NCBI GenBank assembly: GCA_947629565.1
Contig: CANREG010000016.1
Span: 1-51,189, forward strand
Length of the DNA stretch: 51,189 bases
Direction of reading: 5' to 3'
Source: an uncultured Lachnospiraceae bacterium
GTDB taxonomy: Bacteria; Bacillota; Clostridia; Lachnospirales; Lachnospiraceae
Shown: piece after piece, positions 1 to 51,189 of the stretch
How the letters are laid out: each line of letters begins with the position of its first letter
Position numbering within the stretch: position 1 is the first letter of the stretch
Translations under genes and position numbers: made by a program
Notes under the pieces: generated by a model
Databases searched by the model: none
What the model was told of the DNA's origin: nothing
The model's input: only the letters and a program-made list of their open reading frames with translations

Positions 1-56
1 ATTGCAGATTTCCCTTAAAACCAAGGTTTTTATAAAAATTTAACAATAAAAAAACA

Positions 57-75
57 GGTAGTTTTTGACACTACC
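57..75. repeat. Short inverted repeat upstream of the UPF0210 gene
   Basis: GGTAGT (57-62) and ACTACC (70-75) form a perfect 6-bp inverted repeat with a 7-nt loop that contains TTGAC. It lies 25 nt before the first gene's ATG. It could be a small operator or an mRNA hairpin. A TTGACA at 65-70 has no -10 at a proper distance (TATTAT follows after only 6 nt), so I do not call a promoter. Confidence 0.3.
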
Positions 76-99
76 ATATTATAGTAAGAGGATAAAAAC

Positions 100-1464
100 A
101 TGATTAATATCAATGAAGTAATGGAAACCAACACCATGATTCGGGAGGATAATCTCGATGTGCGCACGATTACCATGGGAATTTCCCTGTTAGACTGCAT
201 TTCCACCGGTTTAAAGGATACCTGCGACAGGGTGTATGATAAGATTACCATCTCGGCAAAAGATTTAGTCAGGGTGGGGAAGGAATTAGAGACGGAATAC
301 GGAATCCCCATTGTCAATAAACGGATTTCCTTAACCCCCATTGCCATGGTGGGAAGCTCCTGCTGTAAGGGAAGCAAAGATTATGTAGAGATTGCAAAGA
401 CCTTAGATGCAGCGGCAAAGGAAGTGGGCGTCAACTTTATCGGCGGGTATTCGGCTCTGGTTTCTAAGGGCATGACGCCTTATGACGAAATGCTGATTCG
501 CTCCATTCCGGAGGCTTTAAATGTAACGGAATATGTGTGCAGCAGCGTCAATGTAGGCTCCACCAAAACCGGAATCAATATGGATGCGGTGAAGCTGCTT
601 GGCGAGATTATCCGGGAGACCGCGGAGCTTACCGCAGACCGTGATTGTATCGGCCCGGCCAAATTTGTGGTGTTCTGCAATGCGCCAGACGACAATCCAT
701 TTATGGCGGGCGCCTTCCACGGCGTAACGGAGGCGGATAAGATTATCAATGTAGGCGTATCCGGCCCCGGCGTGGTAAAGCGGGCATTGGAGCAGGTACG
801 GGGAGAAAATTTTGAAGTCCTTTGCGAGACGATTAAAAAGACGGCCTTCAAAGTCACCAGAGTAGGGCAGCTTGTCGCAAAGGAGGCGTCTAAACGGCTT
901 GGGGTTCCGTTTGGAATTATTGATTTGTCTCTTGCGCCGACTCCGGCTATCGGAGACAGCGTAGGCGAGATTTTAGAGGAAATCGGTCTGGAATATGCCG
1001 GCGCGCCAGGAACTACCGCAGCTCTTGCTCTGTTAAACGACCAGGTCAAAAAGGGCGGAGTGATGGCCTCCTCCTATGTCGGCGGCTTAAGCGGCGCCTT
1101 TATTCCGGTATCAGAGGATCAGCGCATGATTGACGCCGCCTCCTGCGGCGCCCTTACCTTAGAGAAATTAGAGGCCATGACCTGCGTATGCTCGGTGGGA
1201 TTAGATATGATTGCCATTCCCGGAGATACGAAGGCTACTACCATTTCCGGCATTATTGCAGATGAGATGGCTATTGGCATGGTCAACCAGAAAACCACCG
1301 CTGTCCGCATTATCCCGGCAGTGGGCAAGAAAGCGGGCGAGGTTTTAGAGTTTGGCGGGCTTTTAGGCTATGCGCCGATTATGAAGGTCAATGAATACAG
1401 CTGCGACGCCTTTATCAACCGGGGCGGACGGATACCGGCCCCCATTCACAGCTTTAAGAATTAA
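100..1464 (+). CDS. PFL family protein (UPF0210 / DUF711)
   Basis: A 454-residue protein of the UPF0210 family, whose biochemical role is not settled. The start [20 protein letters not shown], the following TMGISLLDC segment and the glycine-rich C-terminal half with a GGRIPAP end are characteristic, and the length fits the family. The ATG is preceded by GAGG about 9 nt upstream. In Firmicutes this gene normally follows a small ACT-domain protein (UPF0237), which would lie just outside the window. The pair is thought to sense or handle a small metabolite, but that is inference from the ACT domain. It is a soluble cytoplasmic protein with no membrane segment. Its 3' end has been partly duplicated downstream. 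Confidence 0.9.
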
Positions 1465-1512
1465 CCGCATACCGGTTCCTGTTCACAGCCGTAAGAATTA
1501 ACCGCATACCGG
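1445..1512 (+). repeat. Tandem duplication of the UPF0210 gene 3' end
   Basis: Positions 1445-1475 and 1482-1512 are two 31-nt copies spaced 37 nt apart. They differ by only two bases near the middle (ctttaag versus ccgtaag). The first copy contains the last codons and stop of the UPF0210 gene, and the second is non-coding. This looks like a replication-slippage duplication. Confidence 0.8.
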
Positions 1513-1572
1513 CATAAACCTGTAACTTTCACATATAATGATGTAAACAGGCTTTCGGAGAACGGTTATCAA

Positions 1573-1971
1573 TTGAATGAGATGTATACGCAAATCCGGG
1601 AGGAGCTTCGGAAACAGCACGCCATGAACCGGCAGGAGGTTCGGGGGAGGCGGGAGAACGCCGCTCTTTACCGCTCGGATTATTATGGGTTAGAGCAATC
1701 TGAAAACGGGGAACGGAGCGCTTTTTCCGGTTTCATTTTCCGGACCAAAATTCTTGTGTTTGTTGTCAGCGTCATGCTGTTTTCCTGCTATCTCTACGGC
1801 GGACAGGATGTTAAAAAAGGAGCGGCTATGGCGTGGAAGGATATCAGCACGCAGATTACCCGGTTAGAACAGGAGGAGCCGGCGGTAAAACAGGCTATGG
1901 GCTATGTGCGCAAGGCTTACAGTGAAGTAAAGGATTTTGCCCATACCTATATTGGCTTGGATATGGAATAA
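1573..1971 (+). CDS. Hypothetical single-pass membrane protein
   Basis: I do not recognise a named family. The 132-residue product has a charged N-terminal half (Arg/Glu-rich, residues 1-50), one hydrophobic segment at about 57-77 (ILVFVVSVMLFSCYLYGG), and a polar C-terminal part with helical character. With a Lys/Arg-containing N-terminal side, a type II orientation with a short outer domain is plausible. The frame opens at TTG 1573; the first ATG is at 1582. CGGAG at 1555-1559 is the only ribosome-binding-like sequence and is rather far upstream, so the start is uncertain. It precedes the radical SAM string by about 120 nt and may be co-transcribed with it. Confidence 0.6.
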   Translation: MNEMYTQIREELRKQHAMNRQEVRGRRENAALYRSDYYGLEQSENGERSAFSGFIFRTKILVFVVSVMLFSCYLYGGQDVKKGAAMAWKDISTQITRLEQEEPAVKQAMGYVRKAYSEVKDFAHTYIGLDME

Positions 1972-2094
1972 GCTTGCCCACACCGCAGTGGAATTGGATA
2001 ATATTGGAAAAATAATTGCGACAATGCAGCCAAAGCATATAAACGGAATATACATACAAGGATATCGACACAGAAGAGATCAGAGGAAATGAAC

Positions 2095-3963
2095 ATGACG
2101 AAGCGCGCCCTTTCAGATGAAATTCTGATGCAGGTTGAAAAACCGGCCAGATACATCGGCAATGAAGTGAATATGGTGAAAAAAAATCCGGCAGATGTGG
2201 AAATCCGCTTTGCCATGTGTTTTCCTGATGTGTATGAGATCGGCATGAGTCATCTCGGCATTCAGATTCTTTATGACCAGTTTAACCGGCGGGGAGATAC
2301 CTACTGCGAGCGGGTATATTCCCCCTGGCCGGATTTGGACAGGATTATGCGGGAGAAAAGGATTCCGTTATTTACTTTAGAAACCCAGTCTCCGGTAAAG
2401 GATTTTGATTTTTTAGGCATTACCCTTCAGTACGAGATGTGTTATACCAATATTTTACAAATCTTAGAGCTTTCCGGTATCCCGATTTGGGCAAAGGACA
2501 GAGGGAACGGGGAGCCTTTTGTGTTCGGCGGCGGACCCTGCAGCTATAATCCGGAACCCATTGCCGATTTTTTTGACGCCTTTTATATCGGGGAAGGGGA
2601 AGTCAGCTATGATAAAGTCTTTGATGTATATAAGGCGGCGAAGCGGGAGAACCTTGACCGGGAGGAAATTCTTTACCGCTTTTCCCAGATACCGGGCATC
2701 TATGTACCGTCCATGTACGAGGTAAGCTATAAAGAGGACGGCACAATCCGGGCTTTTTTCCCAAAGAGGGAGGGCGTGCCGGAAAAAATTCAAAAGCAGT
2801 TAGTCATGAATCTTGACGAGGTGCCTTATCCCGTCAAACCCTTGGTTCCCTATATCCGGGCTACCCAGGACAGGGTGACATTGGAGATTATGCGGGGCTG
2901 TATCCGGGGCTGCCGGTTCTGTCAGGCGGGCATGATTTACCGGCCAACCAGGCAAAAAAGCGTGGAGGTTTTGAAGCAGTATGCCAGGGATATGGTAAAG
3001 AGCAGCGGCTATGAGGAGATTTCCCTTAGCTCCTTAAGCTCCTCGGATTATCAGTGTCTGAAGGAACTGACCGCCTTTCTGATTGAGGAATTAGGGGAGA
3101 AAGAGGGTGTTAATCTCTCTCTGCCATCCCTTAGAATCGACGCCTTTTCCTTAGATGTGATGAAACGGGTACAGGATATCCGAAAAAGATCCTTAACCTT
3201 TGCGCCGGAGGCCGGAACGCAGAGACTTAGGGATGTAATCAATAAAGGGCTTACGGAGGAAGTGATTTTAAACGGCGCCATGCAGGCATTTCATGGCGGC
3301 TGGAACAAGGTGAAATTCTATTTTATGTTAGGGCTTCCCACAGAGACCGAAGAAGATGCGGAAGGGATTCCCGCTCTCTGCGAGAAGGTAGCGGAGGCTT
3401 ATGATCACATTCCCAAAGAGGAGCGAACCGGCAGGGTGTCTATTACCGCTTCGGCTTCCTTTTTTGTGCCCAAGCCGTTTACGCCTTTCCAGTGGGCGGC
3501 CATGTTAGACGGGGACACCTACAGCGACAGGGCACATCATGTAAAAGATGTGTTCCGGAAGCAGCCCAAGGCAAAATCCATGAAATTCCATTACCATGAA
3601 TCGTATGTTTCCGTACTAGAGGGCGTGTTTGCCAGAGGCGACAGGAAAATTGCGAATGTCATATATGACGCCTATAAAAGCGGCTGCATTTTCGACGCCT
3701 GGACGGAATTTTTTGACTATGAAAAATGGCTGGCCGCTTTTGCAAAAAACGGCGTTTCCATGGATTTCTATACCACCAGGGAGCGGCCCGTAGAGGAAGT
3801 TCTGCCCTGGGATTTTATTGATATCGGCGTGACGAAGCAGTTCCTTGCTTGTGAATGGGAGAAGGCGAAGCGGGGCGTTGTCACCCCAAACTGCCGGGAA
3901 TCCTGTTCCGGCTGCGGGGCCGCCAAATTCGGGGGAGGCGTGTGCTATGACCGTAAGAATTAA
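2095..3963 (+). CDS. TIGR03960-type B12-binding/radical SAM protein
   Basis: About 620 residues. The radical SAM cluster motif is MRGCIRGCRFCQ, with Cys three and two residues apart (C-x3-C-x2-C), near residue 270. The N-terminal part (FPDVYEIGMSHLGIQILYDQ) resembles a cobalamin-binding-like domain. The C-terminus has a Cys-rich tail (CRESCSGCGAAKFGGGVC). This matches the conserved Firmicutes TIGR03960 family, whose substrate is unknown. Its constant partners here are the DUF2344 protein (17-nt overlap) and RNase G, just upstream of L21/L27, which suggests a role in RNA or ribosome modification (inference). An in-frame ATG lies at 2089, but GAGGA at 2083-2087 is spaced correctly only for the ATG at 2095. 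Confidence 0.92.
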   Translation: MTKRALSDEILMQVEKPARYIGNEVNMVKKNPADVEIRFAMCFPDVYEIGMSHLGIQILYDQFNRRGDTYCERVYSPWPDLDRIMREKRIPLFTLETQSPVKDFDFLGITLQYEMCYTNILQILELSGIPIWAKDRGNGEPFVFGGGPCSYNPEPIADFFDAFYIGEGEVSYDKVFDVYKAAKRENLDREEILYRFSQIPGIYVPSMYEVSYKEDGTIRAFFPKREGVPEKIQKQLVMNLDEVPYPVKPLVPYIRATQDRVTLEIMRGCIRGCRFCQAGMIYRPTRQKSVEVLKQYARDMVKSSGYEEISLSSLSSSDYQCLKELTAFLIEELGEKEGVNLSLPSLRIDAFSLDVMKRVQDIRKRSLTFAPEAGTQRLRDVINKGLTEEVILNGAMQAFHGGWNKVKFYFMLGLPTETEEDAEGIPALCEKVAEAYDHIPKEERTGRVSITASASFFVPKPFTPFQWAAMLDGDTYSDRAHHVKDVFRKQPKAKSMKFHYHESYVSVLEGVFARGDRKIANVIYDAYKSGCIFDAWTEFFDYEKWLAAFAKNGVSMDFYTTRERPVEEVLPWDFIDIGVTKQFLACEWEKAKRGVVTPNCRESCSGCGAAKFGGGVCYDRKN

Positions 3964-4648
3964 ATACACCAAAACCGGCAATTTCAAATTCATCGGACAC
4001 TTAGACCTAATGCGCTATTTTCAGAAGGCGGTGAAACGGGCAGGGCTGGACATCGCCTATTCCAAGGGCTATAGCCCCCACCAGATGATGTCCTTTGCTG
4101 CGCCTTTGGCGCTTGGCGTCACCAGTGAGGGCGAGTATTTTGACGCGCAATTTAACACGCTTGTCTCCTCAGACGAGTTCGTGAGACGGTTAAATGCGCA
4201 GATGACGGAAGGCGTGGAGGTGCGGGACGTCATTTTGCTGCCGGAAAAGGCAAAAAATTCCATGTCCCTAGTCGCCGCCTCCGATTACCATATAACCCCT
4301 GTGCAGGGATTTCCGAAAGAGGAGTGGGACAGGCTTTTGCGGGGAGCCGGAAAGCTATTGGAACAGGAGCAGATTGAGATATTGCGGAAGACCAAAAAAA
4401 GCGAAAAGGTCGAGGATATCCGGAAGGGCATATATAAGCTGTATGCCGACGGGAATCAGTTGTATATGCTATTGGCTGCCGGAAGCGAGTATAACTTAAA
4501 GCCGGAGCTGGTGACAGAGGCCCTTTGCGGATTTTTATCCATTCCCTATAACCGGGCGGCGTATCAGGTCCACAGATTGGAAACTTATATGAAAAATGAG
4601 GAAGGAGCGCTGGTCTCCCTGTTGGAGAGCGGCACTAAGATACAATGA
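3947..4648 (+). CDS. TIGR03936 / DUF2344 radical SAM-associated protein
   Basis: A 233-residue protein beginning MTVRIKYTKTGNFKFIGHLD, the hallmark of the DUF2344 family that always accompanies TIGR03960 radical SAM proteins, sometimes as a fusion. The start at 3947 lies 17 nt inside the radical SAM gene and has GGGGGAGG at 3931-3938 as ribosome-binding site. Longer in-frame starts upstream would give a non-conserved tail. The last codon overlaps the next gene (ATGA at 4645-4648), so three consecutive genes are translation-coupled. Function is unknown; it probably forms a complex with, or presents substrate to, the radical SAM enzyme (inference). Confidence 0.9.
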   Translation: MTVRIKYTKTGNFKFIGHLDLMRYFQKAVKRAGLDIAYSKGYSPHQMMSFAAPLALGVTSEGEYFDAQFNTLVSSDEFVRRLNAQMTEGVEVRDVILLPEKAKNSMSLVAASDYHITPVQGFPKEEWDRLLRGAGKLLEQEQIEILRKTKKSEKVEDIRKGIYKLYADGNQLYMLLAAGSEYNLKPELVTEALCGFLSIPYNRAAYQVHRLETYMKNEEGALVSLLESGTKIQ

Positions 4649-5904
4649 ATCAGGCGGTAATCACACAATTTAAAGGCAGGCAGTTTCTCCTGATTTATGA
4701 GGAGGGCATTTTAGCGGAGTGTCACCCCCTGCCGGAGGAGGACAGCATAAGGGTTGGCGACATTTACATCGGACGGGTGGAAAAGGTAGTGAAAAATATC
4801 AATTCGGCCTTTATCCGTTTGGATTGTGACCACACCGGTTATCTGCCCCTTGACGGGGAACCTGCATTTATGCTGAATCGGTTTCTCCCCAAAGGGCTGC
4901 CGTCCATTGCGGAAAGCGATAAGATTCTTGTCCAGATAACGCAGGAGCCCCAGAAGGCCAAGCAGGCCAGGGTAACGGGCAATATCAGCCTGGGGGGAAA
5001 ATACATTGCCCTGAATTTAAAAAACAGAGCCATAGGGGTATCAAAAAAAATAACGGACAGAGCGAAAAGCACAGAATTAAAGCGCCTGCTTTTGGAGCGA
5101 GAGGAAGAAGGCGGCTCTTCGTTTTCCGGTATCAGTCTGCCCCGGATGGACTTTTTCACCGGAGTGGATTTTTCGGAAGAAAAGGACAAAGTCCTGATGC
5201 CCGGCTGCATTTTCCGCACAGCCTGTGAGCAGGCGGAGATTGAGGAAATTATCAGCGAATATGAAAGCCTTTATGAAAGTCTGGAGGCGCTGCTTAACAG
5301 GGCTTTTTACGAAAAGTCTACAGGCTGTATTAGGAAGGGCGAGCCGGAATATCTGGCAATCCTTAAAGAGTACGGATTGGACCGCATAGACGAAGTGAAG
5401 ACAGACCTGCCGGAGGTGGCGGAGACGCTCAAAACGGTCTGGGGGCAGGCGGTCTTGTATGAGGAAAAGGAGGATTCGCTTTCCAGGCAGCTTGGCTTGG
5501 AAACGGAACTGAAACGGCTGTCAGGTAAAAAAGTATGGCTGAAATCCGGCGGCTTTTTGATTATCGAACCGACAGAAGCCATGGTGGTAATTGATGTAAA
5601 TTCCGGCAAGTCTGTCGGCAGGAAAAACAAAGCCCGCCATATCTTAGAGACTAATTTAGAGGCGGCCTGTGAGATTACAAGGCAGCTAAGGCTTCGGAAT
5701 CTTTCCGGCATCATCATGATTGATTTCATTAACATGGAATCGGATGATGACAGAAACAAGCTGGTTTCCTGCCTTCAGCAGGGACTAAAACAGGATAAGG
5801 TTCCGGCGTATTTCATCGATATTACCGGGCTTGAGCTTTACGAGCTCACCCGTAAAAAGGTGCGGCGGCCCCTGCACGAGGCGTTAGAGGGACTTTTGTA
5901 TTAA
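4645..5904 (+). CDS. rng: Ribonuclease G/E family endoribonuclease
   Basis: A 419-residue RNase G-type enzyme cleaving single-stranded AU-rich RNA, with roles in rRNA maturation and mRNA decay known from the family. An S1 RNA-binding domain occupies roughly residues 35-105 (VGDIYIGRVEKVVKNINSAF). The two metal-binding catalytic aspartates sit in VVIDVNSGKS (D317) and GIIMIDFINM (D360). It ends shortly after the catalytic DNase I-like region and lacks the Cys-x2-Cys zinc-link of E. coli RNase E/G, as do many Clostridia homologues. Translation is coupled to the DUF2344 gene by ATGA overlap. In related genomes rplU follows directly; here about 4 kb of foreign-looking DNA intervenes. Confidence 0.93.
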   Translation: MNQAVITQFKGRQFLLIYEEGILAECHPLPEEDSIRVGDIYIGRVEKVVKNINSAFIRLDCDHTGYLPLDGEPAFMLNRFLPKGLPSIAESDKILVQITQEPQKAKQARVTGNISLGGKYIALNLKNRAIGVSKKITDRAKSTELKRLLLEREEEGGSSFSGISLPRMDFFTGVDFSEEKDKVLMPGCIFRTACEQAEIEEIISEYESLYESLEALLNRAFYEKSTGCIRKGEPEYLAILKEYGLDRIDEVKTDLPEVAETLKTVWGQAVLYEEKEDSLSRQLGLETELKRLSGKKVWLKSGGFLIIEPTEAMVVIDVNSGKSVGRKNKARHILETNLEAACEITRQLRLRNLSGIIMIDFINMESDDDRNKLVSCLQQGLKQDKVPAYFIDITGLELYELTRKKVRRPLHEALEGLLY

Positions 5905-5924
5905 TTTTTATTGATTTTTTAAAT

Positions 5925-6026
5925 ATGGCGTACCATGCAAAGGGAATGGCCAATTCCGTGCTTCTTACTGTCGGCGGCCTTGTAGCTGTTGTGGAGATAG
6001 GACTGCAGCTTCTTAAAATGATTTGA
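5925..6026 (+). other. Possible 33-residue hydrophobic peptide or gene remnant
   Basis: An ATG at 5925 opens a short frame encoding a hydrophobic segment (GMANSVLLTVGGLVAVVEIG) followed by LQLLKMI and a stop. No ribosome-binding site precedes it; the upstream bases are T/A-rich. It sits exactly at the junction between rng and the inserted three-gene block, so it may be the scrap of a gene left by the insertion rather than an expressed peptide. I cannot name a family. Confidence 0.25.
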
Positions 6027-6060
6027 GAGCGGCTGTTTCTTATACGAAGGAGAATGCTAT

Positions 6061-6543
6061 ATGAAAAATAAACGGTGGAAATATCTTTTTATACTAATGC
6101 CCTTTATCATTGGAAGCGTGTCTTATTATGTGGCAGGGGAAGATCTGAAACAGTATCTCAGCTGTGTGAAATCCAATATTTTTAACAAGGGCAGTATTGC
6201 CGTATACTGTGACGCAGACATCGATTACACCTTTGAAACCGGAGAGAAAAAGCCGGCGGTAATTTATCCCGGACGGGAATATAAGAATTATGTCGATACG
6301 CATATCATCATGCTGGACTCCGACGCCGAAAATTTTAAATTTTATGAAAAATATAAGCAGCAGATGAAGGGAACTGTGTATATATGCATTAGGGAGACGG
6401 AGTATGCGCTGATTCAGAAAAACAAAGAGATACGGTATTTTGATATTTACGGTTCCATCGCCAGACAGCTCTGGAAAGAAAATATCAGGCTGTGGGAAAG
6501 ACAGGGGGATTTTAGTTGTCATGGTATAAATTTTTTGTTATAA
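6061..6543 (+). CDS. Membrane-anchored protein with a TrkA-N-like half-Rossmann region
   Basis: A 160-residue product with one N-terminal membrane segment (about 8-25, LFILMPFIIGSVSYYV). The remainder is a mixed alpha/beta domain: GSIAVYCDAD near 44, HIIMLDSDAENF near 81, GTVYICIRE near 104, then YFDIYGSIARQLW near 127. The order (strand, acidic loop with DxxN, strand, helix, and a final Ar-LW helix) recalls the second half of TrkA-N/RCK-like Rossmann domains that occur with RyR domains in bacteria. That is inference, not certain. GAAGGAG gives a good ribosome-binding site. It heads the three-gene insert; the next gene's promoter lies inside its 3' end. Confidence 0.65.
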   Translation: MKNKRWKYLFILMPFIIGSVSYYVAGEDLKQYLSCVKSNIFNKGSIAVYCDADIDYTFETGEKKPAVIYPGREYKNYVDTHIIMLDSDAENFKFYEKYKQQMKGTVYICIRETEYALIQKNKEIRYFDIYGSIARQLWKENIRLWERQGDFSCHGINFLL

Positions 6544-6544
6544 T
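6516..6544 (+). promoter_or_regulatory. Sigma-A-type promoter for the HD-RyR / TIR pair
   Basis: TTGTCA (6516-6521), a 17-nt spacer and TATAAT (6539-6544). It is embedded in the last codons of the upstream membrane-protein gene. Predicted transcription start is about 6551, giving a ~50-nt leader to the ATG at 6602. Confidence 0.6.
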
Positions 6545-6601
6545 TTTTTGTGTTTCGACATTGACAGCATTTTATTATACGAAAGGTAAGGTGAAAGGTA
6601 T

Positions 6602-8623
6602 ATGGCTTATACTAAATTAAAGGAAATGACCGGCAGGGAAGGAATAAAGCATTATAACGAAGAGGATATCTATACATTAAAAGGCGCTGCGCTTGCATTT
6701 ATCAGGGAACGCTGTGAAAATTTGAGATTTAATGATAAAAAGAATCAGGAAGAATCTTCGGAGAATTACTTGGGAAAGAGTCTTGAGGATAATCAGATTC
6801 CCTACAATATGGAAAAGGATATAGACAGGTTATGTCTGGAAAATGCATTGAACCGCTTTTTAAAATCAGGTAGAAAAGAAGATGCATTTGACGTCTATTT
6901 TTGCTATCTGGAGATGTTTGTGGGGAATTATGCAAAGACCAGAAGAATAATAGAACTGCTGGCGGAATTTGAGGCGAATGGCAGCGCTCTTTTGATGAAA
7001 CACAGGGATCATTATTCTCATTCCGTTTATGTGTTCGCATTAGGGCTGGCAATCTATCAGACCAACGAAGGTTATCGTGAGGCTTACAACCGGTTTTATC
7101 ATTGTGACGGTTCTAAGGCAGCGGCGCATTACCTGACTTATTGGGGGCTGACGTCGCTCTTTCATGATATCGGTTATCCCTTTGAATTGCCCTATGAGCA
7201 GGTTGCCTCTTATTTTGAGGTCAATCATAAAAAGCGTGAGGGCCAGATTTATCTTGCCTATCAATCCATGGATATTCTGACAAGCTTAGAGGGAGAAAAT
7301 CTAAAAGACATATCCGAACTATATGGCCGGAAATTTAAGTCAACCAATGAATTATTTGCTTTTGTAATATATGGCTATTTAAAGGATGGCGGATATGATA
7401 TTACGGAAGGCTCTATCATGAAGGCTTTGTTAAGAAAGCCTTCGCATCCGGAAGAATTTAATTATTGTATGGATCATGCATACTTTAGCGCTAATGTGCT
7501 CTTTAAAAAATTATTTCTTCAGAAAAAAGGGGAACCGGAATCCAACCTGGAACTGAAGGAGTGTATGGATGCCCTCACCGCAATCATTATGCATAACAGT
7601 CTTTACAAGTTCTGTATTACAAATTACAAATTAGAAGAAGAAACGATTCCACTTAAGGCTGATCTGCATCCGCTGGCTTATATGCTGATGCTGTGCGATG
7701 AATTGCAGTGTTGGGACAGATGTGCATACGGAAGAGATTCCAGACTGCAGGTACATCCCGTTGACTGTGAATTTATTTTTAAGAAGAACGATGGAAACGG
7801 CATTACAGCGACATATGTGTATGATGAGGAGGAAAACGGACCGGCGATTGAGAAATATGAGCATGAGTATGAAGAATGGAAAAATCATAGCAGAAAGCGG
7901 AAACCTAAATTAAAAGCATATTCGGAAATGAAATATGGAACCTTCCAAAAGGATATCGAAAAAATTGTTGACTGCGAATGTATAGGCGGCTTGAAGGTGG
8001 ATATAAAGATATCGGCAAAAGAAAAAGATGATGAAAATATGGATTACCTGTCAAACAGCAATTTTATCGGCCTGTATAATTTTGCATTGGTTCTTCATAA
8101 CAGATGGAGCCAAGCATCAAAATGGAATACAATGACAGATGCGAAAAAGAAAAATTTTTATCTCCATAATAAAAAGAACAAGTATATTAAAGACTTTGAC
8201 AAATTATCCCTGGAATATAAATTGAGCAATATTAATCAGGCAAAGGCCTTTGCAAAATATCTGAATGAGATTGGCTGCTTTTATACAATGAATATTGTTA
8301 ATTTTAAAATGGTAAACAGTTTCACAGAAGACGAGCTTAAAATAATAGGACCTTTAGAGCATCAGCGATGGTTGCAGGAGCGCTATGATATGGGTTGGAT
8401 ACATGGCAACACTACAGATAGGGAGGGTGATCGGGTACATCCAGACCTGATAGAAGACTTGTCTGTAGGAGAAACGGGTGTTGTTATTTCCAGGGAACAG
8501 GCAAAAGAAAACTATATGCGCCTGAACAAAGAAGAACAGGATAAGGATACCGATCCAATGGAGTGTATGCTCGCCATGCTTAAGATGTTCGATGGACTCA
8601 GAATATACAGATTGAGAAATTAA
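6602..8623 (+). CDS. HD-domain phosphohydrolase with C-terminal RyR-like domain
   Basis: A 673-residue cytoplasmic protein. The HD region is split: histidines in HRDHYSHS (134-140), the HD pair at H188-D189 in LFHDIGYPFELP, another His in AIIMHN (331) and an Asp in MLCDELQCWDR (366), together the metal-ligand set expected of an HD phosphohydrolase. Residues 585-672 match the layout of bacterial RyR domains: EHQRWLQERYDMGWIHG, then HPDL, then LNKEEQDKD and a final LRIYRL, the last part mirroring the 'L-EEE-KD ... I-R' ending. RyR domains are thought to bind nucleotide-type ligands in bacteria. The likely role is ligand-gated hydrolysis or signal turnover alongside the TIR partner (inference). 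It is 14 nt from the TIR gene, on the same transcript. Confidence 0.75.
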   Translation: MAYTKLKEMTGREGIKHYNEEDIYTLKGAALAFIRERCENLRFNDKKNQEESSENYLGKSLEDNQIPYNMEKDIDRLCLENALNRFLKSGRKEDAFDVYFCYLEMFVGNYAKTRRIIELLAEFEANGSALLMKHRDHYSHSVYVFALGLAIYQTNEGYREAYNRFYHCDGSKAAAHYLTYWGLTSLFHDIGYPFELPYEQVASYFEVNHKKREGQIYLAYQSMDILTSLEGENLKDISELYGRKFKSTNELFAFVIYGYLKDGGYDITEGSIMKALLRKPSHPEEFNYCMDHAYFSANVLFKKLFLQKKGEPESNLELKECMDALTAIIMHNSLYKFCITNYKLEEETIPLKADLHPLAYMLMLCDELQCWDRCAYGRDSRLQVHPVDCEFIFKKNDGNGITATYVYDEEENGPAIEKYEHEYEEWKNHSRKRKPKLKAYSEMKYGTFQKDIEKIVDCECIGGLKVDIKISAKEKDDENMDYLSNSNFIGLYNFALVLHNRWSQASKWNTMTDAKKKNFYLHNKKNKYIKDFDKLSLEYKLSNINQAKAFAKYLNEIGCFYTMNIVNFKMVNSFTEDELKIIGPLEHQRWLQERYDMGWIHGNTTDREGDRVHPDLIEDLSVGETGVVISREQAKENYMRLNKEEQDKDTDPMECMLAMLKMFDGLRIYRLRN

Positions 8624-8637
8624 GGAGAAAGAGAAAA

Positions 8638-9981
8638 ATGGGATTGACACCAGAACAGAAGAAAGAAAGAGCAAAAAGTCTTGAAAGGTTGAAGATAACG
8701 ACATATCAAGATACAGATGAGTTTGAAAATAGTTTAGGCTATGTCTTTATCAGCTATAAAAGTGATAATTGGAAAAAAGTGTTTGAAGAAACGGTTCTTA
8801 AGTTACAGGATCAATATTCATTAAGGGTATATTCAGACAAACAGTTTGAGGAAAGCAATCGTTATTGGCTTCATAATATGGAAAAAAACATAAAATTTTC
8901 ATCTGCTGTTATGGTATTCATTAGTAAAGAATATTTGACGAGTTATGCAACATTTATAGAATTATTGGAGGCAATTAAATTTAACAAAGAAATTATCCCA
9001 GTCAAACTTGAAGACAAGGATTATTTTGGAGAATTGAAAAAGAATCGTAAGTTAGAAGACCAACCTGTTAGAATGGATCCAAGTGAGGCGGATAAACTAA
9101 GAAAATTAATTCAAAATCAAGATAATTCTGATTTTGCGAAAGTAATGACAAACATATGCAATGATTATTTGGAAGATGTTGGAGGCGAAAAATTTTCAGT
9201 TATGTCTCTGGTCGAAGCATTTGAAAAAATATTGAAATTCGGAGAATTTCAGTATAATGTTGTTTCACCCGATTCAGTTGATTCCTTATTTAAGACAATA
9301 CTGGATGCATGCGAAAGGAATACAGAACCGGAATTAAGAGATGTTATCGTAAAAGAAGATGAGCAGACAGAAAAACCGGTTGCGGAGGAGAAACATACTG
9401 AAAAACCAGACAATAGCGCGCATACAAAACAGGATGCAAAATTAGACAACAGCGCACCTGCAAAACAGGTTACTGCCGTGACGGAAGAGACGGAACCGAT
9501 ATGGCCTTATGAATTGGCAGGCGATGCACGGGATCGTGCTTATGGAATATACTGGAATGAATTAAGGCAACAGATTAATAAAAAGGAAATCCGGCCTGGC
9601 ATGAGTCCTGCTAAAGGTGAGAATAAATTTGACTGGTTCAGCATGATGAATAAAGGAGGCAGGATTTCTATTGAGTGCCTGATGCGTAAGACTCAGCAGA
9701 TGAATCAGTTTCTTGTGACTTATAGTAAAAAACGCATAGAAGAAACAGAGGAAGACAAAAAATTGTTTGCCGAGCTTGAAAAGCATAAAACGGATATTGA
9801 ACAAAAGTTAGAAGTTTTTGGGGAATGTCAATGGTCTTCAAGAGAAAAATCCGGCAATGTTAAGGTAGTTAGATCTATTGAGAATAGAACCATCGAGGAA
9901 CAGATGGAATGGTATTATGAGACAAGCATTGCTATATATGATGCTGTTAAGGATTATATCGGCGATTATCTGAACTTGTAA
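8638..9981 (+). CDS. TIR-domain protein with C-terminal DUF4268-like domain
   Basis: A 447-residue protein. Residues about 33-130 form a TIR domain: strand A/box 1 is YVFISYKSDN, the strand D region AVMVFISKEYL, and E108 in ATFIELLEAIKF occupies the place of the NADase catalytic glutamate. A charged Pro/Lys/Glu linker (about 240-285) contains a short duplication (DNSAHTKQ / DNSAPAKQ). Residues about 300-443 (IYWNEL near 304, the W/F-rich DWFSMM, IEQKLEVFGECQW, final EWYYETSIAIYDAVKDYI) resemble DUF4268, a domain found at the ends of restriction- and defence-type proteins. Known TIR effectors consume NAD+, so this is a plausible toxic effector. GGAGAAAGAG precedes the ATG. Base composition is clearly AT-richer than the flanking ribosomal genes. 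Confidence 0.78.
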   Translation: MGLTPEQKKERAKSLERLKITTYQDTDEFENSLGYVFISYKSDNWKKVFEETVLKLQDQYSLRVYSDKQFEESNRYWLHNMEKNIKFSSAVMVFISKEYLTSYATFIELLEAIKFNKEIIPVKLEDKDYFGELKKNRKLEDQPVRMDPSEADKLRKLIQNQDNSDFAKVMTNICNDYLEDVGGEKFSVMSLVEAFEKILKFGEFQYNVVSPDSVDSLFKTILDACERNTEPELRDVIVKEDEQTEKPVAEEKHTEKPDNSAHTKQDAKLDNSAPAKQVTAVTEETEPIWPYELAGDARDRAYGIYWNELRQQINKKEIRPGMSPAKGENKFDWFSMMNKGGRISIECLMRKTQQMNQFLVTYSKKRIEETEEDKKLFAELEKHKTDIEQKLEVFGECQWSSREKSGNVKVVRSIENRTIEEQMEWYYETSIAIYDAVKDYIGDYLNL

Positions 9982-10011
9982 TGCCGGAATCTGATGGTTG
10001 ATAAAAAATGT

Positions 10012-10040
10012 TTGACAATCACTCATCTTTTTGTTAATAT
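10012..10040 (+). promoter_or_regulatory. Promoter of the rplU operon
   Basis: TTGACA (10012-10017), a 17-nt spacer and TAATAT (10035-10040), with TG one base before the -10 (extended -10). It lies about 30 nt after the TIR gene stop, so ribosomal genes start from their own promoter independent of the insert. Confidence 0.8.
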
Positions 10041-10046
10041 ATTCTA

Positions 10047-10128
10047 GTGTGCCGCACAGGGAGGCCGAAGTGTGTCTTTTGATAGGCGCCGCCGAACCTG
10101 GCGAGTAATGATAATAGGAGGTAACCAT
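10047..10128 (+). ncRNA. Ribosomal protein L21 mRNA leader
   Basis: The untranslated stretch between the promoter and rplU is GC-rich and structured, with GTGCCGCAC, GGCGCC and an inverted CGCC...GGCG pair before AGGAGG. Position and composition fit the L21 leader element known upstream of rplU-ysxB-rpmA in Firmicutes, thought to mediate autoregulation. Boundaries are approximate. Confidence 0.6.
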
Positions 10129-10434
10129 ATGTACGCGATTATTGCAACAGGTGGCAAGCAGTACAAGGTAGCTGAAGGTGATATCATTAAAGTAGAAAAG
10201 CTGAACGCAGAAGCTGGTTCTGAAGTGAAATTTGATGTTATTGCTGTTAGCAGCGACAAGGGCTTATTATGTGGCGAAGAAGTGGCAAACGCAAGCGTTT
10301 CCGCCAATGTAATCGGCAATGGTAAGGGCAAAAAGGTCGTTGTTTATAAGTATAAGAGAAAAACCGGCTATCACAAAAAGCAGGGTCACAGACAGCCCTT
10401 TACCAAGGTTGAGATTAAAGCAATCAATGCTTAG
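10129..10434 (+). CDS. rplU: 50S ribosomal protein L21
   Basis: A 101-residue large-subunit protein that contacts 23S rRNA. The sequence begins MYAIIATGGKQYKV, has the GKGKKVVVYKYKRKTGYHKK RNA-binding loop, and ends with the usual basic QPFTKVEIKAI. The start at 10129 is set by AGGAGG just upstream. An in-frame extension to 10072 would translate the leader and is rejected. It is the first gene of the rplU-prp-rpmA cluster, with the next gene 9 nt away. Confidence 0.97.
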   Translation: MYAIIATGGKQYKVAEGDIIKVEKLNAEAGSEVKFDVIAVSSDKGLLCGEEVANASVSANVIGNGKGKKVVVYKYKRKTGYHKKQGHRQPFTKVEIKAINA

Positions 10435-10443
10435 GGAAAGGCC

Positions 10444-10770
10444 ATGATTACTGTCACTGTATTGAACAAGAATGAGAAGATAGTCGGCGTCCAGTTAGAA
10501 GGACACGCCGAATTTGGCAAAAAGGGAAAGGATATTGTGTGTAGTGCGGTATCCATTTTATACATCAACCTGGTAAATTCCATAGAGAATTTTACGGATG
10601 AGGAGATGGAGACAAACGGAAGCAGCAAGATTAACTTCCAGAATGTCATTTTAAAGAATATGCCCGGCAGGGATGCGGAACTTTTATTCCAGTCCTTTCT
10701 GCTTGGGATCACTACAATTGAACAGAAGTATGGTAAGAAGTACATTGTAATTTTGAATCAGGAGGTGTAA
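10444..10770 (+). CDS. prp: Ribosomal-processing cysteine protease Prp
   Basis: A 108-residue protease (formerly YsxB) that removes the N-terminal extension of ribosomal protein L27 in Firmicutes. The catalytic dyad is visible as H21 in EGHAEFG and C33 in DIVCSAVS. Length and the FQSFLLGITTIEQKY C-terminal helix fit the family. It lies between rplU and rpmA, three nucleotides before its substrate's gene, and the substrate here does carry the cleavable sequence. Confidence 0.95.
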   Translation: MITVTVLNKNEKIVGVQLEGHAEFGKKGKDIVCSAVSILYINLVNSIENFTDEEMETNGSSKINFQNVILKNMPGRDAELLFQSFLLGITTIEQKYGKKYIVILNQEV

Positions 10771-10773
10771 TAC

Positions 10774-11064
10774 ATGTTAAAGCTCAACCTTCAGTTATTC
10801 GCTCATAAAAAGGGTATGGGTTCTACCAAGAACGGCAGAGATTCCGAATCCAAGAGATTAGGTGCGAAGAGAGCAGATGGTCAGTTCGTTAAGGCAGGTA
10901 ATATTTTATATAGACAGCGCGGAACGAAGATTCATCCGGGCGTTAATGTGGGCAGAGGGAAAGATGATACCCTGTTTGCATTAGTTGACGGTGTTGTCCG
11001 CTATGAGAGAAAGGGAAGAGATAAGAAGCAGGTTTCTATCTACCCAGTGTCCGTTAACGAATAG
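10774..11064 (+). CDS. rpmA: 50S ribosomal protein L27 with Prp-cleavable presequence
   Basis: A 96-residue precursor. The first nine residues (MLKLNLQLF) are the presequence removed by Prp before A10, leaving [15 protein letters not shown], whose N-terminus reaches the peptidyl-transferase centre. GGTGT precedes the start. Presence of the extension and of prp next door marks a Firmicutes-type maturation pathway; cleavage is essential in Staphylococcus aureus. Confidence 0.97.
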
Positions 11065-11079
11065 GATAATGTATGTTAA

Positions 11080-11106
11080 GGCCGGAGTTGTTGCTCCGGT
11101 CTTTTT
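11080..11106 (+). terminator. Intrinsic terminator or attenuator between rpmA and obgE
   Basis: GGCCGGAG (11080-11087) pairs with CTCCGGTC (11094-11101), an 8-bp stem with one G-U pair and a 6-nt loop, followed at once by TTTTT. It lies 19 nt before the obgE start. It should end or attenuate the ribosomal protein transcript, setting L21/L27 above ObgE levels. Confidence 0.75.
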
Positions 11107-11124
11107 GCAGGATAGGAGTTTATT

Positions 11125-12414
11125 ATGTTTGCAGACAGAGCAAAGATATTTATCCGCTCCGGAAAGGGCGGAGACGGTCATGTCAGCTTCCGCCGGGAGT
11201 TATATGTACCTGCAGGCGGGCCGGACGGCGGCGACGGCGGCAAGGGAGGCGACGTCGTCTTTGTCGTAGATGAAGGGCTTAACAACCTGAATGATTTCCG
11301 GAATGTGCGGAAATACTGCGCAGGAGACGGAAAAGAGGGCAACAAGAGAAAGCAGCATGGCGCCAGCGGCGAGGATATTATCTTAAAGGTTCCGCCGGGA
11401 ACGGTAATCAAGGACTTTGAGAGCGGCAAGGTCATCATGGATATGGCTGACAAAAAAGAGCCTGTGGTGATTTTAACGGGAGGCCGGGGAGGCAACGGGA
11501 ATCAGCACTATGCCACTCCCACCATGCAGGCCCCCAAGTACGCCCAGCCGGGGCAGCCTGCCCAGGAGCTTTATGTGACGTTAGAGTTAAAGGTAATTGC
11601 CGACGTGGGGTTGGTAGGCTTTCCAAATGTTGGAAAATCCACCCTGTTATCCCATGTCACCAACGCCCAGCCTAAGATTGCCAATTATCATTTCACTACC
11701 TTAAATCCCAATTTAGGCGTAGTGGATTTAGGGGACGGCGCAGGTTTTGTCATTGCGGATATCCCCGGTATTATCGAGGGGGCCAGCGAAGGCGTTGGAT
11801 TAGGACTTCAATTCTTAAGGCATATAGAGCGGACTAAAGTGCTGCTCCATGTAGTTGACGGAGCCTCTGTGGAGGGCAGGGATCCGATTAACGACATTTA
11901 TGCCATTTTAGAGGAACTGAAAAAATATAATATCGAGATTACCAGCCGCCCTATGGTCATTGCAGCCAATAAGATGGACGCTATGGACGAGACTGGAAAG
12001 GAGACGGTGCTTGCGCTTTTGCGGGAGGAGTTTGAGCCGCAGGGAATGAAGGTGTTTCCCATTTCCGCCGTATCCGGCGAGGGCTTAAAGGAACTGCTCT
12101 GGCATCTGCATGAGCTGGTACAAAACGCTCCGAAGGACATTATAGAGTTTGAACCGGAATATACTCCTTCATTTGATGTATCGGATGAGCCTTTCACAGT
12201 GGAACAGGACCCGGAGGATGCGCACATCTTTTATGTGGAAGGGCCAAAGGTGGAGAAAATGTTGGGCTATACCAATTTAGATTCGGAAAAAGGCTTTCAT
12301 TTCTTCCAGAAATTTATGACCGATAACGGTATTATAGACGCCCTAAAAGCCCTGGGAATGGAAGAGGGCGATACCGTCTGCATAGGAGATATTGACTTCG
12401 AATACCTTGAATAA
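11125..12414 (+). CDS. obgE: Obg family GTPase
   Basis: A 429-residue ribosome-assembly GTPase that acts on the 50S subunit and links growth with stringent signalling. The glycine-rich Obg fold occupies about 1-158 (SGKGGDGHVSFRRE, GGRGGNGN). The G domain follows from about 159 (G1 GFPNVGKST, G3 DIPG, G4 NKMD). The C-terminal OCT domain present in Gram-positive Obg covers about 350-429. AGGAG precedes the ATG. It sits in the usual place after rpmA. Confidence 0.97.
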   Translation: MFADRAKIFIRSGKGGDGHVSFRRELYVPAGGPDGGDGGKGGDVVFVVDEGLNNLNDFRNVRKYCAGDGKEGNKRKQHGASGEDIILKVPPGTVIKDFESGKVIMDMADKKEPVVILTGGRGGNGNQHYATPTMQAPKYAQPGQPAQELYVTLELKVIADVGLVGFPNVGKSTLLSHVTNAQPKIANYHFTTLNPNLGVVDLGDGAGFVIADIPGIIEGASEGVGLGLQFLRHIERTKVLLHVVDGASVEGRDPINDIYAILEELKKYNIEITSRPMVIAANKMDAMDETGKETVLALLREEFEPQGMKVFPISAVSGEGLKELLWHLHELVQNAPKDIIEFEPEYTPSFDVSDEPFTVEQDPEDAHIFYVEGPKVEKMLGYTNLDSEKGFHFFQKFMTDNGIIDALKALGMEEGDTVCIGDIDFEYLE

Positions 12415-12490
12415 ACGCAGGGAGCGTTCATTTAAAGGTTCTCGAGCGGAACATTCATTTAAGAGGAAGGAATATAAAGGAGAAGAAACG

Positions 12491-12778
12491 ATGACGAGTA
12501 AACAGCGAGCCTATTTAAAGGGCCTTGCCATGACCATGGATCCGATTATCAATATAGGAAAATCCGGCGTCACGCCGGAGCTGGTTGCCTCTGTGGACGA
12601 AGCAATCACAAAACGGGAGCTGATTAAGCTGAGCGTGCTGAAAAACTGTATGGAGGATCCCAAAGCATTAGCGGAAACCGTCGCCGGACGCACAAAGTCT
12701 CAGGTGGTACAGGTAATTGGCAAAAAGATTGTATTATACAGAAGAAATTCCAAAAAGCCGAAAATTGAACTGCCTTAA
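12491..12778 (+). CDS. yhbY: YhbY family ribosome assembly RNA-binding protein
   Basis: A 95-residue CRM-domain protein that associates with pre-50S particles. MTSKQRAYLKGLA at the start, the INIGKSGVTPELV loop (the GxxG-type CRM motif region) and IGKKIVLYRR at the end are diagnostic. The start is taken at 12491, with GGAGAAG just upstream. An in-frame opening at 12392 overlaps obgE and would add an unconserved tail. It is 11 nt before nadD. Confidence 0.93.
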   Translation: MTSKQRAYLKGLAMTMDPIINIGKSGVTPELVASVDEAITKRELIKLSVLKNCMEDPKALAETVAGRTKSQVVQVIGKKIVLYRRNSKKPKIELP

Positions 12779-12789
12779 AGGAGGAGACT

Positions 12790-13425
12790 ATGGCGCGGAT
12801 TGGTATTATGGGGGGAACCTTTAATCCCATTCACAATGGACATATCGGAATTGCAAAAGCTGCTTTTCAGCAATTTTCTCTGGATGAAGTCTGGTTTATG
12901 CCCAATCATATACCGGCTTACAAATCAGACAGCGGACTGATTTCCGGTGAAGACCGGCTTGCCATGGTAAGGCTTGCTATCCGGGACTTTCCTGAATTTA
13001 AAGCCTGTGAACTGGAACTGAAACGGGAGGGCAAAACCTACACCTACCAAACCATGGAACTGTTGAGCGTCAAATACCCGGAACATCATTTTTTCTTTAT
13101 CTTAGGCGCTGATTCTCTTTATTATTTTGACAAATGGATACATCCGGAAGTCATTGTGGAACATGCGGTTATTCTTGCCGCCTGCCGGGATGGCAGGACG
13201 CCGGAGGAGATGAATCAGGAAATTCAACGGCTTAACCGGCTGTTTGGGAAGGAAGCATTTTTTCTGATTGACTGTCCGGAGCTTACCTGTTCTTCCAGCG
13301 AAATTCGGGAAAAATTCTATAATCTTCAGGGAAATGTAAACCCAGTAAAGGAGCTTTCACCGGAAATTCTGCCGGAAACGGTCAGGGAATATATCATAGC
13401 GCACCAATTATATACAAGCCAATAG
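12790..13425 (+). CDS. nadD: Nicotinate-nucleotide adenylyltransferase
   Basis: A 211-residue enzyme converting nicotinate mononucleotide and ATP to deamido-NAD in NAD+ synthesis. The GGTFNPIHNGHI nucleotidyltransferase motif (the HxGH equivalent) lies at residues 8-19, and SSSEIRE near 175 is the ISSTxIR-like motif. GGAGG precedes the ATG. The usual neighbour yqeK follows but has its own promoter. Confidence 0.96.
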   Translation: MARIGIMGGTFNPIHNGHIGIAKAAFQQFSLDEVWFMPNHIPAYKSDSGLISGEDRLAMVRLAIRDFPEFKACELELKREGKTYTYQTMELLSVKYPEHHFFFILGADSLYYFDKWIHPEVIVEHAVILAACRDGRTPEEMNQEIQRLNRLFGKEAFFLIDCPELTCSSSEIREKFYNLQGNVNPVKELSPEILPETVREYIIAHQLYTSQ

Positions 13426-13465
13426 ATTAAGGCTCCTAAATTTTTACAAAAAGTATGCGGTTTCA

Positions 13466-13494
13466 TTGAAATTGTGTACTTTTTTTGGTATAAT
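13466..13494 (+). promoter_or_regulatory. Promoter upstream of yqeK
   Basis: TTGAAA (13466-13471), a 17-nt spacer and a perfect TATAAT (13489-13494). Predicted start is near 13501, about 30 nt before the yqeK ATG. It would drive yqeK, rsfS and possibly the HD-GYP gene. Confidence 0.7.
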
Positions 13495-13530
13495 TAACAT
13501 TGTTTGATTGTTAAAGGACGGACTTGGGAC

Positions 13531-14106
13531 ATGAATCGATTGGAAATGCGGGACAAACTGAAAAACAAACTTACGGACAAACGGTTTGAACATTCTTTAG
13601 GCGTGGAATATACCGCAGGTACTATGGCATTTGTATATGGCGTGGATTTAGAGAAGGCGCTGACGGCAGGATTATTGCATGACTGTGCCAAATATGTGCC
13701 CAATGAGAAGAAGATTCATAAATGTGAAAAGCGTGGCATTCCCATTTCCCAATGTGAATACGACAATCCGGAATTGTTACATGCCAAGCTCTCCGCCGTT
13801 TATGCCAAAGAGAAGTACGGCGTGACAGATACGGAGATTCTATCTGCCATCTGTTACCACACCACAGGCAAACCGGCGATGACGGCTTTGGAGAAGATTA
13901 TTTATATTGCGGACTACATTGAACCTAACCGCAATATGCTGCCAGAGATGGAGCAGATACGCCGGGAAGCATATGAGAATCTGGATTTGTGTCTTATACA
14001 TATTTTGAAGAACTGTGTGCAGTATCTGGGAAAGAAGGGAGCGGCAGTAGACCCGATTACCCAGCAGACCTATGACTATTACAACAGCCTGATGATAGAT
14101 TTTTAA
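13531..14106 (+). CDS. yqeK: HD-domain YqeK hydrolase (Ap4A hydrolase type)
   Basis: A 191-residue HD phosphohydrolase. Family members split diadenosine tetraphosphate symmetrically into ADP. Metal-ligand motifs are FEHSLGV (H21), LLHDCAKY (H50-D51) and further His/Asp in CYHTTGK and IYIADYIEP. The ATG at 13531 follows AAAGGACGG; an upstream TTG at 13504 lies at the predicted transcription start and is rejected. It is 19 nt before rsfS, the standard pairing. Confidence 0.93.
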   Translation: MNRLEMRDKLKNKLTDKRFEHSLGVEYTAGTMAFVYGVDLEKALTAGLLHDCAKYVPNEKKIHKCEKRGIPISQCEYDNPELLHAKLSAVYAKEKYGVTDTEILSAICYHTTGKPAMTALEKIIYIADYIEPNRNMLPEMEQIRREAYENLDLCLIHILKNCVQYLGKKGAAVDPITQQTYDYYNSLMIDF

Positions 14107-14125
14107 GAAGAGGAGCCAAAAAGCA

Positions 14126-14473
14126 ATGACCAGCAGAGAGTGTGCAAAGCTTGCAGTAGCAGGACTTAAGGATAAAAAAGCAAATGATATCCGGGTGATT
14201 GACATATCAGAGGTTTCTGTTATGGCCGATTATTTCATTATCGCCAGCGGTACCAACCGCAACCAGGTACAGGCCATGGCGGATAATGTAGAAGAGAAGC
14301 TTCATGAATCAGGCATAAAGCCCCGCCAGATTGAGGGATACCAGAGCGCTAACTGGATTTTAATGGATTTTCAGGATGTCATCGTGCATATCTTTAATGA
14401 GGAAGACCGGTTGTTTTATAATCTGGAAAAAATCTGGCTTGATGGAAAAATGATAGATGTTTCTGATTTATGA
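14126..14473 (+). CDS. rsfS: Ribosome silencing factor RsfS
   Basis: A 115-residue protein that binds L14 and blocks 30S-50S joining in starvation. DYFIIASGTNRNQVQAMADN, IEGYQSANWILMDFQDVIVH and the final F-EEDR-FYNLEKIW region are typical. AGAGGAG precedes the ATG. It follows yqeK as in most Firmicutes. Confidence 0.96.
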   Translation: MTSRECAKLAVAGLKDKKANDIRVIDISEVSVMADYFIIASGTNRNQVQAMADNVEEKLHESGIKPRQIEGYQSANWILMDFQDVIVHIFNEEDRLFYNLEKIWLDGKMIDVSDL

Positions 14474-14520
14474 GAGAGCATGGATAACCAAAGATAGCCG
14501 AACAAGCAGTGGGAGAGAAT

Positions 14521-15708
14521 ATGGATAGGGATTTATTGATACGAAGGAATACTCTGGAAGTGAATAAGGTTGCCGCCAAATGCCTGCGCATTACGGTATT
14601 ATTTATGATTTCTTTATGGCTTTTTATTATGACGGATTATTATGAATGTGATAAATATGTAGTAACCATTGTATTTATCAGTTCTATTTTATTACTCTTA
14701 ATTCCGTCCGTAGTTGTCAATGTTCTGAAACTGGAGCAGCATTGGATTAAATACTATGTGATTGTGTGCTGCCTGGCTGTGGTATTTTTATTGAGTACCT
14801 TTGTTTCCTATGATTTCGTTGTTTTAGTCATTTACCCATTACTGATTGCAACCTTATATTGCGATAAGAAATTAATTGTCACCACTACATTTTTTGACTG
14901 TCTGTGCGTGTTGTCAACCCTGCTGCTCCGCTATTATGTGATCTGCGACAGGGTGTTAGAAGGTTTTAGGAATTTAGAGGAAGCCATGGTCTATGGCGTC
15001 TTTTTGAGGATTGTTTTAGTCCTTGTCACCACCTTATTTTCTTACTATATTGTAGAACGAAATATGGTCATGCTGAATAAGACCATTGACGCCAATACGG
15101 ACTTAATGCACAGTCAGGAGGAGCTGATTTACGCCTTTGCAGAGATTTCCGAGAGCAAATCCAAAGTAACCGGCGACCACATACATAGAGTGGCGGAATA
15201 TATGCGGGTTTTGGCCAAAGCTTCCGGATTTACCGCAGATTATGTGGATAAGCTGGCTGTGGCGTCCATGATGCATGATATTGGCAAACTGATGATTCCG
15301 GAGGAGATATTAGACAAACCGGATAAGCTGACCGATGAAGAGTATGCAATTATGAAAAACCATGTCTTATACGGCGAGGCCCTGCTTTCCAAATGTCCGG
15401 GAGACATTATGCAGATTGCGAAAACCATTGCCTTAGAGCACCATGAAAAATGGGACGGCACCGGTTATCTGGGAATGAAGGGAGAGAAGATTTCCTATAT
15501 CAGCCGGTTAATGGCGGTCTGCGATGTGTTTGACGCATTGACCTCCCAGCGTTATTACAAGGAGGGCTGGTCTTTAGACGATACATATAAAGAAATTGTC
15601 CGTTCCAGCGGGACGCATTTTGACCCGGATGTGGTAGACTTGTTCGAGAAGCATTTTGATGAATTTAAGGAAATATTACAGTCCAATCCGGACAAGGAAA
15701 TATATTAG
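14521..15708 (+). CDS. Membrane HD-GYP domain protein (putative c-di-GMP phosphodiesterase)
   Basis: About 395 residues. The N-terminal half has about six hydrophobic segments (residues ~20-180, for example VVTIVFISSILLLLIPSVVV) with no recognisable named sensor domain. The C-terminal half is an HD-GYP domain: GDHIHRVAEYM, MMHDIGKLMIP (HD near 252), HHEKWDGTGYLG and VCDVFDALTS. The canonical GYP triad is retained as GTGY, but the following proline is replaced by Leu. The likely role is hydrolysis of c-di-GMP or a related dinucleotide in response to a membrane signal. GTG at 14509 also opens the frame, but GGGAGAG at 14511-14517 fits the ATG at 14521. Confidence 0.88.
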   Translation: MDRDLLIRRNTLEVNKVAAKCLRITVLFMISLWLFIMTDYYECDKYVVTIVFISSILLLLIPSVVVNVLKLEQHWIKYYVIVCCLAVVFLLSTFVSYDFVVLVIYPLLIATLYCDKKLIVTTTFFDCLCVLSTLLLRYYVICDRVLEGFRNLEEAMVYGVFLRIVLVLVTTLFSYYIVERNMVMLNKTIDANTDLMHSQEELIYAFAEISESKSKVTGDHIHRVAEYMRVLAKASGFTADYVDKLAVASMMHDIGKLMIPEEILDKPDKLTDEEYAIMKNHVLYGEALLSKCPGDIMQIAKTIALEHHEKWDGTGYLGMKGEKISYISRLMAVCDVFDALTSQRYYKEGWSLDDTYKEIVRSSGTHFDPDVVDLFEKHFDEFKEILQSNPDKEIY

Positions 15709-15738
15709 TTAAGTTGAAAGAAATGGGGCGATGCATCT

Positions 15739-16068
15739 ATGGTTGCCATGATGAATGAATATATTGCAAATATCAATCTTGTCTGCGACGATATAACGAG
15801 AGGGATTTTGCATGCAGCGCTGGCAGATTATGAGGATATTATTAAAAACAGCGTGCTGATAAGGGGAAATCACTATCTCGTGGATATCAAATTAGCGAAT
15901 TTCTCTGTGGAAAGCGCAGTAGAAGTAATGGGAAGCTTTATGGAGCGTACCCGGTATCCCTACTCCGCTTTCTTCGTGCGTTTCAATGAAGGAAACAGGG
16001 TGAGATACCGTTATGCAACCTGTAAAGAGAACCGGGAAGGGTTCTACTGTGATCTTGTTATCAGTTGA
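15739..16068 (+). CDS. Hypothetical protein
   Basis: I do not recognise a family. The 109-residue product has no membrane segment and looks like a small alpha/beta domain (helical ITRGILHAALADYEDIIK, then strand-like YLVDIKLANFSV and YPYSAFFVRFNEGNRVRY). It follows the HD-GYP gene by 30 nt in the same direction. The start could also be at one of the ATGs at 15748 or 15751, since no strong ribosome-binding site is visible (GGGGCG at best). Confidence 0.6.
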   Translation: MVAMMNEYIANINLVCDDITRGILHAALADYEDIIKNSVLIRGNHYLVDIKLANFSVESAVEVMGSFMERTRYPYSAFFVRFNEGNRVRYRYATCKENREGFYCDLVIS

Positions 16069-16127
16069 CGCCGCCGAAGGAACCGCTTATCTCAAACCGG
16101 AAGCTGTTATTCTAATCATTATCCATG

Positions 16128-16739
16128 TTAGAACGTGCGGAACAGGCCGATTACCTTTCCCAATATGGACACATCATCTACAATAATCGGCTCCATATAA
16201 TCATTCTCCGGCTGAAGACGAAAATGCCCGTCTTCTTTGAAAAAACGCTTGACAGTGGCGCTGTCCTCAATCAGGGCAACGACAATCTCACTGTTTCTGG
16301 CAGTGGGCTGTTCCTCTACAAGAATTAAATCCCCGTCAAAGATTCCCGCATTAATCATACTGTCGCCTTTTACCTTCAGCATAAAGGTATTCTTATTATG
16401 GAGATATTCCGGTGGAACCGGAAAATAGCCGTCAATATTCTCCACCGCCAATATGGGCTGGCCGGCAGTCACCTGTCCCACAATGGGAACATTCACAAGC
16501 TCTCTTCTCGCTAAGCCGAACATATCGTCCAAAATCTCAATGGTTCTTGGCTTGGTGGGATCTCTGCGGATATAACCGTTCTTCTCTAATGTCTCTAAAT
16601 GGGAGTGGACGGAAGAAGTGGACTTTAACTTTACAGCCTCACAAATCTCCCGTACAGAGGGCGGATATCCCTTTTGTAAAATCGTATCCTTAATAAAATT
16701 CAAAATCTCCTGTTGCTTTGCGCTGATCTTTCCCGGCAT
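16128..16739 (-). CDS. lexA: LexA repressor
   Basis: A 203-residue SOS repressor and self-cleaving protease. The winged-helix DNA-binding domain spans 1-65 ([20 protein letters not shown]). The cleavage site is A92-G93 in VTAGQP, with catalytic S127 in KGDSM and K164 in ATVKRFF. It is divergent from a yneA-like gene, and three SOS-box-like sites lie between them, so autoregulation and control of the neighbour are expected. It ends facing the hypothetical gene, with a 59-nt gap that shows no clear terminator. Confidence 0.97.
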
Positions 16740-16854
16740 AGGCGTACATCTCCTTTTCCCTTATATTCTCTGCGTGTCTGTAAAACAACACCGTTCATAA
16801 GATATAAGATAACTTTATATGGATTGGATATATCCAAATAGAAACTCTTTTTTT

Positions 16855-16883
16855 ATGATACCATAAAATGTCTCAAAAAGCAA
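16855..16883 (-). promoter_or_regulatory. lexA: lexA promoter
   Basis: Reading on the minus strand: TTGCTT (16883-16878), a 17-nt spacer and TATCAT (16860-16855). One SOS box lies 11 bp upstream of the -35. Confidence 0.55.
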
Positions 16884-16893
16884 ACATTTATTC

Positions 16894-16907
16894 CGAACAA
16901 ATTTTCG
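16894..16907. promoter_or_regulatory. SOS (LexA) box 1
   Basis: CGAACAAATTTTCG fits the Gram-positive consensus CGAACRNRYGTTYG at 13 of 14 positions. It lies upstream of the -35 elements of both divergent promoters. Confidence 0.75.
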
Positions 16908-16915
16908 AGAAAGTA

Positions 16916-16944
16916 TTGACACAAGAACAAATGTTTGCTATTAT
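16916..16944 (+). promoter_or_regulatory. Promoter of the yneA-like gene
   Basis: TTGACA (16916-16921), a 17-nt spacer and TATTAT (16939-16944), with an extended -10 TG at 16936-16937. SOS box 2 fills the spacer, so LexA binding would block RNA polymerase. Confidence 0.8.
16924..16937. promoter_or_regulatory. SOS (LexA) box 2
   Basis: AGAACAAATGTTTG matches the CGAACRNRYGTTYG consensus at 13 of 14 positions. It sits between the -35 and -10 of the yneA-like promoter. Confidence 0.85.
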
Positions 16945-16952
16945 ACTAAAAA

Positions 16953-16966
16953 CGAACAGATATTCG
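16953..16966. promoter_or_regulatory. SOS (LexA) box 3
   Basis: CGAACAGATATTCG matches the consensus at 13 of 14 positions. It lies just downstream of the predicted transcription start of the yneA-like gene, 24 nt before its ATG. Confidence 0.8.
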
Positions 16967-16989
16967 ATTGGATGTAAGGAGGTATCATT

Positions 16990-17295
16990 ATGAAGTTTAA
17001 TGTAATTAACCGTAATAATATTATGTTAATCATTGTGGGAATTTTAATTATTGTTTCCTTTATAATTGGGCATATGACGTCGGTACAGGCGGATGAATCC
17101 CGCTCCTATGATAAGTCTTTTACCACTATTACAATAGAAGAGGGGACCACTTTAACGGATATTGCAATGGAATATGCTGTATCTGAGGCAGATTATAACG
17201 ATTATATAGCTGAGGTGAAGGAGATTAATAATCTGAATCAGGATACCATTCATGCCGGTTGCTATCTGCTTATTCCGGTATACAGGGAATACTAA
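16990..17295 (+). CDS. YneA-like SOS-induced LysM cell-division suppressor
   Basis: A 101-residue protein with an N-terminal membrane segment (about 11-30, NIMLIIVGILIIVSFIIGHM) followed by a LysM-like domain (TITIEEGTTLTDIAMEY ... INNLNQDTIHAGCYLLIPV). Size, layout, divergence from lexA and the SOS boxes match YneA of Bacillus, which delays septation during DNA damage from outside the membrane. AGGAGG precedes the ATG. Sequence identity to YneA was not computed. Confidence 0.85.
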   Translation: MKFNVINRNNIMLIIVGILIIVSFIIGHMTSVQADESRSYDKSFTTITIEEGTTLTDIAMEYAVSEADYNDYIAEVKEINNLNQDTIHAGCYLLIPVYREY

Positions 17296-17337
17296 TGCAT
17301 TTTATCTGCTGCACAAGCGCATTGCAGCCTGTTATGG

Positions 17338-17370
17338 TTGGGACGGCAAAGATGGTAAATGCCGTCCCAA
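17338..17370 (+). terminator. Strong stem-loop after the yneA-like gene
   Basis: TTGGGACGGCA (17338-17348) and TGCCGTCCCAA (17360-17370) form a perfect 11-bp stem with an 11-nt loop. A T-rich stretch follows only after about 10 nt, so termination may be imperfect. The rest of the 207-nt gap to the adhesin gene holds that gene's promoter and otherwise AT-rich sequence. Confidence 0.6.
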
Positions 17371-17422
17371 TCGTGCATATTAGATTATTTTTCTAATAAT
17401 TACACTTTTCTAAAATTCTATC

Positions 17423-17450
17423 TTGACAAGAATATATTTATATGTAATAA
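17423..17450 (+). promoter_or_regulatory. Promoter of the surface-protein/sortase pair
   Basis: TTGACA (17423-17428), a 16-nt spacer and TAATAA (17445-17450). It lies about 50 nt before the start of the surface protein gene. Confidence 0.55.
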
Positions 17451-17502
17451 TCAATATACTCTAAATTTCTTCATCATACATAATGTCTTGGAAAGGACAA
17501 TT

Positions 17503-20500
17503 ATGTTTCATATGAATAATCTACACAGAATACTACACTATAGTTTTGCATTTTTATTAATTTTTTTCTTCATGGTATTTTGTTCCGGAGAAAAGGTATA
17601 TGCTGCAATCAACATTGATCACTATGCGTATAAGAATATTAAGAATAATTTACCTGATGATTATAAGAAAGACCAATACTTATATAATTCGGGAGATTAT
17701 GCTTATATTTCCTTTGCAACATATAATGGCAGCGATTATAAGACATCCGTAAAGAGGACAGAAGGGCAGAATGATTATCTGTACTGCATGGATTATTCCA
17801 AACATATTGATTTTGGGAAGGAATATTCCGTTAAGAATACCCTGTTCAATAATACTTTACGCGCCAGACTGGCCATTGCATATTATTGCGGGGCTTCCAC
17901 CTGGAAAGGGCTTGCAAACAGTCAGTTCAGCACAGGCAACACAATACTTGATTACTATATGACACAGTTAGTAATTCATGCGCTCATATATGAATATGGC
18001 GATGATAAAGCCAATTACGGTATTGATTATTCCAAAATTGCCTACAAGGATAACACAGCCACATTGAAAAAATGTACAGACGCATTTTTGGAATATTGTC
18101 GCAATGCTGCCATATATGCAGAAACAGCAGACTTTACTAAATTTAACTTTAATTTTCTCCCACCGGATACCTATGATATGTATTTATCCGGTGATGCCGT
18201 TACGACACCTTATATTAATTGTCAGATTGATGCAAACAATTCTACTGTTAATACATTCGCCAGAAGTGTATCAGGCACAGGAATCGCTCCTGAAGCAATT
18301 TCATTAGAGCATGATGCCACCAGATATGATTCTGCCTGTAGGATGTATCTGCCTGTGTCCGGTATAGAAGGGTTGGCACCTGGGTACTATACTGTTACAT
18401 TATCAGAAACTGTTAATTTCAACCGTTATCTTGCAGGAGCGTGGCAGAGTACAGATGCCAGTCATGCCTCACAGGAAATTGGCGGATTGCTGACGGACAT
18501 TTCTTCTGCCGGTGATTCAATATCATTTGGATTTCTTGTAGGGAATGTGATACTTAGGAAAAAAGATAGCATGACAGGGGAAAACATTCCTGACGCTACG
18601 TTCAGCCTGCAGCAATATGACAGTACAACCGGGCAATATGTATATTACAAACCGCTTACTTACAATGCAGCAACCAAACAGTATGAGAGTGGCAATATAT
18701 ACAAATCTGTCAATAACACCAACGGTTTTTTCCGTATTGTCGAAGAGACGCCGGGAAATCATTATATAAACGACTGGGACGGCGCATATTTTCAGTTGAC
18801 AAACGCAACCTGCGCCTTTGAATTTGATGTTGAAAACGCCCCTATATTGGGAAAACTTTCCATCAAGAAAACCGGAGAAAAACTTTCTTTTTCCGACTCA
18901 CAATTTACAACGGAACAGGAACTGCCGCTTTCCGGTGTTAAATTTGGGTTATATGCCAAAGAAAACGTTACTTTAAATGATAAGATATTCTATTCCAAGG
19001 ATCAAAAAATTGCTGACTTAACAACGGATTCTTCCGGTCATATAGAAGCAAACGATTTGTTACCCGGAGAATATTATTTCAAAGAAGAAGAGACACATCC
19101 GCTGTATACAATTGATTCGCAAACATATTCTTTTACAATCAAAAGAGAAGAATCCGGGGAGTATAGTACAGTCGATTTTGAACTTAAGAACTATTTAAAA
19201 CCTTGTAATTTGCAGATATTTAAATATTATTATGACAATACGGATCACAAACAGGAAAAGAAATTACCATTGCAGGGCGCCCGTTTCGGATTATATGCAG
19301 CGGCAGACATTAAAAATATCAATGGAGAAATTGTGCTTGCAAAGGATTCTCTGATTAAAGAGGCAGTTTCCGACGCAAATGGCGCAATTCAATTTAATGA
19401 TTTGCCTTACTGCGACTATTATCTTAAGGAATTAGAAGCCCCCGAAGGATACATTATTAGTGATGGCGTTGTAGAGATTTCCAAAGATGAATTTTGGTAT
19501 AAACAAGAGACAAAATCTTTTTTTGCTGAAAAAGAGATTCTCAATGAGAAACAAAATTTTATCATACGGATACGGAAGAATGGAGAAATCTTTTCTGGGA
19601 CATGTTCGAATACTACAGATTATGGGGAATATATCAGCTATGAATTGCAGCAGCAAAGCCTGTCTAATGTTGAATTTTCATTGTATCGCAAGGAAGATAA
19701 TACCTTTATTTCCAAAGCCGTAACCGATGAAAACGGCGTCGCTGAATTTAAGGATGTCAAATCCGGAAATTACTATGTTATAGAGACGGCTGCACCTGAA
19801 GCATACCGGATGAACACGGATAAGATTTATTTTGAATGTGGTATTGAGAGCACCAGTTATAATCCATTAAAACCACCTGTGTTGGAAGCTTCCATGGACA
19901 ATGAATTGTGTAATTGCCAGCTTAGCCTATCTAAGGTAGGAGAGCAGGCAAAAGCAAAAGGCAAGCAATTAATTTACAAACAGGTTCCTCTTGAAGGTAT
20001 TGTTTTTGGTATTTATCAGGGATTTGAATATACATTTCCTACCGGTGAAAAGCTCCCGTCTGATACCTGCGTCGGTTATCTTGTTACAGATGTCAATGGC
20101 ATAGGAAGCCTGACAACCAAACTTCCTGTTGGCAATTATTATGTGAAGGAATTAAAAACGAATGCAGGGTATGATATCGATCCTAATGCACATCCCTTTG
20201 AGATAAGCGCTAATAAGAATCAGGATATTACGATCCGGGCAGACCAGGGCACGCCTTTTATCAATCAACTGTCCAAGTCCTCTGTCAAGATCATCAAAAC
20301 TGACGCCAACACGGGAAAGCGGTTAAAAGGTGTCGAATTTACTTTATATAACGATAAGGATGAGCCAATCGGCACTTATAAAACGGATAAAAAGGGAATT
20401 ATACTGGTAGACAACCTTCCATATGGTAAGTATTATTTTATTGAGACAAAATGCAGGAACGGATATTATTCAAGCAATGATAAATATCGTTTTGAACTCG

Positions 20501-20676
20501 TGTCTGGTGATACCAGGATTTTAAATATCACCAATAATCCAATGCTGCAATTAGGATTTTCCGAATATTATAAAGAGGGTATTGTCTTATGCTTCATTTT
20601 AATTGTTGGCCTGTTTCGGATATTATATGGGCGGCATGGGCTGATTTTAAAAAGACTTAAGAAGAAATCGCATTAA
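17503..20676 (+). CDS. Thioester-domain surface adhesin with six SpaA/Cna-B repeats
   Basis: A 1057-residue secreted protein. The signal peptide is at 1-35 (hydrophobic FAFLLIFFFMVFC, cleavage after VYA). A thioester domain follows: C95 in YLYCMDYSK and Q155 in MTQLVIHALIY fit the Cys-Gln pair of TQxA-type covalent adhesins. From about 345 to 1010 come six Cna-B/SpaA domains, each with a strand Lys (SIKK, SVKIIK) and an E-box (YYFKEEETHP, YYLKELEAPEGY, YYVIETAAPEAY, YYVKELKTNAGY, YYFIETKCRNGY). A C-terminal hydrophobic helix and basic tail (LKRLKKKSH) follow, but I see no LPxTG-type motif. It is the tip-adhesin type of pilus or surface protein. The start at 17503 follows GGAAAGG; a longer opening at 17359 is rejected because it would hide the signal peptide. 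Confidence 0.85.
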   Translation: MFHMNNLHRILHYSFAFLLIFFFMVFCSGEKVYAAINIDHYAYKNIKNNLPDDYKKDQYLYNSGDYAYISFATYNGSDYKTSVKRTEGQNDYLYCMDYSKHIDFGKEYSVKNTLFNNTLRARLAIAYYCGASTWKGLANSQFSTGNTILDYYMTQLVIHALIYEYGDDKANYGIDYSKIAYKDNTATLKKCTDAFLEYCRNAAIYAETADFTKFNFNFLPPDTYDMYLSGDAVTTPYINCQIDANNSTVNTFARSVSGTGIAPEAISLEHDATRYDSACRMYLPVSGIEGLAPGYYTVTLSETVNFNRYLAGAWQSTDASHASQEIGGLLTDISSAGDSISFGFLVGNVILRKKDSMTGENIPDATFSLQQYDSTTGQYVYYKPLTYNAATKQYESGNIYKSVNNTNGFFRIVEETPGNHYINDWDGAYFQLTNATCAFEFDVENAPILGKLSIKKTGEKLSFSDSQFTTEQELPLSGVKFGLYAKENVTLNDKIFYSKDQKIADLTTDSSGHIEANDLLPGEYYFKEEETHPLYTIDSQTYSFTIKREESGEYSTVDFELKNYLKPCNLQIFKYYYDNTDHKQEKKLPLQGARFGLYAAADIKNINGEIVLAKDSLIKEAVSDANGAIQFNDLPYCDYYLKELEAPEGYIISDGVVEISKDEFWYKQETKSFFAEKEILNEKQNFIIRIRKNGEIFSGTCSNTTDYGEYISYELQQQSLSNVEFSLYRKEDNTFISKAVTDENGVAEFKDVKSGNYYVIETAAPEAYRMNTDKIYFECGIESTSYNPLKPPVLEASMDNELCNCQLSLSKVGEQAKAKGKQLIYKQVPLEGIVFGIYQGFEYTFPTGEKLPSDTCVGYLVTDVNGIGSLTTKLPVGNYYVKELKTNAGYDIDPNAHPFEISANKNQDITIRADQGTPFINQLSKSSVKIIKTDANTGKRLKGVEFTLYNDKDEPIGTYKTDKKGIILVDNLPYGKYYFIETKCRNGYYSSNDKYRFELVSGDTRILNITNNPMLQLGFSEYYKEGIVLCFILIVGLFRILYGRHGLILKRLKKKSH

Positions 20677-20693
20677 GGGATTATACGACGAAT

Positions 20694-21368
20694 ATGGGTA
20701 AACATTTTTATCTTAAAAAAGCAGGGCTCGTTGTATGTTTCATAGTAATATGCATACTGTTTTTGTATAGCTTGTATAAGTATATGAATGTATACAACAT
20801 AGAATATAATGAGCAGCTTCAAATTCAAATGATGGAACAGAATTTGTTTCCGGATATTTTAGATATACAAATTCCGTATGACAGCCATTATATATCCGCA
20901 GCAGATTATGATACAGAGGCAATCCATGAAACAAAAGTTTCGGCCGCATCCTCTAATTCAAATCACGTATGGCTTGGCGACTGTATTTTATCCATACCTA
21001 AGATTAATTTAAATAAGGTTGTATATACAGGAACCGAACGATTGGAGCATTTAAAGGATTATGGACTAGCCACGGCGGCAGATACCATGAAATATGAAAA
21101 TGGAGGGAATTATATTATATGCGGACATGCTTCAAGACTATATGGACATTCCCTAAACAGAATTAAGGAATTGGACAAAGAAGATACCATTTATATAAAA
21201 ACGAAGAATTCCAAAGACTGTTACAGGGTAACCAAGGTAAGCTATGAAAATATGAATGAAACCAGTAAATATTGCAGCCAGACGAGTCAAAGACAAATTA
21301 CCATAATTTCCTGTGCAAAATATGTATCGAAGGAAAGCTATATTGTAATTACGGCCATCCCTGAATAA
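20694..21368 (+). CDS. Sortase family protein lacking the usual active-site arginine
   Basis: A 224-residue protein with an N-terminal membrane anchor (about 10-30) and a sortase domain. Catalytic His is H145 in YIICGHASRLYGHSL and Cys is C207 in ITIISCAKY. Where sortases carry Arg before the last strand (R-x-V-I/V), this protein has S215 in SKESYIVITAI. No Arg occurs after Cys207. It follows the adhesin by 17 nt, so it should be its partner enzyme. It could be an active variant with a displaced arginine or have lost transpeptidase activity. It most resembles class B/D-like short sortases. Confidence 0.8.
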   Translation: MGKHFYLKKAGLVVCFIVICILFLYSLYKYMNVYNIEYNEQLQIQMMEQNLFPDILDIQIPYDSHYISAADYDTEAIHETKVSAASSNSNHVWLGDCILSIPKINLNKVVYTGTERLEHLKDYGLATAADTMKYENGGNYIICGHASRLYGHSLNRIKELDKEDTIYIKTKNSKDCYRVTKVSYENMNETSKYCSQTSQRQITIISCAKYVSKESYIVITAIPE

Positions 21369-21377
21369 GGGGTGGCC
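21353..21377 (+). terminator. Stem-loop enclosing the sortase stop codon
   Basis: GGCCATCCC (21353-21361) pairs with GGGGTGGCC (21369-21377), nine pairs with one G-U; the 7-nt loop contains the TAA stop. TTCCTTTT follows after 4 nt. It is probably the operon terminator. Confidence 0.5.
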
Positions 21378-21511
21378 GGATTCCTTTTCATACCGGCACA
21401 GAGGTTAATAAAACCTATGTGTTGTCACGGAACGAAAAGAGAAGATAGTGCTTAAAAGTTTTCCAGTTAGAAATCCAATTATTCGCAAAACCCAAGTTTA
21501 ACGAAAAAAAC

Positions 21512-21540
21512 TTGCAATAAAAACAAGGGTTTGTTATAAT
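21512..21540 (+). promoter_or_regulatory. Promoter of the xerS-like gene
   Basis: TTGCAA (21512-21517), a 17-nt spacer and a perfect TATAAT (21535-21540), 37 nt before the ATG. Confidence 0.75.
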
Positions 21541-21576
21541 ACCAGTAAACAGGTTAAAAGAAAGGAAACTCAGGCT

Positions 21577-22635
21577 ATGGCAAATAAAACTTATCATCAG
21601 GAAGAAGAAATTCACAATGTTCTTTTAATGCGCGAGGTATTAAGTGAACTCCCCGGATACGTATCGACTTTTTTTCGTTCCATTGAATATACCAAAGCGC
21701 CCCGCACCCGTTTGGGTTACGCCAGAGATATTAAAAGTTTTTTTGAATTTCTCTGCAGCCACAATCCCACATTTCGGAACAAGATGCCTGCCGACATCCC
21801 GTTATCTGCCATAGACCAGATTGAATCGGAAGACATTGAGGAATATTTAGACTATCTGAAATATTACGTTAAGGACGGCAGGGAATATACCAACGGTGAA
21901 CAGGCTTTAAAGCGAAAATTAACCTCCATAAGGGTATTTTTTAACTATTTATATAAGAATAAGAAAATTGACGCTAATCCGGCGATGATTGTGGATACGC
22001 CTAAGATTCATGAAAAAGCCATAATTCGTATGGATCCTAACGAAATTGCGCAGTTTTTGGACAATGTCGAGTACGGCAATAAGCTAAGCAACCATCAGCA
22101 GGCTTATCATGAGAAATCCAGGGTCCGGGATTTAGCCCTGCTTACCTTGATGTTAGGCACAGGCATCCGGGTGTCGGAATGTGTGGGATTAGATATTCAG
22201 GATATTGATTTTGATTATGACCGTATTAAGGTGGTACGGAAAGGCGGCTATGAGGCTTTCGTTTACTTTGGTTCTGAAGCCAGGGAAGCCCTTCAGGATT
22301 ATTTGCAGGTCCGAAAGGATATTGTCACTGTGGAGGGTCATGAAAACGCCTTGTTTTTGAGCTCCCAGCGCAAACGCATTTCCGTCCGCAGCGTAGAAAA
22401 TATGGTTAAAAAATATGCCTCTGTCACCACTCCCCTTAAGAAAATTACGCCCCATAAGTTAAGAAGTACTTACGGTACCGCTTTATATCAACAGACAGAG
22501 GATATCTATCTGGTAGCGGACGTGTTAGGCCATAAGGATGTCAATACCACCAGGAAGCACTATGCGGATATTGATGAATGGCAGAGAATGAAGGCAAAAG
22601 ATGCCGTTACCTTAAGAGAAAAGCCAGGTAAATAA
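21577..22635 (+). CDS. Tyrosine recombinase, XerS-like
   Basis: A 352-residue site-specific recombinase. The N-terminal SAM-like core-binding domain spans about 20-135, the catalytic domain 150-340. The catalytic set is complete: R198 in GTGIRVSE, K222 in RKGGYEAFVYF, H293 and R296 in PHKLRSTYG, H319 in LGHKDVNTT and Tyr329 in RKHYAD. Length and the single-recombinase style resemble XerS of streptococci and lactococci, which resolves chromosome dimers at dif. There are no mobile-element genes beside it and it has a house promoter, so a housekeeping role is more likely than integrase, but this is inference. Confidence 0.85.
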   Translation: MANKTYHQEEEIHNVLLMREVLSELPGYVSTFFRSIEYTKAPRTRLGYARDIKSFFEFLCSHNPTFRNKMPADIPLSAIDQIESEDIEEYLDYLKYYVKDGREYTNGEQALKRKLTSIRVFFNYLYKNKKIDANPAMIVDTPKIHEKAIIRMDPNEIAQFLDNVEYGNKLSNHQQAYHEKSRVRDLALLTLMLGTGIRVSECVGLDIQDIDFDYDRIKVVRKGGYEAFVYFGSEAREALQDYLQVRKDIVTVEGHENALFLSSQRKRISVRSVENMVKKYASVTTPLKKITPHKLRSTYGTALYQQTEDIYLVADVLGHKDVNTTRKHYADIDEWQRMKAKDAVTLREKPGK

Positions 22636-22682
22636 CCGCAGATCGGATAAAGACACTCATTTACAACTAGATTCCGGCAATG

Positions 22683-22712
22683 AAAAAGGCCCTTAGAACG
22701 ATTCTAAAGGCC
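22683..22712 (-). terminator. Intrinsic terminator overlapping the rluD-like stop
   Basis: On the minus strand an 11-bp stem (22712-22702 with 22698-22688, one G-U pair, 3-nt loop) is followed by five T (22687-22683). The stop codon of the pseudouridine synthase lies inside the stem. The gene converges with the recombinase gene. Confidence 0.8.
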
Positions 22713-23625
22713 CTCCATTTAATTTGTCTAATAATTCCTGAAAATATTCAGGCAGTTCAGAATCAAACTCAACATATTTTCCCGTATCCGGATGAATAAA
22801 TCCAAGGGTTTTTGCGTGAAGGGTTTGTCCCTGCAATCCCTTTATTTTGCTTTTGGCAGGACCGTATACGGCGTCTCCTAAGATGGGGTGTCCAATCGAG
22901 GCCATATGTATGCGGATTTGATGGGTTCTGCCTGTTTCTAAGGTACATTCAATATAGGAATATTGATTTTGAAGGGTTTGCAGCACCCGGTAATGGGTAA
23001 CCGCCTCTCTCCCATTTTTCCGGTTTACCGCCATTTTCTTGCGGTCTACGGGATGTCTGCCGATTGGGGCGTCTACTGTTCCCTCTGGTTCTTTAAAACA
23101 GCCATAGCATATGGCATGGTATTTTCTGGTTATACTGTGTACCTTTAACTGTTCAGCCAGACATTTATGGGCCTGGTCATTTTTACAGACCACTAAAAGT
23201 CCTGTGGTATCCTGGTCAATCCGGTGGACAATTCCCGGCCGGATTACGCCATTTATGGTAGACAGGGAATCCCGGCAATGATAAAGCAGCGCATTGACTA
23301 ACGTTCCGGATTCATGACCGGGTGCCGGATGAACGACCATATTTTTTGGCTTGTTGACAATAATAATGGAGTTGTCTTCATAAACGATATCAAGGGGAAT
23401 ATTTTCCGGTAAAGCCTCTAATTCCTTTGGTTCTTCATATTGAATCTCAATCCGGTCCCCCGGCTTTAACTGATAGTTTGTCTTGCAGGAAGCGCCGTTT
23501 ACCCTGATATTTTCCTGTTTGATGAGCTGTTGGATATAGGACCTCGACAGTTCCGGAAGCTGTTCATGAATATATTTATCAATCCGTTCAGAAGAAATTG
23601 CCGGATATTCTAAAGCATAATCCAT
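22693..23625 (-). CDS. RluD-family 23S rRNA pseudouridine synthase
   Basis: A 310-residue enzyme isomerising uridines in 23S rRNA. An S4 RNA-binding domain lies at about 15-65 (ERIDKYIHEQLPELSRSYIQ). The catalytic aspartate is in HRIDQDTTGLLVV (D137), and further motifs are GRTHQIRIHMASIGHPILGD and HAKTLGFIHP. The first in-frame ATG is 12 nt further upstream, but it contains the GGAGG that serves the ATG at 23625. It is downstream of lspA, a common Firmicutes arrangement (the ylyB position). Confidence 0.92.
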   Translation of the reverse strand: MDYALEYPAISSERIDKYIHEQLPELSRSYIQQLIKQENIRVNGASCKTNYQLKPGDRIEIQYEEPKELEALPENIPLDIVYEDNSIIIVNKPKNMVVHPAPGHESGTLVNALLYHCRDSLSTINGVIRPGIVHRIDQDTTGLLVVCKNDQAHKCLAEQLKVHSITRKYHAICYGCFKEPEGTVDAPIGRHPVDRKKMAVNRKNGREAVTHYRVLQTLQNQYSYIECTLETGRTHQIRIHMASIGHPILGDAVYGPAKSKIKGLQGQTLHAKTLGFIHPDTGKYVEFDSELPEYFQELLDKLNGGPLESF

Positions 23626-23675
23626 ATGTTCCTCCATAATTTTCCATAGGCTGGCTGCATTTTGCGGAAATTTTC

Positions 23676-24245
23676 TTATTCGTTTCCGGGGGCGTTGTCA
23701 CCGGACGCAGCCCGCCTTGAAAATATTGCCTCCAGTTCCTCTTCTTTATACTTAAAAATCAGCAGATAGCTGAGACAGAAAAGGCCAATCGTTACATAAC
23801 AGTCCGCTATATTAAACACCGGAAAATCAATTAATTTAAAATAAATGAAATCAATGACATACTGAAAACGTATCCGGTCAATAAAATTTCCCATTCCACC
23901 GGCCATAATTAACACGTCCAATGCGCGCAGCGCCCTGAATTTTTGTACCTTGCTGCAGCGTATATAAAACCAGCAGCCAAGAATCATGGCAAAGCCGGTA
24001 AATATATAAAATATAATCTGCCTGCCCTGCAGTATTCCCCATACGGCTCCGCGATTCTGGATGTAATGAATTTCGAGTACATCGGGAATGATCGGTATGG
24101 AAGAATATAACGCCATATTGTTCGTGATACAATATTTGGTTATCTGATCTACTCCAACCAAAACGACAAAACAAACGATTGCAGGTATGAGTTTCCCTGC
24201 AATCGTTCTATTCTCTCTCCGGTTCGCATTGTTTCTTAATTCCAT
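23676..24245 (-). CDS. lspA: Lipoprotein signal peptidase II
   Basis: A 189-residue membrane aspartic protease that cuts prolipoprotein signal peptides. Four hydrophobic segments are visible. Motifs: VDQITKY near the start, NRGAVWG, MGNFIDRI and the catalytic aspartates D132 (VIDFIYF) and D148 (FNIADCY). The C-terminal tail (IFKYKEEELEAIFSRRAAS) is longer than in E. coli. At least one lipoprotein in this window (the DacA-like protein) would be a substrate. Confidence 0.95.
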   Translation of the reverse strand: MELRNNANRRENRTIAGKLIPAIVCFVVLVGVDQITKYCITNNMALYSSIPIIPDVLEIHYIQNRGAVWGILQGRQIIFYIFTGFAMILGCWFYIRCSKVQKFRALRALDVLIMAGGMGNFIDRIRFQYVIDFIYFKLIDFPVFNIADCYVTIGLFCLSYLLIFKYKEEELEAIFSRRAASGDNAPGNE

Positions 24246-24272
24246 ATTATCTGTATATCCGTCCTTTTTTGA

Positions 24273-25913
24273 TTAGAGGAACTTAAAGCCTTCTTCCTCA
24301 TCATCTGCGTTGCCAATTAAGTTAGACTGTTTCACATTTTCTTCCACGTCCCCGACTAAAACATCCTCGTCTTCCGGGGTGGATTCCGGAGCAGCGTTCG
24401 CAAAAGGATCGATGTTTAATCCTGAATTAATAGTAGGGATTCCCTCTTCCTCAGAATCATTGCCGCCAACTACAAAGTCAAAGCCGTCGTCATAGTTATC
24501 CTCAGAATCAATCATATTGGATTCATTGACACGCTCTTCCACTTCGCCTACATAGGCGTCCTCGTCTGCAGCGCCGTTGTCTCCTGCTGTCTCGTCTTCT
24601 TCGCTGACAAAATCAAAACCGTCACTGTAATTATCTTCTGAATCTAACATATTGGATTCGTTAATGCGATCTTCTACCTCACCGCTGACTGTATCGTCGT
24701 CTAAATCTGCCGCTGTCGGCATTTCGGCAGCCGCCGCAGCGTTATCTTCACTGACAAAATCAAAGCCTTCGCTGTAGTTATCCTCTGAATCTAACATATT
24801 GGATTCATTGACAGGACTTTCCACCTCGCCGCTGACCTGCTCCTCCGGAATAATCTGATGAGGCATAGGCGGCGTCTTAGGCGGCACCTTTGCTGCTGTC
24901 GGTTCCGGCTGAACTGTCTCCGACTTCATCTCAGGCTGTACCATTTTTGGCTGCGGAGCCGGATGCGGCGCAGATTTGGGCGCTGTCCGCTCCGGTTCGC
25001 TATTTGTTGAAGTCTGTGGAGCCGTTTTTGGCGCAGCTTCCTTTGCTACTGTATTATCAGGCATTGTATCTTCCGGCTGCTTGGCTGGAGCCGGTTTTTC
25101 AGCAAAATTCTTCTTAACCTTATTGGCACCCGGTTTCTCATTCTTTACATTCAATGTGGATTTAGCGGCATTATTATTGGCGGCCGCCTTCTTTTTATTT
25201 CCGGAACCATTGCCGTTATAGGCTCCTCCGGTCTGCCTGCTGAATCGTCCTCCTCCGTTCATGGCGTCTGCAAACGGATCCATATTGAGACTGGTTCCTC
25301 TGTCAAAGGCAGGCTCCTGATTGGTACGCTCCCGTCCTTCGGGACTGGCTCCGGTATAACCGCCTCCGTCACCTAAGCCGCCGAGACCGCCTTCGCTTCC
25401 CAAGCCGCCTCCGGAATAATTGCCAAAACCTCCGCCATAATTCTGACTTGGTGTAAAGACACCCAAATCAATATCAATGACTTCGCCGTCCATCAGCTTA
25501 AGTTGTGCATCTAAAATCTTGGAAAACTGCTCCTTGAAAGTAGCATGCTGCTGCTGAAGACGGTAAATCTCTTCCTTTGTCTCCTGAAGCTCCGCCTTGG
25601 CGTCCTCTAAAATCGCCTCCGCTTTCTTCTCCGCTTCCGTATTAATCTGACGAGCCTTGTCATTGGCTGCATTCACTGTCTCTTCTGCAGTCTTTTCGGA
25701 AAGCGTTAAGGCTTTCTGCATAGACTCTTCTATGGAGCGGTAATGCTGTAAACTTTCATCTAACGTGGCTACCTTATCCTTTAATTCTACACTGGAACGG
25801 TAAAGCTCACTGTAATCAGAGGCCAATTCATTCATAAAGGTCTCCACATCTTTTTTGTCATAGCCGATACCGCCCTTAAAGACTTTATTTTGAACATCTA
25901 CTGGTGTTAACAT
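24273..25913 (-). CDS. divIVA: DivIVA-type division/polarity protein with long repeat-bearing tail
   Basis: A 546-residue protein. Residues 1-60 are the membrane-curvature-binding DivIVA head (LTPVDVQNKVFKGGIGYDKK), and a coiled coil runs to about 140. The remaining 400 residues are low-complexity: Gly-rich (158-190), Lys/Asn/Pro/Ala-rich (235-350), then acidic. Four copies of a ~28-residue motif (centre NESNMLDSEDNYS-GFDFV) occur at 361-389, 410-438, 455-483 and, degenerate, 520-546. A second short motif (LNMDPFADA / LNIDPFANA) occurs twice. Family DivIVA recruits partners to the septum and poles. The tail is far longer than the ~160-230 residues of Bacillus or Streptococcus DivIVA. AGGAGGAG precedes the ATG. 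Confidence 0.92.
   Translation of the reverse strand: MLTPVDVQNKVFKGGIGYDKKDVETFMNELASDYSELYRSSVELKDKVATLDESLQHYRSIEESMQKALTLSEKTAEETVNAANDKARQINTEAEKKAEAILEDAKAELQETKEEIYRLQQQHATFKEQFSKILDAQLKLMDGEVIDIDLGVFTPSQNYGGGFGNYSGGGLGSEGGLGGLGDGGGYTGASPEGRERTNQEPAFDRGTSLNMDPFADAMNGGGRFSRQTGGAYNGNGSGNKKKAAANNNAAKSTLNVKNEKPGANKVKKNFAEKPAPAKQPEDTMPDNTVAKEAAPKTAPQTSTNSEPERTAPKSAPHPAPQPKMVQPEMKSETVQPEPTAAKVPPKTPPMPHQIIPEEQVSGEVESPVNESNMLDSEDNYSEGFDFVSEDNAAAAAEMPTAADLDDDTVSGEVEDRINESNMLDSEDNYSDGFDFVSEEDETAGDNGAADEDAYVGEVEERVNESNMIDSEDNYDDGFDFVVGGNDSEEEGIPTINSGLNIDPFANAAPESTPEDEDVLVGDVEENVKQSNLIGNADDEEEGFKFL
24276..24833 (-). repeat. divIVA: Four-copy acidic repeat in DivIVA
   Basis: Copies lie at 24833-24747, 24686-24600, 24551-24465 and a degenerate one at 24356-24276 (minus strand). 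Shared core: GEVE, NESNMLDSEDNY and GFDFV. Copies 1 and 2 are most alike, suggesting the newest duplication. Confidence 0.85.
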
Positions 25914-25993
25914 ACAGTTCTCCTCCTACCCAATACATTTATATCCCCTAAAAAATACGAACAAAACTATAATACCATTTGGAACTATTAAAA

Positions 25994-26545
25994 TCAGAAC
26001 GCAGTCAATTCCGGCGCTAAGGAAGCCTCGCTTAAAATCTCATCCCGCAAGTCGCCGGTTACATCAATATTGTGGGGCGCAGCAATAAATATCTTCTCGG
26101 ATATTCCCTGCAGAGAACCGTCTAAAGCCTCGCAGGCGCCTCCTATAAAGTCGATAATTCTCTGTGCGGAGCGAACCTCGATTCCTTCCATATTGATTAC
26201 AACGGTTCTTCCCTCTTTCAAATAGCTTGTTACCTTTTGTGCATCATTGAATTCCTGTGGTTTGATTACGTACACTTGACTCATACTCCTGTTATTATTA
26301 CGGCTGTTAATAGATACTAATTTACTTGGCCCTGAAACCCTTGTCGGTTTTGCCTTTGGTTTCTTAGGTTCATAGTCATCATAATATTCATCGTCATAAT
26401 AGGATGAATCTTTGCCTTTCTTTTTAGGCGGCTCATAGTAGTCGTCCTCATCTTCGTCAAACAAATCGTCGTCGTCATAATCATCGTCATCCAGGTCCGT
26501 CAATCTTAAAAAATCCATAAATTTCTTCATTCCGCTATTTGCCAT
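25994..26545 (-). CDS. sepF: Cell division protein SepF
   Basis: A 183-residue FtsZ-bundling membrane tether. An N-terminal amphipathic helix (MKKFMDFLRLTD) is followed by a very acidic Asp/Tyr-rich linker (25-65), then the SepF domain (about 88-175: VYVIKPQEFNDAQKVTSYLK, AQRIIDFIGGACEALDGSL, IFIAAP). GGAG precedes the ATG. It lies between divIVA and yggS as in most Firmicutes division clusters. Confidence 0.95.
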   Translation of the reverse strand: MANSGMKKFMDFLRLTDLDDDDYDDDDLFDEDEDDYYEPPKKKGKDSSYYDDEYYDDYEPKKPKAKPTRVSGPSKLVSINSRNNNRSMSQVYVIKPQEFNDAQKVTSYLKEGRTVVINMEGIEVRSAQRIIDFIGGACEALDGSLQGISEKIFIAAPHNIDVTGDLRDEILSEASLAPELTAF

Positions 26546-26557
26546 GATATATCTCCT

Positions 26558-27250
26558 TTATATAGTGTAATTACGGGCGCCAAAAATTGCTGTTCCCACC
26601 CGCACCATGGTTGCTCCTTCTTCTATAGCAACTTTATAATCATTGGTCATGCCCATGGACAAGACATTCATATTAATATTATCAATGTTTTTTGATATTA
26701 TGTCAAGTGATAATTGCTTTAAAGTGCGGAAATACTTTCGATTTTCTTCCGGATTTTCCACAAAAGGGGCAATTGTCATCAATCCGTTCACATGAATATT
26801 GGCAAATTTCGCAATTTCCTGTACAAAAGGCAATACTTCCTCTGTGTGTAAACCAAATTTGGTAGCTTCCTCCGCCACATTTACCTCGATTAAAATTTCT
26901 GATATGATCTGGCGTTTGGCGGCTTCTTTCTGAAGCTCTTTTGCAAGTTTTAAGGAATCCACGGAATGGATTAAAGATGCTTTATCCACAACATACTTGA
27001 CTTTATTCGTCTGTAAATGGCCAATCTGGTGAAACCGCACAGGTGCAGATACCCTTTCATATTTATCACAAAGCTCCTGTACCTTATTTTCTCCAAAATC
27101 CTTTACTCCGATTTGAATCAGTTCCTCGATATCCTCTAACGGCTTGGTCTTGCTCACGGCAATCAGTGTAATCTCCTCCGGCTGCCGCCCGCATTTTAAC
27201 GCAGTTTCATCGACCTGTTTTCTGATACTTCTGTAATTATCCGCTACCAC
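26558..27250 (-). CDS. yggS: YggS family PLP-binding protein
   Basis: A 230-residue PLP homeostasis protein (PROSC/YggS/YlmE). The PLP lysine is in LIAVSKTKP near residue 33. DFGENKVQEL, IHSVDSLKLA and SMGMTNDYKVAIEEGATMVR with VGTAIFGAR at the end are family landmarks. The start codon is GTG (27250), with an AAGAAGG-like site upstream. It is followed by sepF 12 nt later. Confidence 0.95.
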   Translation of the reverse strand: MVADNYRSIRKQVDETALKCGRQPEEITLIAVSKTKPLEDIEELIQIGVKDFGENKVQELCDKYERVSAPVRFHQIGHLQTNKVKYVVDKASLIHSVDSLKLAKELQKEAAKRQIISEILIEVNVAEEATKFGLHTEEVLPFVQEIAKFANIHVNGLMTIAPFVENPEENRKYFRTLKQLSLDIISKNIDNINMNVLSMGMTNDYKVAIEEGATMVRVGTAIFGARNYTI

Positions 27251-27263
27251 AATGACACCTTCT

Positions 27264-28658
27264 TTACTTAATGATTTGATTTTCTACGACCATTGCCTGA
27301 TTTAAAACAATCCTATCATACCATGCAATGCTGTAAGGCACGTCCGACTTGACAATCGTATATTCATCATCCTGATATAAAATATCAATATAACGAAAGG
27401 CAGCCGTTCCCTGATTAATGCAATAGACGCCTTTTATCTTATCCGTTTTCGCCTGGGACAGCGAAAGCGTTTCGTTGTTATCCGTATTCAAAAGCACGTC
27501 GTTGTCCGAAAATTGTTCGGGAGCCACAAAACAAATGCCATCTTCTGTTTTATATATTGTAGGCTCTACCTGCTTTACCGTCACCTCACCTGTCTCATCT
27601 AACTTCTTGACATTTAAATATGATTCGCTCATGGAATCGGAGCCTTTTGAAAGAAATTCCTCCGGAATCTTATAGACTTCCTTTTCCGTAATGGAACTGT
27701 TTGGTATCTTAAGGCCATCCATCTGATCCATTAAAATCACAATATCAATAAACCGGTTATTTATGTAATTCACCATCTGTTGGTTTAACGCCAGAATAAT
27801 AAAATATTTGCCGTCTACCTCCGTCAGACGGAAATTGCATGTAATATTCTTAGCGCTGTTATGAATATTAATCCGGACAGTCTGCTTGTCATTCAGAGCT
27901 CTTTTTTCTGTCTTGGTAAGCGGAGCCACTAAATACCAGTTCTCCGAAGTAATGAGCTTATATACCGGATCCCCTGCATTGATAATCTCACCGGTCTTTA
28001 ACGTGGTCTTTTTATAATTATCCTTGTCCACGTCAGACGCCTTAAAATGGTTGATATTAAAGTTTTCATATCCGTCCTTATAATAGGTGATAATGCCGGA
28101 TTCCGTGGTGTTGACCTTTTTATAAGTAGACACATTGGTAGATTCATTATCTAAGGAAGTCAACTGTTCAATCAACGCTTCATTGGTAAGCTCTAATACT
28201 GCATTTTCTATATCATACCGAAAATTATAAATCTCGGAATAATTAGAGTAATCAAAATAATTCTCAAAGGTAGAAATCCGGGTACGCACCTCGTTCATAG
28301 CCTCGTCTGACATAGTCAGATCGTCCTTGTCGGCGTCCTTTATCTTTTCATATACGCTTCCGGTCTCATCGATAGTGTACACGGTCTTATCCTTGCCAAT
28401 CTTTTCCCCGTCCCGCACATAATAACTGACATAGCCGGAACCGCTTGCACTGACAAGCTTTTCTTCCCGGACAATCAGCGCCGTGGTATTGATATTGGTG
28501 TCAATATAACTGTTCTGCACTTCATATATGGAAAGACTTTCCTTTTGCAGGGACATACAAATCCGAATTAAAACATATATAAAAATAATAATAAATATAA
28601 CTGTTCCTATATTTAATTTAAATTCGTTGGTATAAACCGGTCTTCGTTTTCGGCTCAA
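27264..28658 (-). CDS. HlyD-like single-pass membrane adaptor of the division cluster
   Basis: A 464-residue protein with one N-terminal membrane segment (about 17-35, IGTVIFIIIFIYVLIRICM) and a large extracytoplasmic part. GSGYVSYYVRDGEKIGKDKT and GIITYYKDGYENF recall the biotinyl-lipoyl-like strands of HlyD/RND adaptors. No transporter gene is adjacent; it precedes yggS, sepF and divIVA, so a role in the cell envelope at division sites is possible (inference). The frame starts at TTG (28658) with GGAGGTG spaced 7 nt upstream. The frame is 14 nt from yggS and probably in the same operon. Confidence 0.7.
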   Translation of the reverse strand: MSRKRRPVYTNEFKLNIGTVIFIIIFIYVLIRICMSLQKESLSIYEVQNSYIDTNINTTALIVREEKLVSASGSGYVSYYVRDGEKIGKDKTVYTIDETGSVYEKIKDADKDDLTMSDEAMNEVRTRISTFENYFDYSNYSEIYNFRYDIENAVLELTNEALIEQLTSLDNESTNVSTYKKVNTTESGIITYYKDGYENFNINHFKASDVDKDNYKKTTLKTGEIINAGDPVYKLITSENWYLVAPLTKTEKRALNDKQTVRINIHNSAKNITCNFRLTEVDGKYFIILALNQQMVNYINNRFIDIVILMDQMDGLKIPNSSITEKEVYKIPEEFLSKGSDSMSESYLNVKKLDETGEVTVKQVEPTIYKTEDGICFVAPEQFSDNDVLLNTDNNETLSLSQAKTDKIKGVYCINQGTAAFRYIDILYQDDEYTIVKSDVPYSIAWYDRIVLNQAMVVENQIIK

Positions 28659-28688
28659 ACAGACACCTCCAGTTTTTCACATCAATCT

Positions 28689-28717
28689 ATTGTACCATTT
28701 TTGATAAATAACTACAA
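28689..28717 (-). promoter_or_regulatory. Promoter of the hlyD-like/yggS/sepF/divIVA operon
   Basis: On the minus strand: TTGTAG (28717-28712), a 17-nt spacer and TACAAT (28694-28689), about 30 nt before the TTG start. The same hexamer TTGTAG and a spacer ending in TGG occur in the promoter near 38.8 kb. Confidence 0.65.
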
Positions 28718-28787
28718 TTATTTATGAATAAATTTTCTAAAATGTTCAAACAATATTAATATTCCAAGATACAGAAAGGAGTACCGC

Positions 28788-28991
28788 ATGAAGGCATTAG
28801 ATTATACCATTTTAACCTTTGTAGTGATTGGTGCAATTAACTGGGGACTCATTGGATTTTTTGATTTTGATCTGGTAAGCACCCTGTTTGGTCAGATGTC
28901 CATTCTTACACGAATCATATATGCGATTGTGGGAATCGGCGGATTATATGCTATTTCTTACTATGGTCGCATGAACAGTGAATTACAGTAA
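28788..28991 (+). CDS. DUF378 small membrane protein
   Basis: A 67-residue protein with two hydrophobic segments (LTFVVIGAINWGLIGFF and IIYAIVGIGGLYAISYY). The GAINWGLIGFF motif is the signature of DUF378 proteins, whose function is unknown. AAAGGAG precedes the ATG. It is transcribed alone, divergent from the hlyD-like operon, and ends at a bidirectional terminator. Confidence 0.88.
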   Translation: MKALDYTILTFVVIGAINWGLIGFFDFDLVSTLFGQMSILTRIIYAIVGIGGLYAISYYGRMNSELQ

Positions 28992-28992
28992 G

Positions 28993-29038
28993 AAAAAGGG
29001 ACCGCTGGGGATGTGCATACATCCTTGGGCGGTCTTTT
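28993..29038. terminator. Bidirectional terminator between DUF378 and the P-loop gene
   Basis: GACCGC (29000-29005) pairs with GCGGTC (29029-29034), and inside it GGATGT (29009-29014) pairs with ACATCC (29019-29024) around GCAT. TTTT follows on the plus strand, and the AAAAA at 28993-28997 gives a T-run on the minus strand. Confidence 0.75.
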
Positions 29039-29046
29039 GCGTAAAG

Positions 29047-29469
29047 CTACAAAGCTATCGTTACAAGATTTTGAAGATATTCTGACAAATCATTTTTTGC
29101 TTTGGATATTCCAATCACGAAATCCAGTTCAAACTTTTCGGAAATTACAGACAATTCTCTTACAATCGGCTCAATATCTTCCGCTGTCTCAATGCAGGCA
29201 ATCGTCAGAAAATTATCCAAAAACATACAGTCCAGATCATGGTCCTGCGAGGCGATCCCATAGATAAAGCCAAGGAACATATCGGATGAATGTATATTAT
29301 ATTCCGGTACGTTGATGAGCCGTACCCGGTTGCTCAACTCATACATATGCTTATTGTTCTGGTCTAAATATACGATATTGCCGCCTGTAACCTTAATATC
29401 GTTATTGGCCTTAGCCATAAGCATTTTGGTCTTTCCTTTTCCCTTTTCTCCTGCAACTAATTCAATCAT
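29047..29469 (-). CDS. Small P-loop protein
   Basis: A 140-residue protein with a Walker A motif GEKGKGKT (residues 7-14) and an LDCMFLDNFL segment that may be Walker B. Similar Lachnospiraceae proteins are often labelled 'twitching motility PilT', but it lacks the length and domains of PilT, so I do not use that name. It follows the DacA-like gene with an 18-nt gap and ends the division/shape string. AGGAGG precedes the ATG. Function unknown. Confidence 0.7.
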   Translation of the reverse strand: MIELVAGEKGKGKTKMLMAKANNDIKVTGGNIVYLDQNNKHMYELSNRVRLINVPEYNIHSSDMFLGFIYGIASQDHDLDCMFLDNFLTIACIETAEDIEPIVRELSVISEKFELDFVIGISKAKNDLSEYLQNLVTIAL

Positions 29470-29487
29470 GACATTGCCTCCTGCTTA

Positions 29488-30480
29488 TTAATATATTTCT
29501 TTTAACATATCTTCCACATTTTCATATAAGGTCTCATGGTCGGAAGCATTGGATACAAGGCAAATATACTCCTCTCCTGTTTCATCCTTTACAAATTCCA
29601 AAATAATACAGCTTCCCGCCTTTTCCGTGGTGCCGGTCTTCCAACCGGTAATGTGATAGCCTGTAGGCATCTCAAAGGAATCAGATAAAAATGCATTGGT
29701 CGCTTTCAGTTCCATCTGAATCTTTTTCTCTCCCCGGTACATGGTAAGCAGATACGTGCTGTTACTGTCAATCTGAACCAGCGTATCCTTCGACAGAAAA
29801 CATTTAAAAATCAGATATAAATCATATGGCGTCGTATAATGGTTATTATCATGCAATCCATGAGGATTTACAAAATGGGAATTCGTAGCGCCTAATTCGG
29901 CTGCTTTCTGGTTCATTAAGTCAACAAATTTACTGACAGAACCCGCCACATATCTGGCTAAAGCCACAGCACAGTCATTAAATGAGGAAATCAATAACCC
30001 ATGCATCAATTCATTTACGGTAATGTAATCTCCAGGTTCTAAGCCCATAATCGTCACATTATCCTCGTTAAATTCAATCTTCTTCTGAATCACCACAGTA
30101 TCATTCAGGGAAATCTGTCCCTGTTCCACAGCCTCCATAATCACAATCGCTGTTAAAATCTTGGTCATGCTGGCAGGATAGATTCTCTTGTGGGGATTCA
30201 CTGCCTGAATCACCCGGTTCTGCGTCTCATTAATCAGCAATCCGGCTTCATATTCCATACCGTCATCATCATATACATAAGCGTCATATGGAATTACTAC
30301 ATTTTCCGCTGCAAGACCTGCCGGTCTTACAATGGGCAGTTTATCCGTTGAGCCGATATGCAAAGGTGCGTCCATATCATAGGAATCATTCATACTGCAG
30401 CCTGATAACAAAGAAATAGATAAAATTGCAAGACAAAGCAGACAAAAAGCACGTTTGCCTGTATTATTTAAACATTTCAC
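29488..30480 (-). CDS. Lipoprotein D-alanyl-D-alanine carboxypeptidase (PBP5-like)
   Basis: A 330-residue peptidase S11 enzyme trimming the terminal D-Ala of peptidoglycan stem peptides. Active-site motifs: S104-x-x-K107 (SMTK), S166-F-N168 and K281-T-G. It carries a lipobox (LLSGC, C28) and so should be an LspA-processed lipoprotein rather than tail-anchored like classical PBP5. The start overlaps the end of mgsA by 17 nt, indicating coupling. Confidence 0.93.
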   Translation of the reverse strand: MKCLNNTGKRAFCLLCLAILSISLLSGCSMNDSYDMDAPLHIGSTDKLPIVRPAGLAAENVVIPYDAYVYDDDGMEYEAGLLINETQNRVIQAVNPHKRIYPASMTKILTAIVIMEAVEQGQISLNDTVVIQKKIEFNEDNVTIMGLEPGDYITVNELMHGLLISSFNDCAVALARYVAGSVSKFVDLMNQKAAELGATNSHFVNPHGLHDNNHYTTPYDLYLIFKCFLSKDTLVQIDSNSTYLLTMYRGEKKIQMELKATNAFLSDSFEMPTGYHITGWKTGTTEKAGSCIILEFVKDETGEEYICLVSNASDHETLYENVEDMLKEIY

Positions 30481-30859
30481 GCCAATCTAAATCTCCTCGT
30501 TCTAAAGCTTTTACCAGAAGTTCCGCAGTGGCCAGATTTGTAGCCAATGGGATATTATGTATATCACATAGCATAAAGATGTTGTTAATATCCGGTTCAT
30601 GGGACTTAGGCGTCTGCGGATCCCTTAAAAAGATAACCATATCAATATCGTTGTGCTCAATCTCTGAGCCTAACTGTTGCTCTCCCCCTAAATGTCCGGC
30701 TAAATACTTGTGTACCGTCAGATTGGTAACTTCTTCAATCAGCCGTCCGGTAGTTCCGGTTGCAAATAATTCATGCTTGCAAAGAATTCCCCGGTAAGCA
30801 ATACAGAAATTCTGCATCAGCTTTTTCTTTGCATCATGGGCAATCAATCCAATATTCAT
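30464..30859 (-). CDS. mgsA: Methylglyoxal synthase
   Basis: A 131-residue enzyme that turns dihydroxyacetone phosphate into methylglyoxal and phosphate, a bypass of lower glycolysis. MNIGLIAHDAKK, LFATGTTG (phosphate loop) and ATNLATAELLV are typical. E. coli His98 and Asp101 correspond to H87 and D90 in SHEPD, and D91 to D80. The catalytic base Asp71 (GGDQQ in E. coli) is Glu60 here (GGEQQ). An in-frame extension to 30907 would overlap rodA's 3' end and is rejected. It is embedded between rodA and dacA, an unusual but conserved-looking spot. Confidence 0.93.
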   Translation of the reverse strand: MNIGLIAHDAKKKLMQNFCIAYRGILCKHELFATGTTGRLIEEVTNLTVHKYLAGHLGGEQQLGSEIEHNDIDMVIFLRDPQTPKSHEPDINNIFMLCDIHNIPLATNLATAELLVKALERGDLDWREMFK

Positions 30860-30878
30860 AGTAAAAACCCTCTCCATT

Positions 30879-31988
30879 CTAGTATTTTCTTCGTTGCAAG
30901 GATACATTTAACACTAAACCAATGGCTGCGCAACAGCTTACCAAAGACGATAAGCCGTAACTGATAAAGGGAAGCGGTATTCCCGTATTCGGAAGCAGTG
31001 ATGTCGCCACGCCAATATTGATAAAGGTCTGAAACCCTATCAACGTTGCAACCCCTGTGGCAATATACATCCCCATATCATCACTTGCTTTCCTGGCAGT
31101 CTTAATACATTGTACCACAATCCAGCCCAAAATGACAACCAGAAGAATACTTCCCACAAATCCTAATTCTTCACCAACCACAGAAAATATAAAATCCGTC
31201 TGCTGCTCGGAAATCAAATTGGCGTCCTTAACCGTAGCCAGGGAGGAATTATTAAGCCCTTTACCGAACAACTGGCCGGAGCCGATTGCCATAACGGAAT
31301 TATCCTGCTGATACTGCGTGGTGGATACATAATCCTCCGGATACAGGAAGGAAAGGATACGCTGCACCATATAACCCTTTAAAAACAAAGGATTCGGCTG
31401 CCTGATGTACCACAAAAAACTTCCGGCAAGAGGAATCATACATAAGAAACCAATCAAAAGAATCTTATAGCTTAGTCCCGCCACAAACAGCATAGTAAAT
31501 AATATGACAAAAAGGTCTATCGTAGTAGACAAATCCGGCTCTGACACAATCAAAAACAGCGGAATTGCGCAAAGCAGCGCATAACCTGCCAATGTTTTGA
31601 AGGTGTTGATTGTATCTTTATGCTCCGTCAGATAGTGAGCCGCACATATAATCATAATAATTTTGGCAAACTCTGAGGGCTGCACGGTAATAACGTCCTG
31701 GGAACCCAGCCAGCGCTGCGCGCCGTTTGCCTTGCTGCCCACCAATAAAACCGCTAATAGCAGGACAATATTGATTACATAGAGCAATAGCTGAAACTTG
31801 CGGATAAATTTGTAATCAATCAATGACAGAACAATCATACCCAACAGACAGACTGCCAGCCCCACAATCTGTTTGCGCAGATAAGAGCTGTCGGCACTGT
31901 TAATAATCACTGTCCCAAATACCGTTGCAAATAGCACTAACAGCAATAATTTGAAATTGTAGTTGCGCGGCTGGTAATTTTCTAACAT
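30879..31988 (-). CDS. rodA: RodA/FtsW family peptidoglycan polymerase
   Basis: A 369-residue SEDS glycosyltransferase with about ten membrane segments. Motifs: QPSEFAKI (catalytic-region Glu/Asp loop: SEPDLSTT), GSGQLFGKG and the final PFISYGLSSL. Genomic context with mreCD, mrdA and minCDE supports RodA (elongation) over FtsW. AGGAG precedes the ATG, 12 nt after minE. Confidence 0.95.
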   Translation of the reverse strand: MLENYQPRNYNFKLLLLVLFATVFGTVIINSADSSYLRKQIVGLAVCLLGMIVLSLIDYKFIRKFQLLLYVINIVLLLAVLLVGSKANGAQRWLGSQDVITVQPSEFAKIIMIICAAHYLTEHKDTINTFKTLAGYALLCAIPLFLIVSEPDLSTTIDLFVILFTMLFVAGLSYKILLIGFLCMIPLAGSFLWYIRQPNPLFLKGYMVQRILSFLYPEDYVSTTQYQQDNSVMAIGSGQLFGKGLNNSSLATVKDANLISEQQTDFIFSVVGEELGFVGSILLVVILGWIVVQCIKTARKASDDMGMYIATGVATLIGFQTFINIGVATSLLPNTGIPLPFISYGLSSLVSCCAAIGLVLNVSLQRRKY

Positions 31989-32000
31989 GGTATTCTCCTG

Positions 32001-32282
32001 TTATTTTACAGATTTAGACTTCAAATCCTTAATTGGAATGTTGGCGTATAACGCAGGAACCGTTCCATTCCCGCCCTCCGATTCCGTCTGGGTAATCTGG
32101 ATATCTAAACCGGAGGCGTCAATCTCCATATACCGGGAAATCACCTCGATAATATCGTTTTTAATCTGTTCCATAATGTCCGGCGAACAGTTTGCGCGGT
32201 CTGAAACGAGTAATAATTTCAAACGGTCCTTGGCATAATCGCTGGACGATTTCTTTTTATTAAATAAATCAAATAATCCCAT
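32001..32282 (-). CDS. minE: Cell division topological specificity factor MinE
   Basis: A 93-residue protein that displaces MinC and stimulates MinD ATPase. MGLFDLFNKKKSS is the membrane-binding N-terminus, followed by AKDRLKLLLVSDRA, the MinD-contacting helix/strand. The start at 32282 follows GGAGCGGAG; an in-frame start 15 nt upstream is less likely. MinE together with DivIVA in one genome is typical for Clostridia. Confidence 0.95.
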   Translation of the reverse strand: MGLFDLFNKKKSSSDYAKDRLKLLLVSDRANCSPDIMEQIKNDIIEVISRYMEIDASGLDIQITQTESEGGNGTVPALYANIPIKDLKSKSVK

Positions 32283-32301
32283 AATCTCCGCTCCCATCTC
32301 T

Positions 32302-33093
32302 TTAGTTAGACTTCTTAAACAACTTGGATAATTTCTTGAAAAAACCGGAATCGTTTAAGTCTAAAAAGTCGACTTCTTCACCCAATATCCGCTTGCAGAT
32401 GTTAAAATAAGCCTGACCTGCCAGGGAATTGTCACCGACAAGCGGCTGTCCCTGGTTGGTAGAGATGACAATATTTTCATCATCCGGTACGGCGCCGATT
32501 AAATCAATGGCAAGAATCTCAACCACATCTTCAATAGACATCATTTCTCCCCGCTTCACCATATCCATGCGAATCCGGTTTACAATCAGATCAGTCTTCT
32601 TGATATCGTTGGCCTCTAATAAGCCGATAATCCTGTCTGCATCACGGATAGCCGACACCTCCGGGGTTGTTACAATCAACGCCCTGTCAGCAGCGGCAAT
32701 GGCGTTCTTAAAGCCCTGCTCAATTCCTGCGGGACAATCTAAAAGAATATAGTCAAATTCTTTTTTCAGTTCCTCTACCAGTTTCTTCATCTGCTCCGGC
32801 GTAACTGAGGTCTTATCCTTAGTCTGGGCGGAGGGCAGCAAAAACAGGTTCGGATAGGTCTTATCCTTAATCAACGCCTGCTTATAGCGGCAGTTTCCCT
32901 CTACCACATCTACCAGATTATAGACAATACGGTTTTCAAGTCCCATGACAACATCCAGATTACGCAGTCCGATATCGGTGTCAATCAATACCACCTTCTT
33001 ATCCAGCTTTGCCAATCCGGTTCCTACATTCGCCGTTGTAGTGGTCTTACCTACACCACCCTTTCCTGATGTGATTACAATTACTTCACTCAT
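32302..33093 (-). CDS. minD: Septum site-determining ATPase MinD
   Basis: A 263-residue ParA-type ATPase with the deviant Walker A GKGGVGKTTT (residues 10-19) and DTDIGLRNLD. The C-terminal amphipathic membrane-targeting helix is FFKKLSKLFKKSN. GGGAGG precedes the ATG. The gap to minE is 19 nt. Confidence 0.97.
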   Translation of the reverse strand: MSEVIVITSGKGGVGKTTTTANVGTGLAKLDKKVVLIDTDIGLRNLDVVMGLENRIVYNLVDVVEGNCRYKQALIKDKTYPNLFLLPSAQTKDKTSVTPEQMKKLVEELKKEFDYILLDCPAGIEQGFKNAIAAADRALIVTTPEVSAIRDADRIIGLLEANDIKKTDLIVNRIRMDMVKRGEMMSIEDVVEILAIDLIGAVPDDENIVISTNQGQPLVGDNSLAGQAYFNICKRILGEEVDFLDLNDSGFFKKLSKLFKKSN

Positions 33094-33114
33094 TTTTTAT
33101 CCTCCCTAAATTTA

Positions 33115-33912
33115 TTAAAAGTGAATATTCTGTATTGCTGCTTTCGTGATAGGTTCAATACAGATTTGATTATCCACAATCAATGCAATCATTGTCTCCT
33201 GTTTTATTTTTCCCGCCCGCTTGGTATCGGAGCTTCTGGCTATAATATCGGCTATCTGTATCTGAATCGGCTCCATGGAAAGGGCTAACACAAAAGAGTT
33301 AGGGTTGCCGTTGCTTCCGGCAATCACACTGCCCTTTAATGCGCCGATAATTACGATATTGCCCCCGGCGATTACGGTTGCCCCCGGATTCACATCGCCG
33401 ATGATAACCAAAGAATCCTTCGTTTCTAATGTTTGTCCGGAACGGAGCGTGCCTTTATAAAATAAGCCTGTATTATTATCCTGCATATCGGCGGCATCTG
33501 TCAATGCCTCTGTAAATATAGGTTCCGGCTCCTTAAGCTCCGACAAATTTTCCAATTCGGGAACATTAACCGCCGGCTCTTCGAAAACGGGTTCCTCCTG
33601 CGGACTTGTCGTGTTCTCCTCTTTTTTCATAAGCTGATAAAAGGTCTTTTCCAAATCCGAATTTTCTTCCATTACATATTGGATATTTAATTTTGAACTT
33701 TCCCGGATTACAGTTAACGCCTGATCCAGTTCCTCATTGGTCAATTCCCTGCCTTCAAAAGTTACCGCTAACTGTTTGTCGCTGTCGAAGAATTTTTCCG
33801 ACTGTTTCAGCTTATCCTTAAGTTCCTCCAGCAAATCGGGAAAATCCATATCCCTATCCATCACAATGGATATGCCGTATCGGTTTCCCTTAATAATTAC
33901 CGTATTTTTCAT
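33115..33912 (-). CDS. minC: Septum site-determining protein MinC
   Basis: A 265-residue FtsZ polymerisation inhibitor. N-terminal domain (1-105: KNTVIIKGNRYGISIVMD), a Glu/Pro-rich linker (about 115-165), and the C-terminal beta-helix (YKGTLRSGQTLETKDSLVII, GDVNPGATVIAGGNIVIIGAL). Start at 33912 with GCGGAGG upstream; longer openings overlap PBP2 and are rejected. The gene order minC-minD-minE is canonical. Confidence 0.96.
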   Translation of the reverse strand: MKNTVIIKGNRYGISIVMDRDMDFPDLLEELKDKLKQSEKFFDSDKQLAVTFEGRELTNEELDQALTVIRESSKLNIQYVMEENSDLEKTFYQLMKKEENTTSPQEEPVFEEPAVNVPELENLSELKEPEPIFTEALTDAADMQDNNTGLFYKGTLRSGQTLETKDSLVIIGDVNPGATVIAGGNIVIIGALKGSVIAGSNGNPNSFVLALSMEPIQIQIADIIARSSDTKRAGKIKQETMIALIVDNQICIEPITKAAIQNIHF

Positions 33913-33925
33913 AATCTGCCTCCGC

Positions 33926-36793
33926 TTAGTCTGCCATGTTGACATTACCGGTAATGGATGCGTTTTCCAGTTTCTCCGGGTCAAAATAATAGGCATATAT
34001 AAATCCGGCTAACTCCTCTGCATTACCGGAGGAATAACCGTATGGAATAACTGTTGTAACCGATATCTCCGGCTTGTTGAACGGCGCATAGGACACAAAC
34101 AGCGCATGTGCCGGTCTTGCCAGATTTTCCTCTGCCGTACCGGTCTTGCCTGCCACATCTACATCAATCTGATTAATCAGCATTTCCTCCGGCGTATGGT
34201 TTTGCACAACCCGGCGCATACCGTTATGGACAGTATTCCACAAAGCAGGATCAATATCCACAGTTCCGTGGACCGTATGGGGATTATCATAAGTGACTTC
34301 TCCGTCTAAGGTCTTAATCTGCTGGATAATGCTTAAATCATAACAGGTTCCGTCGGCTGCAATGGTGGTTACATAACGGGAAAGCTGTGTCGGCGTGTAG
34401 GAATTGGTTCCCTGTCCGATGGCGCTTCGAATAACGGTCTCGTCAGAGACATTGGGATCAATCTCATCTAACTCAATGCCGGAATTGGTATCTAGTCCAA
34501 ACAGCGACGCATATTTGGATAGCTTTGCCAATCCGTCCGAATCGGAAAAATGCTCATCTCCGCCGCCCAAACGGTATCCCACCTCATAGAAAAAGTAGTT
34601 GCAGGAAACCTCCAAGGCTTCTTCGATGCCAATTATACCATGTTTTCCGGGATATAGCCAACATTTTGGCGGCGGGTCGGCCTTGGTAAAAATTCCCTGC
34701 GCATCAATCATGGTATCCAGCTGAATGGCGTTTTCTGACACGCCTGCAATGGTTGTCAGCATCTTATAGGTAGAACCCGGCGCCGTTCTCTGCTGGGTAG
34801 CCCGGTTGTACAACGGCTTGGTCTTATCGGCAATCAGCTTTGCATAATATTCCGGTTCCACCGAATTGGTAAGCCGGTTATTGTCGTAGCTGGGATAGCT
34901 CACTAACGCAAGAACATTTCCGTTATGCACATCCGTGATTACCACAGAGCCTTCGCAGGGATCTAAGGCAAGCTGGGCCGGAGTAATCTCTAAATTGCTG
35001 ATTTTTCTCCGGATAAATTTGTAATCGGAAAGGCTGCCCGCTGTAAAATCGGCAAAATCCTTATCCTCCTTTTCATCTAACACGCCCTGCTCAAATAAAA
35101 TATAAATCACCTGGGTACCGCTGACATTTTTGGACTTAATCATATATTTCATAATCAGCTTATCAAATTCCGTATCCTTGGAAAGCACCTTTTCCAAATA
35201 ATCTACCAGCGCATGATATACCTCTTCCGAATCGTAGTAATCGCTGGATATCTCAAAGGGCGTAATGTCCATTGCGCCCTGGTTGATGGCATACTGCAAA
35301 AAGGTTCCTAAAGATATGTTGCCGGCAACATATTCCTTATAGGTCTCGTCCGTACTTTCAATGCGCTTGGGGTCATAGATTCCCGCTTCGGAGAGATAAG
35401 AGTAAATATATTGCATATATGCGGTATATTCCTTATCCAGATTATTAATCGCCGTATTTTCCTCTAACATAATCTGCCGGATTCTCGATAATACACTATC
35501 CCTGGCTGCATTGAGCTGGTCATTGACTGCCTGTTCATTGGGACCTGCATCCGCTGCTCCTAAATGGGTAATATCCAGCGCATTGTTGTCAAAAAGGGCA
35601 TAATACACATCAGAGATTGGAATGTGCTTATCTCTTACTGTCTCTTCCTCATCTTTATCCTTGTCTTCCTTAATTTCCTTTTCCGTGATATTGGTAAGCA
35701 GCACATTGGCAATCTCCTTTTCCAGCGTATCATAGCAATATTTCTGCAATTCGGAATCAATGGTCAGATAGATATCCTGACCGGCCACGGAATCCTCCTG
35801 ATTCGTCCGCTCGATAATCTTTCCCATATTATCGACATAGATTTCCTCAATACCATTGGTTCCCCGAAGGGTACTCTCATACCGCTGCTCCAATCCGGTT
35901 TTCCCAATCATATCGTTATTGCTGTACTGATTCTTCTCTGACAGTTCTTCGTTGTACTCTTTCATCTCATCGGTAGAGATTGCGCCGATATAACCGATGA
36001 TGTGGGCAAAGTATTCTGCATCATTATAGACTCTGATGGAATCCACAACCACGCTGATTCCCATTAAGTCCGCACTGTTTTCATTTAACTCCGCCACGCT
36101 GCTGTCGCTGATATCGCGGGCAATCGTCACCGGAATATACTGCTGGTAGCGGTTTAGCCACAGGGCGTAACGCACCTCCACAATCTTAAACGCATCCTGT
36201 CCGCTGTATTCTTCGGACACAGCAAATAAATCCTTTCCGGCCAGATAATCAAACACCTCCGCCGCAGAATCGTCCTTTTGGCTGTCATCTAAATTATCCG
36301 CAGAGCCCACTCCGTAGACTTCCGCTAAAAACCGCAGTTTCTCCGCATCGGAAGAAGTATTAAACCGGACATTGCCGCCTTTATCCATAATCATCGGGAA
36401 ATCCACCCGGATACTGTCGCCATTTTTCTCTAAGATTTGTATCGTGCGGTGTACAATGGAATTTTTCAGGGAATTTTCCGAAACCCCATTCTCCGCCGCA
36501 ATCTCCGTAAGCTTGGAACTGTTTTCAAAAGTAACGGAATAGGCGAGCTGGTTATAGGCAAGAAGCTTGCCGTTGCAGTCGTAAATGTTCCCGCGGGACG
36601 CCTCTACCGTCAAGGTCTTCTTGGATTTGTAAGTAAAATTATTGAGATGTTCCTCACCCTCGATAATCTGGAGCTTAAACAGCCGCACAGCTAACATGGA
36701 AAAAAGAATGAACATCACAACCGAAACAATAAACAGGCGATGGGAAATATATTCAATTATATATTCTTGCATTGCGCGTAAGAATTCTTTCAT
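33926..36793 (-). CDS. mrdA: Penicillin-binding protein 2 (elongation transpeptidase) with large insert
   Basis: A 955-residue class B PBP, the transpeptidase partner of RodA. Membrane helix at 20-37; pedestal domain to about 355 (RGNIYDCNGKLLAYN; GKTGLEQRYESTLRG). Transpeptidase motifs: S674-T-Y-K677, S730-C-N732 and K883-T-G885. About 250 residues (roughly 361-610) rich in charged and helical sequence separate pedestal and transpeptidase domains. Most PBP2 proteins are 600-720 residues, so this insert is the difference. It overlaps nothing and lies 4 nt after mreD. Confidence 0.95.
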   Translation of the reverse strand: MKEFLRAMQEYIIEYISHRLFIVSVVMFILFSMLAVRLFKLQIIEGEEHLNNFTYKSKKTLTVEASRGNIYDCNGKLLAYNQLAYSVTFENSSKLTEIAAENGVSENSLKNSIVHRTIQILEKNGDSIRVDFPMIMDKGGNVRFNTSSDAEKLRFLAEVYGVGSADNLDDSQKDDSAAEVFDYLAGKDLFAVSEEYSGQDAFKIVEVRYALWLNRYQQYIPVTIARDISDSSVAELNENSADLMGISVVVDSIRVYNDAEYFAHIIGYIGAISTDEMKEYNEELSEKNQYSNNDMIGKTGLEQRYESTLRGTNGIEEIYVDNMGKIIERTNQEDSVAGQDIYLTIDSELQKYCYDTLEKEIANVLLTNITEKEIKEDKDKDEEETVRDKHIPISDVYYALFDNNALDITHLGAADAGPNEQAVNDQLNAARDSVLSRIRQIMLEENTAINNLDKEYTAYMQYIYSYLSEAGIYDPKRIESTDETYKEYVAGNISLGTFLQYAINQGAMDITPFEISSDYYDSEEVYHALVDYLEKVLSKDTEFDKLIMKYMIKSKNVSGTQVIYILFEQGVLDEKEDKDFADFTAGSLSDYKFIRRKISNLEITPAQLALDPCEGSVVITDVHNGNVLALVSYPSYDNNRLTNSVEPEYYAKLIADKTKPLYNRATQQRTAPGSTYKMLTTIAGVSENAIQLDTMIDAQGIFTKADPPPKCWLYPGKHGIIGIEEALEVSCNYFFYEVGYRLGGGDEHFSDSDGLAKLSKYASLFGLDTNSGIELDEIDPNVSDETVIRSAIGQGTNSYTPTQLSRYVTTIAADGTCYDLSIIQQIKTLDGEVTYDNPHTVHGTVDIDPALWNTVHNGMRRVVQNHTPEEMLINQIDVDVAGKTGTAEENLARPAHALFVSYAPFNKPEISVTTVIPYGYSSGNAEELAGFIYAYYFDPEKLENASITGNVNMAD

Positions 36794-36797
36794 TCTG

Positions 36798-37301
36798 CTA
36801 TTCCGCCTCTTTTACCTTTTTCAGACGCAAATTAATGCGAACCAGTATTTTATAGAAAAACAGTGTGATTAATATGGTATACATCATCTCCGGCAGGATG
36901 ACATCCGCTAAGTAATTGCCAAAATCCAGCCGGTTCCGAAGTAAAAAATATACCGCATATACAATTACATTAAAGAAAAACTCATTCAGCGTAATCATCA
37001 GCATGGGTAAAAGCACATCTTCCACATAGTAAATCCGGTGAAAGAATCCGTTGATATAACCCATTGTCATATAGATAAAAGCAAAGGGACCTAAATATTT
37101 TCCAAAGAAAATGTCAATGAGCAGGCCGGAAAAAAAACCGACCAAAAGCCCCTCTCTTCGTCCCCGCATCAGTCCAAAGGACATGGTTACAATCAACAAA
37201 AGATTCGGCACCGTACCGGATAACTCCAGATAATGAAATACGGTAGACTGGCACAAAAAACATACAATTATGATGATTCCAATGGTAATGCATCTTTTCA
37301 T
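36798..37301 (-). CDS. mreD: Rod shape-determining protein MreD
   Basis: A 167-residue protein with about five membrane segments (for example TIGIIIIVCFLCQSTVFHYL, LLIVTMSFGLMRGRREGLLVGF). The RGRREGLLVGF...GLLIDIFFGKYLG stretch is typical of MreD. It couples MreC to the elongation machinery. GGGGAA precedes the ATG, and the gene starts 3 nt after mreC. Confidence 0.93.
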   Translation of the reverse strand: MKRCITIGIIIIVCFLCQSTVFHYLELSGTVPNLLLIVTMSFGLMRGRREGLLVGFFSGLLIDIFFGKYLGPFAFIYMTMGYINGFFHRIYYVEDVLLPMLMITLNEFFFNVIVYAVYFLLRNRLDFGNYLADVILPEMMYTILITLFFYKILVRINLRLKKVKEAE

Positions 37302-37304
37302 ATA

Positions 37305-38462
37305 TTATTCCCCATTTTCCGGTTCGCTTTCTGCATTTCCGTCATTTGACGGACGGTCTTCATTTTCTGATGGTTCCTCATCGGACGCCCCATTTTCGGA
37401 TGTCTCGTCTTCGGATGTCCCGTCTTCAGACACCCCGTTCTCTGAGGTTTCTCTTTCTGATGTTTCCCTTTCTGAGGTTTGCCCCTCTGAAGGTTCGTCG
37501 CCTGTCTCCCCATTATCTTCCTGCGTATCTTCCTCACCGGGCGCAGAGACAGGGCTGCCGGTATCGTCCTGCGTAGACTGTAAGCTGTCGTAGATATTTT
37601 TATTGTCTGAGCCAACCTTGTAATCGGCTTTCAAATCCATTATGACCAATACCTCCCGCAGGTTCCGGAAGTCCACTACGGGTATGCACTTTGCGGATTC
37701 CGTCAGGTTATTGGCGTCCATGGTTACATCCGTAATATAGCCAATCAAAAGTCCCGGCAGAAATTTGTTGCTGACATGGGAGGTCACCAATTCTGCGCCT
37801 TCTTCAATGGGATCGGATTTATTAATGTAGCCCACCTGGATATATCCTTCTTTCATCAGGGATAAATCTCCGGATACGGTACAAAGCGTTTCCGTTCCGG
37901 AAATGGTCGCGCTGACACTGCTGTTGTCGTCGATAATGGAGCGCACCTTGGCGTAGCCTTTGCCCACCTCGGTCACAATTCCGGCCAGGCCGCTGCCGGC
38001 CAATACATTGCAGCCCACCTTGACTCCGTCCTCCTCACCCTTGTCGATGACAAAAGTATAGAACCAGTTGGTGGAATCTGTGGCAATGACTCTGGCGCCT
38101 AAGGTATTATAATCGCCGTACTGCTCCTTTAGGTTCAAAAGCTCCTGCAGGCGCTTCAATTCGTAGTTTTCCTGTTCATAGACCTTAATCTGGGAAGAAT
38201 ATTCGGCCAGCTTCTCCTGTAAGCCTTTGTTTTCTTCTAACAGGGCATTCTTGTCCTTCTGATAGCTCACCTGATCGTAAATGGAGGCTCCCACCTCATT
38301 GACTCCGGACTGCATCGGGGTAATCAGCGCGCTGGTTACCGCCTTCAGAGGAGAAAACTTGTCCTCAAACAATACGGAGAGCAACAGTAAAATTACACAG
38401 ATAAATGCCATAAACAGATATATATATTTGGGTGGAATTATTTTCTTGTCATGAAAATCCAT
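37305..38462 (-). CDS. mreC: Rod shape-determining protein MreC with pentad-repeat tail
   Basis: A 385-residue protein: cytoplasmic basic start, membrane helix (about 14-31), coiled coil (70-112) and the MreC beta-barrel core (115-280: ARVIATDSTNWFYTFVIDKG, VLAGSGLAGIVTEVG, LPGLLIGYITDV). Residues 300-385 are an acidic, disordered extracytoplasmic tail containing eight five-residue units (TSERE/TSENG/TSEDE type) at 329-368. The tail is absent from textbook MreC. mreB is not in the window. Confidence 0.95.
   Translation of the reverse strand: MDFHDKKIIPPKYIYLFMAFICVILLLLSVLFEDKFSPLKAVTSALITPMQSGVNEVGASIYDQVSYQKDKNALLEENKGLQEKLAEYSSQIKVYEQENYELKRLQELLNLKEQYGDYNTLGARVIATDSTNWFYTFVIDKGEEDGVKVGCNVLAGSGLAGIVTEVGKGYAKVRSIIDDNSSVSATISGTETLCTVSGDLSLMKEGYIQVGYINKSDPIEEGAELVTSHVSNKFLPGLLIGYITDVTMDANNLTESAKCIPVVDFRNLREVLVIMDLKADYKVGSDNKNIYDSLQSTQDDTGSPVSAPGEEDTQEDNGETGDEPSEGQTSERETSERETSENGVSEDGTSEDETSENGASDEEPSENEDRPSNDGNAESEPENGE
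37359..37478 (-). repeat. mreC: Eight 15-bp tandem units in mreC
   Basis: Translates as eight pentads, TSERE twice, then TSENG, VSEDG, TSEDE, TSENG, ASDEE, PSENE. The first two are identical. It is a variable-number candidate. Confidence 0.85.
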
Positions 38463-38476
38463 GCATACACCATCCT

Positions 38477-38740
38477 TTATATAAATCGATACACAATAAT
38501 TGCAATAATCAAGCCAATGATACTGGCAATATTAATCGTGATTGTCAGTCCAAAGGTCAAAACCAGTATGCCTAAATCCAATACAAGCGGAGAGGTCAGC
38601 CCAAAGGTATTCCCATAACCTAACCAGCTCAAAAAGCTTATCTTAGAGGCAAGGGTTCCAAGATATCCTCCGAGAACGATGCCGCATAATAAAACAACGA
38701 CAAGTATCCAATTATTCTTACGTGAATTACCAACTGCCAT
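38477..38740 (-). CDS. DUF4321 small membrane protein
   Basis: An 87-residue protein with two hydrophobic segments (WILVVVLLCGIVLGGYLGTL and ITINIASIIGLIIAIIVYRF). The GGYLGTLASKISFLSWLGYG signature matches the DUF4321 family that sits before mreC in many Clostridia. Function unknown; it is the first gene after the promoter at 38.8 kb, which suggests a role in envelope growth. AAAGGAG precedes the ATG. Confidence 0.85.
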   Translation of the reverse strand: MAVGNSRKNNWILVVVLLCGIVLGGYLGTLASKISFLSWLGYGNTFGLTSPLVLDLGILVLTFGLTITINIASIIGLIIAIIVYRFI

Positions 38741-38787
38741 AGCGTAAAACTCCTTTTATCCTGATATGCAGAAAATCGCATTAAATA

Positions 38788-38816
38788 ATAATACCATATT
38801 TCGGTAATTTCTACAA
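38788..38816 (-). promoter_or_regulatory. Promoter of the mre/min/rodA operon
   Basis: On the minus strand: TTGTAG (38816-38811), a 17-nt spacer ending TGG and TATTAT (38793-38788), about 45 nt before the DUF4321 start. It could drive eleven genes down to 29.0 kb. Confidence 0.65.
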
Positions 38817-38836
38817 GTTTCCTTTCCATTCTTCCC

Positions 38837-40135
38837 TCATTCTTTTTCAAACGCCCATAATCCCTTTTTCTCCAGCTGGGCTAAGGATTTCATAATCCCG
38901 AATTTGGCATGGTGGTAGGAAAGCCCTCCCTGAAAATACACGGTATACGGATCGCGCATGGGCGCGTCGGCAGATAATTCAATGGATGCGCCGGATATAA
39001 AGGCTCCGGCTGCCATAATCACATCACAGTCATATCCCGGCATGGCCCAGGGTGTCGGCGTAACATGGGAATCCACCGGAGCCGCATACTGTATGCCTTC
39101 GCAAAATGCCACTACCTTTTCCGGATCATGGAAGGTGACTGCCTGAATAATGTCATGTCGCTCTTCCGCCGCCGCAGGGTTGCATGCAAAGCCCAGCCGT
39201 TCATAGAGCGTGGCGGCAAAAATAGCCCCTTTCAGGGCGCCGTTTACCACCTGGGGCGCCTGAAACAGCCCCTGGAAAAATTCCCGGTTTACATTTAAGG
39301 TTGCGCCCACCTCGCCCCCTAATCCCGGAGCGGTCAGGCGGTAGTAAGCGTTTTCCACACACTCCTTCGTTCCGCAGATATAGCCGCCAATGGGAGCAAG
39401 CCCACCGCCCGGATTCTTAATCAGGGAGCCGACCACCATATCCGCCCCCACATCGGAGGGCTCTGTAAGCTCCACAAATTCGCCGTAGCAGTTATCCACC
39501 ATGCAGATGATATCCGGATTGATTTTCTTGATAAAGGCAATCAGTTCCCCAATCTGCGCCACAGAAAATGTAGGTCTGGTGAGATACCCTTTCGAGCGCT
39601 GGATAGAGGCCAGTTTCGTCTTAGGCGTGATTGCCTTTTTGATTGCGTCATAGTCAAATTCCCCATTTTCCAAAAGCTCCACCTGCTTATAGGTAATTCC
39701 GTACTCGGAAAGAGAGCCCTTAGAGGGGCGGATACCGATTATCTCCTCCATGGTGTCATAAGGTCTTCCCACAGGGGAAAGCAGCTCGTCTCCCGGCCTT
39801 AAGTTGGCTGACAGGGCCAAAGCCAGGGCATGGGTTCCACAGGTGATTTGGGAACGGACCAAAGCGGCTTCGGTTCCAAAAATATCCGCATACACCTTTT
39901 CTAGTGTTTCCCTTCCCAAGTCATTATATCCATATCCCGTAGTGGGCGCAAAATGCGCCTCGGCCACCTGATTTTTCTGCATGGCCCGAAGCACCTTTAA
40001 CTGGTTACATTCCGTTATCCGGTCAATCCGTTCAAACCGCTCCTTTAACGAAGCCTCCACATCCTGACACAGGGCAAATACCTCTTTAGAAATGCCCATT
40101 TTTTCATAAGCCTGTTGTAAATCTGCGCTGTTCAC
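38837..40135 (-). CDS. Methionine gamma-lyase family PLP enzyme (aluminium-resistance type)
   Basis: A 432-residue fold-type I PLP enzyme of the family annotated 'methionine gamma-lyase/aluminium resistance protein'. The Schiff-base lysine is in VGSLIKNPGGG, with AALVRSQITCGTHALALAL upstream and DNCYGEFVE for the ring-binding Asp. Typical reaction: C-S lyase on sulfur amino acids, but substrate is unproven. The start is GTG at 40135 with GGAGGAAG spaced correctly; the frame opens 67 codons earlier inside miaA, which would give unconserved sequence. It follows miaA by 20 nt, a common pairing. Confidence 0.9.
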   Translation of the reverse strand: MNSADLQQAYEKMGISKEVFALCQDVEASLKERFERIDRITECNQLKVLRAMQKNQVAEAHFAPTTGYGYNDLGRETLEKVYADIFGTEAALVRSQITCGTHALALALSANLRPGDELLSPVGRPYDTMEEIIGIRPSKGSLSEYGITYKQVELLENGEFDYDAIKKAITPKTKLASIQRSKGYLTRPTFSVAQIGELIAFIKKINPDIICMVDNCYGEFVELTEPSDVGADMVVGSLIKNPGGGLAPIGGYICGTKECVENAYYRLTAPGLGGEVGATLNVNREFFQGLFQAPQVVNGALKGAIFAATLYERLGFACNPAAAEERHDIIQAVTFHDPEKVVAFCEGIQYAAPVDSHVTPTPWAMPGYDCDVIMAAGAFISGASIELSADAPMRDPYTVYFQGGLSYHHAKFGIMKSLAQLEKKGLWAFEKE

Positions 40136-40155
40136 TGTTCTTCCTCCTGCAACAA

Positions 40156-41109
40156 TTAAATGATTCCTTTTTCCTTCATTGTATCTAACATAAATTCCAG
40201 TATTTCTTCCTCTGAAGAAAAGGCATTCTTCTGTACCCATGTCACATCGCGTTCCCGGCGAAACCATGTAAGCTGACGCTTGGCAAAATGTCTGGTATCC
40301 CGCTTTAGGATATAAACCGCTTCCTCTAAGGAGCACTCTCCATTTAAATAAGCGATGATTTCTTTATAGCCTAATCCCTGCATGGAAACCATATCTGTCC
40401 GGCAGCCGTATGCCAAAAGACCTTCCACCTCTTTTACTAACCCTTCCTCTAACATATGGTCCACTCTCTTTTCTATCCGCTCATATAAAAGCGCCCTGTC
40501 GTCGTTTAAGACAAAATACGCAAAATGATAGGGGGAAAGGCGGTTTTTCTGTTCTTCGTTGTGCCGGGAAATGGGATAACCGGTATCGTGGTAAAATTCC
40601 AACGCCCGTATGGTCCGTTTTACATTATTCTCATGGATTGCCGCATAGGATTCCGGGTCGATATCCCGAAGGCGTTCGTGGAGAGCGTGGGCGCCGTTTT
40701 GCTCATAATAATCCGTAAGCTCTTTCCGGTAATCCGAAACCCTTGTCTCCTGAAAGTCAATATCGTAAAGCAATGCCTGAATATAAAAGCCGGTTCCCCC
40801 TGCCACAATGGGGATTTTCCCCCGGCTGTATATGTCCGCTAACGCCTCCTTCGCCATGGCTTTGAAGGCCACCACATCAAAATCCTCCCTCGGATCTAAT
40901 ACATCAATGAGATGATGAGGGATTCCCCGCATTTCCTCCGGTTTAATTTTCGCCGTGCCGATATCCATGCGCCGGTATACCTGCATGGAGTCTGCCGATA
41001 TAATCTCCCCATTGACCGCCTCGGCCAATTTCAGGGATAACTCCGTCTTTCCCACAGCGGTGGGGCCTGTCAGTATAATAAGAGGTTTTTTTTCTGCGCT
41101 TGTTTCCAT
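40156..41109 (-). CDS. miaA: tRNA dimethylallyltransferase MiaA
   Basis: A 317-residue enzyme adding dimethylallyl to A37 of tRNAs reading UNN codons. P-loop GPTAVGKTELS near residue 15, SADSMQVYRRMDIGTAK, VAGGTGFY and RDTRHFAKRQLTWFRR near the C-terminus are diagnostic. A GTG at 41118 also opens the frame, but ATG 41109 matches family length. It sits directly after mutL, the usual Firmicutes order. Confidence 0.96.
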   Translation of the reverse strand: METSAEKKPLIILTGPTAVGKTELSLKLAEAVNGEIISADSMQVYRRMDIGTAKIKPEEMRGIPHHLIDVLDPREDFDVVAFKAMAKEALADIYSRGKIPIVAGGTGFYIQALLYDIDFQETRVSDYRKELTDYYEQNGAHALHERLRDIDPESYAAIHENNVKRTIRALEFYHDTGYPISRHNEEQKNRLSPYHFAYFVLNDDRALLYERIEKRVDHMLEEGLVKEVEGLLAYGCRTDMVSMQGLGYKEIIAYLNGECSLEEAVYILKRDTRHFAKRQLTWFRRERDVTWVQKNAFSSEEEILEFMLDTMKEKGII

Positions 41110-41133
41110 TGGTCTCACATCCTGCTATCCAAA

Positions 41134-43137
41134 TTAATCCTGAATCCGCTTAAACTTGTGTTCTAACTCCACTTTGGTCAGGGCAATCATTGTCGGTCTG
41201 CCATGCGGGCAGTTATAGGGATTATCGAGGGAAAGCATTTCGTCAATCAACCGGTCTGCCTCCATGGTCGTAATCTCCGTATTTCCCTTAATGGCCGCTT
41301 TGCAGGCCATGCCGGACAATTTCTCCACAAAAAAGTCCAAGCTGATTTTTCCCCGCTCCTCAGTCAGCGCATTCAACAGTTCGTCAAATAAAAGCTGCGG
41401 TTCCACGCCCATAATATCGTCCGGCACTGCCCGCACCACAATGGAATCATCTCCAAAATCCTCAATGTCAAAACCGGTCTGGGAAAATAATTCCATATGC
41501 TCTATCACCGTATTGTGTTCGACGCTGTCTAAATGCAGTACCTTTGCAGGAAGAAGCTGCTGGGATAATACCTGTTTTTTTGAAAGCTGCCGCATCAGCC
41601 GTTCAAACATCACCTTTTCATGGGCCGCATGCTGGTCCACAATATATAGCTTGTCCTCATACTCAATCAGCCAGTAGGTCTTAAATACCTGACCGATTAG
41701 ACGGTGTTTTTTTCTGGCGTTCTCGGACAAAAACTGCTCTACCGGCATGGTAAGCTGTTCCGGTTCGGAAGGCGCACCGGGTGTCTCTACAGACTTCGCA
41801 AGCGGTTCCGGTTTGGCATTGCCTGTTTCGGAGGGCGCATCAGGTGTCTCTACGGACTTCGTAAGATGTTCCGGTTCGGAAGGCGTACCGGATGTTTTTA
41901 CGGAAATACTCTGCTTGTCCGGAAAGGTAGTTGCTTTCTCCGGAAAAACCTTCTGTCTGTCTGCCTCCTTAACGGCTGCGGGTGGTTCATTTTTCCTCTG
42001 CTCCTCCTGATGCTTTACAATTCCCTGCTGATACCGCATGGCTCTGGCTTCCTTCTCAAAAGGCTCCGGTACATGGCTGGTACTGCTTCTCTGGCGTTCA
42101 ATGGTGATTGCCCGTTCTTCTTCGGCGCTTTTCAGCGAAACATCCTGAATCATTTCCTCGCTCAATAAAGCCTGACGGACGCTGTCTTTTACAAAATCAA
42201 ATAACTGCTCTCCGTCCGCATACTTAAATTCCATTTTCGTGGGGTGCACATTGACATCTAACTTGTTGCTGTCCAAGGTAAAATGCAGCGCCGTAAAGGG
42301 AAATTTATGCACCATAATAAAGGATTTGTAGCCCTCTTCAATGGCCTTGGTTACAATCTGATTCCGGATAGAACGGCCGTTGACAAAATAATGTTCGAAG
42401 CTGCGGTTTCCTTTGAATATATAGGACTTGCCGATATAGCCCTCTACTGCCATGCCGCTTAAAGAACGCTTGACCGGCAACAGGTTGGCAGACACATCTT
42501 TCCCATAAATATGATAAATCACATCTTGTAGCCTGCCATTTCCTGAGGTGGCAATTTTATTACTGCCGTTGATAATGTATTTAAAAGAGACCTCCGGGTG
42601 GGACAGGGCTAACTTTGTTATCAGCTCGGTTACATATCCCCCTTCTGTCATAGCGGTTTTTAAAAATTTTTTTCTGGCGGGTACATTGTAAAACAGATTG
42701 CGCACGATAACCGTAGTTCCAGCAGGAGCCCCGATTTCCTCCCTTGCAACCTCCTTGCTGCCATGGATTTCATACCGGATTCCCGTAAGCTCATGGGCTG
42801 TCTTTGTAATACACTCCACCTGGGCAACCGCCGCAATGCTGGCTAAAGCCTCGCCCCGGAAACCTAAGGAGCGCACGCTTAACAAATCTTCTATGGTCAT
42901 AATCTTGCTGGTGGCATGGCGGATAAATGCGGCAGGCACTTCTTCTTTTGCAATGCCTGCCCCGTTATCCGTAATCCGGATAAAGGAGATTCCGCCGTCC
43001 TTAATCTCTACGGTAACGGCTGTAGCTCCGGCGTCAATGGCATTTTCCACTAACTCCTTTACTACGGAGGAAGGCCGTTCGACAACCTCGCCAGCGGCAA
43101 TCTTATTTATCGTTGCGTGGTCTAAAATCTTTATCAT
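41134..43137 (-). CDS. mutL: DNA mismatch repair protein MutL
   Basis: A 667-residue MutL. GHKL ATPase motifs: ELVENAIDAGA, DNGAGI and GFRGEALASI. The C-terminal domain has the endonuclease metal motif DQHAAHEKVMFE (D501-E512), so it should nick DNA, as in species without MutH, and ends with NCPHGRPTM. Linker (about 330-465) is long and contains three copies of an SVETPxAPSEPE-like unit at 412-464. AGGAG precedes the ATG. Confidence 0.96.
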   Translation of the reverse strand: MIKILDHATINKIAAGEVVERPSSVVKELVENAIDAGATAVTVEIKDGGISFIRITDNGAGIAKEEVPAAFIRHATSKIMTIEDLLSVRSLGFRGEALASIAAVAQVECITKTAHELTGIRYEIHGSKEVAREEIGAPAGTTVIVRNLFYNVPARKKFLKTAMTEGGYVTELITKLALSHPEVSFKYIINGSNKIATSGNGRLQDVIYHIYGKDVSANLLPVKRSLSGMAVEGYIGKSYIFKGNRSFEHYFVNGRSIRNQIVTKAIEEGYKSFIMVHKFPFTALHFTLDSNKLDVNVHPTKMEFKYADGEQLFDFVKDSVRQALLSEEMIQDVSLKSAEEERAITIERQRSSTSHVPEPFEKEARAMRYQQGIVKHQEEQRKNEPPAAVKEADRQKVFPEKATTFPDKQSISVKTSGTPSEPEHLTKSVETPDAPSETGNAKPEPLAKSVETPGAPSEPEQLTMPVEQFLSENARKKHRLIGQVFKTYWLIEYEDKLYIVDQHAAHEKVMFERLMRQLSKKQVLSQQLLPAKVLHLDSVEHNTVIEHMELFSQTGFDIEDFGDDSIVVRAVPDDIMGVEPQLLFDELLNALTEERGKISLDFFVEKLSGMACKAAIKGNTEITTMEADRLIDEMLSLDNPYNCPHGRPTMIALTKVELEHKFKRIQD
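41746..41904 (-). repeat. mutL: Three imperfect repeats in the MutL linker
   Basis: Units SVKTSGTPSEPEHLTK, SVETPDAPSETGN... and SVETPGAPSEPEQLTM (residues 412-427, 428-448, 449-464). Confidence 0.8.
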
Positions 43138-43202
43138 TTGTCAACTCCTATTATCATCAGTTATCTATCTGAAATCAAATACATCTGCTTTATCACACCA
43201 TA

Positions 43203-43754
43203 TTAATTAGAAAGCGCTTTATAAAATGAATAATCTACGAAACCACTCATGTTTTCTAATGCCCCTTTTTCTAGTTCCTTAATCATCAGACAGTCCGGGT
43301 GGGGCAAATGAATCTTAGGCCCCGCTTCAATTCCAAACTTATAGCTTGGCTGGAAACCACGACAATTATAATTTTTAGGGTCACCTTCAACGAGGACAGC
43401 TTTGAATCCGAGATTTTTTGCTTTTTCAAATCCATATTCCAATAGTTCTTTTGAAATATGCTGCCTTTGTAGTTCTGTTTTCACTGCAACAGGTGTCAAT
43501 ATTAACAGTTGATTCTCATACCTTCCCTCGATATGAAAACGGGAAAACATGGCGTAGCCGATGATTTCATCCTTTTCATTTACCATTATCAGTTCCAGTT
43601 CAGGGATATAGTATTTTTTAGAGCGTATTTCCTCAACTAATTGCCTGACAGTTTTTCCCTCCTCAAGATTATCCCATTCAGTGAAAACGGATTCAACCAA
43701 ATCCAGCGAGGCAGTCAGATATTTATTTTCCATAGCCTTTATAATTCTTTCCAT
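43203..43754 (-). CDS. GNAT family N-acetyltransferase
   Basis: A 183-residue protein resembling YhbS-type GNATs. The acetyl-CoA region reads ILTPVAVKTELQRQHISKEL near residue 85, followed by GFKAVLVEGDPKNYNCRGFQ, which also fits the family. Substrate unknown. TAAAAGGAGA precedes the ATG. It is the first of a run of small accessory genes pointing away from mutL's start. Confidence 0.82.
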   Translation of the reverse strand: MERIIKAMENKYLTASLDLVESVFTEWDNLEEGKTVRQLVEEIRSKKYYIPELELIMVNEKDEIIGYAMFSRFHIEGRYENQLLILTPVAVKTELQRQHISKELLEYGFEKAKNLGFKAVLVEGDPKNYNCRGFQPSYKFGIEAGPKIHLPHPDCLMIKELEKGALENMSGFVDYSFYKALSN

Positions 43755-43789
43755 TTGCTATCTCCTTTTAAGAATTATTGAATACATTT

Positions 43790-44200
43790 TTACTCGATAA
43801 CCAATTTCGCATAGGTTTCTCCGTCCTCTTCGCAATCCTTGTTGTATACATGTTTTCCTATGATACTTCGCAATTCTTTAATATCGTCTATTTCCTCAGA
43901 GGCAAATTCAAGATAACATACTTTTGAATCGGAAACATTTAAATCTTCATAAAAATCAGAAATATAGCAACAAAATTCATCTAATAAATCTTCTAAAGGA
44001 TACTGGGAAATATCATCGGCATAATTTCCTTCTTCATACTCCGGCTCCTGTTCAAACGATAAGGAGGTTACATATAGCACTTCCTCTCCTTCCTTATATT
44101 CATAGATTTCCGGTTCGACTTCGTTATATTTTCGTTTTTTAAACAGGGAAAGCCCTTTCTTTAAATATTTTTCTGCCTTATAGTTTTTAATATTTTTCAT
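43790..44200 (-). CDS. Hypothetical acidic protein
   Basis: I do not recognise a family. The 136-residue product has a basic N-terminus (KNIKNYKAEKYLKKGLSLFKKRK) and then a strongly acidic remainder (many Glu/Asp/Tyr, for example EYEEGNYADDISQYPLEDLL). No membrane segment. GGAGG precedes ATG 44200; the frame opens 66 nt earlier but lacks a ribosome-binding site. It could be an immunity- or antitoxin-like small protein, but nothing proves it. Confidence 0.6.
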   Translation of the reverse strand: MKNIKNYKAEKYLKKGLSLFKKRKYNEVEPEIYEYKEGEEVLYVTSLSFEQEPEYEEGNYADDISQYPLEDLLDEFCCYISDFYEDLNVSDSKVCYLEFASEEIDDIKELRSIIGKHVYNKDCEEDGETYAKLVIE

Positions 44201-44255
44201 TCGATTCCTCCTGGTATTTTTAATATAAATCTTTTGAATAATACATTTTTTCTCC

Positions 44256-44783
44256 TCACTTTTCAAGTAAAAACACAGTTAAATCTTCATAAGGATTGGT
44301 TTTAGCCAGCCCCAATGCCGTAACCTGTCCGGAAAATGCGCCGAACTGGTGCTGCAACACAGAAAATGCCTCCTTCATTTCCTCCTTGGAGAGCTTCTTT
44401 CCCATCGTAGCATGGGGAAACCATGAAAAGGGCTGATAATACCGGCTTATGGTGATATCCTGAATCTGTATCAGACTGTCATAAATCTGTTGGGACAGGG
44501 ATTGCAGATATACATTCAGCACAGGCGCTAAATAGATAACGGAGGGGAAAAAAGTACCGACGCTTACCCATTGTAAAGTACCTACAGATAATCTCTCCGC
44601 TGCTTTTTCCAATAACCGGACTGCCTCTGCTTCCCGATTGGTTTCAAAGGCAGACAGGGTAATGTGGGGCGGAACATGGTTATCCGTCATGTAGGTATTC
44701 CCGGTTTTTGCCGCAAGCTGATTTATATATTGCGTGAGCCTGTTGTTGGTGTTATCGTCAAAATACGCAGATATCAGATACAT
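44256..44783 (-). CDS. 2H phosphoesterase / 2'-5' RNA ligase family protein
   Basis: A 175-residue protein carrying the two HxT motifs of 2H phosphoesterases: H40-I-T42 in PPHITLSAF and H124-A-T126 in FPHATMGKK. Family members open cyclic phosphates or 2'-5' linkages of nucleotides and RNA; the actual substrate is unknown. ATG 44783 follows GGAAGAAG; a TTG 18 nt upstream also opens the frame. Confidence 0.85.
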   Translation of the reverse strand: MYLISAYFDDNTNNRLTQYINQLAAKTGNTYMTDNHVPPHITLSAFETNREAEAVRLLEKAAERLSVGTLQWVSVGTFFPSVIYLAPVLNVYLQSLSQQIYDSLIQIQDITISRYYQPFSWFPHATMGKKLSKEEMKEAFSVLQHQFGAFSGQVTALGLAKTNPYEDLTVFLLEK

Positions 44784-44841
44784 ATTTTCTTCTTCCTTCA
44801 AAAAATATTAGCTAAACTAAAACTTTCCTTTCGCTTTACAT

Positions 44842-45315
44842 TTACAGACGACAAAGCATAATATATTCTTCCTCGTTTTCATCCACAATTTCAAATCCGG
44901 TTTTAAGATACATTCTTACAGCATAATTTGCCTTTTGAACTGCAAGGGACGCTTGTTTATATCCCCTATCCTTCAAAATGCAGAGCATTTCTTTCATTAA
45001 AGCAGTGCCTATGCCTAAGCCGCGATATTCTTTGTACAGGGAAATTGCAAAGGAGGGCGTGTTGTCATCAATGTGCCCGTAATCGTCCATAATGCGTACC
45101 CAAACGGCACCGACAACTTTTTTACCCACTTCTGCAAGCAAGCCTATATCATCTTTTTTCTGCCCAAATCCGGATATATATACCTGTAATTCCGGCTGGT
45201 TGATAATCGTTTTTGGAGGCATAACCATTCCTTCCGGCACAAAAATAGCTTCGTACAGAAAATCTTCAAGTAAACCGTATTCTTCCTTTGATATTTTCCT
45301 GATTGTATACTCCAT
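44842..45315 (-). CDS. GNAT family N-acetyltransferase
   Basis: A 157-residue GNAT. The acetyl-CoA loop is YRGLGIGTALMKEML, preceded by the strand PSFAISLYKE and followed by ASLAVQKANYAVRMYLKTGF, the usual C-terminal motif. Substrate unknown. AGGAGGAGG precedes the ATG. Confidence 0.87.
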   Translation of the reverse strand: MEYTIRKISKEEYGLLEDFLYEAIFVPEGMVMPPKTIINQPELQVYISGFGQKKDDIGLLAEVGKKVVGAVWVRIMDDYGHIDDNTPSFAISLYKEYRGLGIGTALMKEMLCILKDRGYKQASLAVQKANYAVRMYLKTGFEIVDENEEEYIMLCRL

Positions 45316-45359
45316 AACCGCCTCCTCCTACTGTTCTTTCAAAATAAACTATTGACACG

Positions 45360-45764
45360 TTACCATATCTCGCCCTTCTTAAATTTTTCTGCTTCTTTAA
45401 TTTTTATAAGCAATCCAGCACAATAATACCATACTACTATTACTAAATATGTCTTTTCTTCTGAACAGCGCTCTACTACTCCTGTTTTAATAAAAACATA
45501 CCAATCGTATAGCAAAAAAATAATCTCAGGTATAAATATCGCATAAGAAAAAACACCTAATAGACTCATTCTATTTCGTTCTTTTGCACTTGTTGTTGTT
45601 CCCCAAGTAGTTTTATGTGCAATTAGCATTGTAGCTAATTTTCTATTTTTAATGGTAATTTTTTTACTGAATGTTTTAAATGTCATAGAATGTATTCTGC
45701 ATGCCCCTATAAAACATATTAATGTTATTACTGTCATATATATCATGGCTAAAAAATCGCACAT
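45360..45764 (-). CDS. Hypothetical membrane protein
   Basis: I do not recognise a family. The 134-residue product has about three hydrophobic segments (MIYMTVITLICFIGACRI, VFSYAIFIPEIIFLLYDWYVF, YLVIVVWYYCAGLLI) with a basic cytoplasmic loop between the first two. GGGAGG precedes the ATG. It is one of the small accessory genes and base composition is AT-rich. Confidence 0.6.
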   Translation of the reverse strand: MCDFLAMIYMTVITLICFIGACRIHSMTFKTFSKKITIKNRKLATMLIAHKTTWGTTTSAKERNRMSLLGVFSYAIFIPEIIFLLYDWYVFIKTGVVERCSEEKTYLVIVVWYYCAGLLIKIKEAEKFKKGEIW

Positions 45765-45805
45765 TACATACCTCCCGATTCCAATTAGTTCACTTCTTTA
45801 CACAT

Positions 45806-46312
45806 TCAATTGTCTTCAAAACATAGTTGTATATTGTCTATTACCATCTCTTTGCACTTCCATTCTTCGCCCATAACATAATACTTTTCTGTCGTATCAA
45901 GAGCTACATCTTTAAAACCGACGGATTTATAACAGTAATAAGCCGGAAGGTTATTCTCAAAAACACCCAATGATGCTTTTTTCGCTCCATATATTCCAAA
46001 TGCGTATTTCAGTCCTAACCGGAGCATAGTTTTTCCACAGCCTTTTCCTCTCTTGTGAGGGGCTACAATAACAAATCCAAAGCGTAGTTCATCCAATGAT
46101 TCATCTGGAGTTCTTAGCGTAAAAAAGCCAATATTCCCTGTTTCATCAAATGCTGTAAGCGGCATCAGAGAGGTCACAAAACTAAATTCACTTTGTGTTA
46201 TGGGATAATTGCCAAGTACACCTGCCGACCATTGATAAAATGCTTTTTCATCTTGACACCACGATAATATTGTATCTGCATCTGAATCTTTATATGGTCT
46301 TATTCTTATCAT
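45806..46312 (-). CDS. GNAT family N-acetyltransferase
   Basis: A 168-residue RimJ/RimL-like GNAT. MIRIRPYKDSDADTILSW is the typical start, and APHKRGKGCGKTMLRLGL is the acetyl-CoA loop, followed by ASLGVFENNLPAYYCYKSVG. GAGG precedes ATG 46312; the frame runs 39 nt further upstream into the intergenic repeat and is not used. Confidence 0.87.
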   Translation of the reverse strand: MIRIRPYKDSDADTILSWCQDEKAFYQWSAGVLGNYPITQSEFSFVTSLMPLTAFDETGNIGFFTLRTPDESLDELRFGFVIVAPHKRGKGCGKTMLRLGLKYAFGIYGAKKASLGVFENNLPAYYCYKSVGFKDVALDTTEKYYVMGEEWKCKEMVIDNIQLCFEDN

Positions 46313-46320
46313 TTGCTTTG

Positions 46321-46373
46321 CCTCGCTAAATCCTGATTTTTTTCTCCGCAACTTCCTGTCAAATAAGAATTTA
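46321..46373. repeat. Intergenic direct repeat, copy 1
   Basis: About 53 bp shared with 46703-46755 (core TCTCCGCAACTTCCYGTCAA, and AAATCYTGATTTTTT). It begins within two bases of the TfoX-like stop and ends at the ribosome-binding region of the GNAT gene. Confidence 0.8.
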
Positions 46374-46374
46374 C

Positions 46375-46695
46375 CTATTTCTTCTTTTTCGGTTTTGGTG
46401 TTGGCAATTCCTCATACACGGCGTTGAATAAACCTGTCAAAAACTCTCTGTTATCAACTTCGTCCACCAACAACATTTCTTTTGCTCCCTCATAGGGTAA
46501 TTCATACGAGGCTGTTGGCATATAGTTGATTGCTGCTTTTACTGGTTTTACAAGCAACCTGTCATCATAGATACCGCCTACGATTTTGCCACGATAATAG
46601 ATGATAAATTCTCCCATCATAGCCCGATATGTAATTTCATCCAATTCGGATAATTGCTCTAAAATAAAATCTAAATATTCTTTACTTGACGCCAT
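46375..46695 (-). CDS. TfoX/Sxy N-terminal domain protein
   Basis: A 106-residue protein matching the TfoX N-terminal domain (MMGEFIIYYRGKIVGGIYDD, LLVKPVKAA, YELPYEGAKEMLLVDEVDN), with a Lys-rich tail (PKPKKKK). In gamma-proteobacteria TfoX governs competence genes; in Clostridia small TfoX-domain proteins have unknown roles. The gene stands alone between two copies of a direct repeat, like a cassette. Confidence 0.85.
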   Translation of the reverse strand: MASSKEYLDFILEQLSELDEITYRAMMGEFIIYYRGKIVGGIYDDRLLVKPVKAAINYMPTASYELPYEGAKEMLLVDEVDNREFLTGLFNAVYEELPTPKPKKKK

Positions 46696-46702
46696 TATTC
46701 CA

Positions 46703-46755
46703 CCTCAAATCTTGATTTTTTGTTCTCCGCAACTTCCCGTCAAACGGGAAATTAA
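46703..46755. repeat. Intergenic direct repeat, copy 2
   Basis: Second copy of the 53-bp repeat. It contains a perfect 7-bp hairpin, TTCCCGT (46734-46740) and ACGGGAA (46744-46750), that is degraded in copy 1. It spans the stop of the SdpI-like gene to the ribosome-binding site of the TfoX-like gene. Confidence 0.8.
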
Positions 46756-47129
46756 CGGCGAATCCCATTTTTATCAAATGTCTTTTTCAGTGCAGCCTCT
46801 GTGGGGAAAATTGCCCCAATAAGCGGAACAAGCTGCACGATACAAACAATGTCTCCAACAGTTCCAATTATATCCGTTCCTTTGTCAAACACAAATATTA
46901 AGGGAATAACAGATAATGGTAATAATACCAATCCGCATTTGAGCCATAGCCTTCCGCAATACTTATGCGCAAATTCCCATGTATCTTTGTTTTTCATTGA
47001 CATCGTTGTCCTATATCCAAATATGGGGTTAATATTGCGGGGAGATTTTGTTATGAACAGTTTACCCAAAGCAATCATTGTCAATGGAATAAGTAAATCC
47101 ATCAACAACATAAATATCCAAAATCCCAT
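46752..47129 (-). CDS. SdpI family membrane protein
   Basis: A 125-residue protein with about three to four hydrophobic segments and the cytoplasmic motif FGYRTTMSMKNKDTWEFA, the SdpI-type signature (GYRT-xSMKN). In Bacillus SdpI confers immunity to the SdpC toxin; most homologues are of unknown function. GGGGG precedes the ATG. No toxin gene is visible beside it. Confidence 0.8.
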   Translation of the reverse strand: MGFWIFMLLMDLLIPLTMIALGKLFITKSPRNINPIFGYRTTMSMKNKDTWEFAHKYCGRLWLKCGLVLLPLSVIPLIFVFDKGTDIIGTVGDIVCIVQLVPLIGAIFPTEAALKKTFDKNGIRR

Positions 47130-47238
47130 TCATTTATCCCCCTTTGTAAACACCGATTGCAAGTGCTTTTTTATCGATTTCAACAGGTTCATTTTAGCAG
47201 ATGATTTTAAGTGTTGCAAGGCATAAGGACATTGAGAT

Positions 47239-47272
47239 AAAATCCTACATTGACTGACTAGAGCAGGATTTT
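47239..47272. repeat. Inverted repeat in the SdpI-HAD intergenic region
   Basis: AAAATCCT (47239-47246) and AGGATTTT (47265-47272), 8 bp with an 18-nt loop, in the 229-nt gap between divergent genes. Otherwise I see nothing definite in the gap. Confidence 0.35.
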
Positions 47273-47358
47273 GAAAAATAATTCCGGCAAACTTCTCTTT
47301 TAGAATTTTCAGTGGCATATTCACAAGCAATATGCTACACTAATAGGGGTGATATATT

Positions 47359-47802
47359 ATGACGATTTTCTTGGACATAGACGGAGTATTAAACAGGCAA
47401 TCACAATGGAAGACGCTCTACACGATAAATGAAGAATGTGTAAAGGAATTTGCTAATTTATGCAATAAATTACCTAATAAACCGGATATCGTGCTGACAT
47501 CTTCGTGGCGGCACGGGTTTACCTCTACGCTCAATCCGCAAAATGCATCTTATATCAAAAATCTGGAAAATATGCTGAAAAAATATGGAATCACTATATC
47601 AGACAAAACGCCGGATTTGCGAGGAAGAACCAGAGATAAGGAAATCCAACGCTATCTGTACTTTCATCAGCAGGTGACAAAATATATCATTATTGATGAT
47701 GATAAAAATGAATATGCGGAAATTAACAAACATAACTATTTCGTGGACGCTGCGTATGGATTTAGTCAAAAGGATATTAAGGGCGTGATGAAATGTATTT
47801 AA
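47359..47802 (+). CDS. HAD domain protein (RNA-repair HAD type)
   Basis: A 147-residue HAD-superfamily phosphatase-like protein. Motif I is FLDIDGVLN (D6, D8), motif II LTSSWR, motif III a Lys/Arg region (RDKEIQRYL), and motif IV IIIDDD. This is the compact version seen as 'HAD domain in Swiss Army Knife RNA repair proteins', with likely 3'- or 5'-phosphatase activity on nucleic acid or nucleotide (inference). Start at 47359 after GGGGTGAT. Confidence 0.82.
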   Translation: MTIFLDIDGVLNRQSQWKTLYTINEECVKEFANLCNKLPNKPDIVLTSSWRHGFTSTLNPQNASYIKNLENMLKKYGITISDKTPDLRGRTRDKEIQRYLYFHQQVTKYIIIDDDKNEYAEINKHNYFVDAAYGFSQKDIKGVMKCI

Positions 47803-47940
47803 GATGTTATTTTTGTTATGGAAAAAAGTCAGATAGTTGACGCCGGAACGCATGATGAGCTTATGGAAAGATGCAATCTGTATACAGAATTTACACAAAT
47901 GCAGAAATATAAATCAAAGAGGGAAAGATACTATGGATAA
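47803..47940 (+). pseudogene. C-terminal remnant of an ABC exporter ATPase
   Basis: From 47803 the frame reads DVIFVMEKSQIVDAGTHDEL, then MERCNLYTEFTQMQKYK and a stop at 47938. This is the end of an MsbA/bacteriocin-exporter-type nucleotide-binding domain (H-loop region with 'I-V-x-G-T-H-x-E-L'). The Walker motifs and membrane part are missing; the upstream HAD gene ends one base before. Its stop overlaps the start of the next ABC ATPase. Confidence 0.75.
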
Positions 47941-48667
47941 CTTTATCAAAATTGAAAAAATCAGCAAGGCGTATAAGCACGTGCCGATTTTGAAGGAGAT
48001 TTCCTTTGAAATACACAAAGGCAAGATATACGGTTTTGTTGGACCAAATGGCGCAGGTAAGACAACCACAATTAAAGTGCTTTGCGGATTGACAAAAGCA
48101 GATTCAGGAAAGATTCTGTATCAGAACGAACAGGTCTCTAATCTGTATGAAGCAATGAACGGAAAGCTTGGAGCGCTGGTTAATGAACCGTCTTTTTACG
48201 GGGATTTATCTGCCGAGGAGAACTTAAAAATAATCAGTATTTATAAAAAGGCTGGCAGTGACGACATCAACGAAATACTGGAAGTAGTAGGTCTCAAGGA
48301 TGCGGGCAAAAAGAAATGCAAGAATTTTTCGCTGGGAATGAAGCAGAGGCTGGGGATTGCCGAGGCATTAATTGGAAAGCCGCAGTTGTTGATTCTTGAC
48401 GAGCCAATCAACGGGCTTGATCCTCAGGGAATATATGAAATTCGAGAGCTGATTACTGAACTCAAAGAAAAATACGAAACAACAATCATTATTTCCAGTC
48501 ACATACTCAATGAACTTGAAATGGTTTGTGATGAGTTAATTATTATTGATGGCGGTCAGATAAAATTCTGCGGTGATCTGGATGGACTTAAGGCAGCAAC
48601 CAATTCGGAGAAACTGGAGGAATGTTATTTCAAAATATTGAGAGGTGCATCTGATGATAAAGCTTGA
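47933..48667 (+). CDS. ABC transporter ATP-binding protein (LanF/BcrA-like)
   Basis: A 244-residue nucleotide-binding subunit. Walker A GPNGAGKT (37-44), signature FSLGMKQRL, Walker B LLILDEP and H-loop SSHIL are intact. It resembles drug/lantibiotic-protection ABC ATPases (BcrA, LanF). The start at 47933 sits inside the remnant's last codons with AGGGAAAG upstream. The two following genes encode the membrane subunits, with the first permease start overlapping this stop. Confidence 0.92.
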   Translation: MDNFIKIEKISKAYKHVPILKEISFEIHKGKIYGFVGPNGAGKTTTIKVLCGLTKADSGKILYQNEQVSNLYEAMNGKLGALVNEPSFYGDLSAEENLKIISIYKKAGSDDINEILEVVGLKDAGKKKCKNFSLGMKQRLGIAEALIGKPQLLILDEPINGLDPQGIYEIRELITELKEKYETTIIISSHILNELEMVCDELIIIDGGQIKFCGDLDGLKAATNSEKLEECYFKILRGASDDKA

Positions 48668-49394
48668 GTGGAATAAAATAAGACGTAACCTGCTGCCGTA
48701 TATTGTGTTGTGTCTCATGCCTGTTTTGATTAATATATTGTTGGTTTTAGATTTGCATTTCAGGTATAGTTATCTACTCAATCAGAAAGACGAGTTGGGA
48801 TTTACTTACTGGCAATTAATATTCAAGGAACAGAATATCTTTATGATAAATCAGCTTATACCACTGTTTGCATCGATGCTGGTATTTATGCTTTTTCATG
48901 TTGAGACGAAGTATAATGCGTGGACAAATGTCAGATTATATAATCTGCGTATCGATGGCATTGTGAAGGGTAAGTTTGTATTTGCTCTGATATTTATAAT
49001 TATTTTAACGTTGTTAAGTTGCATTACGATTATACCGGTAGGCAGAATTACCGGAGTAACAACGCCTGTTGAATGGAAACTTATGGTAATCGTATTCATA
49101 ACACTGGTGATGGGGGCTTTGTCAGCGGCGGCAATCGCGTTTTTGATTATATCTCTTACATCCAAAATGGTGAACATGGTCATAATATCATGTTTCATAT
49201 TCTTGTTTTCAGCAATTTTGCAGAATGTCAATCAGGATGTGATGACAATGCTTAATCCATATTCATTTGCTACCCTGTGTTACACTCAGAATTGGAAAGA
49301 TGTGTTGATTCATCTATTGATGACGACTGTATGGATTGTAGTATGTTTCGTAGTTGGCACGAGAAGATTAGAACAGAGAAAGGAACTGGAGTAA
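48654..49394 (+). CDS. ABC-2 type permease (LanE-like)
   Basis: A 246-residue membrane subunit with about six hydrophobic segments. It begins MIKLEWNKIRRNLLPY, the usual cytoplasmic start of lantibiotic-immunity permeases. GAGGT precedes ATG 48654 at 7 nt; the GTG at 48645 in the ribosome-binding region is not used. The ORF overlaps the ATPase gene by 14 nt. Confidence 0.85.
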   Translation: MIKLEWNKIRRNLLPYIVLCLMPVLINILLVLDLHFRYSYLLNQKDELGFTYWQLIFKEQNIFMINQLIPLFASMLVFMLFHVETKYNAWTNVRLYNLRIDGIVKGKFVFALIFIIILTLLSCITIIPVGRITGVTTPVEWKLMVIVFITLVMGALSAAAIAFLIISLTSKMVNMVIISCFIFLFSAILQNVNQDVMTMLNPYSFATLCYTQNWKDVLIHLLMTTVWIVVCFVVGTRRLEQRKELE

Positions 49395-49400
49395 TCACGA

Positions 49401-50117
49401 ATGATTAATTGTATTAAATGCGAGTTCATCAAAATACGCAGAAAAATGTACTGGCTGTATGTCATCTGTTTTATGGTGGCAAATATATTAATATCTAACG
49501 TGTTGGCAACTCAGGTTGCGGAGAATGGAACGGCGTTAGAAGAAATATCGTCAACTGGCGAACTGTCATACACTTTAGACGTAAATAATTTTTACATGTA
49601 TGGATTACCATTTTTAATAATAATTTTTCTTGCAATGTATTTTCACCTTGAGTCGGAGAATGCTGGTTGGAAGATGATAAAAATATCCGGAGAAAGTATA
49701 GGAAAGGCATTACTTTCTAAGGTGATAGTAACTGTTGGCTTTGTGCTGTACATTTTCCTATGTCAGATAGTGGTAATGTTAGGATATGCAGAAATAAATG
49801 ATATATCCCTGATAGAAAGCTGGGTAGTGGGTGATTTGGGACTGTCCCTGTTAGGAACGTTGCTCAACAGCCTGATAATATTCCTTCTCTTCTATTTGAT
49901 AGATTCTGTAGTAATAAACATAGTATTGGGAATTGTCGGGCTGGTAGTGAATAATCTTCTGGTACAGGCTGAGGTGGGTAAATACATTTGTACAACCTAT
50001 TATTTTAGAATTTTGATGGCGACAAGAACAGAGAAGATACAGATGGCATGTGTATGTGCCGTTGGGATTGTAATTTTACTGGGGATAATACTGTTGGGAA
50101 GAATAAAGCACGAATAG
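49401..50117 (+). CDS. ABC-2 type permease (LanG-like)
   Basis: A 238-residue permease with about six membrane segments, starting MINCIKCEFIKIRRKMYW, again the style of LanG/MutG immunity subunits. GGAG precedes the ATG by 9 nt. It ends at TAG 50115-50117, immediately beside the IS256 fragment, so the last few codons may have been altered by that insertion. Together with the two genes above it would export or expel a peptide antibiotic. Confidence 0.85.
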   Translation: MINCIKCEFIKIRRKMYWLYVICFMVANILISNVLATQVAENGTALEEISSTGELSYTLDVNNFYMYGLPFLIIIFLAMYFHLESENAGWKMIKISGESIGKALLSKVIVTVGFVLYIFLCQIVVMLGYAEINDISLIESWVVGDLGLSLLGTLLNSLIIFLLFYLIDSVVINIVLGIVGLVVNNLLVQAEVGKYICTTYYFRILMATRTEKIQMACVCAVGIVILLGIILLGRIKHE

Positions 50118-50404
50118 CTGATATTCGGTCTGTGGATACGCCGCTGCAATCGCTTCCTTTATTCCGGACAGGCCGTCGGCACAGATGATCAGGATATCTT
50201 TCACTCCCCGGTTTTTCAGTTCGTTGAGAACAGAAAACCAATATTTGGAGCTTTCATTGTCGCCCACCTGGATTGTCAGGACTTCCTTTTTTCCATCCAT
50301 GTTGATTTCCAGGATGACATATACTGCCAGTCTTCAATCTGCGGAAGTCATCATTTGCTTGATGGTACCGCCGAGAAGGTCTTTGAGGGTATCATAAAAT
50401 GGGT
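50118..50404 (-). pseudogene. IS256-family transposase remnant
   Basis: On the minus strand the frame contains LKDLLGGTIKQMMTSAD (N-terminal transposase region), then a stop codon, then LAVYVILEINMDGKKEVLT, ENES-SKYWFSVLNELKNRGV and DILIICADGLSG, the middle of IS256/Mutator transposases including the second catalytic Asp region. About 100 residues between the two blocks are missing in frame, and homology stops at 50118 beside the permease stop. No inverted repeats or C-terminal part are visible. Confidence 0.8.
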
Positions 50405-50421
50405 TACAACCTGTAACCTTT

Positions 50422-51078
50422 TTATTCTTTTAACTCTTCCTCGATTTCATGAATCGTTGGCAAATTACTTTCTAACTCCTTTGACAGTACTTTAGTCAAT
50501 TCATATTCTGCTATTCCTATCGGCTGCGAAATATTCTCTAACGAATACTCCGCCACCACATTGTCTTTGTCTTTACAAATGAGAATCCCTATTGTCTGAT
50601 TATCTTCCTCTGTTTTCATTTGCTTATTTACCGCTGTTACATAAAAATTCAGTTGTCCGGCAAATTCCGGCTTAAATTTTTCAGTTTTCAATTCAACTAC
50701 AATATAACAGTGTAATTTCACATGGTAAAAAAGTAAATCCAAATAGAAATTACTTTCTCCAACTTTTATATTTACCTGACTTCCCATATAAGAAAACCCG
50801 GTTCCCAACTCCAGTAAAAATTGAGTTATTTGTTCCGTCAAAGCATTCTCTAATTCTTTTTCGTTATAATCCTCCGTCAATGTCAGGAAGTCAAAGTTGT
50901 ATGGATCTTTTAATGTCTGTTCTGCCAAATCAGACTGTAACTCTGGTAATTTTATGCCAAAATTTGTAATAGCTTTCCCCTGTCGTTCGTACAAATTGCT
51001 TTCTATCTCATGAACCAATACATTACGACTCCAACCATTATCCAATGTCTTTTGTACATAGAAAAGTGCTTCTTTCTC
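50422..51078 (-). pseudogene. Truncated DUF1016 (YhcG) PDDEXK nuclease
   Basis: About 218 codons read as the C-terminal domain of the YhcG/DUF1016 family (GWSRNVLVHEI, LDLLFYHVKLHCYIVVELKT with the PDDEXK-type D...E-x-K, FAGQLNFYV). Homology continues upstream as EKEALFYVQKT, but a TGA at 51079-51081 interrupts it. The N-terminal half of the family (the winged-helix part) is absent, and 51082-51189 does not restore it in any frame. It might also be a gene with an undetected downstream start, giving a stand-alone nuclease domain. Confidence 0.7.
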
Positions 51079-51081
51079 TCA

Positions 51082-51189
51082 AATTACTATTTATCTAACT
51101 CATACAAACGGGAATTTGTGTTTATAATTCAAACATACTTTTTTCATAATCTTTTACATAGTATCTTATATTAGTTCTGCCTTTTTGAA
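51082..51189. other. Unassigned AT-rich end of window
   Basis: No complete gene. One minus-strand frame contains NIRYYVKDYEKSMFEL followed by a stop, possibly the tail of a further broken gene. I cannot identify it. Confidence 0.3.

What the first reader, a model, noticed from the sequence alone, without database searches (positions are those of the whole stretch)
5905..10011. Foreign three-gene TIR / HD-RyR / membrane module inserted in the ribosomal-protein neighbourhood
Seen: the conserved order rng-rplU is interrupted by three AT-rich genes with no housekeeping counterpart, ending 30 nt before the rplU promoter. The set combines a TIR domain (known NAD+-consuming effector), an HD phosphohydrolase with a RyR-like ligand-binding domain, and a small membrane protein with a possible TrkA-N-like fold. 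Known: TIR and RyR domains occur in bacterial immune and signalling systems. Inference: the RyR/HD protein senses or degrades a nucleotide signal and controls the TIR effector. I know of no named system with this combination.
Basis: partly seen in the sequence, partly recalled or inferred. Interest (0 to 1): 0.8.

Follow-up and report, generated by a model that had tools for sequence, protein, structure and literature searches.

The report
TIR and HD-RyR signalling defence cassette
A bacterium carries, slotted between two housekeeping genes, a small gene cassette that looks like a transferable anti-virus alarm: one enzyme that probably makes a chemical signal from NAD, and one protein that probably reads that signal through a domain shared with animal calcium channels.

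Summary
Between rng and rplU sits a 38% GC insert (flanks 46-50%) encoding a truncated membrane protein (A), an HD-RyR protein (B) and a TIR-DUF4268 protein (C). Four same-genus genomes have rng-rplU only about 140-190 nt apart; the nearest relative carries an unrelated gene there. The operative unit is probably B+C: A lacks the second membrane helix and RyR domain of its longer relatives. B's HD site and four RyR residues, equivalent to those by which a phage RyR protein binds 2'/3'cADPR, are present in 20 of 20 orthologs. A TIR gene lies near B in 12 of 21 loci (about 0.5% expected per locus), with exchangeable partners: RyR membrane protein, SLOG/LRR proteins, or PD-(D/E)XK nuclease. Best reading: a Thoeris-like TIR nucleotide-signalling defence cassette in which RyR is the receptor and HD-RyR a signal-gated phosphohydrolase. 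Chemistry and defence are inferred, not shown. The main rival: HD-RyR is the signal's off-switch. New variant of a known kind; a 2025 preprint on TIR systems could not be read and may overlap.

The parts
6061..6543 (+). A: 160-aa truncated relative of the 454-aa membrane-Rossmann-RyR protein of L004 (one hydrophobic helix kept; second helix and C-terminal RyR missing); probable remnant
   Evidence: 43% identity over 104 aa, alignment; homologs in the loci annotated were longer proteins
6516..6544 (+). promoter-like site (TTGTCA-17-TATAAT, TG before the second hexamer) inside the 3' end of A, 57 nt before B
   Evidence: 11 of 12 consensus matches, best of 14 found where shuffles give 14.2; 10 or 11 of 12 also within 200 nt upstream of B in 4 of 13 other loci looked at; consensus match only
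6602..8623 (+). B: 673-aa protein, HD phosphohydrolase-like domain (about 66-475) plus two RyR repeats (about 494-559 and 566-671)
   Evidence: Pfam RyR 2.4e-5; HD residues and RyR H587, W590, H613, D649 in 20 of 20 orthologs; Pfam HD in 6 of 13 members scanned, not in the window's own; PDE-like fold
8638..9981 (+). C: 447-aa TIR domain (about 36-138, E108) plus C-terminal DUF4268-like domain (305-441)
   Evidence: TIR_2 1.3e-11, DUF4268 1.2e-5, PADLOC candidate PDC-S11 8.7e-9, alignments
5937..10002 (.). extent of the stretch not shared with the nearest relative G020 (shared sequence on both sides)

Best explanation
A horizontally acquired, Thoeris-like immune cassette. C (TIR) is sensor and signal synthase: a phage cue perceived through its variable C-terminal part activates the TIR, which converts NAD+ into an ADP-ribose-type nucleotide, most likely a cyclic ADPR isomer (inferred). 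B is the receiver: its RyR module binds that nucleotide (inferred from conserved pocket residues) and switches on the HD phosphohydrolase, which attacks a nucleotide pool and stops phage growth (inferred). In sister cassettes a RyR-bearing membrane protein, a SLOG-like membrane protein with LRR proteins, or nucleases stand in the effector position. In this genome the membrane partner has decayed to the fragment A, leaving a two-gene B-C unit with its own promoter-like site.
For: TIR with the catalytic-type Glu in 12 of 12 B-linked TIR proteins (the L012 alignment is unsure there). RyR residues matching RyDEP H75/W78/H100/D117 by motif and spacing (PMC13232231, parts 1-2 of 6 read) in 20 of 20 B orthologs, and the HxxW pair in 7 of 7 RyR membrane proteins aligned. 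TIR gene in the flanks of 12 of 21 B orthologs; background 54 TIR_2 matches in 60 genomes, about 0.5% per locus. TIR presence changes at least 6 times on B's tree. In L034, L046 and L047 (B plus TIR) no other RyR protein was found nearby. RyR membrane proteins lie directly beside a TIR gene in 7 of 18 further loci that I chose from the hits. AlwI-type restriction-modification genes directly precede the HD-RyR of L044; AbiL/RloB-type genes lie about 6 kb from B in L004; the L010 nuclease matches candidate PDC-S26. HD site and fold.
Confidence: 0.5

Rival explanations
1. HD-RyR is the off-switch: RyR captures the TIR-made nucleotide and the PDE-like HD domain (or RyR itself, RyDEP-like) hydrolyses it, setting a threshold as ring nucleases do; the killers are the RyR membrane, SLOG or nuclease partners, or the TIR's own NADase.
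For: B is the constant part while partners vary; the HD fold resembles cyclic-nucleotide phosphodiesterases; phage RyR proteins degrade or sequester TIR signals (PMC13232231).
Against: The window and the B-TIR units L034, L046, L047 show no other RyR receptor nearby. Most tested phage RyR homologs only bind. Solitary B copies need a signal made elsewhere or another role.
Confidence: 0.27
2. C alone is the effector (an NAD-consuming TIR with its own phage sensor), and B and A are accessory or coincidental neighbours.
For: SpbK, a single TIR protein, is an NADase that protects by abortive infection (PMC12847820, start of abstract and passages seen).
Against: TIR is near B in 12 of 21 loci in differing neighbourhoods, with a 4-nt overlap of the two ORFs in L047 and 14 nt between them in the window.
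Confidence: 0.12
3. Anti-defence cargo: HD-RyR is spread by mobile elements to destroy host TIR signals, and the neighbouring TIR is a former target.
For: A solitary B on an IMG/VR contig (L028) beside a relaxase-like ORF (named by eye), and B+TIR on a phage-labelled scaffold (L034).
Against: B is encoded together with TIR and effector-like genes in most TIR-bearing loci, in L044 right after restriction-modification genes, which is host-side context.
Confidence: 0.06

Closest known systems
Thoeris (TIR ThsB + effector ThsA)
   Same: TIR protein with a conserved catalytic-type Glu, paired in one operon with a protein bearing a putative ADPR-type nucleotide-binding domain; membrane effector in sister loci
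   Different: No SIR2-SLOG, TM-macro or caspase-like effector (types I, II, IV as described in PMC12847820 and PMC11204291, passages seen); receptor RyR, output HD. The effectors of types III, V and VI are not known to me and could overlap
RyDEP phage RyR-domain proteins (PMC13232231)
   Same: RyR/R12 family; the four ligand-contacting residues conserved by motif and spacing
   Different: RyDEP is a phage anti-Thoeris protein; here RyR is fused to HD or to a membrane protein and encoded beside the TIR gene
Clover (HD dNTPase CloA + nucleotidyltransferase CloB; PMC12265719, abstract and opening text seen)
   Same: HD phosphohydrolase under control of a nucleotide signal made by a partner enzyme
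   Different: TIR instead of a nucleotidyltransferase; RyR module; best structural matches are PDEs, not dGTPases
Class I cyclic-nucleotide phosphodiesterases (animal PDE catalytic domains)
   Different: 7-11% identity; RyR in place of the usual regulatory domains; bacterial

Membership tests
Thoeris | TIR (ThsB-like) protein with catalytic Glu | tested here: met
   TIR_2 1.3e-11; Glu in 12 of 12 B-linked TIR proteins
Thoeris | effector of type I, II or IV (SIR2-SLOG, TM-macro, caspase-like) | tested here: not met
   no such Pfam, NCBIfam or PADLOC match to A, B or C at E up to 1
Thoeris | effector of type III, V or VI | not tested
   their make-up was in no text I could read; the 2025 preprint is not held
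Thoeris | TIR makes an ADPR-type signal that activates the partner | not testable with these tools
   needs biochemistry
RyR domain family (PF02026) | profile match and pocket residues H, W, H, D | tested here: met
   B 24.9 bits against a cut-off of 27.4, E 2.4e-5; residues in 20 of 20 orthologs; profile of the membrane relatives matches an RyR1 chimera at 4.1e-13; 4 of 8 further membrane relatives over the cut-off
HD phosphohydrolase superfamily | H...HD...H...H...D metal site | tested here: met
   H140, H188-D189, H292, H331, D366 in 20 of 20 orthologs and 5 of 5 distant homologs; Pfam HD in 6 of 13 members at E up to 5, best 0.0028
Class I cyclic nucleotide PDE | PDE catalytic fold standing clear of other helical folds | tested here: inconclusive
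RyDEP glycosidase | hydrolysis of 2'/3'cADPR | not testable with these tools
   residues conserved, activity unknown
Clover | partner Pol-beta nucleotidyltransferase | tested here: not met
   no nucleotidyltransferase profile match in A, B or C
Ion channel with TrkA-N/RCK domain (A's full-length relatives) | pore helices plus Rossmann domain | tested here: inconclusive
   two long N-terminal helices and a Rossmann-like region in a model of mean pLDDT 43; hydropathy gives two or more segments in L011 and L012, one in L004 and L009, none in L003; no pore motif looked for

The most novel reading that the evidence does not exclude
Bacterial RyR domains are natural host receptors for TIR-made cyclic ADP-ribose signals: RyR membrane proteins are signal-gated effectors and HD-RyR is a dedicated effector or phosphodiesterase for the same signal, a bacterial counterpart of a cADPR-to-ryanodine-receptor axis.
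Probability: 0.35. Interest if true: 0.87.

Novelty: new variant of a known kind. Interest (0 to 1): 0.7.

Why it matters
Phage RyR proteins were reported in 2026 to bind and destroy TIR signals (PMC13232231). This locus and its relatives suggest the host side: RyR-bearing receivers encoded beside TIR enzymes. That would give bacterial RyR domains a function, add an HD phosphohydrolase branch to TIR immunity, and make the old question of whether cADPR-type molecules act directly on RyR domains testable in a small bacterial system.

Tried and rejected
B and C alone found no solved structure by sequence (A was not tried alone). PADLOC and NCBIfam named no system; the one hit is PDC-S11 for C's C-terminal part. 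B was not found among the plasmids held and was found in one unannotated phage-labelled record. Foldseek alone gave no match at E 0.001 for either model, and no meaningful viral match. The whole-length TIR alignment found no solved structure at E 0.01, probably because its C-termini diverge. No Rfam match at gathering level and no tRNA in the window, so no tRNA-type integration site was seen. The tree label test does not show clustering of TIR presence; I use it only to say that gains or losses were repeated.

Considered and rejected: A as an intact small effector; ordinary core genes (B in 2 of 26 genus genomes); assembly artefact of the whole insert (B, C and their pairing recur elsewhere), though a misassembly inside A is not excluded. 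The search that found no full-length membrane relative in the window's genome (E 1e-8) did not report A itself, so truncated copies would be missed. The VIA list for A's relatives does not tell which Rossmann family they belong to.

[quoted passage not shown] not held), and the 2015 survey of nucleotide-centric systems (recalled) is not held. That I saw no HD-RyR/TIR system in print rests on paper searches only, of which I read one paper in part and three by abstract or passages.

Dropped before counting: duplicates L002 (in L013), L035 (holds L006), L036 (= L012) (checked); L001 and L018 (the window); the short loci L014-L017 and L019-L022, whose places were refetched with longer flanks. L045 and L049 match only in the RyR part. 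The five distant homologs L043, L044, L046, L047, L048 are counted apart from the 21. L042 is a broken fragment and L029 is interrupted; both are in the 21 as loci without TIR, L042 is not in the 20 aligned.

Full report
OBSERVATION. The window holds three same-strand ORFs between rng and rplU: A 6061-6543, B 6602-8623, C 8638-9981. The insert is 37.7% GC against 49.6% and 46.3% in flanking stretches. Pfam gives TIR_2 (1.3e-11) and DUF4268 (1.2e-5, just under its cut-off) for C and RyR (2.4e-5, two stretches, just under its cut-off) for B; A has no significant match.

INSERTION. rng was found in 20 of 26 genus genomes. Besides the window, rplU was seen after rng in 7: 137, 158, 175 and 190 nt after the rng match in G008, G015, G019, G016; 774, 1206 and 2045 nt in G009, G018, G020. 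In G002, G005, G007 and G014 a phosphopentomutase-like ORF (by eye) follows rng; 8 end in contig breaks or were not resolved. G020, 95% identical over rng, shares the first 32 bases after rng and the region from 10003 on, which includes the rplU promoter match, but has an unrelated 607-aa ORF between. The site is variable and the cassette accessory. B occurs in 2 of 26 genus genomes, the window's and G022.

PROTEIN C. The Glu at 108 is present in 12 of 12 B-linked TIR proteins (the L012 alignment is unsure there). The C-terminal parts differ among the 9 compared in full, as expected of sensors. Other TIR partners carry LRR, WD40, TPR or Sel1 repeats.

RECURRENCE. B relatives came from genome contigs (10 loci), 12 of 397 family genomes (9 of them orthologs, the others distant or RyR-only), 4 of 392 order genomes (3 of these in the family set), 5 of 398 phylum genomes (the window's own, three distant and one RyR-only), one IMG/VR contig and one phage-labelled scaffold. 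Without duplicates there are 21 orthologous loci. A TIR gene lies in the DNA held around 12: window, L004, L009-L013, L034, L037-L039, L041. My TIR profile was seeded from seven of these. Pfam TIR_2 matches above its cut-off the window, L009, L010, L012, L013, L034, L039 and the L037, L038 and L041 loci; L004 is weak (1e-4, under the cut-off), and L011 was not scanned with Pfam (45% identical to C's first 270 residues). Background: 54 TIR_2 matches at E 1e-5 in 60 genomes, roughly 165 Mb, about 0.5% per 16-kb locus (the binomial 1e-22 ignores relatedness). Without TIR: L003, L005, L006, L007, L008, L028, L029 (interrupted), L040 and L042 (fragment); L003, L005, L029 and L042 lie on short contigs or at a contig end. 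In whole genomes, G293, G113, G186 and G1066 have no TIR_2 match, and G197 (L006) has two elsewhere. Of five distant homologs, L044, L046 and L047 have a TIR and L043 and L048 a DUF4062 protein nearby. Partners vary: RyR membrane protein in L003, L004, L009, L011, L012, L037 and L044; PD-(D/E)XK nuclease in L010 (Pfam) and homologs in L013, L038; DUF2779 in L004 and a homolog in L013; in L039 LRR proteins with a SLOG-like membrane protein (under Pfam's cut-offs), in L041 LRR proteins with a similar ORF seen by eye. On the tree TIR presence needs 9 changes, at least 6 forced. The window's B is closest to L003 (62%), not to its genus-mate G022 (51%), which suggests transfer.

INDEPENDENT DIRECTION. 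The RyR membrane profile matches in 44 of 299 family genomes. I fetched 18 of these loci, chosen from the upper part of the list, not at random. 7 (L131, L134, L135, L136, L138, L140, L141) have a TIR gene next door; 11 do not, one of which (L139) has one two genes away; no HD-RyR was seen within four genes. So TIR beside a RyR receiver is wider than HD-RyR.

DEFENCE CONTEXT. Restriction-modification genes (AlwI type) directly precede L044's HD-RyR; AbiL/RloB-type genes lie about 6 kb before B in L004; a ParE-like toxin lies about 2 kb before B in L037; the L010 nuclease matches PADLOC candidate PDC-S26. These were chosen neighbours: 8 of the 10 proteins given to PADLOC matched something, which is not a rate.

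MECHANISM. Shown: domain content, conserved residues, recurrence, variable site. Inferred: TIR makes an ADPR-type signal; RyR binds it; HD acts. I prefer the signal-gated effector (0.5) because B is the only RyR protein seen in the B-TIR units and in the window; the eraser reading (0.27) explains why B is constant while partners vary.

NOVELTY. It works like Thoeris but lacks the effectors of types I, II and IV; types III, V and VI were not described in what I could read. HD-RyR with TIR was not found in the papers I could search; a 2025 TIR-systems preprint could not be read. I file it as a new variant of a known kind.

Noticed in passing
window 5925-6026 (+): A 33-residue hydrophobic ORF at the point where similarity to G020 ends; remnant or junction sequence.
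   Followed up: no
L080 (G020) 434-2257: The nearest relative has an unrelated 607-aa ORF with a signal-like N-terminus at the same rng-rplU site, so the site looks like a variable spot.
   Followed up: partly
L039:6602-15327 and L041:7986-16661: Larger HD-RyR cassettes with TIR, leucine-rich-repeat proteins and a SLOG-like membrane protein (Pfam YAcAr and DUF4231 in L039, under cut-off; by eye in L041).
   Followed up: partly
L131, L134, L135, L136, L138, L140, L141: TIR plus RyR membrane protein pairs without HD-RyR nearby, the TIR in several fused to WD40, LRR or TPR sensors.
   Followed up: partly
L043:4285-8025 and L048:5830-6408: Distant HD-RyR homologs near DUF4062 proteins (one with AAA and TPR) instead of a TIR gene.
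   Followed up: no
G000:C18:9805-10137: A second TIR protein in the window's own genome; TIR ORFs of about 290-360 aa occur in many genus members.
   Followed up: no
window 16500-21500 and 43000-51000: Two further low-GC stretches (35-40%) that were not examined.
   Followed up: no
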